From the NCBI GenBank assembly GCA_903879715.1, contig CAIRMR010000176.1, forward strand, positions 1 through 64,000: a DNA stretch of 64,000 bases, read 5' to 3'. A program made the position numbers and the translations under genes. How positions within the stretch are numbered: position 1 is the first letter of the stretch; every line of letters starts with the position of its first letter. Under the pieces are notes generated by a model. The model was given only the letters and a program-made list of their open reading frames with translations. It made no database searches and was not told the origin of the DNA. Positions 1-64,000 of this stretch are shown piece after piece. Source of the DNA: an uncultured Bacteroidales bacterium (GTDB taxonomy: Bacteria > Bacteroidota > Bacteroidia > Bacteroidales > UBA4417).

Positions 1-139
1 ATCGAACTTACATAGATTTAACAGAAAAACAGCCATCATTATTTTAACAAACCGCCGTATGCCGAACGGCACGTACGGTGGTGTGAGAGGTCGGAAAATA
101 AAATAGGAGGAAAACTATTTTATTTTCCTCCTACTCGAT
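1..139 (+). mobile_element. 3' end of a group II intron (domain V and domain VI); the rest lies left of the window
   Basis: Domain V-like hairpin at 51-82: ACCGCCGTA-TGCC-GAAC-GGCA-CG(bulge)-TACGGTGGT. Domain VI-like hairpin at 93-128: GGAAAATAAAATAG / CTATTTTATTTTCC, followed by CCTACTCGAT, typical of group II intron 3' ends. Confidence 0.82.
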
Positions 140-266
140 TTGGTGCTTTTTTCTCAAGACCTTTTTTCTCGACCTTCTCAACGAGAAATTATGCAATCGA
201 TAGTTTAATGAGTCAGGTTTCGAAATTTTAAAAGGTTGCTGATAGACAATGTTCTCAGAAACTAAA

Positions 267-1409
267 TTACTTTTCACCAACTATTGCAAAAGCAGCATCC
301 AGATAGGTAAAAATATCCTGCGGTAAATTGTTCACCCTTTTATCACTGCGGGCAGTGCCAAGTCGAACGGCAACGGTATTTAGCGAAGGAATAATAAATA
401 TATATTGACCCAGAATTCCTCGTGCATAAACTACTTTATTCCCTTTATGTGTCAACATCCAAAACTGGTACCCATAATAATCAAGCGGATTACCGTCTTC
501 GCCTTTTAGCCAGATTGCCGGAGTTGTGGCTTGCTTTAAGTATTCTTTTGAAATAATTTGCTGATTATTGAATTGTCCGCTGTCGAGAACCAGTTGCCCG
601 ATTCGCGCGAAATCTGTCGCGGTACTATTGAAGCAGCAGTATGCTTTTTCATCACCATCAGCATGGTCGAGGCTCCAAAGTGCAGGATGCTCTGCTGCTA
701 TGGGTTTCCAGAGTTTTTCGGAAGCATATTCTGAAAGTGTTTTACCGGTAATTTTCTCAATAATTAATGAAAGTAGTTGCGTATCGCAACTTTGATATTC
801 GAATATTTTTCCAGGTTCTTTAGTCACATTTAAATCCAGCACCTGTTCAGCCAGCTGACCTCCATAATATGCTTTGGTGGTTGGTGAAAAAAGGCTGGAA
901 TAGCCTTCATCCCAATCAATTCCGGAACTCATCGTCAGCAAATCCTTTATACTGAGGCTAAATCCATTGGTGTTTTTAAAATCCGGAAGGAAATCGGTAA
1001 CTGGCTGATCAAGGCTTTTTATTTTACCTTCATCAACAAGGCAGCCCACCAGAAGCGAAACTATACTTTTTGCGACTGAAAATGAATTGCTTCGCGTTGT
1101 ATCACTGGCACCATCCCAATATTCTTCATGAATGATTTTTTTATCACGGATTACCACGAAAGCAGTAGTGCCAAAAGTATCAAAAGCTGATAAAAGAGCA
1201 GGATTAATAGTCAGCACATTATACAATGAGTCATGTTGCCATGGAATACCTTGAGCATTTTGAACTATACTGTTTTCAAAAATCGTAAAATCATCAATAT
1301 TAGCATGACCATAAACTAATGCCCGTTTATAGTGGCCAGGAATTGAAATAATAACCAGCAGGAAAAATATTACCAGGTAAAAAAAAATACGGATGCTTCT
1401 CTTCTTCAT
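267..1409 (-). CDS. serine hydrolase, beta-lactamase class C/penicillin-binding-like, with N-terminal signal/TM
   Basis: ORF 380 aa; SVAK (SxxK) motif, DLLTMSSGIDWDE, HTKG-like region (THKG). Confidence 0.85.
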   Translation of the reverse strand: MKKRSIRIFFYLVIFFLLVIISIPGHYKRALVYGHANIDDFTIFENSIVQNAQGIPWQHDSLYNVLTINPALLSAFDTFGTTAFVVIRDKKIIHEEYWDGASDTTRSNSFSVAKSIVSLLVGCLVDEGKIKSLDQPVTDFLPDFKNTNGFSLSIKDLLTMSSGIDWDEGYSSLFSPTTKAYYGGQLAEQVLDLNVTKEPGKIFEYQSCDTQLLSLIIEKITGKTLSEYASEKLWKPIAAEHPALWSLDHADGDEKAYCCFNSTATDFARIGQLVLDSGQFNNQQIISKEYLKQATTPAIWLKGEDGNPLDYYGYQFWMLTHKGNKVVYARGILGQYIFIIPSLNTVAVRLGTARSDKRVNNLPQDIFTYLDAAFAIVGEK

Positions 1410-1415
1410 AAATGC

Positions 1416-2258
1416 CTAAATCAAATGGTTGCTAACCAGAATTGCGTACATATCCTTTTGCATTGACAGTGCTTCCAAAGCGGCTTTTTCAGCAAAATCG
1501 GTTCCTGCAGAGGCAAAAAGTATGCTTCTTGATGCGTTTATTAATAATCCACAATGATTGTTTAATCCATATTTAGCTACCGCATTCAGGTCACCGCCTT
1601 GTGCCCCGACACCCGGAACCAAAAGAAAATGATCAGGGACAATTTTACGGATTCCGTCAAGCATTTCAGCTTTGGTGGCACCAACTACGTACATCATATT
1701 ATCCGGAGTTCCCCATTGGGAAGTACGTTCGAGAACGCGTTCGAAAAGGCAGGTTTCTTTTACATCCGTAAACAATTGAAAATCATCGGAACCTTTGTTT
1801 GATGTTAGTGCCAGTACAATTGCCCATTTGCCGGGAAAAGCCAGGAAAGGTTTTACAGAATCTTCGCCCATGTATGGAGCAACCGTTATGGCGTCAAAAC
1901 TGAATCCGGAAGCTGCTTTATCGAAGACGGAAACAGCATATTGAGTTGACGTATTACCTATATCACCACGTTTGGCATCGGCTATAGTGAAAACTTCGCT
2001 GCTGAAATTTTCAAGGTAATTCATTGTCTTTTCAAGGCTTACCATGCCTTTGATGCCGCGGCTTTCGTAAAATGCCAGGTTTGGTTTGTAAGCCACCGCA
2101 TAGGGCAAAGTTGCATCAATAATCTGTTTATTGAACTCAAAAACAGGATCTTCAGAGCCGAGAAGATGTTTTGGGATTTTATTCAGATCGCTGTCGAGAC
2201 CGACGCAGAGAAAGGATTTTTTCTTTTGGATAAGCTTGAATAGGTCAGTTCGGTTCAT
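1416..2258 (-). CDS. pyrF: orotidine 5'-phosphate decarboxylase (type 2)
   Basis: FLCVGLDSDLNKIP, ADAKRGDIGNTS, LVPGVGAQGGD motifs. Confidence 0.95.
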   Translation of the reverse strand: MNRTDLFKLIQKKKSFLCVGLDSDLNKIPKHLLGSEDPVFEFNKQIIDATLPYAVAYKPNLAFYESRGIKGMVSLEKTMNYLENFSSEVFTIADAKRGDIGNTSTQYAVSVFDKAASGFSFDAITVAPYMGEDSVKPFLAFPGKWAIVLALTSNKGSDDFQLFTDVKETCLFERVLERTSQWGTPDNMMYVVGATKAEMLDGIRKIVPDHFLLVPGVGAQGGDLNAVAKYGLNNHCGLLINASRSILFASAGTDFAEKAALEALSMQKDMYAILVSNHLI

Positions 2259-2315
2259 AAAGAATTAGGTTTATTTTTCTTAAAATGGGAAATCTGAAAG
2301 TATTCTTTTGAAGAA

Positions 2316-2357
2316 CCAAGTCTCAAATTCCAAGTCCAAAATTAAAAGAATCCAAAA
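2316..2357. repeat. short-word (7-bp) repeat island, CCAAGTC/TCAAATT family
   Basis: CCAAGTC TCAAATT CCAAGTC CAAAATT AAAAGAA TCCAAAA. Confidence 0.6.
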
Positions 2358-2411
2358 CTTTTCTAATCCGGTTTTTTGTAATTTACGATTGTATGCCGGG
2401 GACATTTATTT

Positions 2412-2621
2412 TTATCTAGTTTCAGTTATTCGCGTTAGCTGCTCTTCTGCTTCTTCAACTCCAATAAATCTGGCCTTGCCTGAAATAATTTCGTTCAGTT
2501 CTTTTTCAAGATATTCCTGATCATTGTTGAAAGTTGAACTTTCGGCAATAATTTCAATCTCAACTTTACGGAATTTGCTAAACAGCCACATTAGTCTTTC
2601 GTAAATATTATAATTTACCAT
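2412..2621 (-). CDS. small hypothetical protein, antitoxin/addiction-module-component-like
   Basis: 69-aa ORF; ...LEKELNEIISGKARFIGVEEAEEQLTRI resembles the C-terminal helix pattern of small antitoxins; no partner ORF seen. Confidence 0.45.
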   Translation of the reverse strand: MVNYNIYERLMWLFSKFRKVEIEIIAESSTFNNDQEYLEKELNEIISGKARFIGVEEAEEQLTRITETR

Positions 2622-2690
2622 TAATCTGACTATGTATATAAATACAAATCACTATTCACAAATTATAATTTTGACATCCAACATCCAACA

Positions 2691-3761
2691 TTATTCCGTA
2701 ACCTCTTTCAACCTCTCCGCATTTTCAGCCAACTGCAGTGCATCAATAAAATCCTGAACTTCACCATCCAAAAATACAGGTAAGTTATACATGGTAAGGT
2801 TTATACGATGGTCGGTAACCCGGCTTTGCGGGTAGTTATACGTACGGATTTTAGCAGAACGGTCGCCGGAGGAAACCATGGTTTTACGTTTTTTCGAGAT
2901 TTCATCCAGGTATTTCTGGTATTCTCTTTCGAAAATCCGGGCGCGAAGCACTGTCATCGCTTTCTCGAAATTTTTCATCTGCGATTTTTCATCCTGTATG
3001 GCTACCACAATTCCAGTTGGAGCATGTGTAAGACGAACAGCGGAATAGGTTGTATTTACGCTTTGTCCGCCTGGTCCGGATGAGCAATAGGTATCTTTAC
3101 GGATGTCGCTTGGTTTAATATCTACTTCAAACTCATCGGCCTCAGGCAATACAGCAACTGAGGCTGCTGACGTATGAATTCGGCCCTGTGTTTCAGTATC
3201 CGGAACCCGTTGAACGCGATGAACACCTGATTCATATTTAAGCAATCCATAAACGCCATCGCCTTTTACTTCAAAAATAACTTCCTTAAATCCGCCCATG
3301 GTACCTTCGGTCATGCTCACAGGCTCTATTTTCCAGTTTTTACGTTCAATATAACGGGTATACATACGGTAAAGGTCGCCTGCAAAAATGCTGGCTTCAT
3401 CTCCACCGCTGCCAGCCCTGATTTCGACTACAGCATTTTTAACATCCTGAGGGTCAGAAGGAATAAGCATAAGGCGGATTTCTTCGTCCAGTTTATCTTT
3501 CTGGTCATTGAGTGAATCCATTTCCTCCCTGGCAAAAGCACGCATTTCCTCGTCTTTTTCTTCTTCCAGTATCGAATGGCAGGCTTCAATGCCTTCAACT
3601 AGTACTTTATATTTTTTATATCCTTCAATAATGGGCTGAAGTTCTTTGTAATCTTTGCTAAGCTTAATGTAAGCTTTCATATCCGACATTACGTCAGGAT
3701 CATTGATTTGTTTCTCAATGCTAAGGTAACGTTCGTGTATGGCTGCAAGCTTGTCTAACAT
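2691..3761 (-). CDS. prfA: peptide chain release factor 1
   Basis: GGQ motif ([27 protein letters not shown]), [18 protein letters not shown]; start taken at [12 protein letters not shown]. Confidence 0.96.
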
Positions 3762-3959
3762 ATATTTAACGGATTTTTGCGGGTGCAAAGGTACAAGAAA
3801 TGGCGGAAGTTTTTACATAATTCTCCCGCTCAGAAGATGAGGTTTGGTTTTGACAGGAAATATCCGATTTCACACGGCTATGCACTGTGTTTTGATATTC
3901 ACACTATATTCCTGAGTACATTTGTATTAAAAGTTTCAGTGCGAAAACTTCAAAAAAAA

Positions 3960-5420
3960 TCAATGTTTTATAAATTCAGCGTTGATATACATCTGTTTAG
4001 GGAAAGGCCTGACATCCTGGGAATCAAATACTTTTTTTAATCCAAGTTCTTCGGATTTTAATGATTTTTTACTGCTTTGAGCAATCCCCAGAATATCATT
4101 TAAAGCAACCCTCAGTAATCTTTCATTCTGGTCACCAAAGGGTAACAGATTTGCGATATCTTCTTCTGCCAAATAATCAGGTGTCAATCCATTAACAAAG
4201 TCAGAAACGCCATCTTTATTCGCAATTTTAACAACTATAGGCTGCATGGCCCAATTGTTATTTTGGTTTACAACCCCGTTTTCATCCCAATCCTTAAGCG
4301 TAATTGATCCCACATACTTACCTGCAGTATTGATTCCTACATTAAATATCTGTATATAGGGTTTTAATCCATTTATTAAAGCTTCGCTGGCTGAAGCCGT
4401 ATTATCGGATGTTAAAACATATAACTTGCTAAGGTTTAATGTATTAATTGGGGTTTCGGCTGTAGCACTAGTCTTTAGAATAGTACCGGTAAAACTTTCA
4501 TTTAGTGAAGAAGCTCCGTTGGCATCAATCAAATAATTCTGCAAAGCTGTATTATATTGACTCTTCAGGAAAATTTCGGATGTTGATGTTCCGTGAATCA
4601 TACTGGCAAGGTATTTTGCCGTTTGTACCGATCCACCTCCGTTATAACGCAGATCAAGAATCAGTTTGTCAATGCCGGCATCTTTAAACTTTTTGAAAAC
4701 ATCGTTCAATTGAATATCAAAATCAGCATTAAAACCATTATAAACCAGGCAGCCGACTTTATAAGCGCCAACCTGCAATACCGTATCCAATTGTATGGGA
4801 TTTTCCTGCATTTGAATAGCCGTCATGGTAACTGTTTTTCCATTCAACGAAATTGTAGTTTCGGAAATGGTAGCCATGGACAATGTGTAAGTCACTTTCG
4901 TAAATAATTGGGTTTGATAGTTATCAACTGTCAGTTGAGTACCATCCACTTTCATAAAGAGGTCACCGCGTTTAATTCCTGCTTTTGCGGCCGGTGAATC
5001 TTTATACACATACCTTACAAATCCAAATACATCGCCCGATGTACCAATTCTGGCCAGCATGAAATCAAAGCCCATGGTTTCGGAAATCCCCTGTATCCAG
5101 TCGTCGATAACTTGCGAATCATCCACAATAAAAGACCATTTATCAATAATTTCGTAATTGTAGAGAAGGGATGTAAATAATTTGTTAGGATCGGAATATC
5201 CATTCAGAAATGAATTCAGAGCATCTTTGGTTGTATATTTCGTTATCGCCAGATTTGGAACCTGATCAGTCCATAAATAATAGTCTTTTAGGTCGTTATA
5301 AATGAATTTATTTACATCTGTTGCTTCACTTATTGCTGTATCCTTTTTACAGTTCGTAAGAAAGCTGATCAGAAATAAAAAAGAAAAAATCCGGAGTGAG
5401 AATTTGATTGCATTTTTCAT
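3960..5420 (-). CDS. S41-family C-terminal processing peptidase, lipoprotein with PDZ domain
   Basis: Lipobox-like LISFLTNC; PDZ SPAAKAGIKRGDLFMKVDG; S41 core KLILDLRYNGGG and TSDNTASASEALINGL. Confidence 0.88.
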   Translation of the reverse strand: MKNAIKFSLRIFSFLFLISFLTNCKKDTAISEATDVNKFIYNDLKDYYLWTDQVPNLAITKYTTKDALNSFLNGYSDPNKLFTSLLYNYEIIDKWSFIVDDSQVIDDWIQGISETMGFDFMLARIGTSGDVFGFVRYVYKDSPAAKAGIKRGDLFMKVDGTQLTVDNYQTQLFTKVTYTLSMATISETTISLNGKTVTMTAIQMQENPIQLDTVLQVGAYKVGCLVYNGFNADFDIQLNDVFKKFKDAGIDKLILDLRYNGGGSVQTAKYLASMIHGTSTSEIFLKSQYNTALQNYLIDANGASSLNESFTGTILKTSATAETPINTLNLSKLYVLTSDNTASASEALINGLKPYIQIFNVGINTAGKYVGSITLKDWDENGVVNQNNNWAMQPIVVKIANKDGVSDFVNGLTPDYLAEEDIANLLPFGDQNERLLRVALNDILGIAQSSKKSLKSEELGLKKVFDSQDVRPFPKQMYINAEFIKH

Positions 5421-5617
5421 TTTAATAGTAATTTATATTGAAGTTCTATGCTTCTGAAATTGATAGGTTATAAACGTACAAATTTTATTTTTGGTTTGCT
5501 GAAATTGTGTTTTTTTTGAAATTTTATAAAGGTAAAAGCGATTCAAATTATGTAGTAAGCAAGCTTCATGATTGATTTGCGAATTCAAAAGTAAACAATA
5601 TCAATTGGCAGAAGCTG

Positions 5618-6778
5618 CTAATACTCAAATATTTCCGAATTTGTTTTAATAGTCAGTTTTTTACCTTCCCCGGTTTCACACCTGCCGACAATCTGCGCCG
5701 GGATTCCAAAACTTTCGGAAATAGCAATAATTTCATATGCTATATGTTCAGGAACATATAGTTCCATGCGATGCCCCATATTGAAAACCTGGTACATTTC
5801 GCGTAAGGAAGTACCTGATTGCTCCCGGATCATTTTAAAAAGAGGAGGAATTGGAAACAGATTATCTTTGATTATGTGCAAGTTATTTATAAAATGCAAT
5901 ACCTTGGTTTGCGCGCCACCACTGCAATGAATCATTCCATGAATTTCTGCACGGTATTCCTCTAGTATTTCCCTGATAACCGGAGCATAGGTCCGGGTAG
6001 GAGAGAGAACCAATTGCCCGGCATTCATACCAGGAACTTCAGAAGGATCGGTAACCAGAAGATTTCCGGAATAAATAAGTTTTTTATTGATAGCCCGGTC
6101 ATAGCTTTCCGGATATTTTAGGGCATAGTCATGCCCAAAAATATCATGCCTTGCCGATGTGAGCCCATTACTGCCCATCCCTCCGTTGTATTCTGTTTCG
6201 TAGGTAGCCTGGCCGAAAGAAGCAAGTCCTACAATTACATCGCCGACCTGAATTTTATTTTCAATAATAGTACTCCTGCGAACTCTTGCTGTTACAGTGC
6301 TGTCAACAATAATGGTTCTGACAAGATCACCAACATCCGCAGTCTCGCCTCCGGTGGAATGGATTCCGATTCCGTTTTCACGCATCATGGCAAGACATTC
6401 TTCGGTGCCTTCGATAATTGCACTGATTATTTCTCCGGGAATCCTGTTCTTATTTCTTCCAATGGTAGATGAAAGCAATATTCCATCAGTAATTCCGATA
6501 CAGAGTAAATCATCGGTATTCATAACAACAGCATCCTGGGCAATTCCTTTCCACACTGATATATCACCGGTTTCGCGCCAATAAATATAAGCCAGTGACG
6601 ATTTGGTTCCGGCACCGTCGGCATGCATTACACAGCAATATTCAGGATCGTTGCCCAGCAGATCAGGAACTACTTTGCAGAAAGCATTCGGGTACAAACC
6701 TTTGTCCATTTTTTTAATAGCATTATGAACATCGTCTTTGGTTGCCGAAACTCCTCGTTGTGAATACCTGTCAGTCAT
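5618..6778 (-). CDS. purM: phosphoribosylformylglycinamidine cyclo-ligase (AIR synthetase)
   Basis: MHADGAGTKSSLAY, DAVVMNTDDLLCIG, HSTGGETADVGDLVRT. Confidence 0.9.
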   Translation of the reverse strand: MTDRYSQRGVSATKDDVHNAIKKMDKGLYPNAFCKVVPDLLGNDPEYCCVMHADGAGTKSSLAYIYWRETGDISVWKGIAQDAVVMNTDDLLCIGITDGILLSSTIGRNKNRIPGEIISAIIEGTEECLAMMRENGIGIHSTGGETADVGDLVRTIIVDSTVTARVRRSTIIENKIQVGDVIVGLASFGQATYETEYNGGMGSNGLTSARHDIFGHDYALKYPESYDRAINKKLIYSGNLLVTDPSEVPGMNAGQLVLSPTRTYAPVIREILEEYRAEIHGMIHCSGGAQTKVLHFINNLHIIKDNLFPIPPLFKMIREQSGTSLREMYQVFNMGHRMELYVPEHIAYEIIAISESFGIPAQIVGRCETGEGKKLTIKTNSEIFEY

Positions 6779-6848
6779 TATTTGATGAATTGGTTAAGTT
6801 GTGAACCGGTTGAATTTTGAGTGTTAGAAGGTTTTATGTTTCTGATTT

Positions 6849-7040
6849 CAGGTTCAAAGTTCAAAGGTTCAAAGTTCAAGGGTTCAATATGGTTCAAAGT
6901 TGTTCAAAGTTCAGAAATCACAAAGCACAAATTTTGCCATAAGTAATGGCTGCTGAACTAAGCCCAAGCCACCTGAAACCAGCCGAAGGGAACCATTAAC
7001 TATTTTCTATTTTTACCCTGAGCGAAGCCGAAGGGAACTA
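6849..7040. repeat. GTTCAAA-word island followed by a REP-like palindrome (CCCTGAGCGAAGCCGAAGGG at 7016-7035)
   Basis: GGTTCAAAGTTCAAAGGTTCAAAGTTCAAGGGTTCAA with 7/8-bp spacing; palindrome read directly. Confidence 0.75.
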
Positions 7041-7044
7041 TTTT

Positions 7045-9654
7045 CTATTTACTAAAAACAATCTGCTTCTTCTCCTTATCAACGGTCACGTTTCCAAACC
7101 GTTTCAGTACCTTTCCACTCATTAATACAGGTGCTTTTTGCTTTTGCAATACGGTTGCTTCCAGGTCAAATGCTGATTTAATAGTAATGTTTATTTCGCC
7201 TACCATGAAAATGGATTTATCAGCTATTGAATTGTTTCCAATAATTTTTTCAGCATCACCTGCAAAATCAGTTTTTCCGATTGCTCCTGATTTCAACATT
7301 TTGAGGGTTGCATCTACGGAGAAACTTAAACCCGGACCTTCTTCACTTAATGTAATTTGAGTTGTATAGCCATTAACAACCGCAGAAAAAGAAAGTGAAT
7401 TATCCGGATTTGTGGTAAGAGGAACCACATTGTCATCCGGATTTATCTGTATAACTACTTTTTGAGCTGGGCTTGTTATTGCTTTTTCAGGTGCCTGGAT
7501 TGTAACGGCCTTGTCAGCTGCCTGGTTTGGAATTGCTTTTTCCTGTGTTTGAACTGGAAAGGGCTTATCCTGTGTTTGACCTGGTATAGCTTTTTCCTGG
7601 GTTTGAGTTGTTTTAACTGGTATCTGGCTTGTTATTACCTGATTCTGCGTTTTTGGAACAAAATCCTTACTGATAATCCTGAATTCAGAACGACGGTTCA
7701 AGGAATATGCAGCCTCCTGGGCGGGTTTTGTTGTCAGCGAATCAATAGAAGTTTGCGAAAGCAAAGTTCCTGCTTTAAATGAGAAGCCATCTTTAATTAC
7801 ATCTTTAGCTAATCTTCTTGGAACGCGCTCTCCATAACCTTTTGCAACCAGGCGATCCGGATCAATACCGCGCTCGATAAGGTAGTTGACTACCGATTCG
7901 GCACGTTTCTGCGAAAGTACATCATTGCTCTCATCAGTACCACGGGAGTCAGTATGCGAAGCCAGTTCAATAATAATGGTTTCGTTTTCATCAAGCGTTT
8001 TGATTAGTCCTTGCAATGAATCCTGGTATTGCGGTTTCAGGTCCCATTTTGCAAGATCATACAGAATATCGGGGAGCACAACCGGTTTGTCCGGAATAGG
8101 TTCCAATCTGAAGTCGATGGTAAAGTCTTTACTGGTTTCGAGGCCGACGGTAGTTTCCTTTGCTTTCTTGTTTAAATAATTCGTTTTCAGGCAGATAAGC
8201 TCATAAGTTGTATTCGGCTTTATCTGTGCTTTGTTGAAGCTGTAAAAACCCTTTGCATCAGTTCTTGCTTCAATGGATGTGCCGTTCGAACCGGTTAGTT
8301 TTACCACCGCTCCCTGTATAAATTGAAGTGTTTTATCATCCTTTACAACACCGGCAAGCGTAAAAATAACAGGTGGATTTACAAATGAATAAATATCGTC
8401 ACTTCCACGGCCGCCTTTTCGGTTGGAGGAGAAAAATCCTTTGTCATCTTCAGGGTTAAAAACAATTGCAAAGTCATCTCCCGGAGAGTTTAATGGAACT
8501 TGTAAGTTCACCGGTTTAGTCCATTCACCATTCGAAAATGTGGAACGGAAAATATCTAATCCACCCAATCCCGGAAGCCCGTTGGAAGAAAAATACAGGG
8601 AAGTATCATTTCGCATAAACGGAAACATTTCATCGTCGGGAGAATTGATTATTGAGCCTGCATTTAATGGCCTTCCGAAATTTTCACCTGTTGTTTTGCG
8701 GGTCGAAACCCAGATGTCTTTTCCTCCCTGTCCGTGTGGTAAATTGCTGGTAAATACTAAAGTTAATTCGTCAGGACCGATTGATGGATTACCGAATACG
8801 GTAGTACTATCCCCACCCAGGTCGAGTGCAACAGGTTCACCCCAATTGCGTCCGGCGCGCCTGGAAACCATTATCTTACATCCCTGAAGCGTTCCTTTAT
8901 CATTGGAACAACGGGTAAAATACATCTGGTTAAATTTGCTGTTTACGGTTGGATTGCCTTCATTGGCTTCGGTATTCACAACATTCCCGGTTTCAAGTTG
9001 AACAGGGGTAGACCATTGACCTTTCGGATCAAGTTTAGAAACAAAAAGGTCGCTGAAGTTTTGACCGGTCCAGTTGTCCATATCTTTCCCGGTAGACGCA
9101 TCGCGGGTTGACGTAAAGATTATAGTATTGTAAAGTTTATCCGCGTAGGTAGTTGAGAAATCTGATTCTTTTGAATTTAAAGCCTTTTCGAGCTTAATCT
9201 TTAATTTAGTCGGATTTTCAATCCAATCCTCTGCAAGTTTACAGGATTGAGAACCTACAGGCCCACGTGGATCTACGGGAACCAGTTCTGTGTATTTTTC
9301 GAAATAAGTCTTTGCTTCCGGATATTTTTCATTCGATTTCATTGCCTCGGCGAGGTGAAGAAAAACCAATGGATTGGTTTGAGCATATTTTGTCTTGGCA
9401 AGTCTTTTATAAGCAGACTCTGCTTTCTTTGTATTATTAATAATACGGTAGCATTCAGCCATTTGAAAAGAAATCTTCTCTTTGTCCGGTTTTGCTTTTG
9501 CTTTCGACAAGGCTTTTTTGTACTTAGTAAGTGCCACATTGTACTGCATATTATTGAATGCATCGTCGGCAACGCGAAGAACACGGTTCTGGGAAAAAAC
9601 CGGGAAAACAGCCACGCTGAAAATAAAGGCAAAAAGAAGGATACGGATTCTCAT
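7045..9654 (-). CDS. OmpA-family outer membrane protein with TPR and PD40 repeats
   Basis: SLYFSSNGLPGLGGLDIFRS (PD40); IIIELASHTDSRGTDESNDVLSQKRAESVVNYLIERGIDPDRLVAKGYGE (OmpA C-terminal domain). Confidence 0.92.
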   Translation of the reverse strand: MRIRILLFAFIFSVAVFPVFSQNRVLRVADDAFNNMQYNVALTKYKKALSKAKAKPDKEKISFQMAECYRIINNTKKAESAYKRLAKTKYAQTNPLVFLHLAEAMKSNEKYPEAKTYFEKYTELVPVDPRGPVGSQSCKLAEDWIENPTKLKIKLEKALNSKESDFSTTYADKLYNTIIFTSTRDASTGKDMDNWTGQNFSDLFVSKLDPKGQWSTPVQLETGNVVNTEANEGNPTVNSKFNQMYFTRCSNDKGTLQGCKIMVSRRAGRNWGEPVALDLGGDSTTVFGNPSIGPDELTLVFTSNLPHGQGGKDIWVSTRKTTGENFGRPLNAGSIINSPDDEMFPFMRNDTSLYFSSNGLPGLGGLDIFRSTFSNGEWTKPVNLQVPLNSPGDDFAIVFNPEDDKGFFSSNRKGGRGSDDIYSFVNPPVIFTLAGVVKDDKTLQFIQGAVVKLTGSNGTSIEARTDAKGFYSFNKAQIKPNTTYELICLKTNYLNKKAKETTVGLETSKDFTIDFRLEPIPDKPVVLPDILYDLAKWDLKPQYQDSLQGLIKTLDENETIIIELASHTDSRGTDESNDVLSQKRAESVVNYLIERGIDPDRLVAKGYGERVPRRLAKDVIKDGFSFKAGTLLSQTSIDSLTTKPAQEAAYSLNRRSEFRIISKDFVPKTQNQVITSQIPVKTTQTQEKAIPGQTQDKPFPVQTQEKAIPNQAADKAVTIQAPEKAITSPAQKVVIQINPDDNVVPLTTNPDNSLSFSAVVNGYTTQITLSEEGPGLSFSVDATLKMLKSGAIGKTDFAGDAEKIIGNNSIADKSIFMVGEINITIKSAFDLEATVLQKQKAPVLMSGKVLKRFGNVTVDKEKKQIVFSK

Positions 9655-9726
9655 ACTGTACTAAATGAACTTGACGAAAATTGAGGTTATAACAGGGTCT
9701 TATCTAACGGTATCGTGATTGATTTT

Positions 9727-10146
9727 TTATTCGGTTTTTGCGGCATCATTTTCAGCCTTAGTCGATTCAACAGCTGATTGTTTATCCAGGTTGGATTCCC
9801 CGGCAGGCTTGCCGGAATCAACCGGCGCTTCAGGCTTGGTTTCATCAATATTCAATGAGGAGGTCACTTGCGATTTAGTGCGGTTAAATTCGCGATTTAC
9901 ACTTTCCACCTGATCCTTAACTTTACTTTGTACAGCGGTTATTTCATTCTGTAATACAGAAGTTTCTTTTTTGAATTCACGGGTAAGATCGCTTGATGCT
10001 TTTTTCATCTGGTTCATCAGGCGGCCTGCCTTTCGGGCCATTTCGGGCATTTTCTCAGGTCCGAACACCAGAAAAACAACAAGCATAATGATCAGTAGTT
10101 CGCCACCGCTCACATCAAGAAATAAAAGCACCGGTAATCCGGACAT
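9727..10146 (-). CDS. Sec-independent protein translocase TatA/TatB-type
   Basis: GGELLIIMLVVFLVFGPEKMPEMARKAGRLMNQMKK; start taken at MSGLPVLLF. Confidence 0.88.
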   Translation of the reverse strand: MSGLPVLLFLDVSGGELLIIMLVVFLVFGPEKMPEMARKAGRLMNQMKKASSDLTREFKKETSVLQNEITAVQSKVKDQVESVNREFNRTKSQVTSSLNIDETKPEAPVDSGKPAGESNLDKQSAVESTKAENDAAKTE

Positions 10147-10441
10147 AGAATGTGTTTTTATATTTAACTCACAAAAGTAATAAACTACCTGCACTTAATG
10201 GTAAAATATCTTCTGATGTTCGAATGGATATTTGCATATTATTAAAGTGCGAACGATTTCAGATAGATTTAGCTTCTTACGTGTTATCATAAACAGCTTG
10301 TTTTCTGATATTTCACTTTTTATCAAGGAATATAGTGTTATATGTTTTAAAACAGATAAAGACATAGAAAGCCATTAGGAAGTCCTTTATTTAAAAGCAT
10401 TATAAATTACAAAATTTCATATTTGGAATTATGAATAAGTT

Positions 10442-10449
10442 AATTTTGC
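10442..10449 (+). promoter_or_regulatory. candidate Bacteroidetes-type -7 box upstream of hdrC
   Basis: TAATTTTG with TTTG at 10422-10425; leaves a ~200-nt leader before hdrC. Confidence 0.35.
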
Positions 10450-10654
10450 CTTGTTAATGGAATAACAAAGAAGCAGTAAAAATACAGAGTTCTTTCTATT
10501 TTTTTTTGTTTTTGCAGTCATTCTCAGGTTACGATCCTTCAATGGTTAGTATGAGATTGTTTCAAGACAAGGACTGCAAAATTCAGATTCATTAAATAGT
10601 TCATTCTGAAATAATTGTTGAATGCTATGTTAAATTTAAGTGTAAAATAAGCCT

Positions 10655-11233
10655 ATGTCCGCTTCACACGAAAGTCATCACCCTCTAACCCTTAGTGGTG
10701 AGCTACGGCTGGAAACCGGTGTTATCATAAATAAATGCTACCAGTGCGGCAAATGTTCAGCCGGTTGCCCTGTGGCTGAGGAAATGGATTATCCGCCCAG
10801 CCTGGTAATGCGGATGCTACAGACTGACGATCCGAAACAGTATGAAAAGTTGCTGCGATCCATGTCCATCTGGCTTTGTGTCAGCTGCGAAATGTGCCTT
10901 ACCCGTTGCCCGATGGAAATCGACATTCCGACAATCATGGACAACCTGAGGCAAAAATCTTTACGGGCTAAAAAGACAAATCCACAGGCAAAAAAGATCA
11001 TTTCATTTCACAAATCCTTCCTCGATTCGATCAATATTACAGGTCGTCTGTATGAAATGGGACTGATTGTGGATTATAAAATGCGTACAGGTGCCATGAT
11101 GCAGGATGTTTTAATAGCGCCTAAAATGTTTGTAAAAGGAAAATTAAACCCGGTTCCTGAATTCATTAAAGGACGAAAAAAAGTTGCTGCAATTTTTAAC
11201 CGGGTTCAAAAAGATAATAAGGAGGGAAAATGA
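10655..11233 (+). CDS. hdrC: heterodisulfide reductase subunit C-like 4Fe-4S protein
   Basis: CYQCGKCSAGCPVAEEMDYPPSLVMRMLQ and CVSCEMCLTRCPMEIDIP. Confidence 0.92.
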   Translation: MSASHESHHPLTLSGELRLETGVIINKCYQCGKCSAGCPVAEEMDYPPSLVMRMLQTDDPKQYEKLLRSMSIWLCVSCEMCLTRCPMEIDIPTIMDNLRQKSLRAKKTNPQAKKIISFHKSFLDSINITGRLYEMGLIVDYKMRTGAMMQDVLIAPKMFVKGKLNPVPEFIKGRKKVAAIFNRVQKDNKEGK

Positions 11234-12150
11234 TAAAAGTAGGATTCTATCCGGGTTGCTCCATGAAAGGTGGCGCACAGGAATACCAGGAATCAGTTAC
11301 CGCCCTGGCAAAAGTATTTGATATCGAACTGGTCGAAGTTCCCGACTGGAACTGTTGTGGGGCTACGGCTGCTCATAATATGAATAAGGAATTGTCGCTC
11401 AGTTTGCCGGCCCGCATTATGGCTCTGGCCGAAAAGGAAGGGATTACTGATATCGTAGTTCCCTGCGCTGCCTGTTACAACCGGCTTTCCCTTGTGAAGC
11501 ACGAACTGGCGGAAGATCCTTCCTTGAGTTCAAAAGTAGCTTCGATAATAGACCTGAAATACCAAGGCACAACGCAGATTTTGAATATTATTCAGTTTAT
11601 CGACAAATACATTACCGACAAGTTAGAGGAAAAAGTAGTCAAACCATTCGACTACAAATCTGCTTGTTACTATGGATGTTTGCTTGTAAGGCCTCATTCC
11701 ATCCTGAAATTCGACAGGGTTGAAGATCCGCAAAGCATGGATGTTCTGGTAAGAAAGGCTGGTGGAAATGCCATCGACTGGGCTTTTAAAACCGAATGCT
11801 GCGGAGCAGGATTGTCAGTATCACGTACGGATACAGTTGCCAGGTTATCAGGAAATATTTTGAAAGATGCCGTTGACCGCGAAGCTGAAGTTGTAGTTGT
11901 TGCCTGCCCGATGTGCCATTCCAATCTGGATATGCGCCGCCCGGAAATCAATAAATTTCTGGAGAAAAAAATTGACGTTCCTGTAATGTATATTTCACAG
12001 GTACTTGGGCTAGCCGTTGGTATCGACGCTAAAACACTCGGGTTAAATCGTCATATGACCGAAGTAAATCTGCCTGTGCGGCCGGCGAAAGAACCAGCAG
12101 TTGCTGCGGTTCCTGAAAAAGTTGTTATCACTCAAAAAACGGAGGCTTAA
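11230..12150 (+). CDS. hdrB: heterodisulfide reductase subunit B-like (CCG domains)
   Basis: FYPGCSMKGGAQEY, DWNCCGAT, CYYGCLLVRP, CCGAGLS; ATGA overlap with hdrC. Confidence 0.93.
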   Translation: MIKVGFYPGCSMKGGAQEYQESVTALAKVFDIELVEVPDWNCCGATAAHNMNKELSLSLPARIMALAEKEGITDIVVPCAACYNRLSLVKHELAEDPSLSSKVASIIDLKYQGTTQILNIIQFIDKYITDKLEEKVVKPFDYKSACYYGCLLVRPHSILKFDRVEDPQSMDVLVRKAGGNAIDWAFKTECCGAGLSVSRTDTVARLSGNILKDAVDREAEVVVVACPMCHSNLDMRRPEINKFLEKKIDVPVMYISQVLGLAVGIDAKTLGLNRHMTEVNLPVRPAKEPAVAAVPEKVVITQKTEA

Positions 12151-12152
12151 CC

Positions 12153-14153
12153 ATGTCGCGAATAGGAGTATTTGTTTGTCACTGTGGTGAAAATATTTCA
12201 GCCACAGTAAATTGCGAAAAAGTAGCCAAAATAACCGGTGAATTGAAAGGTGTTGAATTCAGTACCGATTATAAATATATGTGTTCCTATCCTGGCCAGA
12301 CTTTAATAAAGGAAGCCATAAAGGAACATAAACTGGATGGAGTTGTGGTTGCAGCCTGTTCACCTCGTATGCATGAGCCTACTTTCCGTAAGGCTTGCGC
12401 CGAAGCCGGGTTAAATCCATTTCTCTGTGAAATGTCGAATATCCGCGAGCATTGTTCATGGGTACATCCAAAAGATGATCTTACGACTGAAAAAGCCCAG
12501 GATTTGGTACGGGTAATGGTTGAAAAAGTAAAAAAGAACAAGGCTCTCAACTCTATTAAAGTGCCAGTTACCAAAACCGCTCTTGTAATCGGTGGTGGAA
12601 TTGCCGGAATCCAGGCTGCACTTGACATTGCTAATTGTGGTCATAAAGTAATAATGGTTGAACGGCAGCCATCTATTGGCGGCCATATGTCGCAATTATC
12701 CGAAACTTTCCCGACTCTCGATTGCTCACAATGTATTCTCACTCCACGAATGGTGGAAGTGGCTCAACATCCGAATATAACGCTTCATACTTATTCAGAA
12801 GTTGAAAGTGTTGATGGTTTTATCGGTAATTTTAAAGTTAAAATCCGAAAGAGATCAAAGAGTATTGATGAGCATCTTTGTACCGGCTGCGGGCTTTGTA
12901 CCACTAAATGTCCTCAGAAAAAAATCCCTAATGAATTTGAGCGTGGGCTTGGTTTCAGACCAGCTATTTACGTTCCTTTTCCACAGGCAGTCCCCAATAA
13001 ACCTGTAATCGACAGGGAACATTGCACCTATTATATTAAAGGGAAATGCAAAATTTGTGAAATAGTTTGTCCAACTAAAGCCATCCGTTTCGACCAGGAA
13101 GATGAAGTTATTGATGTTGCCGTTGGCGCAATCGTAATGGCAACAGGCTTTGATGTTCTGAAAACCGATTATTTCCCTGAATATGGATATGGAAAATACG
13201 CTGATGTAATTGACGGTCTCGCATTTGAGCGCCTGGCTTCAGCTTCAGGCCCGACACAAGGTGAAATCCGCAGACCATCCGACGGTAAGATTCCTAAAAA
13301 AATAGTTTTCGTAGCATGTGCCGGTTCACGCGACCCTGCCAAGGGAATTGAATATTGCTCCAAAATCTGCTGCATGTACACCGCCAAACATGCTATGCTT
13401 TATAAACATAAAGTTCACGATGGCATTCCATATGTTTTTTATATGGACATCCGCGCAGGCGGCAAGAATTATGAAGAATTCGTCCGCCGTACAATAGTTG
13501 AAGACGAAACCCAATATATCCGTGGCCGTGTTTCCACCATTTACGAAAAGAACGGAAAGCTTATCGTTAAAGGAGCTGATACCTTAATGGGTGCACAACC
13601 TGTAGAAATTGAGGCTGATATGGTTGTTCTGGCTACAGCAGGAGTCGCTAACCACGGCGCTGAGGAGCTGGCTCAAACGGTTCACATTTCGTATGACCCT
13701 TATAAGTTCTTTGCTGAAGCGCATCCAAAACTGAAACCTGTTGAAACGAATACAGCTGGTATTTTCCTTGCCGGTGCGTGCCAGGCTCCAAAGGATATTC
13801 CGGAATCGGTTGCTGCCGCTTCGGGTGCTGCCGTTAAAGTAGCCGCATTATTCAGCAACGATGAGTTAACACGTGATCCGTTGGTAGCAGTCGTAAACCG
13901 TTCAGCGCCTCCTGTATATTCTCAATGTGTGGGTTGTTTCCTTTGCCAGAGTGTTTGTCCTTACCAGGCTATCGAGCGCGAAGAAATCAAAAACAGGAAT
14001 GGTGAAGTGATAAAAACGCTTGCCAGGGTGAATGAAGGCCTTTGCCAGGGATGCGGAACCTGTGTTGCTCTATGCCGTACCAAGGCTATCGACATACATG
14101 GATACTCGAACCAACAGGTGTATACGGAGATTATGGCACTTTTGAATGATTAA
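12153..14153 (+). CDS. hdrA: heterodisulfide reductase subunit A-like FAD/4Fe-4S protein
   Basis: GVFVCHCGENIS, LVIGGGIAGIQAALDIANCGHKVIMVE, several CxxCxxCxxxC clusters. Confidence 0.95.
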   Translation: MSRIGVFVCHCGENISATVNCEKVAKITGELKGVEFSTDYKYMCSYPGQTLIKEAIKEHKLDGVVVAACSPRMHEPTFRKACAEAGLNPFLCEMSNIREHCSWVHPKDDLTTEKAQDLVRVMVEKVKKNKALNSIKVPVTKTALVIGGGIAGIQAALDIANCGHKVIMVERQPSIGGHMSQLSETFPTLDCSQCILTPRMVEVAQHPNITLHTYSEVESVDGFIGNFKVKIRKRSKSIDEHLCTGCGLCTTKCPQKKIPNEFERGLGFRPAIYVPFPQAVPNKPVIDREHCTYYIKGKCKICEIVCPTKAIRFDQEDEVIDVAVGAIVMATGFDVLKTDYFPEYGYGKYADVIDGLAFERLASASGPTQGEIRRPSDGKIPKKIVFVACAGSRDPAKGIEYCSKICCMYTAKHAMLYKHKVHDGIPYVFYMDIRAGGKNYEEFVRRTIVEDETQYIRGRVSTIYEKNGKLIVKGADTLMGAQPVEIEADMVVLATAGVANHGAEELAQTVHISYDPYKFFAEAHPKLKPVETNTAGIFLAGACQAPKDIPESVAAASGAAVKVAALFSNDELTRDPLVAVVNRSAPPVYSQCVGCFLCQSVCPYQAIEREEIKNRNGEVIKTLARVNEGLCQGCGTCVALCRTKAIDIHGYSNQQVYTEIMALLND

Positions 14154-14183
14154 ATAAGGAGTAAGGAGTTAAGAATAAGAATG

Positions 14184-14300
14184 ATTTACGATTTACGAAT
14201 TACGATTTACGAATTACGATTTACGAATTACGATTAACGAATTACGAATTACGAATTACGATTAACGAATTGTGTCACGCTGAGCAGAGTCGAAGCGAAC
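14184..14300. repeat. heptanucleotide array (12 consecutive units, ATTTACG/AATTACG/ATTAACG) plus diverged REP-like palindrome
   Basis: Twelve exact 7-bp units 14184-14267, then CACGCTGAGCAGAGTCGAAGCGAAC. Confidence 0.95.
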
Positions 14301-14348
14301 GATTAACATGAACTGATGCCTAAAATTAAACGAATAAACAGGAAATAA

Positions 14349-14807
14349 ATGCAGGAATTTGAACCAAAGATTGTGGCATTTGTATGCAACTGGTGTACCT
14401 ATGCCGGCGCCGACCTCACAGGCACAAGCCGCATAAAATATTCGGCCAATGTTAAGATAATCCGTTTCCCGTGTACCGGCCGTATTGACTTTATGATACT
14501 GATGAAAGCTTTTGAAAACGGGGCTGACGGCATTATCGTTTCCGGCTGCCATCCGAATGATTGCCATTACAGCACCGGCAACTTTCACGCTCGTCGCAGA
14601 TGGATTGTTTTCCGCAACCTGCTGAATTTTTCAGGGATCGATACCGAACGTATTCAGTTTAGCTGGGTTTCGGCAGCAGAAGGTTTTAAATGGGCTGATG
14701 TAGTGAATAACACAGTGAAAAAGATCAGGGAAATAGGTCCATACGAGAATTATAACAAGATTGCCGTTTCCACATTATTTAAAGAGGAGGGCGCAACCAA
14801 TGAGTGA
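14349..14807 (+). CDS. flxD: MvhD/FlxD-like iron-sulfur electron-transfer subunit
   Basis: EPKIVAFVCNWCTYAGADLTGTSRIKY; GADGIIVSGCHPNDCHY. Confidence 0.88.
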   Translation: MQEFEPKIVAFVCNWCTYAGADLTGTSRIKYSANVKIIRFPCTGRIDFMILMKAFENGADGIIVSGCHPNDCHYSTGNFHARRRWIVFRNLLNFSGIDTERIQFSWVSAAEGFKWADVVNNTVKKIREIGPYENYNKIAVSTLFKEEGATNE

Positions 14808-15603
14808 TTTGATAAAAAAAGTAACAGCTTTACTGAACGATAAAACGATCAATGCTTTTATCGGGTACGAAAAAGGTTCGGCCGACCGTATCAGGGCAAC
14901 TTTTATAAGGAATGAAGATCAGGCTCAAAAGCTTATATTGAATGCATCCTGCACACAAAATCTTGCCGGTTACCTGTTGAAACATGAGGTGAAGAAACTT
15001 GGTAAACTCGGAATTCTTGCTAATGTTGCCGCTTTGCGAAGCATCATGCAGCTGGCCTCTGAGTTTCAGATAAAAGATGGCGAAGTTTATGTTTTGTTTG
15101 CGAATGCAGATGGTTCATTAACTGAATTCACTGATTTCAAATCCATTGAAGCATTCCTCGAAACAACCGATACCGGTATAAAATCCGAAGAGCAGGAAAT
15201 GATCGCAAAACTGGAAGCGATGACAGTGAATGAGCGCTGGCTTTTCTGGAACAAGGAATTTGAGAAATGTATCAAGTGCTACGCCTGTCGTGCTGCCTGC
15301 CCGATGTGCTATTGCCATCGTTGCACTACAGATGTTAACCAGCCGCAATGGATTCCGGTAGCCAGTCATGAACTCGGAAACCTTGATTACCACCTGATGC
15401 GTGCGATGCACCTTGCCGGGCGTTGCGTTAACTGCGGCGAATGTGCCACCGCCTGCCCGATGGATATTCCGTTAAACCTGCTTACATACCAGCTGATCAG
15501 CCCGATCAAGGCTACGTTTGGTGCAACTGCCGGAATGAAAGCGGATGCCGTGTATGCACTTTCTACCTATAAACCCGATGATAAGGAGAACTTCATTATC
15601 TGA
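14800..15603 (+). CDS. flxC: 4Fe-4S dicluster subunit, FlxC-like
   Basis: CIKCYACRAACPMCYC and CVNCGECATACPMDIPLNL; start MSDLIKKV after AAAGAGGAGG; overlaps the end of flxD. Confidence 0.8.
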   Translation: MSDLIKKVTALLNDKTINAFIGYEKGSADRIRATFIRNEDQAQKLILNASCTQNLAGYLLKHEVKKLGKLGILANVAALRSIMQLASEFQIKDGEVYVLFANADGSLTEFTDFKSIEAFLETTDTGIKSEEQEMIAKLEAMTVNERWLFWNKEFEKCIKCYACRAACPMCYCHRCTTDVNQPQWIPVASHELGNLDYHLMRAMHLAGRCVNCGECATACPMDIPLNLLTYQLISPIKATFGATAGMKADAVYALSTYKPDDKENFII

Positions 15604-15606
15604 CCC

Positions 15607-16638
15607 ATGGAGAAACAACTAAAAATACTGAAATACAGCGACCTTTCGAAACTGATCGAAAAGTTCCGTTCGCAGGGATTTCCTGTGCTGGCACCTGTCC
15701 GCAAAGGAAAGGTCGTAGAGATTGAACAGGTACAATCGCTTGATGAAATCGCTCTTGATGTTTTGCTGTCAACGCAATCAGCAAAAAAGGCTGCTTTCCC
15801 GAAAGTTGAAAAAGTACTGGAGTATACCCTCGAAAAATCAGGAACTAAACAATTCCCGGTTGATCCGGCTGATTATAAGGAAACTATCCTTTTTGGCGTA
15901 AGACCATGTGATGCATCTGGTTTTAAATCACTGGACGCTATATTTGGCGAAGAACCAAAGGATCAGTTTTACCTGGAGAAAAAAGAGAAATCCACAATCA
16001 TTTCGTTTTCATGTCCAGTTTCTGATGAGTATTGCTTCTGCACATCGGTTGGCGGCGGACCTGGAAATACGGCAGGAAGCGATTTACAGTTTACCGGAAT
16101 CAGCAAAGATGAAATTCTTGTTGAAATCCTTACCGAAAAAGGGGAGAAGCTGGCAGCAACGTTTGCAGATTTGCTTACTGATGCAGCTAAAGATATTGAC
16201 AAGAGTAAATTCCTTGCCGATGTTAAAGTTGTATTTGATGTAGATGGCGTTGTTGAGAAAACGACTGCTTCTTTCAATAATTCAGCACTTTGGCTCGAAC
16301 AATCGTTGCGGTGTATCGGATGCGGGGCTTGCGCTTTTGTTTGCCCGACCTGTGCTTGCTTCGATTTCCAGGATGAGCAGAATACCAAAAAGGGAGTTCG
16401 CCTTCGTTTATGGGATTCATGTGGATTTTCGCTGTTTACCCTGCACACATCCGGTCACAATCCACGCGAAGTACAAAGCCAGCGGTGGCGCCAGCGTATT
16501 ATGCACAAGTTCGCCTATATGCCGGAGCAACTTCACGTTGTAGGCTGCGAAGGCTGCGGACGCTGCTCGCGGGCCTGCCCGGTGGATATGAACATTAAGG
16601 AACATTTGACGGCGATTGGGGAGATGGTAAAAGTTTAA
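15607..16638 (+). CDS. flxB: 4Fe-4S subunit, FlxB / AsrA-like
   Basis: FGVRPCDASGFKSLDAIF; CIGCGACAFVCPTCACFDF; GCGRCSRACPVDMNI. Confidence 0.82.
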   Translation: MEKQLKILKYSDLSKLIEKFRSQGFPVLAPVRKGKVVEIEQVQSLDEIALDVLLSTQSAKKAAFPKVEKVLEYTLEKSGTKQFPVDPADYKETILFGVRPCDASGFKSLDAIFGEEPKDQFYLEKKEKSTIISFSCPVSDEYCFCTSVGGGPGNTAGSDLQFTGISKDEILVEILTEKGEKLAATFADLLTDAAKDIDKSKFLADVKVVFDVDGVVEKTTASFNNSALWLEQSLRCIGCGACAFVCPTCACFDFQDEQNTKKGVRLRLWDSCGFSLFTLHTSGHNPREVQSQRWRQRIMHKFAYMPEQLHVVGCEGCGRCSRACPVDMNIKEHLTAIGEMVKV

Positions 16639-16797
16639 AATTGTTCAAAATTGTCAAGGTTGTTCAAAATTGTTCAAGGTTGTTCAAAATTGTTCAAAAA
16701 GATCAACCCGCCTTTTAACAATTGAACGCGAAGCATTTGAACCTTGAACGCGAAGCAATTGAACCCTTGAACGCGAAGCATTTGAACTTGACGAACT
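16639..16797. repeat. TTGTTCAAAA decamer arm plus inverted arm TTGAACGCGAAGCAT (three copies)
   Basis: Direct reading; GCGAAGC at 16728-16734, 16750-16756, 16773-16779. Confidence 0.9.
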
Positions 16798-16825
16798 AAA
16801 AATATAACAAAGTAGATTGACAATT

Positions 16826-17665
16826 ATGGAGCAACAGAATATTTACCAGCCTTACCTGATGGAGATCGAGAAGATCACTGAAGAGGCGCCAATGGTCAAA
16901 ACATTCAGGTTGAAATTTAAAAACGAAGAAGAAGGAAATAACTTTTCTTTTCATACCGGGCAGTTCGGCGAATATTCCGTTTTTGGCGAAGGAGAAGTAA
17001 CTTTTTGCGTTGCATCACCTCACACCCGGAAAGGATATATCGAGTGCACTTTCCGTGAAGCAGGAAGAGTAACTTCGGAACTTGCCAGCCTAAACGAAGG
17101 TGATACCATTGGTTTCCGCGGACCTTACGGCAATATTTTCCCGATTGATGACTGGAAAGGCAAAAGCCTGCTTTTCATAGCAGGTGGAATTGCCCTGCCT
17201 CCTATGCGCAGCGTAATCTGGTCGTGCCTCGATAAAAGAGATCAGTTCAAAGACATTACAATCCTTTACGGAGCTAAATCAGTAGCCGATCTAGTTTATA
17301 AAGATGAACTGGCTGAGTGGAAAGATCGTCCGGATGTAAAACTCGTTACCACGGTTGATCCTGGTGGGGAAACTCCCGACTGGAAAGGTGAAGTTGGCTT
17401 TGTTCCGACTATTCTGGATAGAATGACACCGATCAGTGAAAATACGATTGCCATTGTTTGCGGCCCACCGGTAATGATCAAGTTTACATTCCCTATACTT
17501 GAAAAATATGGTTTCGCTGATGATCAGGTTTATACAACCCTCGAAAACCGTATGAAATGCGGCCTTGGGAAATGCGGAAGATGCAATGTAGGCAAGGTTT
17601 TCGTTTGTAAGGATGGACCGGTTTTTACCAGGACGCAGCTTAAGGAGTTGCCTGACGAGTACTAA
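16826..17665 (+). CDS. flxA: FAD/NAD(P)-binding oxidoreductase, FlxA / AsrB-like
   Basis: HTGQFGEYSVFGEGE, LLFIAGGIALPPMRSVI, CGPPVMIKFT, C-terminal MKCGLGKCGRCNVG. Confidence 0.85.
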   Translation: MEQQNIYQPYLMEIEKITEEAPMVKTFRLKFKNEEEGNNFSFHTGQFGEYSVFGEGEVTFCVASPHTRKGYIECTFREAGRVTSELASLNEGDTIGFRGPYGNIFPIDDWKGKSLLFIAGGIALPPMRSVIWSCLDKRDQFKDITILYGAKSVADLVYKDELAEWKDRPDVKLVTTVDPGGETPDWKGEVGFVPTILDRMTPISENTIAIVCGPPVMIKFTFPILEKYGFADDQVYTTLENRMKCGLGKCGRCNVGKVFVCKDGPVFTRTQLKELPDEY

Positions 17666-17682
17666 GATTTTCTGATACATCG

Positions 17683-17717
17683 AAATGACCTGTTGGAAAA
17701 GCTAGCAGGTCATTTTT
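17683..17717 (+). terminator. intrinsic terminator of the hdr-flx cluster
   Basis: AAATGACCTG...CAGGTCATTT plus T run. Confidence 0.8.
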
Positions 17718-17732
17718 TTTGATTGAACTTAT

Positions 17733-17760
17733 TTTGAAGGATTTTGCAGTGCTATCTTTG
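17733..17760 (+). promoter_or_regulatory. Bacteroidetes-type promoter for the toxin-antitoxin pair
   Basis: TTTG (17733-17736) ... TATCTTTG (17753-17760); a second -7-like TAACTTTG lies at 17825-17832. Confidence 0.5.
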
Positions 17761-17849
17761 CCAATTGGCACTAACAGAGAATAAAGTTTTTAGTGGCAAA
17801 AAAGACGAACCTCAAAAAAATATCTAACTTTGCAGAAAACATTAAAATA

Positions 17850-18062
17850 ATGACAACCATCGTATTAAAGGTAAAAGATAAAAAGCAGCTCGATGCTTTG
17901 ATGGATGTAGTTCAACGTTTCAAAATTTCATTTTCGGGAAATATGGATGAGACAGAGTACTTGTTATCAACCGATGAAAACCGTAAAAGCATTGAAAAAT
18001 CGTTAAAACAGTCGGAGGAAGGGGAAACACGTTCTATTAAGACTACCGACTTATGGAAATAA
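17850..18062 (+). CDS. antitoxin of a YoeB-type module
   Basis: Small ORF starting MTTIVLKVKDKKQLDAL, overlapping the toxin by 10 bp. Confidence 0.7.
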   Translation: MTTIVLKVKDKKQLDALMDVVQRFKISFSGNMDETEYLLSTDENRKSIEKSLKQSEEGETRSIKTTDLWK

Positions 18063-18310
18063 GATATACTTCCGAAGCTGAAGCTGATATTATATATTGG
18101 AAAAAGAGCGGGAATATTGCAATACAACGAAAAATAACCAAACTTCTTTTAGCCATTCAGGATTCGCCCACCACGGGAATTGGAAAACCCGAACAATTAA
18201 AACACCAGCTGTCCGGCTGCTGGTCGAGGAGGATTAACGACGAGCATCGTATTATTTATAAGATCTTTGTTGATAGAATTGAAATTATTTCACTGCGTTT
18301 TCATTATTAA
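18053..18310 (+). CDS. Txe/YoeB-family toxin (mRNA interferase)
   Basis: TGIGKPEQLKHQLSGCWSRRINDEHRIIYKIFVDRIEIISLRFHY. Confidence 0.92.
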   Translation: MEIRYTSEAEADIIYWKKSGNIAIQRKITKLLLAIQDSPTTGIGKPEQLKHQLSGCWSRRINDEHRIIYKIFVDRIEIISLRFHY

Positions 18311-18362
18311 TTAAGCCTTTTTGCAACCTATCATTCAACATAATAACAGTTTGAAAAACAGT

Positions 18363-18403
18363 AAGAAAGACCTGCCAGTGAATTGAGCAGGTCTTTCTTT
18401 TTG
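18363..18403. terminator. intrinsic terminator
   Basis: AAGAAAGACCTGC...GCAGGTCTTTCTTTTT. Confidence 0.85.
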
Positions 18404-18613
18404 AATATTATGTAGTTGTTTATTGCCGGCACTAATCGCAGCTCAGTGCCAACGGAGTATAGAAATAATATCTGTAAATCAAAATGTTGTATATTTAACC
18501 ATTATCTATCTATACCATAGCTTTTATTTTTCTTAAAAGAAGATACTGCTAAGCAATTACAGGAAACTATAATCTGTTAGCTGTTTCCGACATTAACATT
18601 AAACACCGCAACC

Positions 18614-19528
18614 ATGCATCTCGAAGCCATTTATCATTCATTTCACTCCCGTTTTTTCTCGGAGCGAACCAAAAAGCGAAGCGAAACTCTGATTGTATTC
18701 ATAGCAATTATCAGTTTCATTATGCATTTAATCCTGATTGGACTGGTTCATTTTAATATTATACAGCTAAACGATCCTTTGCATTTATTGAACAATCCTA
18801 TCGCTGCTATATATACTCCGTTCTCTTTTATTTTGGTTTACGAAGTTTACCTTCTGGTGTATTACCTGCCAAAATCAACCACCATTTATATTGGTAAACA
18901 ATACGAGATTATGGCTTTGATCGTGATACGAAGAGTTTTTAAAGATTTATCCCAGCTGGAGCTTTCGTCCGACTGGTTTTCGAGACAGCACGACATTCAG
19001 TTTACATTTGATTTGCTTGCCACCCTGATCCTGTTTTTTTTAATTTTTGTTTTCTATCGCCTCAACAGCAGGAAAGATGAGCTTCAGGATGAAAAAAAGA
19101 AACCTTCGGCGGAAATTGCCAAGTTCATAAAAATTAAAAATATTGTAGCTACTATACTGATTCCGGTATTCCTGATATTATCGGTTTATATGTTCAGCCG
19201 GTTGATCTATGAGAGCTTTTTCTCTCTTAACCTCTTAGTCAGCTCATTTTTTGCCGATGTAAACAGGATATTTTTTGATGATTTTTTTACAATCTTAATA
19301 TTAACGGATGTTTTCCTGCTTTTATTTTCACTTTTACACACGGATAAATTTTGTATAGTAATCCGGAATTCAGGGTATATCATATCCACAATTTTAATAA
19401 AACTATCATTTGGAACGGAAGGAATTCTGAATACGATTTTAATCGTGGTTGCTGTATTATTTGGAGTTGCCATTTTAGCCATACACAATAAATACCTGAA
19501 AGTGGGAGAATTGAAAAGCTTCACTTAG
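18614..19528 (+). CDS. hypothetical multi-pass membrane protein
   Basis: 304-aa ORF with repeated hydrophobic segments. Confidence 0.65.
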   Translation: MHLEAIYHSFHSRFFSERTKKRSETLIVFIAIISFIMHLILIGLVHFNIIQLNDPLHLLNNPIAAIYTPFSFILVYEVYLLVYYLPKSTTIYIGKQYEIMALIVIRRVFKDLSQLELSSDWFSRQHDIQFTFDLLATLILFFLIFVFYRLNSRKDELQDEKKKPSAEIAKFIKIKNIVATILIPVFLILSVYMFSRLIYESFFSLNLLVSSFFADVNRIFFDDFFTILILTDVFLLLFSLLHTDKFCIVIRNSGYIISTILIKLSFGTEGILNTILIVVAVLFGVAILAIHNKYLKVGELKSFT

Positions 19529-19602
19529 TGGAACTTGAAGACGGTTGGAAGTTATAGTAAAGCATGTATGTAAACTGCCCCCGTTTCCGTTGCGAAGGCA
19601 GG

Positions 19603-20190
19603 TCATATGTTTTTAATGAATTCAATCATGCTATTGCAGTCCACATAAGTTATAATCCTGGAAAATTTCGAGATCAGGACATCTTCATTCACCTCTATGA
19701 TAATTTCATTTTGGTTCTCTATACGTTTTAATCTTTCAGGTGTAGCAAACAATTTTGCCTTAACTTCATTATCAGTTACGCAAAAATACCTGAAAGAAAA
19801 TTTCGGATAATCAGCAAAATCAATCTCTGACTTAACGAATAATTCGGAAATCTTATCTTCAAAGGTTTCAGGTTTTATAAAAATGTGCCCATAATTTCTG
19901 TTTAACTTCTTAATCCCTATAATCTGAGTTTCCGAATATTTTGCAGGATATTTTCCTCTTGTTATTGAATATGCAACCCCAACTATTATAATAAATGTAT
20001 CATACATGGAATCTGAAACCTTAGCCGATTTATAAATTTGAAAATCTTCATATTCCTTCATTAAAACCGAATTATTGATATATTTCAGTATTCCATTATC
20101 GTTTTCTGTATTGTTGAATTCGATATCAACTAAGTCTTTGTTTTGAGATAAAAACTCCTCAAGTAAATCCACTTCACTGCTGCTTAACAT
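19603..20190 (-). CDS. hypothetical protein
   Basis: 195-aa ORF, no family recognised. Confidence 0.6.
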   Translation of the reverse strand: MLSSSEVDLLEEFLSQNKDLVDIEFNNTENDNGILKYINNSVLMKEYEDFQIYKSAKVSDSMYDTFIIIVGVAYSITRGKYPAKYSETQIIGIKKLNRNYGHIFIKPETFEDKISELFVKSEIDFADYPKFSFRYFCVTDNEVKAKLFATPERLKRIENQNEIIIEVNEDVLISKFSRIITYVDCNSMIEFIKNI

Positions 20191-20325
20191 AATGTTTGCT
20201 TAAGATATGCTAAATTATAAATTTTGATAGAGATGATTTGCATTTATTGAATTGTAATTGACATTGCAGCACTTTGTTGTACATTATTAAACTTGAATTT
20301 GGCGGGAAAATTTATCACCAAAAAT

Positions 20326-20364
20326 AAAAAACTATCCTGGGCCAAAACCTAGGATAGTTTTTAT
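20326..20364. terminator. bidirectional intrinsic terminator
   Basis: AAAAACTATCCT ... AGGATAGTTTTT. Confidence 0.85.
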
Positions 20365-20423
20365 TCTATAAAAGTGTACTTTACATAAGTCACTTATAAC
20401 TCATATCTCATATTTCAGCACTC

Positions 20424-21461
20424 CTAAACAATCTCCGAATACAACCTCATAAACTGCACCCTTTCAAACTCAGCCGGATTTACAATGCTTTGCTGGTTCA
20501 TCTTGCCCCTGAAATCATCAATGGATTTGTAGCCTTTTTCGTCCATCCATTTGCTTATATCTGCGATGATTTCCGAAATGACAGGATAGCCATGTTTGTA
20601 GATAGCCGATACTACTTCAATAGCAGTTGCACCAGCCAACAGTTGCTTAATAGCGGTTTCGCCTGTATGAATTCCGGTTGTAGCAACCAATGGGCATTCA
20701 ACACGGCCTGAAAGTAAGGCCATCCATCGCAACACATGTGAGTATTCTGTCGGATCGCTCAGCAGGTATTTGGCATGGGTTTCCATTTTATTGATATCAA
20801 TATCCGGGTGAAATGGCCTGTTAAAAAGTACCAGTCCGCTGATACCTGTCTTTGATAGCTCAATGGCTGTAGTAGCCAATCCCGAAAAATAGTAACCTAT
20901 TTTTAAGGAAACCGGAATCTTAACCTGTTTCAGAACAGCTTCAATGATATCGAAATAAACTTTTTCGTTCTCTTCTGACTTTTTCGTTGTATTCGAAGGA
21001 AGAACATATACATTGAGCTCCAGGGCATCTGCGCCGGCTTCTTCAATCTTGCGTGCGAAGTAATGCCAGTCGTAGGCTGAAGTGCAATTGATGCTGGCAA
21101 TAACCGGAATATCAACCGCTTTTTTCGCTTCCGTTACAAACGAAAGGAATTTCCTCAATGTGAGATCTTTGGCATGATCAGCCAGGTATGAATACGCTTC
21201 CTCATAATCATATTCCCTCTCATTCAGAACGGATTTATATCCCTTTTGAAATGAATTGCCATTATCCTTTTCTGTTTCGTTGAGATAACTATCCATTTCA
21301 TGCAGTATCTGCTCCTCGAAAATAGATTTTAAAACAACGGCTCCTGCTCCGTTTTCGGCAGCATGCACAACACCGGCAACGGTTCCGGTCATTCCGGAGC
21401 TTCCGACAATCACAGGATTTTTTAGTTTTAATCCAAGGTAATGGGTTGATAAATCAGCCAT
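20424..21461 (-). CDS. dihydroorotate dehydrogenase-like FMN protein
   Basis: TTHYLGLKLKNPVIVGSSGMT, IPVIASINCTSAYDW, ISGLVLFNRPF, VATTGIHTGETAIKQLLAGATAIEV. Confidence 0.85.
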   Translation of the reverse strand: MADLSTHYLGLKLKNPVIVGSSGMTGTVAGVVHAAENGAGAVVLKSIFEEQILHEMDSYLNETEKDNGNSFQKGYKSVLNEREYDYEEAYSYLADHAKDLTLRKFLSFVTEAKKAVDIPVIASINCTSAYDWHYFARKIEEAGADALELNVYVLPSNTTKKSEENEKVYFDIIEAVLKQVKIPVSLKIGYYFSGLATTAIELSKTGISGLVLFNRPFHPDIDINKMETHAKYLLSDPTEYSHVLRWMALLSGRVECPLVATTGIHTGETAIKQLLAGATAIEVVSAIYKHGYPVISEIIADISKWMDEKGYKSIDDFRGKMNQQSIVNPAEFERVQFMRLYSEIV

Positions 21462-21744
21462 AGTGAAATTCTTTTGACGTTTTTAATATTCTAACAAAGA
21501 TAGAATACTCTTGCAATGGATAATAATTTTGAATCAAGAATCTTTGAATATTTTTTGACAAATGATCTCATTGCTTTCTGACCCTAAATTGAAATATAGA
21601 CCTGACTTAAGATTTGGTCTTCAGCGTAATACAAGTGCGCTGGAATCTGATAGCTTTAATTTTTTCAGATTACCGCTGGGGCCTGAATCATCACACTTTA
21701 TCAACATTCGGGGTTATGCTTAAAAATTACATTCCGATTAGCCA

Positions 21745-21752
21745 TATCTTTG
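21745..21752 (+). promoter_or_regulatory. candidate -7 box (TATCTTTG) upstream of kup
   Basis: TATCTTTG ~260 nt before the kup start. Confidence 0.35.
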
Positions 21753-22011
21753 CATGGAAAAGCCTAAATATATGTTGAATGGAGTTCTGCGACAAATCAT
21801 AAAGCATACTAATGGAATTATAGAAGTTATATTTAAGCAGAGAATTTCTCCGAAGCATTGTATTCATTTTAACAGGCTGATTCAATATAATCAGATAAAC
21901 TCTTCACAGACTTTTAATTGTACCTGATCCGGTTGTTGATCCTTAGTCAATATATTACCTGATCATTTTTATCATACAGTTATTTGCAACTAATTCCCCA
22001 TTTTTCTTTAA

Positions 22012-23961
22012 ATGACAAAAAAAATACCTTCTCCGCACAATGCACTTTCTATGGCTGGTATTATTATCACCATGGGAATTGTTTTTGGTGATATTGGCAC
22101 TTCCCCTCTTTATGTTATGAAGGCAATTATTGGCAGTTCAAACGGTATAATAGAGACTGATTTTATTCTTGGAGCTATCTCCTGTATTATCTGGACGCTC
22201 ACTTTGCAAACCACCGTTAAATACGTTTTAATCACACTGCGAGCCGATAACAGGGGTGAAGGCGGAATAATGGCATTGTACGCGCTGGTGCGTAAAAGCA
22301 GGAAGTGGCTTTTCGCAGTTGCAATTATAGGCGGCAGCGCATTGCTGGCGGATGGAATTATTACGCCGTCAATCACTATTGTATCCGCGGTTGAAGGTCT
22401 TCAGTTACAGTTTCATAACATCGAAATATTGCCGATAGCCCTGGCTATTGTCGCGGTATTGTTCCTGGTACAGCAGTTCGGAACTTCGGCAATCGGTAAG
22501 TCATTCGGGCCTATGATGATGATCTGGTTTGGCATGCTTGCCATACTTGGTTTCACCCAAATGATACAGCTTCCGGTTGTGCTGAAATCATTCAATCCGT
22601 ATTATGCAATACACTTGCTTTATCATTATCCGCATGGATTTTTGCTGCTTGGAGCTGTATTCCTTTGTACCACTGGTGCAGAAGCTTTGTACTCTGACCT
22701 CGGGCATTGCGGAATCGGGAATATCAGGATAAGCTGGATTTTTGTAAAAGTAAGCCTGATCCTTAACTACCTGGGCCAGGGAGCCTGGATACTGATGCAA
22801 CATAAAGAAGGAATTACATTGCCTAACCCGTTTTTTGCGGTTATGCCGCTTTGGTTCCTGCCGCTGGGTGTAGTTATTGCAACAGTAGCTGCGGTTATAG
22901 CAAGCCAGGCATTAATAAGTGGTTCGTATACGATCATCAGCGAGGCAATTCAGCTTAACTTCTGGCCTAAAGTACGTGTTAGTTACCCAACCACACGTAA
23001 AGGGCAAATGTATATTTCATCGATAAACTGGTTCCTGTTTGCAGCCTGTGTGGCTGTGATCCTGATGTTTAAAACATCATCGAATATGGAAGCCGCTTAT
23101 GGGCTGGCAATAACCATTACAATGCTTTCGACCACTTTGCTGATGGTTTTTTACCTGATGAAAATTAAACGGAAAAGCTGGATGATCTTGATATTCATGA
23201 TAGTGTATTTTACTATTGAGGGATCATTCCTGGCAGCTAACCTGGCTAAATTTATTCATGGAGGATGGTTCACTATACTACTTGCAGGTCTGATCGCATT
23301 TGTGATGTATGCCTGGCAGAGAGGCAGACGGATTAAAAATCAGTTTACAAGGTTTGTGAAAATTGATGATTATGTACAAACCATAAAAGATATCAGTAAT
23401 GATACAACTATTCAGAAATACGCCACCAACCTGGTATATATCACCCACGCTGATTATGCTACTGATATTGAAACCAAAATTCTATATTCCATTTGCAATA
23501 AGAAACCTAAACGTGCTGATACATATTGGCTTTTACACGTTCATATTACAGATGAGCCTCATACCATGGAGTATTCCGTTGATAAGCTTATACCCGGAGT
23601 GTTGATGAGGGTTGAATTCCGGTTGGGATTCAAGGTACAACCACGCATCAACCTGTTTTTTAAGCATGTGCTCGAAGAACTGGTTGCAGGCAAAGAAATT
23701 AATCTTGAATCAGGATATCCATCGCTTCGGAAACATCATATTCCCGCTGATTTTCACTATATCATTATTCGCCGTATTCAGAATTACGACTTCGATTTTC
23801 CGGCTTTCGAACAGTTTGTTATGGATACATACCGTTGGCTAACCAAAATGTCAACTTCTGATATCCGGGCTTATGGACTCGATACCAGTAATGTAATTGA
23901 GGAAAAGGTCCCTTTTGTGGTTGAGACTGGAAAACGGAATATTTTGAAGCGAGTTATTTAA
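22012..23961 (+). CDS. kup: KUP-family potassium transporter
   Basis: GIVFGDIGTSPLYVMKA, RADNRGEGGIMALYAL, LLADGIITPSITIVSAVEGL. Confidence 0.95.
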   Translation: MTKKIPSPHNALSMAGIIITMGIVFGDIGTSPLYVMKAIIGSSNGIIETDFILGAISCIIWTLTLQTTVKYVLITLRADNRGEGGIMALYALVRKSRKWLFAVAIIGGSALLADGIITPSITIVSAVEGLQLQFHNIEILPIALAIVAVLFLVQQFGTSAIGKSFGPMMMIWFGMLAILGFTQMIQLPVVLKSFNPYYAIHLLYHYPHGFLLLGAVFLCTTGAEALYSDLGHCGIGNIRISWIFVKVSLILNYLGQGAWILMQHKEGITLPNPFFAVMPLWFLPLGVVIATVAAVIASQALISGSYTIISEAIQLNFWPKVRVSYPTTRKGQMYISSINWFLFAACVAVILMFKTSSNMEAAYGLAITITMLSTTLLMVFYLMKIKRKSWMILIFMIVYFTIEGSFLAANLAKFIHGGWFTILLAGLIAFVMYAWQRGRRIKNQFTRFVKIDDYVQTIKDISNDTTIQKYATNLVYITHADYATDIETKILYSICNKKPKRADTYWLLHVHITDEPHTMEYSVDKLIPGVLMRVEFRLGFKVQPRINLFFKHVLEELVAGKEINLESGYPSLRKHHIPADFHYIIIRRIQNYDFDFPAFEQFVMDTYRWLTKMSTSDIRAYGLDTSNVIEEKVPFVVETGKRNILKRVI

Positions 23962-24051
23962 CACAAATCATGTAAAAGGAGGCAAAGTCAAACAATTTGC
24001 AATAATTATTTCAAGGCAATAAATCATTTGATATTTGTAAAATTGACTCAT

Positions 24052-25425
24052 CTAAATCGGCAAATGCCAAACAAAAATCCCCATCACGACCACAGCAATG
24101 CCGCAAACAATAATTAATCCTGCGTTAAGTTTTGTGATAAGAAGTGGTTCGAGATGATCTCTGTCGGTAAAAACTTCGCGTACTACATTGAAGTAATAGT
24201 AAATCCCGACAATCGCCATAAGTATTGCAAAAATGGATATTGCCAGATACCCCTGGCTGATTGATAAAACAAATACCTGGTATTTTGCAAGGAAACCAGC
24301 TGTTGGCGGGATACCAGCCATCGACATTAACAAGATGGTCATAAATACTGCAATCCAGGGTTTCTTTTTATAAAGTCCCTGGAAAGCTGCAATGTGATCA
24401 TGTCCATTGGATGCCCGTTTTACCAGGATAAATATTATAAATAACGGAACGGTTGCCACCGAATATATAAAGGTGTAATAAAGTATAACTGATGCTGACG
24501 ATGAATGCTGCGAAAGCATAGCCAGCATGATAAAACCGGAATGAGCAATAGATGAGTAGGCCAACAAACGTTTGAAATTTGATTGTTTTAAAGCTACCAG
24601 GTTGCCGATCAGTAAGGTAAGCCCCGTCATTACCCAAAGTGCTTTTTCGAGAGATTCCGGCAAAGGCAGCAATCCTATTCCCAGTAGGCGGTAAAATGCA
24701 GCAAATCCTGCTGTTTTAACAACCGTAGCCATAAATGCTGTTACCAGTGTGGGTGAGCCTTCGTACACATCAGGACTCCAGAAATGGAATGGTGCAACAG
24801 CAACTTTAAAAGCAACCCCGATGATAATAAACAGAAGCCCGATCAGCAACATGGGCGGAAGATTGCCATGGAACTGTGCAATATAAATTTTGATTTCAGG
24901 CAGGTAAAAGGTGGCGGAAGCGCCGTATACCAAAGCTATACCGAATAAAAAGAAGGCTGTGGCAAATGATCCTAGCATGAAATATTTAAAGGAAGCTTCG
25001 TTGGATTTGAATGAAAATTTCTTTCCTCCTGCAAGAATATATAAAGGGATAGATAGGATTTCTATTCCAAGAAAAAGCATAATAAGGTTGGAGAATGATG
25101 TCATCAGAAATGCGCCGACAAGTGCGAAAATCATAAGTGAGTATTGTTCTGCAACATGAAACTCCATCATTTTATAATAGTCGATCCCGAACAGAAAGAT
25201 AATAATGGTTATAACAATCATTGAGATATTGAACGCCACTGAAAAATTATCAAAAATTACCATGTTGTGGAAAAACGAAGAACTCAATCCCCAATCTTTA
25301 AAGGAGAGAAAGAGGGTTACAAGCAAACCTGCAATGGCTGTAGGCGCAAGTATAGTCTTGTTTTTGGTCAATCCAAAGTACAAGATTATTATTCCAAGTA
25401 TTGTTGTAAATATTATTGCGTTCAT
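24052..25425 (-). CDS. nuoN: NADH-quinone oxidoreductase subunit N
   Basis: Proton-antiporter-like membrane subunit; LIGNLVALKQSNFKRLLAYSSIAHSGF; operon position. Confidence 0.93.
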   Translation of the reverse strand: MNAIIFTTILGIIILYFGLTKNKTILAPTAIAGLLVTLFLSFKDWGLSSSFFHNMVIFDNFSVAFNISMIVITIIIFLFGIDYYKMMEFHVAEQYSLMIFALVGAFLMTSFSNLIMLFLGIEILSIPLYILAGGKKFSFKSNEASFKYFMLGSFATAFFLFGIALVYGASATFYLPEIKIYIAQFHGNLPPMLLIGLLFIIIGVAFKVAVAPFHFWSPDVYEGSPTLVTAFMATVVKTAGFAAFYRLLGIGLLPLPESLEKALWVMTGLTLLIGNLVALKQSNFKRLLAYSSIAHSGFIMLAMLSQHSSSASVILYYTFIYSVATVPLFIIFILVKRASNGHDHIAAFQGLYKKKPWIAVFMTILLMSMAGIPPTAGFLAKYQVFVLSISQGYLAISIFAILMAIVGIYYYFNVVREVFTDRDHLEPLLITKLNAGLIIVCGIAVVVMGIFVWHLPI

Positions 25426-25460
25426 CTGCTTTCGGAGATCAGGATGTTAGTATAATTTGT

Positions 25461-26936
25461 TTAGAGTGGTAATGCCGGTATAACTTCAGCCACAGGTACC
25501 AGAAGATTCTGCATGGTAGTAACTGAAGCTTCAACCAGGTTGAAAACGGGTTGAGGGTAAATACCAAGCACAAGTATAATCGTAATAAGCGGGATTAATA
25601 CGATGTAATCGATACGTTTAAGATCAGTAATATTTCCGGAACCCGGTCTTTTTTCGCCAAGCATTACTCTCTGGTAGGCATAAAGCATATAAATAGCTCC
25701 AAGTACCATGGTGATGCCACCAAAAACGGCAAACCAGATAGACTGCTGAAAAAGTCCTGTGATTATAAGAAATTCACCTACAAATCCTGCTGTCAATGGA
25801 AGTGCTATGGAGCCCAGAACAACAAGCAGGAAAAGGATTGCCATATTCGGAGCCAGAAGTTTTATTCCACCCAGCTTCGGTAATTCGAGCGTTCCAGCTT
25901 TTTCTTCAATAAGCATTACAATGTAGAAAAGTGCTACAATGGTAACTCCATGACTTAACACCTGGAAAAGAAGCCCCTGTACTGCATAGTAATTTAAAAC
26001 AAACATAGCTGCAACCATCAGCGAGACGTGTGCCATGGAGGAGAATGCAATAAGTGTTTTCAGATTGGTCTGCCGGAATGCAATTACTGAAGCATAGATA
26101 ACGCCAATCAAACTAAGTATGATAATCGTATTTTGCCAGTAGTGTACTCCCAAAGGAATAACCGGGAAAAGAAACCGCAGCGCTCCATAAATCCCCATTT
26201 TTGTCATCACTCCGGCTAAAATCATTACGCCTTGCGTCGGAGCCATGGTATACGTTGATGGCTGCCAGGTATGAAAGGGGAATACCGGCATTTTTATAGC
26301 AAAAGCTATAAAGAGAACCCAAAACAGCCAGATTTGTGTATTTGCCGGAATATTCAAATTACTGAACGCTGAAAAATCAGTGGTATGCACACCCGGAGTC
26401 AGAGAATACAGGTAAATAATCCCGAATAAAAGGAACAAACTACCTGTCAGTGTATAAATAAAGAATTTGAAAGTGACATTTCTACGACCTTCGCCACCCC
26501 AAAGGAGTAAAATAAAGTAGAGCGGAATAAGGGTTAGTTCCCAGAAAATGTAAAACAGGAACGCATTTTGTGCCAGGAAAACGCCGGTCAGCGCTGATTG
26601 TGTGAATAAGATCAGTGCATAAAGCAAACTAACATTTTGTTGTTCTCGTTTCATCCCGGCCATAATAATAAATGGGAATAGCAGGCTTGTAAGAATCAGC
26701 ATTATTAAACTTGTGCCATCGTATCCCAGGGCGAACTTTATTTCAAGAAAGTTTATCCAGATAACTGAATAACTGCTTAACTGGGCCGTGAAAACAAGGC
26801 TTAAAGTTGCAACCAGGCTAACAATTGCTGATGCCAGCGCCACCAGTTTTACTGCGGCAGCATTCCTGTTCAGCAACAACAAAAGGCCTGCAATAAAAGG
26901 AATCAGAAGAATGACCAGTACTATCATAGGGTTCAA
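25461..26936 (-). CDS. nuoM: NADH-quinone oxidoreductase subunit M
   Basis: FYIFWELTLIPLYFILLLWGGEGR; RQTNLKTLIAFSSMAHVSL. Confidence 0.95.
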   Translation of the reverse strand: MNPMIVLVILLIPFIAGLLLLLNRNAAAVKLVALASAIVSLVATLSLVFTAQLSSYSVIWINFLEIKFALGYDGTSLIMLILTSLLFPFIIMAGMKREQQNVSLLYALILFTQSALTGVFLAQNAFLFYIFWELTLIPLYFILLLWGGEGRRNVTFKFFIYTLTGSLFLLFGIIYLYSLTPGVHTTDFSAFSNLNIPANTQIWLFWVLFIAFAIKMPVFPFHTWQPSTYTMAPTQGVMILAGVMTKMGIYGALRFLFPVIPLGVHYWQNTIIILSLIGVIYASVIAFRQTNLKTLIAFSSMAHVSLMVAAMFVLNYYAVQGLLFQVLSHGVTIVALFYIVMLIEEKAGTLELPKLGGIKLLAPNMAILFLLVVLGSIALPLTAGFVGEFLIITGLFQQSIWFAVFGGITMVLGAIYMLYAYQRVMLGEKRPGSGNITDLKRIDYIVLIPLITIILVLGIYPQPVFNLVEASVTTMQNLLVPVAEVIPALPL

Positions 26937-28834
26937 ACTATCAGGATAAAAATGATAAATAAAAGAATTCCGGCTACCATAGCAAATAGGTAGAAACTCA
27001 TATTGCCTTGCTGGAGTTTACGTAATAAAGATCCAACTCTTGCAGTGGTAAAACCAATCTCATCCACAACCGGATCAAGCACCGTGTTTTCGACCTTGTT
27101 GTAAAAGAAATCAGACAGATAACCGAAAGGTTTCTCAAAAACTGCCGTATACATTTCGTCAATGTAGAACTTGTTGTAAATCAGTTTGCTGAAAAATGAC
27201 ATTGGTTCTCCATCCTTTGCTGGTATCATTGATTTACTCACAAATGTTCGGTAAGCAAAGAATATGACAAGTCCCAAAAGCAGTAAGGAACCCAGAATTA
27301 ATCCTATTTCGGTGGAATGGCTCAGTTCTTCTGATGCCTTTGAAACGACTGCACTATGAAGGTAATTGCTGAATTTTGAATCCCCGTTAAAAAGTGAAGG
27401 AATATTCAGAAATCCTCCAAATACAGAAAGTACAGCAAGTATTATCAGTGGAATTGTCATAACCTTCGGCGATTCATGCGGATGAGCACCTGCCAGACGT
27501 TGTTCGCCGAAAAATACCAGGTAAAGCAGGCGGAACATGTAAAAACAGGTAATCAATGCGCCACCAAGTGCCAGAATGTAAAGGATTACGCTGTGTTCAA
27601 AAGCTTTACTGAGAATCAGGTCTTTGCTGAAAAATCCTGAAAAAGGAGGAATTCCACTAATGGCCAGTGTGGCGGCAAGAAAAGTGAAATAGGTAAGAGG
27701 CATCTTTTTCCGCAATCCTCCCATTTTACGGATATCCTGTTCGCCGCCCATGGCATGAATTACACTACCTGCACCAAGGAATAACAGTGCTTTGAAAAAT
27801 GCGTGTGTGGTTACATGAAAAACGCCAGCTGAATATGCACCAAGTCCCAGAGCCAGGAACATATATCCTAACTGTGACACCGTGGAATAGGCAAGGACTT
27901 TCTTAATATCATTCTGCTTCAATCCAATTAAGGCAGCAATAATGGCTGTTGCCAGACCAATTACTATTATGATATTCAGTGTTAACGGAGCCAGGTTATA
28001 AAGAATACTTGAACGGGCAATCATGTAAATACCGGCTGTTACCATGGTAGCTGCATGTATAAGTGCCGAAACCGGTGTAGGTCCAGCCATGGCATCAGGC
28101 AACCATGTAAAGAGAGGAATCTGAGCACTTTTCCCAACAGCACCTATAAGCAGTAATATTGTAATTAGTGTAATAACCGGCGCCCCAACGGGAAAAGCAG
28201 CAGCCTGTGAAAATATTTCAGAAAAAGTTACTGTTTTAAATGTGATGAATAGAAGGATGATTCCCAGGATGAACCCAAGGTCACCAATTCGGTTCATTAC
28301 AAATGCTTTGCGGGCGGCATAGTTGTAAGCAGGATTTTTAAACCAGAACCCAATCAGCAAGTAGGAGCAGAGCCCGACACCTTCCCAACCTATAAAAAGT
28401 ACCAGGTAATTAGCACCCATTACCAGCAGCAACATGCTGAATGTAAACAGGTTCATCTGAGCAAAGAAGGAATTCACGCGCTCATCATCATGCATATAAC
28501 CAATGGAATAAATGTGAATCAAAGCTCCTACGCCTGTAACAATCAGCATCATAGTCAGCGATAAATGATCAATCAGGAAGGCAAAAGGAATATTCATTCC
28601 ACCTATGGAAATCCAGTTAAAAAGAGTTATAGTTGCTTCATTTTGTCCGGACGAGCGCAGTATGAAAAACAAAACAAGGGATACAAGAAAAGAAAGCAGA
28701 ACCATTGCGCTGGCAATAATTCCGGCCTGCTTGTGTTTTAAACTTTTATTAGCCAGTCCTGTTACCAGGAACCCTAGTAACGGGAATGCCGGAACAAGCC
28801 ATGCAAGATCTATATAGGGAATAGGATTTACCAT
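26933..28834 (-). CDS. nuoL: NADH-quinone oxidoreductase subunit L
   Basis: FIGWEGVGLCSYLLIGFWF; WLPDAMAGPTPVSALIHAATMVTAGIYM; 4-nt overlap with nuoM. Confidence 0.96.
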   Translation of the reverse strand: MVNPIPYIDLAWLVPAFPLLGFLVTGLANKSLKHKQAGIIASAMVLLSFLVSLVLFFILRSSGQNEATITLFNWISIGGMNIPFAFLIDHLSLTMMLIVTGVGALIHIYSIGYMHDDERVNSFFAQMNLFTFSMLLLVMGANYLVLFIGWEGVGLCSYLLIGFWFKNPAYNYAARKAFVMNRIGDLGFILGIILLFITFKTVTFSEIFSQAAAFPVGAPVITLITILLLIGAVGKSAQIPLFTWLPDAMAGPTPVSALIHAATMVTAGIYMIARSSILYNLAPLTLNIIIVIGLATAIIAALIGLKQNDIKKVLAYSTVSQLGYMFLALGLGAYSAGVFHVTTHAFFKALLFLGAGSVIHAMGGEQDIRKMGGLRKKMPLTYFTFLAATLAISGIPPFSGFFSKDLILSKAFEHSVILYILALGGALITCFYMFRLLYLVFFGEQRLAGAHPHESPKVMTIPLIILAVLSVFGGFLNIPSLFNGDSKFSNYLHSAVVSKASEELSHSTEIGLILGSLLLLGLVIFFAYRTFVSKSMIPAKDGEPMSFFSKLIYNKFYIDEMYTAVFEKPFGYLSDFFYNKVENTVLDPVVDEIGFTTARVGSLLRKLQQGNMSFYLFAMVAGILLFIIFILIV

Positions 28835-29157
28835 TTTAAGCGGTTCAGAAGGTTAATATCTACCGATTCAACATTGCGTTTCATCATTACAACAATCGAG
28901 AGTCCGACAGCAACTTCAGCGGCTGCCACAATCATGATAAAAAAGACGAAAACCTGCCCCGATGGATCGGAATGATAAGCTGAAAAAGCCGCAAGCAACA
29001 GGTTTGCGGAATTGAACATCAACTCAAGGCACATCAGGATTGCAATAATATTTCGCCTGAATAATACACCCATCATACCAATGCTGAAAAGCGTAACGCT
29101 CAGTATTATGTAATGCTGGAGTGGAATGAGTTGAATGGCGGAAGTGATTTCGTTCAT
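28828..29157 (-). CDS. nuoK: NADH-quinone oxidoreductase subunit K
   Basis: GMMGVLFRRNIIAILMCLELMFNSANLLLAAF. Confidence 0.95.
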   Translation of the reverse strand: MNEITSAIQLIPLQHYIILSVTLFSIGMMGVLFRRNIIAILMCLELMFNSANLLLAAFSAYHSDPSGQVFVFFIMIVAAAEVAVGLSIVVMMKRNVESVDINLLNRLKW

Positions 29158-29260
29158 TTTTTTTCTTAGGTTTTTGAGGTTAGTGATTGGGATTTAGGGG
29201 ATGACCATTTAACCATTTTCCTTTAAACATTTATTCTTTAATTTTTGGTTCTGATTTTCG

Positions 29261-29287
29261 AGAGGAGATGCGAGGCATCGCGTCTCT
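29261..29287. repeat. palindromic REP-like element in the nuoJ-nuoK gap
   Basis: AGAGGAGATGCGAGGCATCGCGTCTCT; outer stem AGAGG/GTCTCT-type plus inner stem GATGC/GCATC. Confidence 0.75.
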
Positions 29288-29292
29288 ACGTT

Positions 29293-29799
29293 TTAATCTT
29301 CACCGGCTGCATGATCCCGCTTACCAAACATCACCGCCCCAACCATTGCCGAAATAAATAAAACAGATGATATTTCGAATGGCAGCAGGAATTCGTGGAA
29401 TAAGGTTTTGCCAACGTTGGCAACCAATCCGATTTCGCTGGTAAATGCATATCGTGGATTTATTACAAAGGTTTGCCTGGTTGCAGCAAGCAACACCAGA
29501 AAAAATATACCACCGGTGACTACAGCTAAAACTCTTGCAGCTGCAGATTTCTGGGGAATAATCGCTTTATTAAGATTCAGGAGCATAACCACAAAAAGGA
29601 AGAGCACCATGATGGCACCGGTGTATACAATAATATGAACCACAGCCAGAAATTGGGCATTTAGTAAAATGTAATGCCCGGCCATAGCTATAAAGCAAAT
29701 AATCAGGTAGATAACATTATTGATCGGGCTTTTCGAAAACACAACCAACAAGGCGCTGATCACCATGATTGCTGAAAGAAAGTAAAATAAAAAGACCAT
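29293..29799 (-). CDS. nuoJ: NADH-quinone oxidoreductase subunit J
   Basis: Start MVFLFYFLSAIM; VVHIIVYTGAIMVLFLFVVMLLNLN. Confidence 0.92.
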   Translation of the reverse strand: MVFLFYFLSAIMVISALLVVFSKSPINNVIYLIICFIAMAGHYILLNAQFLAVVHIIVYTGAIMVLFLFVVMLLNLNKAIIPQKSAAARVLAVVTGGIFFLVLLAATRQTFVINPRYAFTSEIGLVANVGKTLFHEFLLPFEISSVLFISAMVGAVMFGKRDHAAGED

Positions 29800-29854
29800 T
29801 ATAACTGGTTTAATTTCTGATTTGTGGGATAATGCGTTTAATTGACAGCAGTGC

Positions 29855-30430
29855 TTATTTATTATGAGCAAAACGTTTGTTCTCCTTGAATTTTAGCACA
29901 CTCTCGGTTTGCCGTTTCGAAATATCAATTCGTTTGGTTGGATCAAGTGGTTCGACCAGTCTATCTTTCCCGTAAACAAACGGTTCGCGTTTATATTCCG
30001 ATGCTACAATCCTGTCAGTGAGGAATATGGCTTCTTTAGGGCAGGCTTCTTCGCAATCGCCGCAGAAAATACAGCGCAGCATATTAATTTCATAGGTCGC
30101 AGCATACTTTTCTTCACGATAAAGGTTTTCTTCGCCGGGTTTCCGTTCGGCTGAAATCATGGTGATTGCTTCGGCAGGACAGGCAACAGCGCATAATCCG
30201 CAGGCTGTGCAGCGTTCACGTCCGAGATCATCACGCTTCAATACATGTTGTCCACGGTAAATTTCACTGAACGGACGTGTCTGTTCAGGGTAGCTTATGG
30301 TTGATTTCTTTTTAAAGAAGTGTTTAAGCGTAATTGCCATTCCTTTCACAATGGCAGGCAGATAGATTTTTTCAAGAAAAGTCATCTTCTTATCCGAAAC
30401 CACTTTCGATCTGTTGGTTAATTGCTGCAT
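29855..30430 (-). CDS. nuoI: NADH-quinone oxidoreductase subunit I
   Basis: CTACGLCAVACPAEAI and CIFCGDCEEACPKEAI. Confidence 0.94.
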   Translation of the reverse strand: MQQLTNRSKVVSDKKMTFLEKIYLPAIVKGMAITLKHFFKKKSTISYPEQTRPFSEIYRGQHVLKRDDLGRERCTACGLCAVACPAEAITMISAERKPGEENLYREEKYAATYEINMLRCIFCGDCEEACPKEAIFLTDRIVASEYKREPFVYGKDRLVEPLDPTKRIDISKRQTESVLKFKENKRFAHNK

Positions 30431-30440
30431 GGTTTCCGGA

Positions 30441-31472
30441 TTAAGTAAGTTCGAAGAAATAATAATAAACCCCCGTTGCAACAATGTTAAACATTGCTAA
30501 CGGTATCAAGCCTTTCCATCCCAGGTTCATCAGCTGGTCGTAGCGGAAACGTGGCAATGTCCAGCGCACCCACATAAACAGGAAGATGAAGAAGAAAATT
30601 TTCATAAAGAAAAATGCCGTTCCCAATAGTGTAAGTGCGTTTGGCGAAAGCCCAAGCTGATCAATAAACGGCATATTGTAGCCGCCGAAATACACCGTTG
30701 CAATTACCGCCGATGAGATAAACATATTAATATATTCGGCAAAAAGGTAAAAGCCAAGTTTCATGGAACTGTATTCGGTATGGTAACCGCCTACGAGTTC
30801 GGTTTCGCATTCAGGCAAATCGAATGGAGCACGGTTGGTTTCGGCAAAAGCGCAGGTTAAAAATAAAAGGAATCCCAAAGGTTGATAAAAAACATTCCAG
30901 TGCATTCCATGCTGTTGCTGTACAATTTCGTGAAGACTCAATGAGCCAGTCGTAACTACCAATGCCACAATTGCCATGCCCATCGCCAGTTCATAGCTTA
31001 TCATCTGCGAGGCAGCCCTGATGGAGCCGTACAAAGCATATTTGTTGTTCGATGCCCAGCCTCCGATCATAATTCCGTAAACGCCGATGGAAACCATGGC
31101 AAAAACATATAGAATTCCAATATTTAAATCAGCAATTTGCATTGAAAATTCGCGTCCGCCTATCGTTAGTGTTCCGCCCCAGGGAATTACAACCCCGGTT
31201 AGTAAAGCAGTGGTCATAGCGATAGCTGGGCCGAGAATAAAGAGTACCCTGTTTGCAGAAAGGGGAATAATTTCTTCTTTCATAAACATTTTGACGCCAT
31301 CGGCCAGTGGTTGAAGCAGGCCGAAAGGTCCGGCCCGGTTAGGCCCGCGGCGGTCCTGCATAAAAGCTGCTACTTTTCGTTCGCCATACGTTGAGTACAT
31401 GGCTACCACGAGGGTAACGAGCAGAATTATAAACAGGAATATGGTTTTATATATGTACAGTGTCCAATCCAT
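30441..31472 (-). CDS. nuoH: NADH-quinone oxidoreductase subunit H
   Basis: AFMQDRRGPNRAGPFGLLQPLADGVKMFMKE; AETNRAPFDLPECETELVGGYHTEYSS. Confidence 0.96.
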   Translation of the reverse strand: MDWTLYIYKTIFLFIILLVTLVVAMYSTYGERKVAAFMQDRRGPNRAGPFGLLQPLADGVKMFMKEEIIPLSANRVLFILGPAIAMTTALLTGVVIPWGGTLTIGGREFSMQIADLNIGILYVFAMVSIGVYGIMIGGWASNNKYALYGSIRAASQMISYELAMGMAIVALVVTTGSLSLHEIVQQQHGMHWNVFYQPLGFLLFLTCAFAETNRAPFDLPECETELVGGYHTEYSSMKLGFYLFAEYINMFISSAVIATVYFGGYNMPFIDQLGLSPNALTLLGTAFFFMKIFFFIFLFMWVRWTLPRFRYDQLMNLGWKGLIPLAMFNIVATGVYYYFFELT

Positions 31473-31580
31473 CTTAGCGTATTGCGTTGCAGAATGAGAA
31501 ATTTAGTTTTATGAACTTGCCAAAAAATGTTTTACTCCTTTTACTCTTTTTAATCATATTTATCAGATTGTAAATATAAC

Positions 31581-31824
31581 GTCCCTAACGGGACTTCCTT
31601 TGATTTATATTTCATTTTCTACCAATATTTTGTCCCTACTTGACAATCCCAAGAGGAAGAATGTTGGTAAAAAATTCTACCCCTTTTGTCCCTACTGGAC
31701 AATTCCAAAGGGAAGAATGTTGGTAAAAATCTCTTCCCCATTTTTACGCCTATTTTACAGTCCCGGAGGGACTGAATATTGGTAGAAATAAGTAACCACC
31801 GATTTGCTTAAGTCCCGTAGGGAC
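31581..31824. repeat. cluster of five GTCCC-n-GGGAC palindromes with conserved ATATTGGTA(G)AAA flanks
   Basis: 31581 GTCCCTAACGGGAC; 31632 GTCCCTACTTGAC; 31688 GTCCCTACTGGAC; 31759 AGTCCCGGAGGGACT; 31812 GTCCCGTAGGGAC. Confidence 0.9.
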
Positions 31825-31862
31825 GGTATGTATCAATAGTTACAGTATTACCTGGAATTCAA

Positions 31863-32816
31863 TTATTCGGTCTCTTCACCATCCTCTGGTATATCAAGCT
31901 TTTCGTAATGATTTTGTGAAATTACGGAATGTCTTTCAATTTTTCTTGGACCTTCAACAATCCAATCAACATTTTCTTTGTGTTCAAAGCGGCAATCGTT
32001 GCAGATAAACTCTTCCAGTTCGCCGTATTTATCTTTCCTTCCGGTAACGCGGAGAATTTCTTCGCCTTTCATCCACAATACTGTTTTTCCGCAGCATTTG
32101 GAACATTCGCGATGTGCATCGAATGGCCTTGTAAACCAGACACGGCTTTTAAACCGGAAAGTTTTGTCAGTCAAAGCACCCACAGGGCAAACATCAATCA
32201 TATTTCCGGAAAAATCATTATCAACCGCCTTTTGAATTAATGTGCTGATTTCGGAATGATCACCACGGCCCAAAACTCCATGTACCCGGCCATCCGTTAT
32301 CTGATCAGCAACTTTTACACAGCGGTAACACAAAATACAGCGGTTCATGTGAAGCTTGATCAAATCGCCAATATCAATCGGATCAAAGGTTCTGCGGTCT
32401 TCTTCGGTGCGGGTTACTTCCAGTCCGTGTTCGTATGACAGGTCCTGTAAATGACATTCACCTGCCTGGTCGCAAACGGGACAATCGAGCGGATGGTTGA
32501 TCAGCAGGAATTCGGTAATCGCCCGGCGGTTATCCATTACTTCGGGTGAAGTCCTGTTTTGAACCACCATTCCATCCTGAACAGGTGTGCGGCACGAGGC
32601 TACCAGTTTAGGCATCGGACGGTTGTCCTTGAATGAGCCTTGTGAAACTTTTACAAGGCAGGTACGGCAATAACCGCCACTGCCTTCCAGTTTGGAATAA
32701 TAGCACATGGCAGGCGGAACCACGCTACCGCCAATTTTTCGGGCAGCATTCATGATGGTTGTTCCGGCCTCAACCTCAACCTCAATATTATCGATGGTTA
32801 CCTTTAAAAGGGGCAT
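31863..32816 (-). CDS. nuoG: NADH-quinone oxidoreductase subunit G, short form (N-terminal Fe-S region only)
   Basis: 2Fe-2S CYYSKLEGSGGYCRTCLVKV, CDQAGECHLQDLSYEHG, CILCYRCVKVADQ; only 317 aa. Confidence 0.9.
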   Translation of the reverse strand: MPLLKVTIDNIEVEVEAGTTIMNAARKIGGSVVPPAMCYYSKLEGSGGYCRTCLVKVSQGSFKDNRPMPKLVASCRTPVQDGMVVQNRTSPEVMDNRRAITEFLLINHPLDCPVCDQAGECHLQDLSYEHGLEVTRTEEDRRTFDPIDIGDLIKLHMNRCILCYRCVKVADQITDGRVHGVLGRGDHSEISTLIQKAVDNDFSGNMIDVCPVGALTDKTFRFKSRVWFTRPFDAHRECSKCCGKTVLWMKGEEILRVTGRKDKYGELEEFICNDCRFEHKENVDWIVEGPRKIERHSVISQNHYEKLDIPEDGEETE

Positions 32817-34105
32817 TTCTGGAGTTTTACGTGTTCTTCAAATTCTTCACGGAAATGACGTATTGCACTTGCAACCGGCCATGCTGCTGCATCACCAAGC
32901 GGGCAAATCGTATTTCCTTCAATATGTTTTGAGATATCAACCAGCAGGTCGATGTCTTTCATGGTTCCGTGTCCGGATTCTATCCGATGTAGTATTTTTT
33001 CCATCCAACCGGTTCCTTCACGGCATGGACTGCATTGCCCGCAGGATTCGTGGTGGTAGAATTTTGCAAAAGTGAGCAGGTTTTTAACAATACAAGTAGT
33101 CTCGTCCATTACGATAAATCCTCCGGATCCAAGCATGGTACCCGATTGAAAACCACCTTCCGACAAGGATTCATAACTCATCAGCCTTGGCTTTCCCTCA
33201 GCGGTTTTAAGTATCAGGTTGGCAGGAAGAATAGGTACTGATGATCCGCCTGCAACAACAGCTTTCAGTGTATGGCCGGGGCGGATGCCGCCGCAATACT
33301 CATCACTGTAAATAAATTCTTCAACCGGCAAACCCAGTTCAATTTCGTAAATGCCTGGTTTATTAATATGGCCACAGGCAGAAATCAGTTTAGTTCCTTT
33401 GCTGTTGCCGATTCCGACGGCTGAATAAGCTTCTCCACCGTTATTAATTATCCAGGGAAGCGCAGCAATGGTTTCTACATTATTTACAACTGTAGGACAG
33501 CCATATAATCCGACAACGGCTGGAAATGGTGGTTTGATCCTTGGATTTCCTCGTTTGCCTTCGAGTGATTCGAGTAATGCAGTTTCTTCACCACAAATGT
33601 AAGCTCCGGCACCTGGCTGGCAATACAAATCAAGGGAATAACCGCTTCCTAAGATGTTTTCACCCAAGAATCCATTTTTATATGCTTCAGCTATTGCTTT
33701 TTCAATGATACGGAGGACATAAAATAATTCGCCACGGATATAAATGTAGGAAGTTCGTGCTCCCAGAGCGTAAGAGCCAAGTATCATTCCTTCGATAAGC
33801 TGGTGTGGATTGAGTTGGCCAATATGCCTGTCTTTAAAAGTTCCGGGTTCGCTTTCATCAAAATTGCAGACGAAATATCTCGGATTATTTGTTTTCTTAT
33901 CAATAAATCCCCATTTCATTCCTGCGGGGAAACCGGCGCCGCCACGTCCGCGTAAACCGGATTTGGTTACTTCGCTGGTTACCTGGTCAGGAGTGAAGTT
34001 TTTCAGTACTTTTTCGACAGCTGAATATCCTCCCAATTTTCTGTAAACCTCGAAACTGGCCAGACCGGGAACGTCAATATTTTTTAAAAGTATTTTCTCG
34101 GCCAT
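32804..34105 (-). CDS. nuoF: NADH-quinone oxidoreductase subunit F
   Basis: GLRGRGGAGFPAGMKWGF; GAGAYICGEETALLESLEGKRG; SCGQCSPCREGTGWM. Confidence 0.97.
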   Translation of the reverse strand: MAEKILLKNIDVPGLASFEVYRKLGGYSAVEKVLKNFTPDQVTSEVTKSGLRGRGGAGFPAGMKWGFIDKKTNNPRYFVCNFDESEPGTFKDRHIGQLNPHQLIEGMILGSYALGARTSYIYIRGELFYVLRIIEKAIAEAYKNGFLGENILGSGYSLDLYCQPGAGAYICGEETALLESLEGKRGNPRIKPPFPAVVGLYGCPTVVNNVETIAALPWIINNGGEAYSAVGIGNSKGTKLISACGHINKPGIYEIELGLPVEEFIYSDEYCGGIRPGHTLKAVVAGGSSVPILPANLILKTAEGKPRLMSYESLSEGGFQSGTMLGSGGFIVMDETTCIVKNLLTFAKFYHHESCGQCSPCREGTGWMEKILHRIESGHGTMKDIDLLVDISKHIEGNTICPLGDAAAWPVASAIRHFREEFEEHVKLQKCPF

Positions 34106-34108
34106 GGT

Positions 34109-34639
34109 TTACAGGTAGGGATTTGTATGCGAAGTTTTATTTTCGGCCTGCCATTTTTCAAGCAAATCGTCAGCTTTCTGCGTGGTAAGATTTTCGTGGT
34201 ATTCAGTTCCAACCTGGATTACAGGAGCATTCCCACAGGCGGCAAGGCATTCAACAGTTTTGATTGTAAATTTACCATCAGCAGTAGTTTCGCCGGCTTT
34301 AATTCCAAGACGATTTTCAAAATGAGCCAGAATTTCTTCGGAACCTTTTAACATACATGGTCCGGTTTGGCAGACTTCAATAACACAATTACCAACCGGT
34401 TGCAGGTTGAACATGCTGTAAAACGAAGCAACTTCAAAAACTTCAATAGGTTGAATATCAAGTAAGGATGCCACGTATTCCATAGTTTCGGAACTCAACC
34501 ATCCGTGGTTTTCGGCCTGGGCAATATGCAATACAGGAAGTAAGGCTGATTTCTGCCTGCCTTCCGGGTAGCGTTTTATGATCTTGTTTACGAGATCAAG
34601 CGTTTCGCGGTTAAATTCTATGTTGAGCTTTTCTGGCAT
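34109..34639 (-). CDS. nuoE: NADH-quinone oxidoreductase subunit E
   Basis: CQTGPCMLKG ... CLAACGNAPVIQV (2Fe-2S thioredoxin-like). Confidence 0.95.
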   Translation of the reverse strand: MPEKLNIEFNRETLDLVNKIIKRYPEGRQKSALLPVLHIAQAENHGWLSSETMEYVASLLDIQPIEVFEVASFYSMFNLQPVGNCVIEVCQTGPCMLKGSEEILAHFENRLGIKAGETTADGKFTIKTVECLAACGNAPVIQVGTEYHENLTTQKADDLLEKWQAENKTSHTNPYL

Positions 34640-34671
34640 TTAAAAGTTTCTGGTTTCTGGTTAAAGTAGCT

Positions 34672-34828
34672 GGAAGCCGGAAGACCGAAGTCGGAAGACC
34701 TGTTTACTATTTTTAATTTGAAGCATTTATCAATTTATATATCTTTATTTCTCACAATTCTATACGAAATTTAAGCACTAGTGTCTCCCGACTTCCGACT
34801 TCCGACCTCTGACTTCTGACTTCCGTCT
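34672..34828. repeat. inverted heptad arms (GGAAGAC ... TCCGACT) in the nuoD-nuoE gap
   Basis: Left arm 34672-34699 GGAAGCC GGAAGAC CGAAGTC GGAAGAC; right arm 34787-34828 CCCGACT TCCGACT TCCGACC TCTGACT TCTGACT TCCGTCT. Confidence 0.92.
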
Positions 34829-34830
34829 TT

Positions 34831-36066
34831 TTAAGCATCTAATTCCCCAGCAATTACATTCATCGAACTCATCGTAAGAATGGCATCGGATAACATTGCT
34901 CCTTTAACCATTTCGGGATAAGCCTGGTAATAAATAAAGCATGGGCGGCGGAAATGTAGTCGTGAAGCGGTACGGCCGCCATCACTGACAAGGTAAAAAC
35001 CAAGTTCGCCATTGGCTGCTTCAATGCTATGGTAAACTTCGCCGACAGGAATATCGGTTTCGCCCATCACTATTTTGAAATGCCAGATTAGTGCTTCCAT
35101 GTTATTATACACTTTTTCCTTAGGAGGTAATACAAATCTTGGATCCGGCGCAAAATAAGTTTCCTTATCTTCCATCTTATCGAGTTTTGCAATTGCCTGT
35201 TCGATAATGGATAGACTTTGCCTCATTTCTTCCTGCCTTACCATAAAGCGGTCATACGTATCACCATTCTGTCCGACAGGTATTATAAAATCAAAATCTT
35301 CGTAAGAGCAATACGGATTCATGACGCGAACATCATAATCAACACCACAAGCACGCAGATTTGGACCTGTAAATCCATATGCAAGAGCACGTTCAGCTGA
35401 GAATGCGCCAACATCAATAGTACGATCCATAAAAATACGGTTTCGCGCCAGCAATCTTTCAAATTCATTGAGTTTGGCCGGATAATCTTTCAGGAAGAAC
35501 CTGATCTTTTCCCAGGCTTTAGCACTGAAATTACGTTCGAATCCGCCAATTCTACCCATATTGGTTGTGAGGCGCGATCCGCAAATCTCCTCATAAATCT
35601 CGTAAATGAATTCCCTGTTCTGGAAAATATATGTGAAACCGGTAAGCGCTCCGCTATCCACACCAATCACGCTGTTACAAATCAGGTGGTCGGCAATGCG
35701 GGCAAGTTCCATTACTATGATCCGGAGGTAATCAACACGTTTCGGCGTTTGAATCCCAAGCAATTTTTCAACTGTCATGTGCCAGCCCATATTATTGAGC
35801 GGTGCTGAGCAGTAATTCAACCTGTCGGTAAGCGGTGTAACCTGGTAAAAAGGCCTGCGTTCGGCTATTTTCTCGAAAGCACGGTGAATGTAGCCAATAG
35901 TTTGTTCGGTACTTACAATAAATTCGCCATCCATCAGCATCACGTTCTGGAAAACGCCATGCGTAGCCGGATGAGTAGGGCCAACATTTAATGTGTTGTA
36001 CTCCTTTGGCTCTTCCGCTTTAACGAAATCTCTTACCCAGTAATCCGAATCCAGTTCTTTTGCCAT
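34831..36066 (-). CDS. nuoD: NADH-quinone oxidoreductase subunit D
   Basis: LNVGPTHPATHGVFQ; SGALTGFTYIFQNRE; GGRTASRLHFRRPCF. Confidence 0.96.
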   Translation of the reverse strand: MAKELDSDYWVRDFVKAEEPKEYNTLNVGPTHPATHGVFQNVMLMDGEFIVSTEQTIGYIHRAFEKIAERRPFYQVTPLTDRLNYCSAPLNNMGWHMTVEKLLGIQTPKRVDYLRIIVMELARIADHLICNSVIGVDSGALTGFTYIFQNREFIYEIYEEICGSRLTTNMGRIGGFERNFSAKAWEKIRFFLKDYPAKLNEFERLLARNRIFMDRTIDVGAFSAERALAYGFTGPNLRACGVDYDVRVMNPYCSYEDFDFIIPVGQNGDTYDRFMVRQEEMRQSLSIIEQAIAKLDKMEDKETYFAPDPRFVLPPKEKVYNNMEALIWHFKIVMGETDIPVGEVYHSIEAANGELGFYLVSDGGRTASRLHFRRPCFIYYQAYPEMVKGAMLSDAILTMSSMNVIAGELDA

Positions 36067-36096
36067 GTATTGTTTTGTATTCTTTTTTATTCGGTT

Positions 36097-36336
36097 AATC
36101 GTTAATCGTTATTTGTTAATCATAATTCGTTAATCGTTATTTGTTATTCGTGAATCGTTCCCTTCGACTACGCTCAGGGTAAAATTCGTGAATCGTTATT
36201 CGTGAATCGTATTCGTGAATCGTTATTCGTTATTCGTTATTCGTTATTCGTGAATCAGAAATCGTAACTCATAAATCGTAACTCGTAAATCGTAACTCGT
36301 AACTCGTAACTCGTAAATCGTAACTCGTAAATCGTT
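36097..36336. repeat. heptanucleotide array (~31 units, AATCGTT/ATTCGTG/ACTCGTA) interrupted by a REP-like palindrome
   Basis: 9 units 36097-36159; CCCTTCGACTACGCTCAGGG at 36160-36179; 22 units 36184-36336 (one is 6 bp). Confidence 0.96.
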
Positions 36337-36387
36337 ACTTATCCCCACTACCTTTTTCTATTAACTATTAACTTTTCCCCCCTTCCC

Positions 36388-36951
36388 TCACCGCCCAAAC
36401 ATCCCGTCATTCTTATCTTCCCTCGTCTGGTCCTCAAGCGGGAAATCCTTTCGCATCGGGAATCCGACAAAATCATCAATATTCAGAATACGCACCAGGT
36501 TGGGATGGCCTTCGAATTGTATTCCGAAGAATTCGAAAGTTTCGCGTTCCATCCAGTTGGCTGAAGGCCAGATTGTTGTTAATGTTGGAATTTTCGGATC
36601 ATTTATATCAGTGGCTGTCTTGATTCTTATCCTGTGGTTGTTAACGAAGCTGTGCAAATGATAAACTACTCCAAGTTGTTCTTTTTCAAGATAATGCATT
36701 CCGCAAAGTGTAGTCAGGAAATTGAACTGCAGGTCATTGTCATCGCGAAGGAATTGAAATACGTTTTGAATTTCTTCTTTTTTTACATAAATGCAAAGCA
36801 TATCAGCCTGTAATTCATGCGATTGTATAGCATCGCTGAATTGATCAGTGAGTTTACTTACAACTAAATTGTTTCTTTCGGGATTGATCTGGAACACTAA
36901 GCAGTATTTTGAAGGAGATTTTTTTCGGGGAATTCTTTCTTTTTCAACCAA
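36388..36951 (-). CDS. nuoC: NADH-quinone oxidoreductase subunit C
   Basis: PTLTTIWPSANWMERETFEFFGIQFEGHPNLVRIL; FPMRKDFPLEDQ. Confidence 0.93.
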   Translation of the reverse strand: MVEKERIPRKKSPSKYCLVFQINPERNNLVVSKLTDQFSDAIQSHELQADMLCIYVKKEEIQNVFQFLRDDNDLQFNFLTTLCGMHYLEKEQLGVVYHLHSFVNNHRIRIKTATDINDPKIPTLTTIWPSANWMERETFEFFGIQFEGHPNLVRILNIDDFVGFPMRKDFPLEDQTREDKNDGMFGR

Positions 36952-36983
36952 CGATTTTCAAAGATACCGAATTAGCCTGAAAA

Positions 36984-37571
36984 TTATTCCATATTATATT
37001 TTTTCATTAAATCTTCGTATTCTTTGGAACTTCTTCGTCTCAGCGATTCGTTGCCGACAAGCTCCTGAATTTTAATAATCCCATCGATAATTTGTTCCGG
37101 TCGGGGAGGGCATCCCGGCACATAAACATCAACCGGAATTACGCGGTCAATTCCCTGCAATACGCTGTAAGTATCGAATATTCCGCCACTCGAAGCGCAT
37201 GCGCCAACGGCAATAACCCATTTGGGTTCAGCCATCTGTATATAGATTTCGCGTAAAACGGGTCCCATTTTTTTTGCCACGGTACCCATAACCATCAGCA
37301 GATCACTTTGGCGTGGCGAAAAGCTTAAGCGCTCGGAGCCGAAGCGTGCCAGGTCGTAATGCGAGGCCATGGTAGCCATAAACTCGATTCCACAGCATGA
37401 AGTGGCAAAAGGCAATGGCCACAAGGAATTTTTGCGGGCTAAGCCAACCGCTTTATCAAGCGAAGTAGCAAAAAATCCTTGCCCGGAAATTCCATCAGGA
37501 GTTTCGGCAACAGTTGGTTTTATGATTTGATTTTGATTTTCTGACATGAACGAGTTGTTTATAGCTTTCAT
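36984..37571 (-). CDS. nuoB: NADH-quinone oxidoreductase subunit B
   Basis: SLWPLPFATSCCGIEFMAT; VIPVDVYVPGCPPRPEQIIDGI. Confidence 0.96.
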   Translation of the reverse strand: MKAINNSFMSENQNQIIKPTVAETPDGISGQGFFATSLDKAVGLARKNSLWPLPFATSCCGIEFMATMASHYDLARFGSERLSFSPRQSDLLMVMGTVAKKMGPVLREIYIQMAEPKWVIAVGACASSGGIFDTYSVLQGIDRVIPVDVYVPGCPPRPEQIIDGIIKIQELVGNESLRRRSSKEYEDLMKKYNME

Positions 37572-37933
37572 TATCGTTTATCCCATTTTAAAGCTCCCTT
37601 GAGGATTATATATACAAAACCGGCCAGGACAAGTGCCATAAATAACAACATTTCGATAAATCCGTCTTTTCCAAGAGCCCTTAAATTAACAGCCCAGGGA
37701 TACATAAATATAACTTCCACATCGAAAAGAACAAAGAGTATAGCGATGAGAAAATATTTTACTGAAAATGGGCTGCGGGCATTTCCCATGCCTTCGATAC
37801 CACATTCAAAGTTCTCAAGTTTGGCTTTCGATGAACGCTTTGGACCAAGAATATGAGTCAGGATCATCGTAGTAATAACGAAGCCGAGAACGACAATAGA
37901 TTGAATTAATATGGGTAAGTAATCTTTAGGCAT
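37571..37933 (-). CDS. nuoA: NADH-quinone oxidoreductase subunit A
   Basis: FECGIEGMGNARSPFSVKYFLIAILFVLFDVEVIFMYPWAV. Confidence 0.96.
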   Translation of the reverse strand: MPKDYLPILIQSIVVLGFVITTMILTHILGPKRSSKAKLENFECGIEGMGNARSPFSVKYFLIAILFVLFDVEVIFMYPWAVNLRALGKDGFIEMLLFMALVLAGFVYIILKGALKWDKR

Positions 37934-38299
37934 CTTGTTTAAAGTATTGTGAAAACATTAACGGTTGAAATTCCGTATTGTTTGTAAAAATAGAAATTTA
38001 TTCTAAAAAAAGTAGATTTTGCTGATTCTATCTGAATAGTTCCCGGATATGAGCATAACTTATGGCATTCCTGCAAAGTTATAAAATAATATACTGCCAA
38101 TTTAAAAGGTTCATGCATTTACTTTCAAATGTATATTTCGGGAAATCAAACTTAGGATGCCTGAAACTTAAACCTTAATAAATTGTTATTATGTTAGAAA
38201 TTTCATTTGAAGTTATCGACCAATTTCCTAATGAACTATAAGTGTATAAAGTTTTAACATTGCAGTTTAAGGAAGGAAAACAAATATTAAAATTCGAAA

Positions 38300-39280
38300 A
38301 TGACTAATAAAGCAGAATTTGAAAAACGGCGTAAAGTGGTAGTTGTAGGAGCCGGCGCGGTGGGAGCAACATATTGTTATGCACTTGCGCAGAGTGGACT
38401 GGCAGATGAAATCGTGCTTATCGATATGAATAATGATCTGGTACAAGGGCAGGTTCTTGACCTGATTCATGGACAACCATTTTTCCCAACCGTTGATATC
38501 CGCGCGGGAAATTCGGAAGATTACAAGGATGCCAAACTTGTTGTTATTACAGCCGGTGCCGCTCAGAAACCTGGTGAGACTCGTTTGCAATTACTGAAAA
38601 AAAATTCAGAAATAGTTGGCAGTATTGCTGACGAAATTGCCGCGCATAAATGTGAAGGTGTAATGCTTATTGTCAGCAACCCGGTTGATGTGTTAACGTA
38701 TGTTGCCTTGAAGCGTTCCGGATGGGATAGGAGCAGGGTAATCGGTTCGGGTACAGTGCTCGACAGTGCAAGGTTCAGGCATTTGCTTGGCGAACATTGT
38801 GGTGTGGATGTGCATAATGTTCATGCTTATATGCTTGGTGAACATGGTGACAGCGAATTTGCAGCCTGGTCAATGACTCATGTGGCAGGTATTAGTATCG
38901 ACGAATATTGTCCTTCCTGTGGCAAGTGCTCCGACTGGGAGAATAAACGGCAAATACTGGAGCAGCAGGTCCGCGATTCAGCTTATCATATTATCAATTA
39001 TAAAGGTTCAACGCATTATGCAGTAGGCCTTGCGCTGGTAAAAATTACAGAAGCCATTCTCCGCGGCCAAAGCAGTGTGCTTACCGTTTCAGTTTTGCTT
39101 GAAGGCGAATTCGGTTTAAATGATGTTTGTTTGAGTGTGCCATGTATAGTATCGGATGGTGGCGTGAATAAGATTATTAAGAGTCCACTGACTGCATCAG
39201 AAATTGAATCTTTAAAACGTTCAGCGGAAATTTTAAGACAATCTATAATGTCTCTTGATGGGATTTCAAGTAGCAATTAA
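38300..39280 (+). CDS. ldh: L-lactate dehydrogenase
   Basis: VVGAGAVGATYCYALAQSG; TAGAAQKPGETRLQLLKKN; GEHGDSEFAAWS. Confidence 0.9.
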   Translation: MTNKAEFEKRRKVVVVGAGAVGATYCYALAQSGLADEIVLIDMNNDLVQGQVLDLIHGQPFFPTVDIRAGNSEDYKDAKLVVITAGAAQKPGETRLQLLKKNSEIVGSIADEIAAHKCEGVMLIVSNPVDVLTYVALKRSGWDRSRVIGSGTVLDSARFRHLLGEHCGVDVHNVHAYMLGEHGDSEFAAWSMTHVAGISIDEYCPSCGKCSDWENKRQILEQQVRDSAYHIINYKGSTHYAVGLALVKITEAILRGQSSVLTVSVLLEGEFGLNDVCLSVPCIVSDGGVNKIIKSPLTASEIESLKRSAEILRQSIMSLDGISSSN

Positions 39281-39315
39281 CTTCAGGCATCAGCCATCTT
39301 CATTTTAGGGTTTGA

Positions 39316-39723
39316 AAGCAGAAATTGTATGAAATAGTAAAGCACCAGTTGCAAGCCGTGGGTTTGTGGGAAGAAGTTAAGGACAGGCTTAAAACTCCGG
39401 CTGTAAGGCTTTCAATCGGGCAACAACAGCGTTTGTGCCTCGCCCGTGGGCTGGCGGTTGAACCTGAATTTATACTGGGAGATGAAGCTACATCTGCTCT
39501 TGATCCACTCTCGACTACTAAGATTGAAGAAATGTTCCTTACACTCAAGGAAAAATACAGCATTGTGCGTGTTACCCATACTTTACGCCAGGCAAAAAGA
39601 ATCTCATATTATATCGCCTTTATGTACATGGGCGAGTTGATTGAGTTTGGTCCCGCCACCGAAGTATTCAGCAATCCGAAGCATAAACTCACAAAGGAAT
39701 ACCTGGATGGAAGTTTCAGCTAG
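39316..39723 (+). pseudogene. C-terminal remnant of a phosphate ABC transporter ATPase (PstB-like)
   Basis: LSIGQQQRLCLARGLAVEPEFILGDEATSALDP...GELIEFGPATEVFSNPKHKLTKEYLDGSFS; no Walker A; frame opens only after a TGA at 39313. Confidence 0.85.
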
Positions 39724-39844
39724 ATCATCCCTGGATCCCTTCTTGGTAACTCAAGATCAAAGTCTCTTTTGCAAATTCGTCGGAAATTCCGTATATTAGT
39801 ACCACCAAATTAGACTGGCTAATAACTTAATACCCAAGGGAATT

Positions 39845-40210
39845 ATGAAAAAGCGAGATCGTTTGACTGAAGTCGCAGATTTGAAAGCAGTTGCCCATTT
39901 TGAAGATGAGCTTGTACTTTTTATTGACAGTGAAGATCCGAATGTCCCTTCCTCACTTTGTGTTCAGGCTGATTTTGACAGGCTCCAGTTCGGTCCGGTA
40001 CAACCGATGGGTGTATACCTGGAAACTAAACCATACCAACGCATTCATGATGGTGACAGGCGGATATCGTACCGGCAGCGTATCCAGGAAGAGATAAACC
40101 CTGAAGTGGTTGCTGTGATGCTTAATGATTTTTCGCAAAAACGGTTGCTTAAACTGGAAAACCTGGAGCACTTTAAACACAATTTTCCTGAATGGGAACC
40201 AGGAGGTTAG
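39845..40210 (+). CDS. hypothetical protein
   Basis: 121-aa ORF, no family recognised. Confidence 0.6.
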   Translation: MKKRDRLTEVADLKAVAHFEDELVLFIDSEDPNVPSSLCVQADFDRLQFGPVQPMGVYLETKPYQRIHDGDRRISYRQRIQEEINPEVVAVMLNDFSQKRLLKLENLEHFKHNFPEWEPGG

Positions 40211-40316
40211 AAGAGGTTCAAGTTGTGTAAATTGTTAGACAAGATATTTTCCTTCCTGAAAAAAGGAGTAATAGTATGACTTGTTTAAAATATGCAACCC
40301 GTGTCATTTAAGTTGT

Positions 40317-41261
40317 TTACAGAATGATAATGACTTTCCCCCTTGGTCTCCCTTTTTCTGCAAATTCAAATGCTTCGGATGCCTTTTCCAAAGTAAAAAT
40401 ATTTTCTATGACCGGTTTTAACTTCTTCTCACTGAAGAGTTTTTCAATCTCTTCGAAATCTTCCCTTCTTTTGCGCATATTCATTGATGTGATCCGTTTA
40501 CGGGAAAACAGCCAGACTAATGATGTTAAAAACCCCGGAGCAAGCAAAATCAGCGGTGAAGCATAAGTACCATCTTTCTTAAGCAGTCGGAAAATATCCT
40601 TAAATTTCATCTGCCCCCAGGCATCAACAATTGCATCATACTCATCTGATATACCTGCCATATCTTCTTTCCTATATCCGATAATTTTATCTGCGCCAAG
40701 CTGCATTGCCAATTCACTGTTTCCGGAACTGCACGATGCTGTTATTACAGCTCCTTTTGCCTTTGCAATCTGAAGCGCAAAATGCCCGACTCCCCCGGTT
40801 GCTCCATTTATCAGCAGTTTGCTTCCGGCGGTTACCCCACACCTTCTTATGCCGTTTAAGGCTGTGAGCGCTGCCACAGGAAGTGATGCCGCTTCCTGAA
40901 ACGACATTCCATATGGGATAAGCCTGACGTTTTTCGGTTCTGTTACAAGTAATTCAGACAGGGAACCTGGTTTCCCAAAAAAGATCGGTACTACCCCATA
41001 AACTCTGTCACCTGCTTTAAATTTACTATCTCCATCAGCTGGCTTTCTAACAATTCCTGCAAAATCAGAACCTACTATCTTAGGTAATTTTGCTCCCGGC
41101 AGAAGCCCTGTATTTGCATTAAATATCTTGTAGTCTACCGGATTAACTGAAACCGCTTTCACTTCGATTAACATCTGGTTTTTGCCGGCAACAGCATCGG
41201 GCAGATCACCGTAAATACCGGTCTCTGATTTCTTAAAGGATAACTTGTAAAACGCTTTCAT
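40317..41261 (-). CDS. NAD(P)-dependent alcohol dehydrogenase, zinc-independent MDR/quinone oxidoreductase type
   Basis: VNPVDYKIFNANTGLLPGAKLPKIVGSDFAGIV; GATGGVGHFALQIAKAKGA. Confidence 0.88.
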   Translation of the reverse strand: MKAFYKLSFKKSETGIYGDLPDAVAGKNQMLIEVKAVSVNPVDYKIFNANTGLLPGAKLPKIVGSDFAGIVRKPADGDSKFKAGDRVYGVVPIFFGKPGSLSELLVTEPKNVRLIPYGMSFQEAASLPVAALTALNGIRRCGVTAGSKLLINGATGGVGHFALQIAKAKGAVITASCSSGNSELAMQLGADKIIGYRKEDMAGISDEYDAIVDAWGQMKFKDIFRLLKKDGTYASPLILLAPGFLTSLVWLFSRKRITSMNMRKRREDFEEIEKLFSEKKLKPVIENIFTLEKASEAFEFAEKGRPRGKVIIIL

Positions 41262-41444
41262 AAAAATTCTTTTTCAGTAATGATTGCAGGCTAAGTAATA
41301 ATATAATAAACAACTACAAAGAGCCAATTGTTTTCACTTTAAATTACGGTTTAGATTAACAACCCAAACTTAATGTTTGTCTTATCAGGATTAATCCAAT
41401 CAACACAAATATATGCAGTAATTTATTTAATTAACTTTGAGACC

Positions 41445-42437
41445 ATGAAAAAGCCCGTAATATTCATTCTGACCTGCTTTGCAATTTTAAATTGCAATAT
41501 CCTCAACGCTCAAAATGCAGGTACAACTGGCGCTGTGCAACAGAATCAAATGCAGGGAATGCCAAAAGATATGAAACCTCCTGCGACTGATGTTTCTGCA
41601 ATTAAAAACAAGTACCTTGATATTCCTTATGCAAATCTATCAGAAGTTCAAAAGCTGGATATTTACCTGCCGACTGAGATCAGTGGTAAATTACCAGTGA
41701 TAGTATCGGTACATGGCGGCGCATTTATGATGGGTGATAAGAGGGATGGCCAGGTAAAGCCCATGCTCGAAGGCATAAAGAGAGGTTACGCTGTAGTAAG
41801 TGTTAATTATCGCATGAGCGGCGAGGCGCTTTTCCCGGCTAATATTAATGATATAAAAGCAGCTATCCGCTGGATAAGGGCAAATGCGTCGAAATATAAT
41901 TTCGATCCAGACAGAATTGCCATTTGGGGTGGTTCTGCCGGTGGAAATTTATCTTCGCTGGCAGGCACAAGCGGTGATGTTAAAGAGCTTGAAGATTTAT
42001 CGCTTGGCAATGCAACTTTTTCCAGCAGGGTGCAAGCTGTTGTCGACTGGTTCGGGCCAACGAATTTTCTGAAAATGGACGAACATTTACGCGAAACAGG
42101 GAACGGAACACCAGATCATTGTGCTGCCGACTCGCCGGAGAGCAAGGTTTTGGGAGCAAAAATTACTGAAATACCCGAATTGGTTAAAAAAGCAAATCCT
42201 GAAACCTATATCACTTCCGATGATCCTCCTTTTTTTATTGAGCATGGCACAAAAGACGGGATAGTTCCAACTCAGCAATCCACAGAATTTTATCAAAAAC
42301 TGGTGAAGGTATTAAGTCCGGATAATGTTTCAATACAACTTCTGGAAGGTGCCGGACATGGTGGTCCGCAGTTTGAAGAACCGGCCAATATTGATCTCGT
42401 ATTTACATTCCTGGATAAGCAGTTGTTAAAGAAATAA
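41445..42437 (+). CDS. secreted alpha/beta hydrolase (esterase/lipase)
   Basis: VSVHGGAFMMGDKRD; IAIWGGSAGGNLSSLAG; start MKKPVIFILTC. Confidence 0.88.
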   Translation: MKKPVIFILTCFAILNCNILNAQNAGTTGAVQQNQMQGMPKDMKPPATDVSAIKNKYLDIPYANLSEVQKLDIYLPTEISGKLPVIVSVHGGAFMMGDKRDGQVKPMLEGIKRGYAVVSVNYRMSGEALFPANINDIKAAIRWIRANASKYNFDPDRIAIWGGSAGGNLSSLAGTSGDVKELEDLSLGNATFSSRVQAVVDWFGPTNFLKMDEHLRETGNGTPDHCAADSPESKVLGAKITEIPELVKKANPETYITSDDPPFFIEHGTKDGIVPTQQSTEFYQKLVKVLSPDNVSIQLLEGAGHGGPQFEEPANIDLVFTFLDKQLLKK

Positions 42438-42651
42438 CTTCCGTCGCTAAGCAGCCGTTCAGGCAGTATCGTCCGGATTTCACCATGTACTGGTATGTAG
42501 TAGTTGATTTTTCTTATCGTTAATAAAAATCTTTTCAACTTAATTTCCTGCTTCCTGAACTCCCGGTTTAAACTGGTCACATTGCAGGTCGGAATTTCCA
42601 CTTCTACGCGGGCTGGAAGACAACACTAGAACGTTTTTACTCATCAGCTAA

Positions 42652-43811
<1,160 letters not shown>

Positions 43812-43842
43812 TTAAAGCCTCAAAAATTAAACATCAAACAGA

Positions 43843-45099
43843 TCACTTTGCTTGAATATCGTATGCCATCAAAGCATTGCTATGCCTGAGATAAAGAATT
43901 CCATTATGAATTACGGGATGTGCCCAGAATGGTCCCGAATCGCCTTGTGTAACCTGAAAACGGCTTACCAGGTCAAATTTTTCCGGATTTACATTCAGAA
44001 GGCCCACATTTCCTTTCTTTTCGTCATAAATATAGAGCATGCCTTCAGCTGCGATTATAGAACCTTTACAATTCCATTTCTCTTCCCACATTTTTTTGCC
44101 GGTATTCCAATCGATGCAACACCAGTTGCCCGTGCTGTTGTTCAGCCAGTTTGAGCCATAGATATACCCATCAACCAGTACCACACCTCCGTGATGAACA
44201 TCCAGAACACTGTCGGTCCATGCTACTGTTGCGCTTTTTCCATCCTCAGCTATTTTGATCATCATGCCGCCAGAGTCGTAACCTCCGGTAATATAAACCA
44301 TGCCGTTATGGTACAAGGGAGTTACACACATGATCAGATCCCATTTCATGTCGGCAGGCTTCGGGAGAGCAACTTTCCAAAGGATTTCACCATTTGAAGC
44401 GTTAACTGCGAAAACATTTCCTAACGAAACATTTACAATCATTTTTTTACCCGCAAATCCGATAAGAATTGGTGAAACATAACCGGGTTTATCGTTGAGG
44501 CTCGCCGATTTCCAGATAAGATTTCCCGTGGTTTTGTTGAGTGCAATAGTCATGGTTTCAGGGCCTCCCGGTGAAAAATATAGTTTATCACCATCTATCA
44601 GCAGCGATTCGGCAATACCCCAGTTTCCGTAAGTGCCTTTATTCGCTTCGCTGGCTTTATACGACCAGATAATTTTCCCTGTTATTCCATCGATGCAGGC
44701 AATATCCCCGTATCCGCTACAGGTATAAACCTTATTTTCTTCAACTGTTGGAGTAGCCCTGCTTTCGGGAAAAGATTCATTCCATGCCCGTCCCATTCCG
44801 ACTTGCCAAAGCATCTTACCCTGCATATCCAGTGCGTACAATATATCAGCAGAATCCTTGATTCCCGTTATATAAATAGTATTATTTCCAAATGAAACCG
44901 AGGAATTTCCTTTTGTGAGGTCAAGATTGGTCCAGAGAAGTGCTGGCCCACCGGCAGGCCATGATTTCAAAAGACCGGTTTCTGTGGATACACCGGTGCG
45001 GTTTTCTGGTCTCCATTCACTGATTTGCTGGGCATTACTATTTTGAAAACTTAGAAATAAAGCAAGAAAAATCACGATCATTGATTTCATATGAATCAT
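43843..45099 (-). CDS. secreted PQQ-like beta-propeller repeat protein
   Basis: Repeats such as LYALDMQGKMLWQVGMGR, IACIDGITGKIIWSYKA, VFAVNASNGEILWKVALP. Confidence 0.85.
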   Translation of the reverse strand: MIHMKSMIVIFLALFLSFQNSNAQQISEWRPENRTGVSTETGLLKSWPAGGPALLWTNLDLTKGNSSVSFGNNTIYITGIKDSADILYALDMQGKMLWQVGMGRAWNESFPESRATPTVEENKVYTCSGYGDIACIDGITGKIIWSYKASEANKGTYGNWGIAESLLIDGDKLYFSPGGPETMTIALNKTTGNLIWKSASLNDKPGYVSPILIGFAGKKMIVNVSLGNVFAVNASNGEILWKVALPKPADMKWDLIMCVTPLYHNGMVYITGGYDSGGMMIKIAEDGKSATVAWTDSVLDVHHGGVVLVDGYIYGSNWLNNSTGNWCCIDWNTGKKMWEEKWNCKGSIIAAEGMLYIYDEKKGNVGLLNVNPEKFDLVSRFQVTQGDSGPFWAHPVIHNGILYLRHSNALMAYDIQAK

Positions 45100-45130
45100 T
45101 TTTTTATGATGAATGTCTTAATGCAAAAAC

Positions 45131-45319
45131 CTACAAATAACCCTGCAAATTTAACCATTTCTGAATTTTAACGGACTTATTTATATGTTTCTTGATAAAA
45201 ATATTGAAGTCGGTTACTTCCGTAAACCCCTGCTCTAATACAATTTCGGATACGGACCACGCGGTATTGTTCAAAAGTATTTTCGCTTCATGCAAATACG
45301 TTTGGCAACTTTTACAAGA
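45131..45319 (-). pseudogene. AraC-family HTH C-terminal remnant
   Basis: Hand translation: TYLHEAKILLNNTAWSVSEIVLEQGFTEVTDFNIFIKKHINKSVKIQKWLNLQGYL*; stop upstream in frame at ~45320. Confidence 0.75.
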
Positions 45320-45501
45320 TTAACAATTGATCAGGGCTTACCCTCTTGCTAGTTTCCTGACTTCAATGTATATTTGCTCCCAGGCAAAAGCCCGATGCTG
45401 AATGTTCCATTACCTGATTTCGTCTTAAATATCCGTGTCGTATTAATGTTTAAATAGTAAAACTGCTAATCCATTTTTCAATTAACATATATTCCCAAGC
45501 C

Positions 45502-47148
45502 ATGAAAAACAAAGTATTGCTTATCGTTATCCTGCTGATTTCTTCAGTCTTTTCGGTGTATTCCCAATCGAAAACAAAAATTGAGTTAAAGGATAACTGG
45601 TATTACCTTAACGGTCAAAGGTTTTTTATTAAAGCAATCGGCTATGAAATTGGCGCCCGGCCGGGACAACATCCCTATGAAGGTGTTAGGAATGACGATC
45701 TTGATTTGTTGAAATTCGATCTGAAAGTCATCAAAGAAGGTGGGTACAATGCCATCCGAACCTGGAGCCAGTATACCGAACCTCAGTTGAAACTTGTACA
45801 GGAATCGGGCATGAAACTGATTATGGGGTTAGAAATTAATCCTGAAGGCAATTATGCCGACCCGGAATTTATAAAGGAATCTGTTGATAAGGTGAGAAAA
45901 GTCACAGCTTATGCAAAGAAATACGATTGTATAATAACGTACCTGGTTATCAACGAGCCACAGACAGATCATATATACAAGGTAGGTGGAAAGGCGTTTG
46001 TTGACCTGATGAAAACCCTGATTGATGAAATCCACAAAGGACACCCCGGAATACCGGTAACACTTTCGGCAAATGCCATGATCAGCGATTATATGGACGA
46101 AAGCTTTTTTGATGTTTATTCCTACAACTGCTATGACCATTCCGAAGCCCAGTCTGTTACCATGGGTTTTAAGGATTACGTGAAAGGTTTAAATGAACTT
46201 AACGGGTTAAACAAACCTTTTATAACCACCGAATTTGGCTACTCGGTATCGCACAAAGGATTTGGCCGTTATGGCGGCAACACCCTCAAACAACAAAGCG
46301 ACGGGCTTATCGCAAACTACCGCGACCTGCTTGACGCCGGGATTGTAGGTATGTGCCCGTTTTATTATGCCGATGGCTGGTGGAAAGGTGGCGATAAAAG
46401 CCACCATGCTATGGATCAGCCCGAAGAATGGTTTGGTTTCTGGGGTTACAGCGATGTGAATGATAAATTCGGTTCGCCACGCCCGGTGTGGTTTGCCATG
46501 CGTGATTACATGAAAGGACTTATCGTAAGCCCTAAAAATAATACAATCTATACCGGAACCACGTTACCTCTGGAACTTTATACCGACAAGGATGTAAAAA
46601 AAGTGACAATAAAATACCTGGATAAAGTTATCTATTCAAAAGCCATAAGCGGCGAAGGCTATTTTGCCGATCAAGTGACTATTAACCCAACCGGAATTGA
46701 AGACATGGAGCTTGCATTCGAATTCTACGATAAGGACAATAAACTTATTAAAAACGAATCAATTGGTATCCTGGCTTCAAAAACGGCAATCGAATTACCA
46801 AAACTTACGATTGAGGTTACTCCCGGGAAAGATTTAAATGAAGGTAAAATAGCCAGCATAAAAACTAAAATTGAAACCAAAGAAAATTTTAAAATACTTG
46901 GTGATCTGAATGTAAGTTATAATACTCATGTTGGATGGGAAGTCGGGCCGCAGGCAACGGTTTCGGTTAAAGACCAGTCGGATAAAAAGATAATCAACGC
47001 CGAGAATTTCTTCAACATTCCTGATAACTGCTGGGTGGTAAACGCGTCGGCAGGTATTTCGGTTCAGTATGGCAAATTTATCTTCCGTATCCACGACCAG
47101 AAAATAATTTTCCGAGGTAACTGGGCTGATGAGGTTGGGCGTAAGTAA
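45502..47148 (+). CDS. secreted glycoside hydrolase, clan-A TIM-barrel (GH2/GH5-like)
   Basis: FFIKAIGYEIG, GGYNAIRTWSQ, YLVINEPQTDH (acid/base), PFITTEFGYS (nucleophile). Confidence 0.8.
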   Translation: MKNKVLLIVILLISSVFSVYSQSKTKIELKDNWYYLNGQRFFIKAIGYEIGARPGQHPYEGVRNDDLDLLKFDLKVIKEGGYNAIRTWSQYTEPQLKLVQESGMKLIMGLEINPEGNYADPEFIKESVDKVRKVTAYAKKYDCIITYLVINEPQTDHIYKVGGKAFVDLMKTLIDEIHKGHPGIPVTLSANAMISDYMDESFFDVYSYNCYDHSEAQSVTMGFKDYVKGLNELNGLNKPFITTEFGYSVSHKGFGRYGGNTLKQQSDGLIANYRDLLDAGIVGMCPFYYADGWWKGGDKSHHAMDQPEEWFGFWGYSDVNDKFGSPRPVWFAMRDYMKGLIVSPKNNTIYTGTTLPLELYTDKDVKKVTIKYLDKVIYSKAISGEGYFADQVTINPTGIEDMELAFEFYDKDNKLIKNESIGILASKTAIELPKLTIEVTPGKDLNEGKIASIKTKIETKENFKILGDLNVSYNTHVGWEVGPQATVSVKDQSDKKIINAENFFNIPDNCWVVNASAGISVQYGKFIFRIHDQKIIFRGNWADEVGRK

Positions 47149-47199
47149 ATATTTAGGCTGAAGTTCGTATTGTTGAGCTAATGAATCTGCCATAAAAGG

Positions 47200-47299
47200 T
47201 TTTAACGCAAAGACGCAAAGTGAACGCAAAGAACTGCAAAGAATGGTTTTGTACTCTTGATTTTCTCTGCGTTATCATAGCGTACTTTGCGGTTTTTAA
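47200..47299. repeat. ACGCAAAG-word island with inverted arm (CTTTGCGGTT)
   Basis: AACGCAAAGACGCAAAGTGAACGCAAAGAACTGCAAAG ... CTCTGCGTTATCATAGCGTACTTTGCGGTTTTTAAAA. Confidence 0.8.
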
Positions 47300-47308
47300 A
47301 ATATAATT

Positions 47309-48070
47309 TTATTTTATAAAATAAAATAGCGCCACCGTAAAGCCAATTACCACTACAGCCCATCGTAATATCTCGGGCCTGATAAAAGTTGCTGTCCTTC
47401 CGCCGATATTACCGCCTAAAACAGATCCGAAAATCATTACGGCAACTACCGGCCAGTTGACCAGGTCGGAAAAGCTGAAATAAATCGCAGCAGAAACATT
47501 AACACTTAATGAAATAGCCTGTTTCAAGGCGTTCAGTCTTATCAGGGAATCGTCAACCAAGAGTCCGAGTACAGCAAGCAGAATTACTCCCAGGCCCGCG
47601 CCAAAATACCCGCCATAAATGGCAGCCAGGAAAATCACAAAAAGTACCAGCACCCCTTTTGCGTTGTGATGCATGGACTTTTGCAAACGGGCTTCAACCA
47701 TTTTTTTTAGAAAAGGCTGAAATGCGAGCAGAACAGCCGACAATAAAATCAGATACGGAATCAGAATACGGAATGAATCTTCGGAAGTATTCAGAAGCAG
47801 GAGCCCGCCCGCAATACCACCCGCAATGCCGACAGGCAGTATCTTCCACAATCTTTTTTTTTGCGAAAGCAGATCATTCCGCTGGGCCATTACGCCTCCG
47901 AAATAACCTGGGCATAATGCTATAGTATTGGTAATATTGGCGGCAACCGGCGGAATACCGATGGCGACCAGAACAGGAAATGAGATTAATGTTCCTCCCC
48001 CGGCTATCGCATTAACAAATCCTGCAGCAATTGCCGCAATAAATGCAAATACCAGGTTGTATATGTCCAT
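47309..48070 (-). CDS. TauE/SafE-family sulfite exporter-like permease
   Basis: AAGFVNAIAGGGTLISFPVLVAIGIPPVAANITNTIALCPGYFGG. Confidence 0.9.
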   Translation of the reverse strand: MDIYNLVFAFIAAIAAGFVNAIAGGGTLISFPVLVAIGIPPVAANITNTIALCPGYFGGVMAQRNDLLSQKKRLWKILPVGIAGGIAGGLLLLNTSEDSFRILIPYLILLSAVLLAFQPFLKKMVEARLQKSMHHNAKGVLVLFVIFLAAIYGGYFGAGLGVILLAVLGLLVDDSLIRLNALKQAISLSVNVSAAIYFSFSDLVNWPVVAVMIFGSVLGGNIGGRTATFIRPEILRWAVVVIGFTVALFYFIK

Positions 48071-48170
48071 TCAGAAATGAAATTGATGAGACAAATTTAG
48101 CGTTTAATTCAGCAGGTTTGAAAGCGTCACTTTACGGGAAACGCGTACCAGCACGAAAAGACTTTTCTCC

Positions 48171-48655
48171 TCATTCTGTTTTTGGAACCATCAGCCTGAC
48201 CGCAGCAAGCTTCCATTGGCCTTTAACTTTCTGACCCACGATGATAAAGAGGACACTAAGATACGGTTTCTCGTCTTTGGCAACTCCTGCATGGGCTATT
48301 ACAACAGTACCATTAGCAACAGCTATATCGGAGTTTAGAAAACGGATGTGTTGAAATGCAGTAATATGCCTGTAATCGGCTGGCATAACTTTGAATGCGT
48401 TTGTGAAGTGCTCCTCAATCTCTTTCCTATTCTTAATAACGCCCCTGTGTGCCACTGAAAATCTGCATCTTCAAAGAATATTTCACTAAACGCTACAGCA
48501 TCACGCCGGTTGTATGCTGCATCCAGTTCGGCAGCAGCTTGCTTAATTGCAGCAATATCAGCTGAGTGTTTTTTATCCTGACTTTGCGAGGCTGCTGGAA
48601 CGGAAACTGCCAGGGAAAATCCAAGGAATACCAATACGATCCAATGTATTTTCAT
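48171..48655 (-). pseudogene. SgcJ/EcaC- or DUF4440-like secreted protein, frameshifted
   Basis: Two overlapping ORFs (48335-48655 and 48171-48455) join as ...EDADFQWHTG/GVIKNRKEIEEHF... if one G is added at the CCCC run 48442-48445. Confidence 0.8.
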
Positions 48656-48824
48656 GGTTTTAAGTTTTTATTTATTGAAATCGAATAGCAAAGTAAAGTT
48701 AAGCATTTTTGATGAGTTGTATATTATGATTCGAAGTTAGCTTATGCATTTCGGGTTGTGAAAAAAGTGACGCCTTGAGATAAAAGCCATCCCAGCGAGC
48801 GTTGTAAAATGTAAGCATAGTAGT

Positions 48825-48845
48825 GGAGGCTGGCAACCTCCAGCC
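48825..48845. repeat. short palindromic element
   Basis: GGAGGCTGGCAACCTCCAGCC: two alternative stems, GGAGG/CCTCC and GGCTGG/CCAGCC. Confidence 0.65.
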
Positions 48846-48876
48846 TTGGCAAATGCTCATCAGCAAAGTCTTGCTT

Positions 48877-50592
48877 TTACTTCTGTGCACTTGTCGATAA
48901 AAGCGCTTCCAGCCGAGCAAGCCGGGCTCTCATCTCTTCATTTTCAGCTTTCAACTCTTTAACGGCATTTACCAGTGCCACATTAATGGAGTTGACATCA
49001 AGTATGAGGTATCCATCGTTTCCTTCGCTTACTGCTTCGGGGAATACTTTTTTCACTTCCTGGGCTACAAAACCGACATAGTCATGGTCGGAGGGTAAGT
49101 TACAAGGATTTCCTTCTTTGTAATTAAACTTAACAGGTTGTAATGCGAGGATCTCCTTTAATCCTTTTTCATATTTTCCCTGGATATTTTTCAGGCGGAT
49201 ATCCGACCAGGTTGACCAACTTCCTCCACCGGGTTTGGCAGCAGCACCGTTTACAACAAGCATGTTTGCCCCTGGATCGGCAGCAACTGGCCCGATAAAA
49301 ACCTTATCCCCAAAAAAGTTCCATGTTCCTCCATATCCCCAGCTAAAGTATGTGCCATCAAACCATAGAGCTTCTTTAGTATTGCAATACAGGGCAGCGC
49401 CGCTAGCAATACCTCTGTTCAGATTTAAATCACCGGTTACATCCAGTTTATAATTTGGAGCAGCTGTACCCATTCCAATATTGCCATTGGCTTTTATGGT
49501 TAACCGCTCTAAACTGTTAGTGCCAAATATCAAATCGGAGTTTTCGTAATTCCATAAATAGCCGTAAGAACCATACCCTGCTTTAAGTCCGTCGAAACTA
49601 GTAGAACCTGTACTGGTATTAAACAAATGGATATCTGACTGAGAAGATTTACCGTTTATTTCCAATAGCGAGTTAAGCGAAGTCCCGGGTCCGGTCCCAA
49701 TTCCAACCTTTCCTAAATCATAATACGCATTGCCGCCGGATGATTGCCATACAGGATCTGTCCATGTTGCTAACCCGGTTGCGTCAGTGGTAAGAATACG
49801 ATTGGCAGCTTCACCAATTCCTGTTAGTTGAATTTTGCCTTTTGTGTATAAAGCGTTTCCGGTTTTACTGAAAAAATAACCTCCTGTCCCTGCGACTGCC
49901 GTTCCTGCCACACCAATGTGCTCGTTACTCATGCCAAGTACGCCCGAATTTCCGGGTATTGCAGTTGTTACTCCTTCTCCGGTCAGACCGGCAACACCCG
50001 AGGAATAGTCGCTGCCGGTACCTAAGCCATGGACTCCTGCAGCGTTCATTGCTTTTGTTTCTCCATAAATTCCATAGCCGGCATTACTATAACCTGCAAT
50101 AGTATAGTAAGAAGATCCTGTGTTTTCAATTGAGAACGGTGTTGAGGAATAGCTTGAACTGTTGGTAAAAGGTAATGTTATACCTTTTGAGGATAAGGCA
50201 TAAGGCACGCTGAGTAATTGGCTAACTCCATTGATACTGTATGTGGTTCCTCCCAAAGGATCAGTTTCCGTTTTAATATAATAAGGGCCGTTTGCCCAGT
50301 CAATATCAGAAAAATTATCAGTGGTAGTACCTGTTCCGATTTCAAGAGTCACAAGTCCGTTGGCATTGGTGGTTGGCTTTTGTGTTTCAGTATAAACTGC
50401 GGCACCACTTGCGGTACCTTGTAATATCTTAATACGCATACCAATGGTTTGATTGGTTACCAATTGCCCACCGGCAGCGCGGATTACAGCCTGGTAACTC
50501 ATCTTTTGCGGGGCCTGGGCTATTGCCTGTATAGGCAGGACAGCGTTTACAATTAAAAGTACTTTTGCTAAAACTGTAACTATCTTTTTCAT
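48877..50592 (-). CDS. secreted surface/fiber-like protein with C-terminal S74 intramolecular chaperone domain
   Basis: WSDIRLKNIQGKYEKGLKEILALQPVKFNYK...YVGFVAQEVKKVFPEAV...LVNAVKELKAENEEMRARLARLEALL. Confidence 0.9.
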   Translation of the reverse strand: MKKIVTVLAKVLLIVNAVLPIQAIAQAPQKMSYQAVIRAAGGQLVTNQTIGMRIKILQGTASGAAVYTETQKPTTNANGLVTLEIGTGTTTDNFSDIDWANGPYYIKTETDPLGGTTYSINGVSQLLSVPYALSSKGITLPFTNSSSYSSTPFSIENTGSSYYTIAGYSNAGYGIYGETKAMNAAGVHGLGTGSDYSSGVAGLTGEGVTTAIPGNSGVLGMSNEHIGVAGTAVAGTGGYFFSKTGNALYTKGKIQLTGIGEAANRILTTDATGLATWTDPVWQSSGGNAYYDLGKVGIGTGPGTSLNSLLEINGKSSQSDIHLFNTSTGSTSFDGLKAGYGSYGYLWNYENSDLIFGTNSLERLTIKANGNIGMGTAAPNYKLDVTGDLNLNRGIASGAALYCNTKEALWFDGTYFSWGYGGTWNFFGDKVFIGPVAADPGANMLVVNGAAAKPGGGSWSTWSDIRLKNIQGKYEKGLKEILALQPVKFNYKEGNPCNLPSDHDYVGFVAQEVKKVFPEAVSEGNDGYLILDVNSINVALVNAVKELKAENEEMRARLARLEALLSTSAQK

Positions 50593-50597
50593 AGCGT

Positions 50598-51086
50598 TTA
50601 GTTTTTAATGATTTTAAATGTTTTAATCTCTTTATTCTCTTCAATAACTTTAAGAAAATAGCTGGCAGGAGTAAGTTTGCTAAAGTTGATACTTGTTTCG
50701 TTACTTTCAACTTTTTTGTTTTGTAAAAGATTTCCATTTGCATCATACAGATGAAAACTTAGTTTTTCAATCTTATAATTTTCAACTTTCAATTTTACAT
50801 TTTCTGTTGCAGGATTTGGGTAAACCGAAACCAGTAGGTTTATTCCATTGGCTTCTTCAATTCCTGTTACAACCGAAATTTCGTATGGTTGCTGCACTCC
50901 TTGCACAACCGATCCTGTAGTGCCCTGGTTTGTGGTGTAAACTACCTGTCCAACGGAATAACTTGCTGAACCACCGCTGCCTGAAGCATTTCCGCCCGTG
51001 GATAGTTTCGCTTCCTGCCCTGACGTAAAAGCCGAATTAAAACCACACAGGAATAAAAAATACAAGATTTTAGTTTTTTGTGTCAT
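50598..51086 (-). CDS. secreted protein with type IX secretion C-terminal sorting domain
   Basis: VYPNPATENVKLKVENY...LYDANGNLLQNKKVESNETSINFSKLTPASYFLKVIEENKEIKTFKIIKN. Confidence 0.9.
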   Translation of the reverse strand: MTQKTKILYFLFLCGFNSAFTSGQEAKLSTGGNASGSGGSASYSVGQVVYTTNQGTTGSVVQGVQQPYEISVVTGIEEANGINLLVSVYPNPATENVKLKVENYKIEKLSFHLYDANGNLLQNKKVESNETSINFSKLTPASYFLKVIEENKEIKTFKIIKN

Positions 51087-51247
51087 GATGGATTTAATTT
51101 GGTTAATTAATAACAAAAAAATTGCCTGAAAACATGCACTAATTTACGATATGAATTAAGGAAAAGCAAAACAAAAAGCAATATTCCTTAATCCGGCAAA
51201 GCTGCTGTATCATTTTATTGAGTTAATGGATCTTACCCTTTGATAAT

Positions 51248-51444
51248 GAGTTCTGAAGACTACTAATTGAGTTCTATAGTCTCATCGTTGAGTTCTAAAG
51301 AGTAATAACCGAGTTCAAAAGACTACTATTGAATTCTAAAGACTAATAACCGAGTTCTAAAGACTACAAATAGAGTTTTAAAGACTACAATTGAGTTCTA
51401 AAGATTAATAACCGAGTTCTAAAGACTACTATTTGAGTTCTAAC
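51248..51444. repeat. 21-bp tandem array, nine full units plus a partial (GAGTTCTAAAGACTAMTAWYY)
   Basis: Units start at 51248, 51269, 51290, 51311, 51331, 51352, 51373, 51393, 51414, 51435. Confidence 0.97.
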
Positions 51445-51554
51445 TGGTTTATTGAAACTTGACGTTGTATTTGTTGGTGCGCGTCTTTTTTTAATGTGTG
51501 CAGGTTACATTTACATTCTTTTTTCATAGAATGCGTGAGCGGCAGGTTACTTAT

Positions 51555-52232
51555 TCAATAATTTAAAGACACATTATTAGCTGTATTCCTTTTGCAAAAA
51601 AATGTATCAATAATATCTGTGTGGCGCCCGTTTCTATATAATTCCCAGTGTACTATTGTGTTTTTATCCGCGTATACTTTTGTTTTGATTTTTGATTTAA
51701 CATCTCCTCCAATCCATATAAGGCCATATTGCGCATTGATATGATAATTTTCTATTCTGAACGGGTACATGGTTTTACCATCCACTTCGTTGGTTTCCCA
51801 TGATACTAATAGAGTGTCACGAAAGGTGGTTTTGCTTTCCCTGTTGATATACATTGTAAAATCAACTATCGGGCGTACTTCAAATGTTAAAAACTTTCCG
51901 TAGCGGTTAAGATCCGAGAGTCCCAAAACCTGGTTTGAGGGATCATAAGCAGGGTTTCCTTTAATGCAAAAATTATATAAAGAAGCATTTTTAACTTTCT
52001 TCAGGGTATAGGCGAAACACCCTGAACTGTCGGTGGTGAATTCCCCCGTGTAAATAGCAGTGGGCTCATCTTCGTTCTGTAGAAGCGCCTCAATTATAAC
52101 CGATTGGTTGGGAATTACCGTTTTAGTGCCGCCATCAACAACTTTTCCCTTAAGTTCAATAGTTCCGACTGTATTAGTACATCCGGAAAGAAGCAAGCCC
52201 GATACGAAAACAAATAATACACTATATTTCAT
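51555..52232 (-). CDS. hypothetical lipoprotein
   Basis: MKYSVLFVFVSGLLLSGCTN lipobox; beta-sandwich-like repeats. Confidence 0.75.
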   Translation of the reverse strand: MKYSVLFVFVSGLLLSGCTNTVGTIELKGKVVDGGTKTVIPNQSVIIEALLQNEDEPTAIYTGEFTTDSSGCFAYTLKKVKNASLYNFCIKGNPAYDPSNQVLGLSDLNRYGKFLTFEVRPIVDFTMYINRESKTTFRDTLLVSWETNEVDGKTMYPFRIENYHINAQYGLIWIGGDVKSKIKTKVYADKNTIVHWELYRNGRHTDIIDTFFCKRNTANNVSLNY

Positions 52233-52529
52233 TATTTCCTCCTTCTGCTTAGGATCAGCGGCCTTTTAGGGCATGCACATCCTAATGCGTAACGGTTAGA
52301 TTATATGATATTTAAAAACTTTCTGGCCCACTCCCGATTTTTCGGGAAATAGTTGTGTGGGCCAGGATTTCAAATATACTCAAAAACCTGCCAGTTAGTA
52401 TAACATATTCGATAATTGTGCTTTTGTTTTTTATTCGTCTTAGTTTACGGTTCTTCCGGCAGATTCTTTCACAGATGAATTGTCATTAATTCAACTTGAT
52501 AGCCGGTTCAATTTTTATATCATTCGTGA

Positions 52530-53105
52530 TCAAACCCTTAGCGAACCACGGAACGCCCTGGTGGCATAGTATGATTCTGCGCCGTTGTGATATACGAATA
52601 CATGGTCGTACCGACGATCACAAAAGAGCGCGCCACCGTGGTTTCTGATTTCCGCGGGTGTTTTCACCCAGCTCGATGTTTTCAAATCAAAATTTCCGAG
52701 TTTCTGCAACTCACGGTATTGTTCTTCTGTTAAAAGTTCAATACCCGTGGCGGCAGCCATATCAATAGCGCTATCTGCCGGTTTAAACTCTTTCCTTGAT
52801 TCCAGCGCTTCGCGGTCGTAGCAAACGCTTCTGCGACCTTTAGGGCTTTCAGTTGAACAATCATAAAATATGTATTCGCCTGTTGTTTTGTCAAGGCCAA
52901 CAACATCCGGCTCACCTCCGGTTTTTTCCATTTCGTTTAGCGACCAAAGTTTTTTCTCCGTAAAGCTACCAGGAGTTTCCAGCTTTGCCTGTAATCTATT
53001 CCATTCAAGGCCTTTATGCCGGTTCATGTTTTTCTCAAATCGGGCTTTTAATATGCTGATTAGTTCTTCTCGTTGAACTGGTGACAAATCTTTTATATTT
53101 TCCAT
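52530..53105 (-). CDS. DUF4256-family protein
   Basis: EPDVVGLDKTTGEYIFYDCSTESPKGRRSVCYDREALESR; WVKTPAEIRNHGGALFCDRRYDHVFVYHNGAESYYATRAFRG. Confidence 0.85.
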   Translation of the reverse strand: MENIKDLSPVQREELISILKARFEKNMNRHKGLEWNRLQAKLETPGSFTEKKLWSLNEMEKTGGEPDVVGLDKTTGEYIFYDCSTESPKGRRSVCYDREALESRKEFKPADSAIDMAAATGIELLTEEQYRELQKLGNFDLKTSSWVKTPAEIRNHGGALFCDRRYDHVFVYHNGAESYYATRAFRGSLRV

Positions 53106-53681
53106 AATAGAATGTGTTATACTGATTGTTTTACAATGTTCCGCTTCCTGGGATGTACTTTGTCAGGCTGAGGAGTAGTTTAGTCATGAAGTAAGCTGGT
53201 TTAACTGTAATTAGAACTCTACTATTCTTTTAAGTTTAGCCTTCCAATATAAGTTCTGTTAATTTCAACCTTTAAAGAATAATATTTATTTCAGCCAATG
53301 AGATTACCATATAAGTAACGAGAATGACATAATATGGTACCCAAAGTTATTATACCTATACATTACCAATCTGAATTTTTGTTTCTCTCTCCTTCATCTT
53401 ATCGTATAAATTAACAAAGAAATTTTCGTTTGGTTTCCTTCATTTTGATTTTTTTGCATGGTTCATGTTTGTTACAATCAGGTTTATACCGGCATACCAT
53501 TACTTAAAGTGTTATTTACATCGATTTCAGCGGATTTATGGACTATTTCTGGAAATAAGACTGGTCAGAAATGGTAGTATCTCATTATAATGAAAGGATT
53601 AGCCAAAAAGCGTTAATTCTCAGCAGCACTTTCATTTTTTCTCTAGTTTTGTACTTATTAATCTAAGGGTAAAAAAATAGA

Positions 53682-54467
53682 TTGAAGAAGAGCAACGACC
53701 AATTATTGGATGATATCCTGTTTGAAAGCAGGAACAAAGAGTATGGCGCTTATTATGTCCGAAAAAAATATAAGGTATTTCTGGCTTATGGATTGATATC
53801 TTCCGTTTTGATTACCCTTTTTACCCTTTTCCTGATTGTGAAATTTTCTGAAATTAACCGTAAGGATTTTTATTTAAATCCTGAATTCAACGGGCATTCA
53901 GCGAACATGGATATTACAGATCAGCCTTATGGAATTAAAAAAATGAAATCCGGCGGCCTTCCTTCTTCACCCGGATTAATACTTCCCCAAATCATTCCTG
54001 TTGAAGAAGCTATACCTATCAGCGAGAACGAAAAGGACACCCAGACAGGGGCCAACAGTGATTCAACTGCACACCAAAACGGGGATTCCGACAAAACCGA
54101 GGCGGGCAGCAAAGCTGGTAATGGGGATGGGATAGCAGGAGAAGTGTACGGATCAGCGGAAATATATCCAAAGTTTCCGGGCGGAGACAAAGCTATGCAG
54201 GAATTTATCAGAGAAAACCTTCATTATCCTGATATTGCCAGAACTCAGAATATTACAGGTGTCATTCATGTTTATTTTGTGGTTCAATACAATGGTACTC
54301 TCAGAGATGTTAAAGTAATAAGAGGCTTGCAACCTGATTTAGATAATGAGGTTATTCGGGTTATCAGGTCAATGCCGGCATGGAGTCCTGGTATACGCGG
54401 AGGTATTCCTGTAAATGTACGATGCATTATTCCTATTACAGTTTCTCCGCAGAAATATAATAAGTAA
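53682..54467 (+). CDS. TonB-family energy transducer (TTG start)
   Basis: Single N-terminal TM; FPGGDKAMQEFIRENLHYPDIARTQNITGVIHVYFVVQYNGTLRDVKVIRG. Confidence 0.9.
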   Translation: MKKSNDQLLDDILFESRNKEYGAYYVRKKYKVFLAYGLISSVLITLFTLFLIVKFSEINRKDFYLNPEFNGHSANMDITDQPYGIKKMKSGGLPSSPGLILPQIIPVEEAIPISENEKDTQTGANSDSTAHQNGDSDKTEAGSKAGNGDGIAGEVYGSAEIYPKFPGGDKAMQEFIRENLHYPDIARTQNITGVIHVYFVVQYNGTLRDVKVIRGLQPDLDNEVIRVIRSMPAWSPGIRGGIPVNVRCIIPITVSPQKYNK

Positions 54468-54551
54468 GGGGAAATTGCCGGATTTGGTATCAGACTGAGT
54501 ATTTTCAAAAAGTCATTTACAGTGCAAATGGGATTAATTCCTTAGTCTCTT

Positions 54552-54685
54552 AAATTCCAAGTCCCAAATTCCAAGTCTCAAATTCCAAACCTTAAAAATT
54601 TCAAGTGAGATTATTCTGTATGACCTTGTTCTTGAGAATGTGTTCTCGTTTCCTGGAATTTGGAATTTGATTCTTGTGTCTTGGA
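54552..54685. repeat. AAATTCC/AAGTCCC heptad arm with inverted arm
   Basis: AAATTCC AAGTCCC AAATTCC AAGTCTC AAATTCC AAACCTT ... CCTGGAATTTGGAATTTGATTCTTGTGTCTTGG. Confidence 0.88.
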
Positions 54686-54831
54686 TATTAAATTCTGTCT
54701 CATATTTCTATCAAAGTAATAATTGCGGTTTTTTTTAGTTACTATTAACAAATTACTGTTTACAAGTCGCTTCAGAGTCGATAGTAAGTTAATCATAACA
54801 GTAGTACCTTTATACCGAAATCTTTAATTTT

Positions 54832-55554
54832 ATGTTAAACTCAGTATTACTTCAAATAGTAACAACCGGTGCCGCGGCTGATACAGCCATGCAGCCACTT
54901 GTAGGTATTCCGCAGCCACAAGGCGCTGTGTCGGAATCATTTTCATTAATTGATCTTCTTGTAAAAGGAGGCCCGATTATGATCCCGATAGCAATTTTGT
55001 CGGTAATTGCAATTTATGTCTTTGTAGAGCGGTGGTTCAGTATTCGCCGGGCTTCGAATTTTGAAGCTACCTTTATGAATAATATCCGCGATTTTATTTA
55101 CAGTAACCGAATCGACTCGGCTATTGCTTATTGCAAAAGCAATAAGAGTCCTTTGTCAAGAATGATTGAAAAAGGTATAAAACGCCTTGGTCGACCACTC
55201 AAGGAAATTGAAGAATCAATTGAAATAGTCGGGAAATTCGAGGTTTACAAGCTCGAAAAGAACATTGTTATTCTTGCTATTATTGCCGGTATAGCGCCTA
55301 TGTTTGGCTTTATAGGAACCATTATCGGGGTAATCAAGATTTTTCATGATATTTCCCTGGCCGGTGATGTTAGCATTACCACAGTTTCAGCCGGCTTGTA
55401 TACTAAAATGGTATCCAGCGCTGCCGGTTTGCTGGTTGGTATCACAGCTTTCATACTTTATCACTGGTGTAATATCATGGTTGAAAAAACCGTTCAGAAA
55501 ATGGAATACAGTGCCATGGAGTTTATGGATCTTTTACAGGAACCTTCAAAATGA
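54832..55554 (+). CDS. exbB: MotA/TolQ/ExbB proton channel
   Basis: LIDLLVKGGPIMIPIAILSVIAIYVFVERW; GIAPMFGFIGTIIGVIKIFHDIS. Confidence 0.93.
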   Translation: MLNSVLLQIVTTGAAADTAMQPLVGIPQPQGAVSESFSLIDLLVKGGPIMIPIAILSVIAIYVFVERWFSIRRASNFEATFMNNIRDFIYSNRIDSAIAYCKSNKSPLSRMIEKGIKRLGRPLKEIEESIEIVGKFEVYKLEKNIVILAIIAGIAPMFGFIGTIIGVIKIFHDISLAGDVSITTVSAGLYTKMVSSAAGLLVGITAFILYHWCNIMVEKTVQKMEYSAMEFMDLLQEPSK

Positions 55555-55961
55555 ACCTTCGCAAACGAAAGAAAATAACCGCCGAGGTTGCCACATCTTC
55601 GATGAACGACATCATGTTTTTCCTGATGTTGTTCTTCCTGATTATGTCGACCTTGCTCAATCCAAATGTTGTAAAGCTTACCCTTCCTAACTCAAAGCAT
55701 AACCAAACCTTGAGGCAGAAAGAGGTTACCATTTCGGTAACCAAGGAATTACAATATTATGTGAACAATGCACCTGTTGCATTCGAAATGCTTGAACCTT
55801 TATTGTCATCTGAACTCAGCAAATCCAAGGACCTCACTGTTATACTAAGGTGCGACAGCGGTATAAGCGTTCAGAACCTGGTGAATGTTCTTGAGATCGG
55901 CAATAAGCTAAAGGTTAAAATGGTACTTGCTACAAAAGCTCCCAATGGATCAAAAGGATAA
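55551..55961 (+). CDS. exbD: ExbD/TolR biopolymer transport protein
   Basis: ATSSMNDIMFFLMLFFLIMSTLLNPNVVKLTLP; ATGA overlap with exbB. Confidence 0.92.
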   Translation: MNLRKRKKITAEVATSSMNDIMFFLMLFFLIMSTLLNPNVVKLTLPNSKHNQTLRQKEVTISVTKELQYYVNNAPVAFEMLEPLLSSELSKSKDLTVILRCDSGISVQNLVNVLEIGNKLKVKMVLATKAPNGSKG

Positions 55962-56880
55962 CAGGAAACAAATTCAGAACCATATTTTGGGTATTGCCGG
56001 AACTCTTTTGTTTCATGGCGTGCTGATCTTTTTGTTCTATATGATCGTATTTCATACCCCTATCCCTCCATGGCCCGAAGAAGGCGGCGGAGGTGGCGGC
56101 AACGGTCTTGAAATAAACCTGGGAACCAGTAATGAGGGAATGGGTGCGGATCAGTTTGCCGATATAAGTATGCCGAGTTTCGAAAACAGGAAAGTTTCGG
56201 AACCTGTTACTCCTCCGTCCGAACAGGATGTTAAAATGGCTAAGACACAGGACGAGGAAGTTCTTACCCAGGATAACGAGGAATCCGTTGCAGTACCTTC
56301 AAAAACAGAGAATACGAAAAAGAAAACTGAAAAGACCACTACTGTCGTTAAACAACCCGTCAAACCGGCAGCGCCTGTTCAACCTGTAGTTAACCAAAAT
56401 GCGCTATACAAGAAGAAAAGCAATAACGATGGCACAACCGGTAAGCCCGGAAACCAGGGAAGAGAAGACGGTAAAACCGGCTCAGGAAATTATGGAGGAA
56501 CAGGAACCGGCAAAGGAACCGGCGATGGCTCAGGAACAGGAAGTGGTTCCGGTAGTGGTTCAGGCTCGGGAATTGGGTCAGGAACCGGCGGAGGAGTCGG
56601 AAGCGGCATTTCAGCCGATCTTGGTGGACGACCTGCCCGCAGTTTCGGGAAACCTTTCTATAACTCTCCAGAGCAAGGTAAAATCGTTGTTTCAATAAAG
56701 GTTAACAAACAAGGGAAAGTAACCTATGCGGCAGCCGGCGCTAAAGGAACTACAATTTCCGAAATCGGTCTTCGGCAACAAGCTGAGAACGCAGCCCGCA
56801 AAACGGTTTTTGCTCCGGATGATAATGCCCCGGATGAGCAAAGAGGAACAATTACGTATAATTTCAGAAAAGTAAAGTAA
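55945..56880 (+). CDS. TonB-like protein with Gly/Ser-rich linker
   Basis: Single TM; linker GTGTGKGTGDGSGTGSGSGSGSGSGIGSGTGGG; C-terminal KIVVSIKVNKQGKVTYA...TITYNFRKVK. Confidence 0.85.
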   Translation: MDQKDNRKQIQNHILGIAGTLLFHGVLIFLFYMIVFHTPIPPWPEEGGGGGGNGLEINLGTSNEGMGADQFADISMPSFENRKVSEPVTPPSEQDVKMAKTQDEEVLTQDNEESVAVPSKTENTKKKTEKTTTVVKQPVKPAAPVQPVVNQNALYKKKSNNDGTTGKPGNQGREDGKTGSGNYGGTGTGKGTGDGSGTGSGSGSGSGSGIGSGTGGGVGSGISADLGGRPARSFGKPFYNSPEQGKIVVSIKVNKQGKVTYAAAGAKGTTISEIGLRQQAENAARKTVFAPDDNAPDEQRGTITYNFRKVK

Positions 56881-56981
56881 ACTCTTCTTAATTGTTAAAT
56901 CCTGCTTGATTTGCCAGTTTTTAAACTTCAGTTTGGAAAAACAATCTTGAAAGCACAAAATTATTTTTAAATTTAAAAAAC

Positions 56982-57008
56982 AAAAGCCCCGCAACTTGCA
57001 GGGCTTTC
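56982..57008. terminator. bidirectional intrinsic terminator
   Basis: AAAAGCCC...GGGCTTT hairpin. Confidence 0.8.
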
Positions 57009-57037
57009 TGTTTATATAGTGGCTAATACTTTTATGA

Positions 57038-57160
57038 TTAGAAAAACAACTTAATCAGAACTAGGAGGGCAACAAAGCCACCGATGATCAGGAAAAATGG
57101 TAATACCCCAGAGCTTTTTTTTGCTGGTTCCATTTCTTTGTGATATTCATTTGTATTCAT
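57038..57160 (-). CDS. 40-aa single-TM small membrane protein
   Basis: Hand translation MNTNEYHKEMEPAKKSSGVLPFFLIIGGFVALLVLIKLFF*. Confidence 0.6.
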   Translation of the reverse strand: MNTNEYHKEMEPAKKSSGVLPFFLIIGGFVALLVLIKLFF

Positions 57161-57310
57161 AACTTAGGGTTTAAAATTTTGATACCGGTGTTAATACCTG
57201 AATGTTTCCAAACATGAAGCATGCTGGAATTTCAGTATCCGGAAAATAACTTGAATTAAAAAGAAGCTGACTGACGCTTTTAATCAGAACAGCATGGTGT
57301 TTGTGGTTTT

Positions 57311-57697
57311 CTATAGCCGAAAAACTCCGTTAAATATAAATACGGGTATAGATGAATAGTAATGCCTGTCTATCAATTTGAAAGGAATTTCAGATAGAGC
57401 GGGCGAAGTTGAAATGTATTTACTTTTGACAGCAGTATTAAACAGGTACGGAAACCAATGGTTCCTGTTCTGAAGGTTCTGAAGCTTGTTTCCCTGCTCT
57501 GGTCTTAGAAATATGTCTAACGGTTCCTGGGTATTGAAACGTGCTTCTTCCCATTTATCCTGGTATACAGCTGGCAATTCCAACTTAACCAGGTTCCCGA
57601 ACATCAGGGACTGGAAAAGAATAAAAATTGCGCAAAAGGATAAAAAGGGTTTCATAATGCTTCCTTTGAAAACAGGGCAAAGATAGTTGATTTCCAT
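57311..57697 (-). CDS. hypothetical secreted protein
   Basis: 128-aa ORF; signal-like MKPFLSFCAIFILFQSLMFG. Confidence 0.5.
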   Translation of the reverse strand: MEINYLCPVFKGSIMKPFLSFCAIFILFQSLMFGNLVKLELPAVYQDKWEEARFNTQEPLDIFLRPEQGNKLQNLQNRNHWFPYLFNTAVKSKYISTSPALSEIPFKLIDRHYYSSIPVFIFNGVFRL

Positions 57698-57753
57698 GAA
57701 ACACTAAGGATATTCATACCCTGAAGAGATTTACCGTTATGAATTACAATTAA

Positions 57754-59700
57754 TTAAACTTTCTTCTTCACTTCAATTCCAAATGTAAACCCTGCTTTTA
57801 CGCGATTGATCAACTCGGGTAAAATGTCCTGGTATTCGCCTGCTATTCCAAAATCGGCATTGCGGAAAATCTGTGCTTTCGGATTGTGATCGATGGCAAT
57901 TATCTTTTCAGATTCTTTCATACCCGCAATATGTTGGATGGCTCCTGAGATACCAACTGCAATATAAACTTTAGGTCGTATGGTTTTACCGGTTTGTCCA
58001 ACCTGCCGCGCATATTCGGCAACGCCTTCATCAACTACAGGGCGGCTTGAAGTCCATTCAGCATTTACTCCCTGGCTTTTTAATGCATCTGCAAGTGATT
58101 TTATAAAACCTAAATTGTCTGCAGTAGTGCCTCTTCCTCCCGAAACAACTACATCGGCTTCGAAAAGATTCTGTAACCCGCCTTCACCTCTTACTGTTTC
58201 CAGAATTTCAACAACAAAATCGTCATCCTTTAAAACAGGAACAAAGCTTGTAATTATACCTTGTCGTCCAACGATTTGAGCAGGAACTTCAAATGTGCCG
58301 GCCCTAGCCGTTGAAATCTGCGGACAAACAAAACCGAGTATGGTGGCAAGTTTGCTTTCGCCATAAGTCGGACGCCGCGATTCAAGAATAGGAGTATAGA
58401 TTACTTTTTCTTTCTTGTCAATATACTCTCCTATTTCCAAGCCGGTACAGTCAGCAGTAACACCGCTATCGGTTTTCATACCAATACGGGGAGCTAATTC
58501 GCGACCGGAAGTAGTTGCGGCAAAAAGAGCTATCTCCGGCTTCCTGGCCCTGATCACTTGTTCGAAAAGGGATGAAAATGGCAGGACCAGGTATTCTTCC
58601 AGTTTATCATTTTCAACAAAAATAACTTCATCCGATCCATGCTCAATCAGGGTTTGAGCAAAGGGTTTAACGTTTTTACCAATGATCAGAGTCATTATTT
58701 TGGTATCGTGACCTAACTGCCTGGCAAGATTCCTGGCAGGAGTTAACAATTCCAGTGAAGGCCTGGAGATTTTACCATTGGTTACTTCAGCCCAGGTTAG
58801 GATACCTCTTGCGCCATCCCTGAAGTCTTTATCAGGAAAATCAGGGCGCTCAATATCCTTTTTAGCTTCTTTCTCCTTTTTCTCCAGCACATTACCGCCT
58901 TTTTTGAAATTAGCGATTAAACTATCAACTAAAGCAGCTTCATTGTGCCCTTCCGACATGGTGATCGGTGGTCGTTCGCTTACAATATTGATAACTTTAG
59001 CCACTATAGTAGGGGAGCCGTTTATGCCGATTTTCTCGGTTCCCAAACCAATATCATCAATTCCGAAAGTTGTTATGCTGGCTGAACGTGCTTTTATAGC
59101 TCCGCTTAATGAAGGCTTACGTGGAGGAATCCCGGTTGGGGTTAATGAAATAACACAAGGCATAGGCAGTTTCATCATCTGGTATCCGCCTTCAATAATC
59201 CTTTTAGCAATAACATTGCCATTGCCATCAGATTTCACACTTTCAACAAAAGTGGCTTGTGGAATTCCTATGCTTTCAGCTACCTGCGATGGAACGTGTG
59301 CTGTATCACCATCACTGGTTTGGCGGCCGGCTAAAACAATAAAAGGTTCTTTCGAATCCTGGGTAAAACCTAAATGCTTCAGCATAGTAGAAATGGCAAG
59401 GCCCGTTGCATAGGTATCACTTCCGCCCAGCTTACGATCCGACAAAAGGTATGCCTGATCATAGCCCATAGATATTGCTGTCCTTAGGGAGGCTTCAAAT
59501 GACCCCGGGCCCATAGAGCAAACAATCAATCGTGCGTCGGGATAATGTTTTTTAAGTTGCAATCCGGCTTCCAGTCCAAACTGGCAATCGATATTAATGA
59601 TTGATTTTGCCTTTGTGCGATCCATCAATCCATCGTCGCCCATTCGCATTTCGCTGGGGAGCGGTACTTGTTTTATTAAACTAATTATTGTTAAAGCCAT
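57754..59700 (-). CDS. electron transfer flavoprotein, EtfB-EtfA fusion
   Basis: N-terminal EtfB (ISLIKQVPLPSEMRMG, VLAGRQTSDGDTAHVPSQVAESIGIPQ) joined to C-terminal EtfA (GRELAPRIGMKTDSGVTADCTGLEI, VVSGGRGTTA, YIAVGISGAIQHIAGMKESEKIIAIDHNP) in one ORF. Confidence 0.93.
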   Translation of the reverse strand: MALTIISLIKQVPLPSEMRMGDDGLMDRTKAKSIINIDCQFGLEAGLQLKKHYPDARLIVCSMGPGSFEASLRTAISMGYDQAYLLSDRKLGGSDTYATGLAISTMLKHLGFTQDSKEPFIVLAGRQTSDGDTAHVPSQVAESIGIPQATFVESVKSDGNGNVIAKRIIEGGYQMMKLPMPCVISLTPTGIPPRKPSLSGAIKARSASITTFGIDDIGLGTEKIGINGSPTIVAKVINIVSERPPITMSEGHNEAALVDSLIANFKKGGNVLEKKEKEAKKDIERPDFPDKDFRDGARGILTWAEVTNGKISRPSLELLTPARNLARQLGHDTKIMTLIIGKNVKPFAQTLIEHGSDEVIFVENDKLEEYLVLPFSSLFEQVIRARKPEIALFAATTSGRELAPRIGMKTDSGVTADCTGLEIGEYIDKKEKVIYTPILESRRPTYGESKLATILGFVCPQISTARAGTFEVPAQIVGRQGIITSFVPVLKDDDFVVEILETVRGEGGLQNLFEADVVVSGGRGTTADNLGFIKSLADALKSQGVNAEWTSSRPVVDEGVAEYARQVGQTGKTIRPKVYIAVGISGAIQHIAGMKESEKIIAIDHNPKAQIFRNADFGIAGEYQDILPELINRVKAGFTFGIEVKKKV

Positions 59701-59760
59701 TGTAGTAATATCAGTTAAATTCAAGTATTATTTTTGTGAATCTTTTTGTTTGTTTGAGGC

Positions 59761-60033
59761 TGGAAGTCAGAAGACGGAAGCAGGTTTACTAAAACCTGGT
59801 ATTTATGTCTCCTGAGGTCGATTTCGTATCAAAAACATTCCATTCAAGCAATCTCAGATTTTCGTTCTCCATCTCCCATTTCCCGATTTCCGACTTCCGT
59901 CTTCCGTCTTCCATCTTCCATCTTCCTTCTTCCTTCTTCCTTCTTCTGACTCCCGACTTCCGACTTCTGACTCCCGACTTCCGACTTCCGTCTTCCGACT
60001 TCCATCTTCCATCTTCCGTCTTCCGACTTCTGA
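59761..60033. repeat. heptad island: short left arm (59761-59784) and 22 consecutive CTTCCGN-type heptads (59880-60033)
   Basis: TGGAAGT CAGAAGA CGGAAGC ... spacer ... TTCCCGA TTTCCGA CTTCCGT ... CTTCCGA CTTCTGA without indels. Confidence 0.97.
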
Positions 60034-60077
60034 CAAAAATATCCTCATCAGTATTGTAGCTGAACCAACAGTTGCTT

Positions 60078-61736
60078 CTACATATTCTGAAATTCCGGAC
60101 CATTGCCTCCGTTAGGCACTACCCATGTAATGCCCTCACCGGGTGACTTAATGTCGCAGGTTCTGCAATGCATACAATTTTCAGCATGAATTCTGAGTTC
60201 TTTCTTTCCGTCTTTATCTGTATGAAGCTCGTACACTTCGGATGAACAGAAAAACTGTTCCGGCGCACCATATTCTTCGATATTAACGGCATCAAATTGT
60301 TTCTGATTATTGATATGAAGATGTACCACCTGTTGCTCGTCGTGGTGAACCCCTGAATGATATACATCAAATGCTTTATCGAATGTCAGTACTTTATCGA
60401 ACTCGAGTTTGCCTTTAAAGCGTTCTTTAAACGGTTTCGCTTTCAGCTCGCTAAGTTTTGATGTAGTCATAGAATCAGCTTCTGATTTTAGTCTTCCAAA
60501 GAAACCTGCTCCGCCGGTTATAAGTTGTGTTCCAAAATGCATTCCCCCAAGGATCAAACCTTTGGCAAATCCCTGCCTGAAATTACGGACAGGATACAAT
60601 TCCTTGTATATCCAGCTGTTATTTACCAGTGTTTCGTATTGTTGAAGGCACTTCTCTGATGTATCATTTTTCTGAAGTGCTTTGACTGTTGTTTCTGCTG
60701 CAAGCATCCCGGATTTGATCGCCAGGTGTATGCCTTTCAAAGCTGGCATCGCCAACATTCCTGCGCTGTCGCCAACAATCAGGGCGTTATCTGTAAACAG
60801 TTTAGGGATAGAATAATAACCACCTTCAGGAAGAGTCTTGGCGCCATATTCCACCATTCTTCCACCTTTTAAAATCTTCGAGACAAATGGTGTTGTTTTC
60901 CAAATCTGCATTGCATCATGTGTATCGAACGATGGATCTTTATAATCAAGACCGACAACAAGACCAATAGCTACTTTATTTTCGTTTAATCCATAAATGA
61001 AACCACCGCCGAATTCATCCATATTTAATGGGTACCCCATGGTATGGTAAATCTGGCCGGCAGCTATATTCCCTTCAGGTACTGACCAAACTTCCTTGCA
61101 ACCTAATGAGTAAACCTGCTCATTTTTGCCTTCATTAAGGTTAAACTTTTTAATCAGCATTTTAGTCAGGCTGCCTCGTGTTCCTTCGGCAAAAATGGTC
61201 ATCTTAGCTTCAACACTGGTGCCTGCCTGGAAATTCTCCAGCTTATTCCCGTGGTGGTCTAATCCGGTATCTTTGGTTTTGGCCCCGATTACTTTGCCGT
61301 CTTTATACAGAATCTCATCCACCGCAAACCCTGTATATATTTCAACGCCTTTTTCCTGGGCTTTTTCCGCCAGGTACCTGCACAGCTGACCCAATGAAGC
61401 GGTATAGTTCCCAACATTATTCATATAAGGAACATGAATAGGAAAAGTAATGCTCCCGTTTTCAGTCAGCCAAACCGTGCTGTCCTTTGTTACTTTAGCA
61501 TTGAATGGAATTTCCGAAAAATCCACATCCGGCAATAATTCCTTAAATACATCTGCCTTAATTACAGCTCCTGACAAAATATGACTGCCGATGGAACTTC
61601 CTTTTTCAATCAGCAATATTCTGTGGTTCAGGCCTTTTTGTTTTAAAGTATCTGCTAAATGAATTGCTGTGGCTAAGCCGGAAGGACCGCCACCGATAAT
61701 TAACACATCTGTTGATATTACATCAATTTTATTCAT
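60078..61736 (-). CDS. electron transfer flavoprotein:quinone oxidoreductase (FixC/ETFDH-like) with C-terminal ferredoxin domain
   Basis: VLIIGGGPSGLATAIHLADTL; GVIHLAIKSG-like GIHLAIKSGMLAAET; CMHCRTCDIKSPGEGITWVVPNGGNGPEF. Confidence 0.95.
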   Translation of the reverse strand: MNKIDVISTDVLIIGGGPSGLATAIHLADTLKQKGLNHRILLIEKGSSIGSHILSGAVIKADVFKELLPDVDFSEIPFNAKVTKDSTVWLTENGSITFPIHVPYMNNVGNYTASLGQLCRYLAEKAQEKGVEIYTGFAVDEILYKDGKVIGAKTKDTGLDHHGNKLENFQAGTSVEAKMTIFAEGTRGSLTKMLIKKFNLNEGKNEQVYSLGCKEVWSVPEGNIAAGQIYHTMGYPLNMDEFGGGFIYGLNENKVAIGLVVGLDYKDPSFDTHDAMQIWKTTPFVSKILKGGRMVEYGAKTLPEGGYYSIPKLFTDNALIVGDSAGMLAMPALKGIHLAIKSGMLAAETTVKALQKNDTSEKCLQQYETLVNNSWIYKELYPVRNFRQGFAKGLILGGMHFGTQLITGGAGFFGRLKSEADSMTTSKLSELKAKPFKERFKGKLEFDKVLTFDKAFDVYHSGVHHDEQQVVHLHINNQKQFDAVNIEEYGAPEQFFCSSEVYELHTDKDGKKELRIHAENCMHCRTCDIKSPGEGITWVVPNGGNGPEFQNM

Positions 61737-61910
61737 TTGATAACCTCCGGGTTTAATATTTCTTTTCCAATATTGTATTGGGAATTATTAGACTGAAAAA
61801 TATTTCTTACTAATAAGACTTTGTGAAACTTTGGTAAAATTACTATTAATTTAGCATTCATGTACCTAAATACTTATAATAATTTCAATCCCTTATAATC
61901 ATATAATAAA

Positions 61911-61940
61911 AAAAGAGCCCTGGAAAATCCAGAGCTCTTT
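61911..61940. terminator. intrinsic terminator
   Basis: AAAAAGAGCCCTGGAAAATCCAGAGCTCTTT. Confidence 0.85.
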
Positions 61941-61961
61941 AATACTTAAATGTGTTGAAGA

Positions 61962-64000
61962 TTATTTCTTCTTATCAGCTAATTTTAGTTTAGCTTCCTG
62001 GCGTCTTCTCTGCCACATGATAAGGTCATAAGCAATAGGAGTAGCGTTCAGAATGGAAGAATATGTTCCAACTAAAACTCCTAACAAGAGAGCGAATGTG
62101 AATCCCCTGATTACTTCACCACCAAATAGGAACATGGCAAGCAATACCATAAAGGTAATACCTGAAGTATTCAATGTACGGCTTAAAGTACTATTTATAG
62201 CGGCATCCATTGTTTCCTGGAGGTTACGTTTGGGATAGAGATTAGTATATTCACGGATACGGTCGAAGATGATCACAGAGTCCATAATCGAATACCCTAT
62301 GATAGTCAGGATCGCAGCAATAAAATGCTGGTCCACATCAAGACTGAATGGCAAAACCCCGTGCAGTAGAGAGAAAACCGCTATAACAATAAAGGTATCG
62401 TGGAACAGCGAAACTACAGCGCCTAATCCCCATTGCCATTTCCGGAAACGTATTAATATGTATACAAATACGATCAGCAGCGTGAAGAATACAGCATAGT
62501 ATGATTTAACCAAAAGGCTGTAAGCAATAGTTGGCTGTACCTTCTGCGAACTCATTTTCCCAAAAGCTTTTTTATCGCTATGAGCTAGAAAGTCAGCCGA
62601 AGAAATAGGCGTTTTATAAAGGGGTTTAAGACCAGCATAAAGTTTTGCTTCAACTATTGAATCTACTTTAAGTGAGGGATCATTGATCATAAAGGAAGTA
62701 GTAATCTTCACCTGGTTATTTTTACCGAAAGTCTTTACTTCAGGTTCCTGTCCGTATTGCGCTCCTAAAGCCATACGAACATTATCCGTACGTACATCCT
62801 GGTCAAAACGGACAATATAAGTACGACCGCCTTCGAAATCAATACCATAACTAAGTCCCCTGGTTAATAAAGATACTATACCAACAACAACAAGTGCACC
62901 TGAAACGAAATAGAAAATCTTTCTCATTCCGATAAAGTCAATTTTGGTGTTCGTAAGTATGTTTTCTGTAAAACGATTCCACAAAGTAACTTTTATGTTT
63001 CTATCCAGCAGACTGATAAATATTATGTGTGTGATAAAGATCGCACAGAACATGGAGCTCAGAATACCAATGATAAGCGTTGTAGCAAATCCTTGTACAG
63101 GGCCTGATCCAAATGTGTACAAGACGATACCGGTTAAAAGTGTAATTACGTTACTGTCGACAATTGCCGAGAGCGCATGCTTATAACCATCATCAATAGC
63201 CAGTCGCAAGCCTTTTCCGGCCCGGAGTTCCTCCCTGATACGTTCATTAATAATTACGTTTTTATCAACGTCCATACCAAGTGTTAGCACAATACCGGCG
63301 ATACCGGGAAGTGTTAAAACAGCACCAATCGAAGCAAGAACGCCGAATACGAAGAACATGTTTACTAAAAGGGCAACATTTGCAACCATACCTGCCCTGT
63401 TATAGTAAAATATCATGTAAACCAAAGTAAGAGCGAAAGCCACTATAAATGACCATAAACCGGCATTAATAGCTTCTTTACCAAGTGTAGGTCCAACAAC
63501 TGCTTCTTCAACGATATGAGCAGGAGCAGGGAGTTTACCGGCTTTAAGCACATTTGCTAAGTCCTGTCCTTCTTCAACTGAGAAGTTACCTGAAATAGAA
63601 GAACGTCCGTTAGGGATTTCATCATTTACATTAGGAGCAGAATAAACATATCCGTCAAGAACAATGGCAACCTGTTTGCCAACATTATCACGGGTAAGAT
63701 TTTTCCAAATCTTGGCGCCGGTATTATTCATTCCCATTGTTACTTCAACTCCTCCGTTTTGTCCATAATCCTGACGGGCGTCGACAATAACATCTCCAAA
63801 AAGCGCAGCGGTATTTTCACGGTTTGTGGATTTGAGAGCCATAAGTTCCAGAACTCCCGGAGCCTCTTTTTCAGGTTTGATCATCCAGGCTAGCTGGCAG
63901 TTGCGTGGGAACATGCCTTTTACCTTGGCTAACATTGCATTAATGCGGGCCGTATCTTTAATAGCGGCGTAACCTACAGTCGCACGGTTGGTGGGATACA
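61962..64000 (-). CDS. secDF: protein translocase SecDF fusion, 5' part cut off by the window edge
   Basis: SecD: TLGMDVDKNVIINERIREELRAGKGL; SecF: YGIDFEGGRTYIVRF, IIGYSIMDSVIIFDRIRE; frame stays open to 64000 (YPTNRATVGYAAIKDTARINAML...). Confidence 0.95.
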   Translation of the reverse strand, partial: YPTNRATVGYAAIKDTARINAMLAKVKGMFPRNCQLAWMIKPEKEAPGVLELMALKSTNRENTAALFGDVIVDARQDYGQNGGVEVTMGMNNTGAKIWKNLTRDNVGKQVAIVLDGYVYSAPNVNDEIPNGRSSISGNFSVEEGQDLANVLKAGKLPAPAHIVEEAVVGPTLGKEAINAGLWSFIVAFALTLVYMIFYYNRAGMVANVALLVNMFFVFGVLASIGAVLTLPGIAGIVLTLGMDVDKNVIINERIREELRAGKGLRLAIDDGYKHALSAIVDSNVITLLTGIVLYTFGSGPVQGFATTLIIGILSSMFCAIFITHIIFISLLDRNIKVTLWNRFTENILTNTKIDFIGMRKIFYFVSGALVVVGIVSLLTRGLSYGIDFEGGRTYIVRFDQDVRTDNVRMALGAQYGQEPEVKTFGKNNQVKITTSFMINDPSLKVDSIVEAKLYAGLKPLYKTPISSADFLAHSDKKAFGKMSSQKVQPTIAYSLLVKSYYAVFFTLLIVFVYILIRFRKWQWGLGAVVSLFHDTFIVIAVFSLLHGVLPFSLDVDQHFIAAILTIIGYSIMDSVIIFDRIREYTNLYPKRNLQETMDAAINSTLSRTLNTSGITFMVLLAMFLFGGEVIRGFTFALLLGVLVGTYSSILNATPIAYDLIMWQRRRQEAKLKLADKKK

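Follow-up and report, generated by a model that had tools for sequence, protein, structure and literature searches.

A Flx-Hdr gene cluster of Bacteroidales that appears to be independent of DsrC, to stand in for Rnf and, in relatives, to be linked genetically with headless complex I

The hdrCBA-flxDCBA cluster and its occurrence

The 64,000-nucleotide stretch of an uncultured Bacteroidales genome analysed here (the window) contains seven intact open reading frames (ORFs), all on the forward strand between positions 10655 and 17665, that form the cluster hdrCBA-flxDCBA (Table 1). The initial annotation had described seven co-directional genes in this order, a description confirmed by the intact ORFs, by family matches of their products and by the recurrence of the order in tens of genomes. 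Two start codons were refined, that of flxC to ATG 14800 (not TTG 14761) and that of flxA to ATG 16826 (not TTG 16817), and both lengths then agree with those of orthologues; the flxC ATG overlaps the flxD stop. Short degenerate AT-rich repeats occupy the hdrA-flxD gap (14170-14290) and the flxB-flxA gap (16640-16790). In several other members of the window's genus, the hdrA-flxD gap is only about 11-13 bp.

Table 1. Coordinates of the Flx-Hdr genes and of neighbouring features within the window
Feature	Position	Strand	Description
hdrC	10655..11233	+	192 aa; ferredoxin-type subunit with two [4Fe-4S] clusters; all 8 cluster Cys kept in 84 sequences
hdrB	11230..12150	+	306 aa; two CCG domains for noncubane [4Fe-4S] clusters; predicted acceptor-reducing subunit
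hdrA	12153..14153	+	666 aa; FAD and multiple [4Fe-4S] clusters; putative bifurcation subunit
hdrA-flxD intergenic stretch	14154..14348	.	short degenerate repeats (ttacgaattacga...)
flxD	14349..14807	+	152 aa; MvhD-like [2Fe-2S] subunit; 5 invariant Cys
flxC	14800..15603	+	267 aa; shortened FdhB/FrhB-like bridging subunit with 4Fe-4S motifs
flxB	15607..16638	+	343 aa; sulfhydrogenase-beta/AsrA-like multi-[4Fe-4S] subunit; 15 invariant Cys
flxA	16826..17665	+	279 aa; FAD/NAD(P)H-binding subunit, C-terminal [2Fe-2S]
Dihydroorotate-dehydrogenase-like flavoprotein (PRK07565 type)	20424..21461	-	recurs beside hdr-flx in at least 5 families
14-subunit complex I (nuoA-N)	24052..37933	-	distinct in lineage from the hdr-flx-linked headless nuo of relatives

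Family matches of the products lie far above chance (HdrA2, 1e-233; FlpD/MvhD, 1e-49; Fer4_22, 7e-32; CCG, 4e-23; NAD_binding_1, 1e-17), and in comparisons of 84-120 sequences per subunit the cysteines that ligate the clusters are conserved. The match of HdrA to its solved methanogen counterpart (5odc_A; E 6e-207) covers residues 3-665, and the protein has, at the sequence level, the FAD domain and the ferredoxin-type clusters for ferredoxin reduction. FlxD matches the MvhD chain 7bkb_F (E 1e-44), while FlxB and FlxA have their counterparts in Pyrococcus sulfhydrogenase I, FlxB in the beta subunit (9nez_B, E 2e-37) and FlxA in the gamma subunit (9nez_C, E 1e-59, in a full-length alignment). 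The initial annotation had named two points at which the assignment might fail, namely the NAD(P)H/FAD-binding residues of FlxA and the capacity of the HdrB CCG motifs to bind noncubane clusters. In the alignment with 9nez_C the former are present: FlxA shares with the gamma subunit the glycines of the NAD domain and the four cysteines of the [2Fe-2S] centre, and among 115 sequences its Cys 245/250/253/261 are kept in 99% or more. The predicted cluster-binding motifs of HdrB are complete as well, every CCG cysteine being matched in alignments with solved HdrB (5odc_B and 9sfi_C) and Cys 10, 42, 43, 79, 82 / 150, 190, 191, 226, 229 being conserved in 95 sequences.

FlxC has no close named family in family searches. 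Profile searches matched it to 9t1s_M (E 1e-28) and to 7bkb_E, the FdhB of an Fdh-Hdr complex (4e-28), and the best fold matches of its AlphaFold model (mean pLDDT 82) were again 7bkb_E and its counterpart 8rvu_E. These matches suggest that FlxC is placed between FlxB and FlxD. By every sequence test the cluster is that of a complete Flx-Hdr complex. Its parts are of an ordinary, known enzyme kind, and its context is the more interesting side.

As described in the papers that cite Ramos et al. 2015 and Ferreira et al. 2023 (PMC7382037, PMC6037941, PMC10504309), FlxABCD-HdrABC of Desulfovibrio vulgaris has the same seven subunit types and the same presumed reaction, involving NADH, ferredoxin and an acceptor at HdrB. 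The window's cluster differs in its gene order, in the lack of DsrC and sulfite reductase from its own genome and in the linkage to complex I seen in relatives. HdrA, HdrB, HdrC and the MvhD-like subunit are also homologous, with all cluster cysteines, to those of methanogen HdrABC-MvhD with FdhAB or MvhAG and of the related 8rvu complex (5odc, 7bkb, 8rvu), in which FdhB corresponds to FlxC. Whereas the methanogen complexes take electrons from H2 or formate, the predicted input here is NADH via FlxA and FlxB. No [NiFe] MvhA or FdhA, as in methanogen Mvh/Fdh-HdrABC, was recognised in or near the cluster, and no metF or metV, as in the MetVF-HdrABC-MvhD type, at 7-24 kb of the window. The CoM-S-S-CoB acceptor of methanogens would not be expected in this bacterium. 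The resemblance of FlxB and FlxA to Pyrococcus furiosus sulfhydrogenase I (beta and gamma subunits; 9nez, 9nf0) extends to AsrA/AsrB, but the cluster has no hydrogenase or sulfite reductase subunit.

Among 393 genomes of the order, 43 encode FlxC (hereafter Flx+), as do 12 of the 16 genomes of the window's genus; the seven-gene order is nearly always kept, and all FlxC-bearing genomes tested also have a full HdrA. Named carriers are Marinifilum, Dysgonomonas, Bacteroides cellulosilyticus, B. oleiciplenus, Alistipes, Azobacteroides, Chlorobaculum, Ignavibacteria, Phycisphaerae and Aminicenantes. The hdrCBA-flxDCBA order likewise occurs in Chlorobi, Ignavibacteria, Planctomycetes and Aminicenantes. 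Phyla are intermixed on the HdrA tree, which suggests lateral transfer. Homologue matches and the same tree support the assignment of the window to Bacteroidota, as its description as Bacteroidetes-like had it.

Candidate acceptors at HdrB

In D. vulgaris, DsrC interacts with FlxABCD-HdrABC according to the papers citing Ferreira 2023 (PMC10504309, PMC10553843), and a function of this type would couple NADH oxidation to the reduction of ferredoxin and of a DsrC disulfide or trisulfide. Neither DsrC (as far as PF04358 can detect it; an E. coli control was positive) nor siroheme sulfite reductase (PF01077) was found in the window's own genome, which is 99.6% complete. The window itself has no recognisable DsrC, sulfite reductase or hydrogenase, in agreement with the initial annotation; a search of the whole genome located one full-length [NiFe] hydrogenase large subunit (contig C186) and several [FeFe] hydrogenases, all on other contigs. 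Within the genus, DsrC is present in one of 16 genomes (G002) and absent from the window's genome and 14 of the 15 others. Across the order it occurs in 16 of 43 Flx+ genomes and 105 of 350 genomes lacking Flx (p=0.38). Because DsrC is absent from the window's own genome and is not enriched with Flx, a role for it as the general partner can be dismissed for the order, and DsrC coupling, which the initial annotation had mentioned as a proposal for such complexes, is not supported as a general explanation. DsrC was thus rejected as the partner in this genome and as a general one; despite its presence in more than a third of the Flx+ relatives, the Desulfovibrio-type reading is highly improbable for the cluster. 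The DsrC partnership is a Desulfovibrio function that does not define the family, and the membership of the cluster in the Flx-Hdr family stands.

Two further Hdr-type loci occur in the window's own genome. The first (L007, C56:20000-39900, at 9200-15556) encodes two DsrE-like proteins, TusA, an MvhD-like protein, QmoA-like and QmoB-like proteins, a small winged-helix-like ORF and a QmoC-like protein; siroheme sulfite reductase, as noted, is missing from this genome. The other (L009, C60:1-15000, at 60-6144) encodes HdrC-like, HdrB-like and HdrA-like proteins, a small HdrC-like protein and a membrane protein; its HdrA-like protein has 339 aa and no Fe-S domains, and its membrane protein has 614 aa with HdrD/DsrK-like CCG domains. 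Judged by its predicted products, L009 resembles sHdr or an Hdr-like quinone enzyme. The presence of these loci would fit a reduction by the HdrB arm of some other sulfur carrier or thiol, such as a TusA- or DsrE-bound persulfide, in a sulfur metabolism shared with the Qmo-like and second Hdr-like loci. However, both loci lie on contigs other than that of hdr-flx, and many Flx+ genomes of the order have no second HdrA-like match at the threshold used, so that we consider this unlikely.

A third possibility is that electrons of the HdrB arm go to fumarate reduction or to quinone instead of a disulfide, NADH oxidation then yielding reduced ferredoxin together with succinate or menaquinol. The 'succinate operon' of Pseudoclostridium thermosuccinogenes provides a precedent, being a case of Flx-Hdr in a fermenter, proposed to work without DsrC and encoded together with fumarase and fumarate reductase (PMC7282089). 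Rnf is also present in that organism, and neither of these linkages is seen in the window. The window's HdrB scores 172 bits with the SdhE model and 158 bits with that of CoB-CoM HdrB, a small gap between two scores that are both under the cut-off, and no fumarate reductase gene was seen beside hdr-flx in the loci examined. This acceptor is rated as a minor possibility.

Flx-Hdr and Rnf in the order

The initial annotation had remarked that the organism seems heavily invested in NADH/ferredoxin/quinone balancing, which proved its most productive part: Flx-Hdr and Rnf are strongly anticorrelated, and related genomes have hdr-flx linked with headless complex I operons. RnfC is encoded in 322 of the 393 genomes of the order. 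Nine genomes have both Flx and Rnf, 34 Flx only, 313 Rnf only and 37 neither (Fisher 3.6e-21, a value that overstates the evidence because the genomes sampled are not independent of one another and ecology is a possible confounder). Twelve families hold both Flx+Rnf- and Flx-Rnf+ genomes. By hand count, the same contrast is found inside six genera (g1, g23, g63, g65, g123, g136) of the 12 that have both Flx+ and Flx- members; Flx+ members retain Rnf in the other six, and the reverse occurs in none. In the window's genus, Rnf is absent from all eight Flx+ genomes tested and present in all three Flx- genomes tested.

This anticorrelation, seen in the order, in families and in genera, is most simply explained if Flx-Hdr is able to take over the NADH/ferredoxin exchange of Rnf. 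The two systems are unrelated, Rnf being membrane-bound and ion-pumping, and are largely exclusive of each other in the order. In Bacteroidota fermenters such as Prevotella, the role proposed for Rnf is ferredoxin/NAD balancing in fermentation, as for Flx-Hdr here, and for propionate fermenters Rnf has been put forward as the ferredoxin:NAD enzyme that was missing, in a paper that discusses alternatives without Flx-Hdr (PMC10542786). Several points count against a replacement. The evidence is a correlation, to which a common ecology or ancestry might contribute, and nine Flx+ genomes retain Rnf. Unlike Rnf, Flx-Hdr is not a direct energy-conserving system. Bifurcating [FeFe] hydrogenases are another possible means of balancing NADH with ferredoxin in the window's own genome. 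No report of the Flx/Rnf anticorrelation or of an hdr-nuo-flx operon was found in the openly readable literature; subscription papers, including the original Flx paper, lie outside that search and novelty is unproven.

A locus in G003 (L206, C2:40000-52000) has its rnf operon adjoining a Kup transporter gene whose product is 76-78% identical to the Kup encoded near flx in the window. An exchange of flx for rnf at a common site around kup was considered and set aside as probable coincidence, kup being beside rnf in G003 but not in G005 or G007.

Complex I, the proposed electron path and other neighbours

In four relatives (G143, G084, G240, G260), nuoABCDHIJKLMN without nuoEFG follows hdrCBA-flxDCBA at gaps of 20-208 bp, with a dihydroorotate-dehydrogenase-like gene between flxA and nuo in G143. 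In G109 and G210, which belong to two genera, nuo sits between hdrCBA and flxDCBA, across a contig break in G210. The idea that FlxDCBA acts alone with nuo in these two genomes, where hdrCBA had seemed to be missing, was rejected once hdrCBA proved to lie beyond nuo. The two gene sets, nuo and hdr, are divergent in four fen MAGs, and several of the contigs with a linkage end inside nuo. Altogether, seven hdr-flx/nuo neighbourhoods were seen in the survey of 43 genomes, window included, against well below one expected by chance (a rough hand estimate); in most Flx+ genomes nuo is not adjacent to hdr-flx. The nuo-linked loci fall in several places on the HdrA tree, with at least five changes forced by well-supported branches; thus, the linkage has been gained more than once or lost often.

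Complex I does lie in the window, as initially stated, but the window is the weaker case for the linkage, its adjacent nuo being of the 14-subunit type and of a different lineage. Descent of this complex I from the hdr-flx-linked headless nuo was rejected, since its NuoD is merely 34-36% identical to that of the linked headless complexes compared with 69% for the separate headless NuoD of the same genome. The own genome's headless nuo is on contig C95, and a third NuoD-like large subunit is encoded on C214. In G002 and G011 of the window's genus, flx is located elsewhere. NuoG of the window's complex I has just 317 aa and comprises the N-terminal Fe-S part only.

NADH is not a substrate of the headless NUO of Bacteroides fragilis, for which no donor is known (PMC7002350); the presence of headless complex I has also been called intriguing (PMC10542786). 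One way to connect these observations with the gene order, in particular with nuo lying between hdrCBA and flxDCBA or shortly after flxA, would be a physical docking of Flx-Hdr on headless complex I as an electron-input module that replaces NuoEFG. The separation of nuo from hdr-flx in most Flx+ genomes argues against it, as do the headless nuo of genomes without Flx (G003, G005), the failure to identify a docking subunit and, in the window, a nuo near flx that has its own NuoEFG; such docking is quite unlikely.

We regard it as reasonably likely, instead, that Flx-Hdr is a soluble complex, not generally based on DsrC in the order, that exchanges electrons between NADH and ferredoxin in the place of Rnf and reaches the membrane via headless complex I. 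By analogy with the methanogen complexes and with the bifurcation proposal for Desulfovibrio Flx-Hdr, as cited in PMC6037941, electrons would pass from NADH to FlxA (FAD, [2Fe-2S]) and through FlxB, FlxC and FlxD ([2Fe-2S]) to the FAD of HdrA, where they would be split. One would travel over the ferredoxin-like clusters of HdrA to ferredoxin and the other would reach, by way of HdrC, the noncubane clusters in HdrB and the acceptor there. The reaction would be reversible, and its direction may be towards NADH in fermenters with an excess of reduced ferredoxin. Flx-Hdr would thereby carry out in the cytoplasm the NADH/ferredoxin exchange performed by Rnf in most relatives, and the 11-subunit headless complex I, oxidising ferredoxin, would provide the contact with the membrane. 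A bolder version, put forward tentatively and more doubtful than not, is that Bacteroidota Flx-Hdr is the missing link to headless complex I, an NADH/ferredoxin exchanger with a non-DsrC acceptor at HdrB that has evolved repeatedly as a substitute for Rnf and is possibly assembled with NUO. In Flx+ lineages it would then be the so far unknown donor of Bacteroides-type headless NUO.

Two questions about energy metabolism in Bacteroidota become testable. One is what donates electrons to headless complex I with its 11 subunits (PMC7002350). For the other, succinate and propionate fermentation needs a ferredoxin:NAD oxidoreductase, and Flx-Hdr is a candidate not among the Rnf alternatives of PMC10542786. 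If the favoured reading is true, Flx-Hdr fills the slot of Rnf in about one-tenth of the order, which also has cultured carriers among Bacteroides, Dysgonomonas and Alistipes. Flx-Hdr would then no longer be a marker of sulfite or sulfate metabolism, and the annotation and flux models of Flx+ Bacteroidota would need revising.

The dihydroorotate-dehydrogenase-like gene, considered as a possible fixed partner, varies in position among hdr-flx loci, being upstream, downstream or between flx and nuo, and is absent from most of them. FlxA resembles PyrK, the partner of dihydroorotate-dehydrogenase-type enzymes. Immediately 3' of flxA (17850-18311) lies a probable YefM/YoeB-type toxin-antitoxin pair, the toxin matching the YoeB Pfam model (E 2e-25) and the antitoxin being assigned by position and length only. 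EtfBA and ETF-QO, which the initial annotation had also placed in the window, are indeed encoded there; EtfB and EtfA are apparently fused in one ORF of 656 aa (57754-59724) that adjoins the ETF-QO gene (60078-61736).
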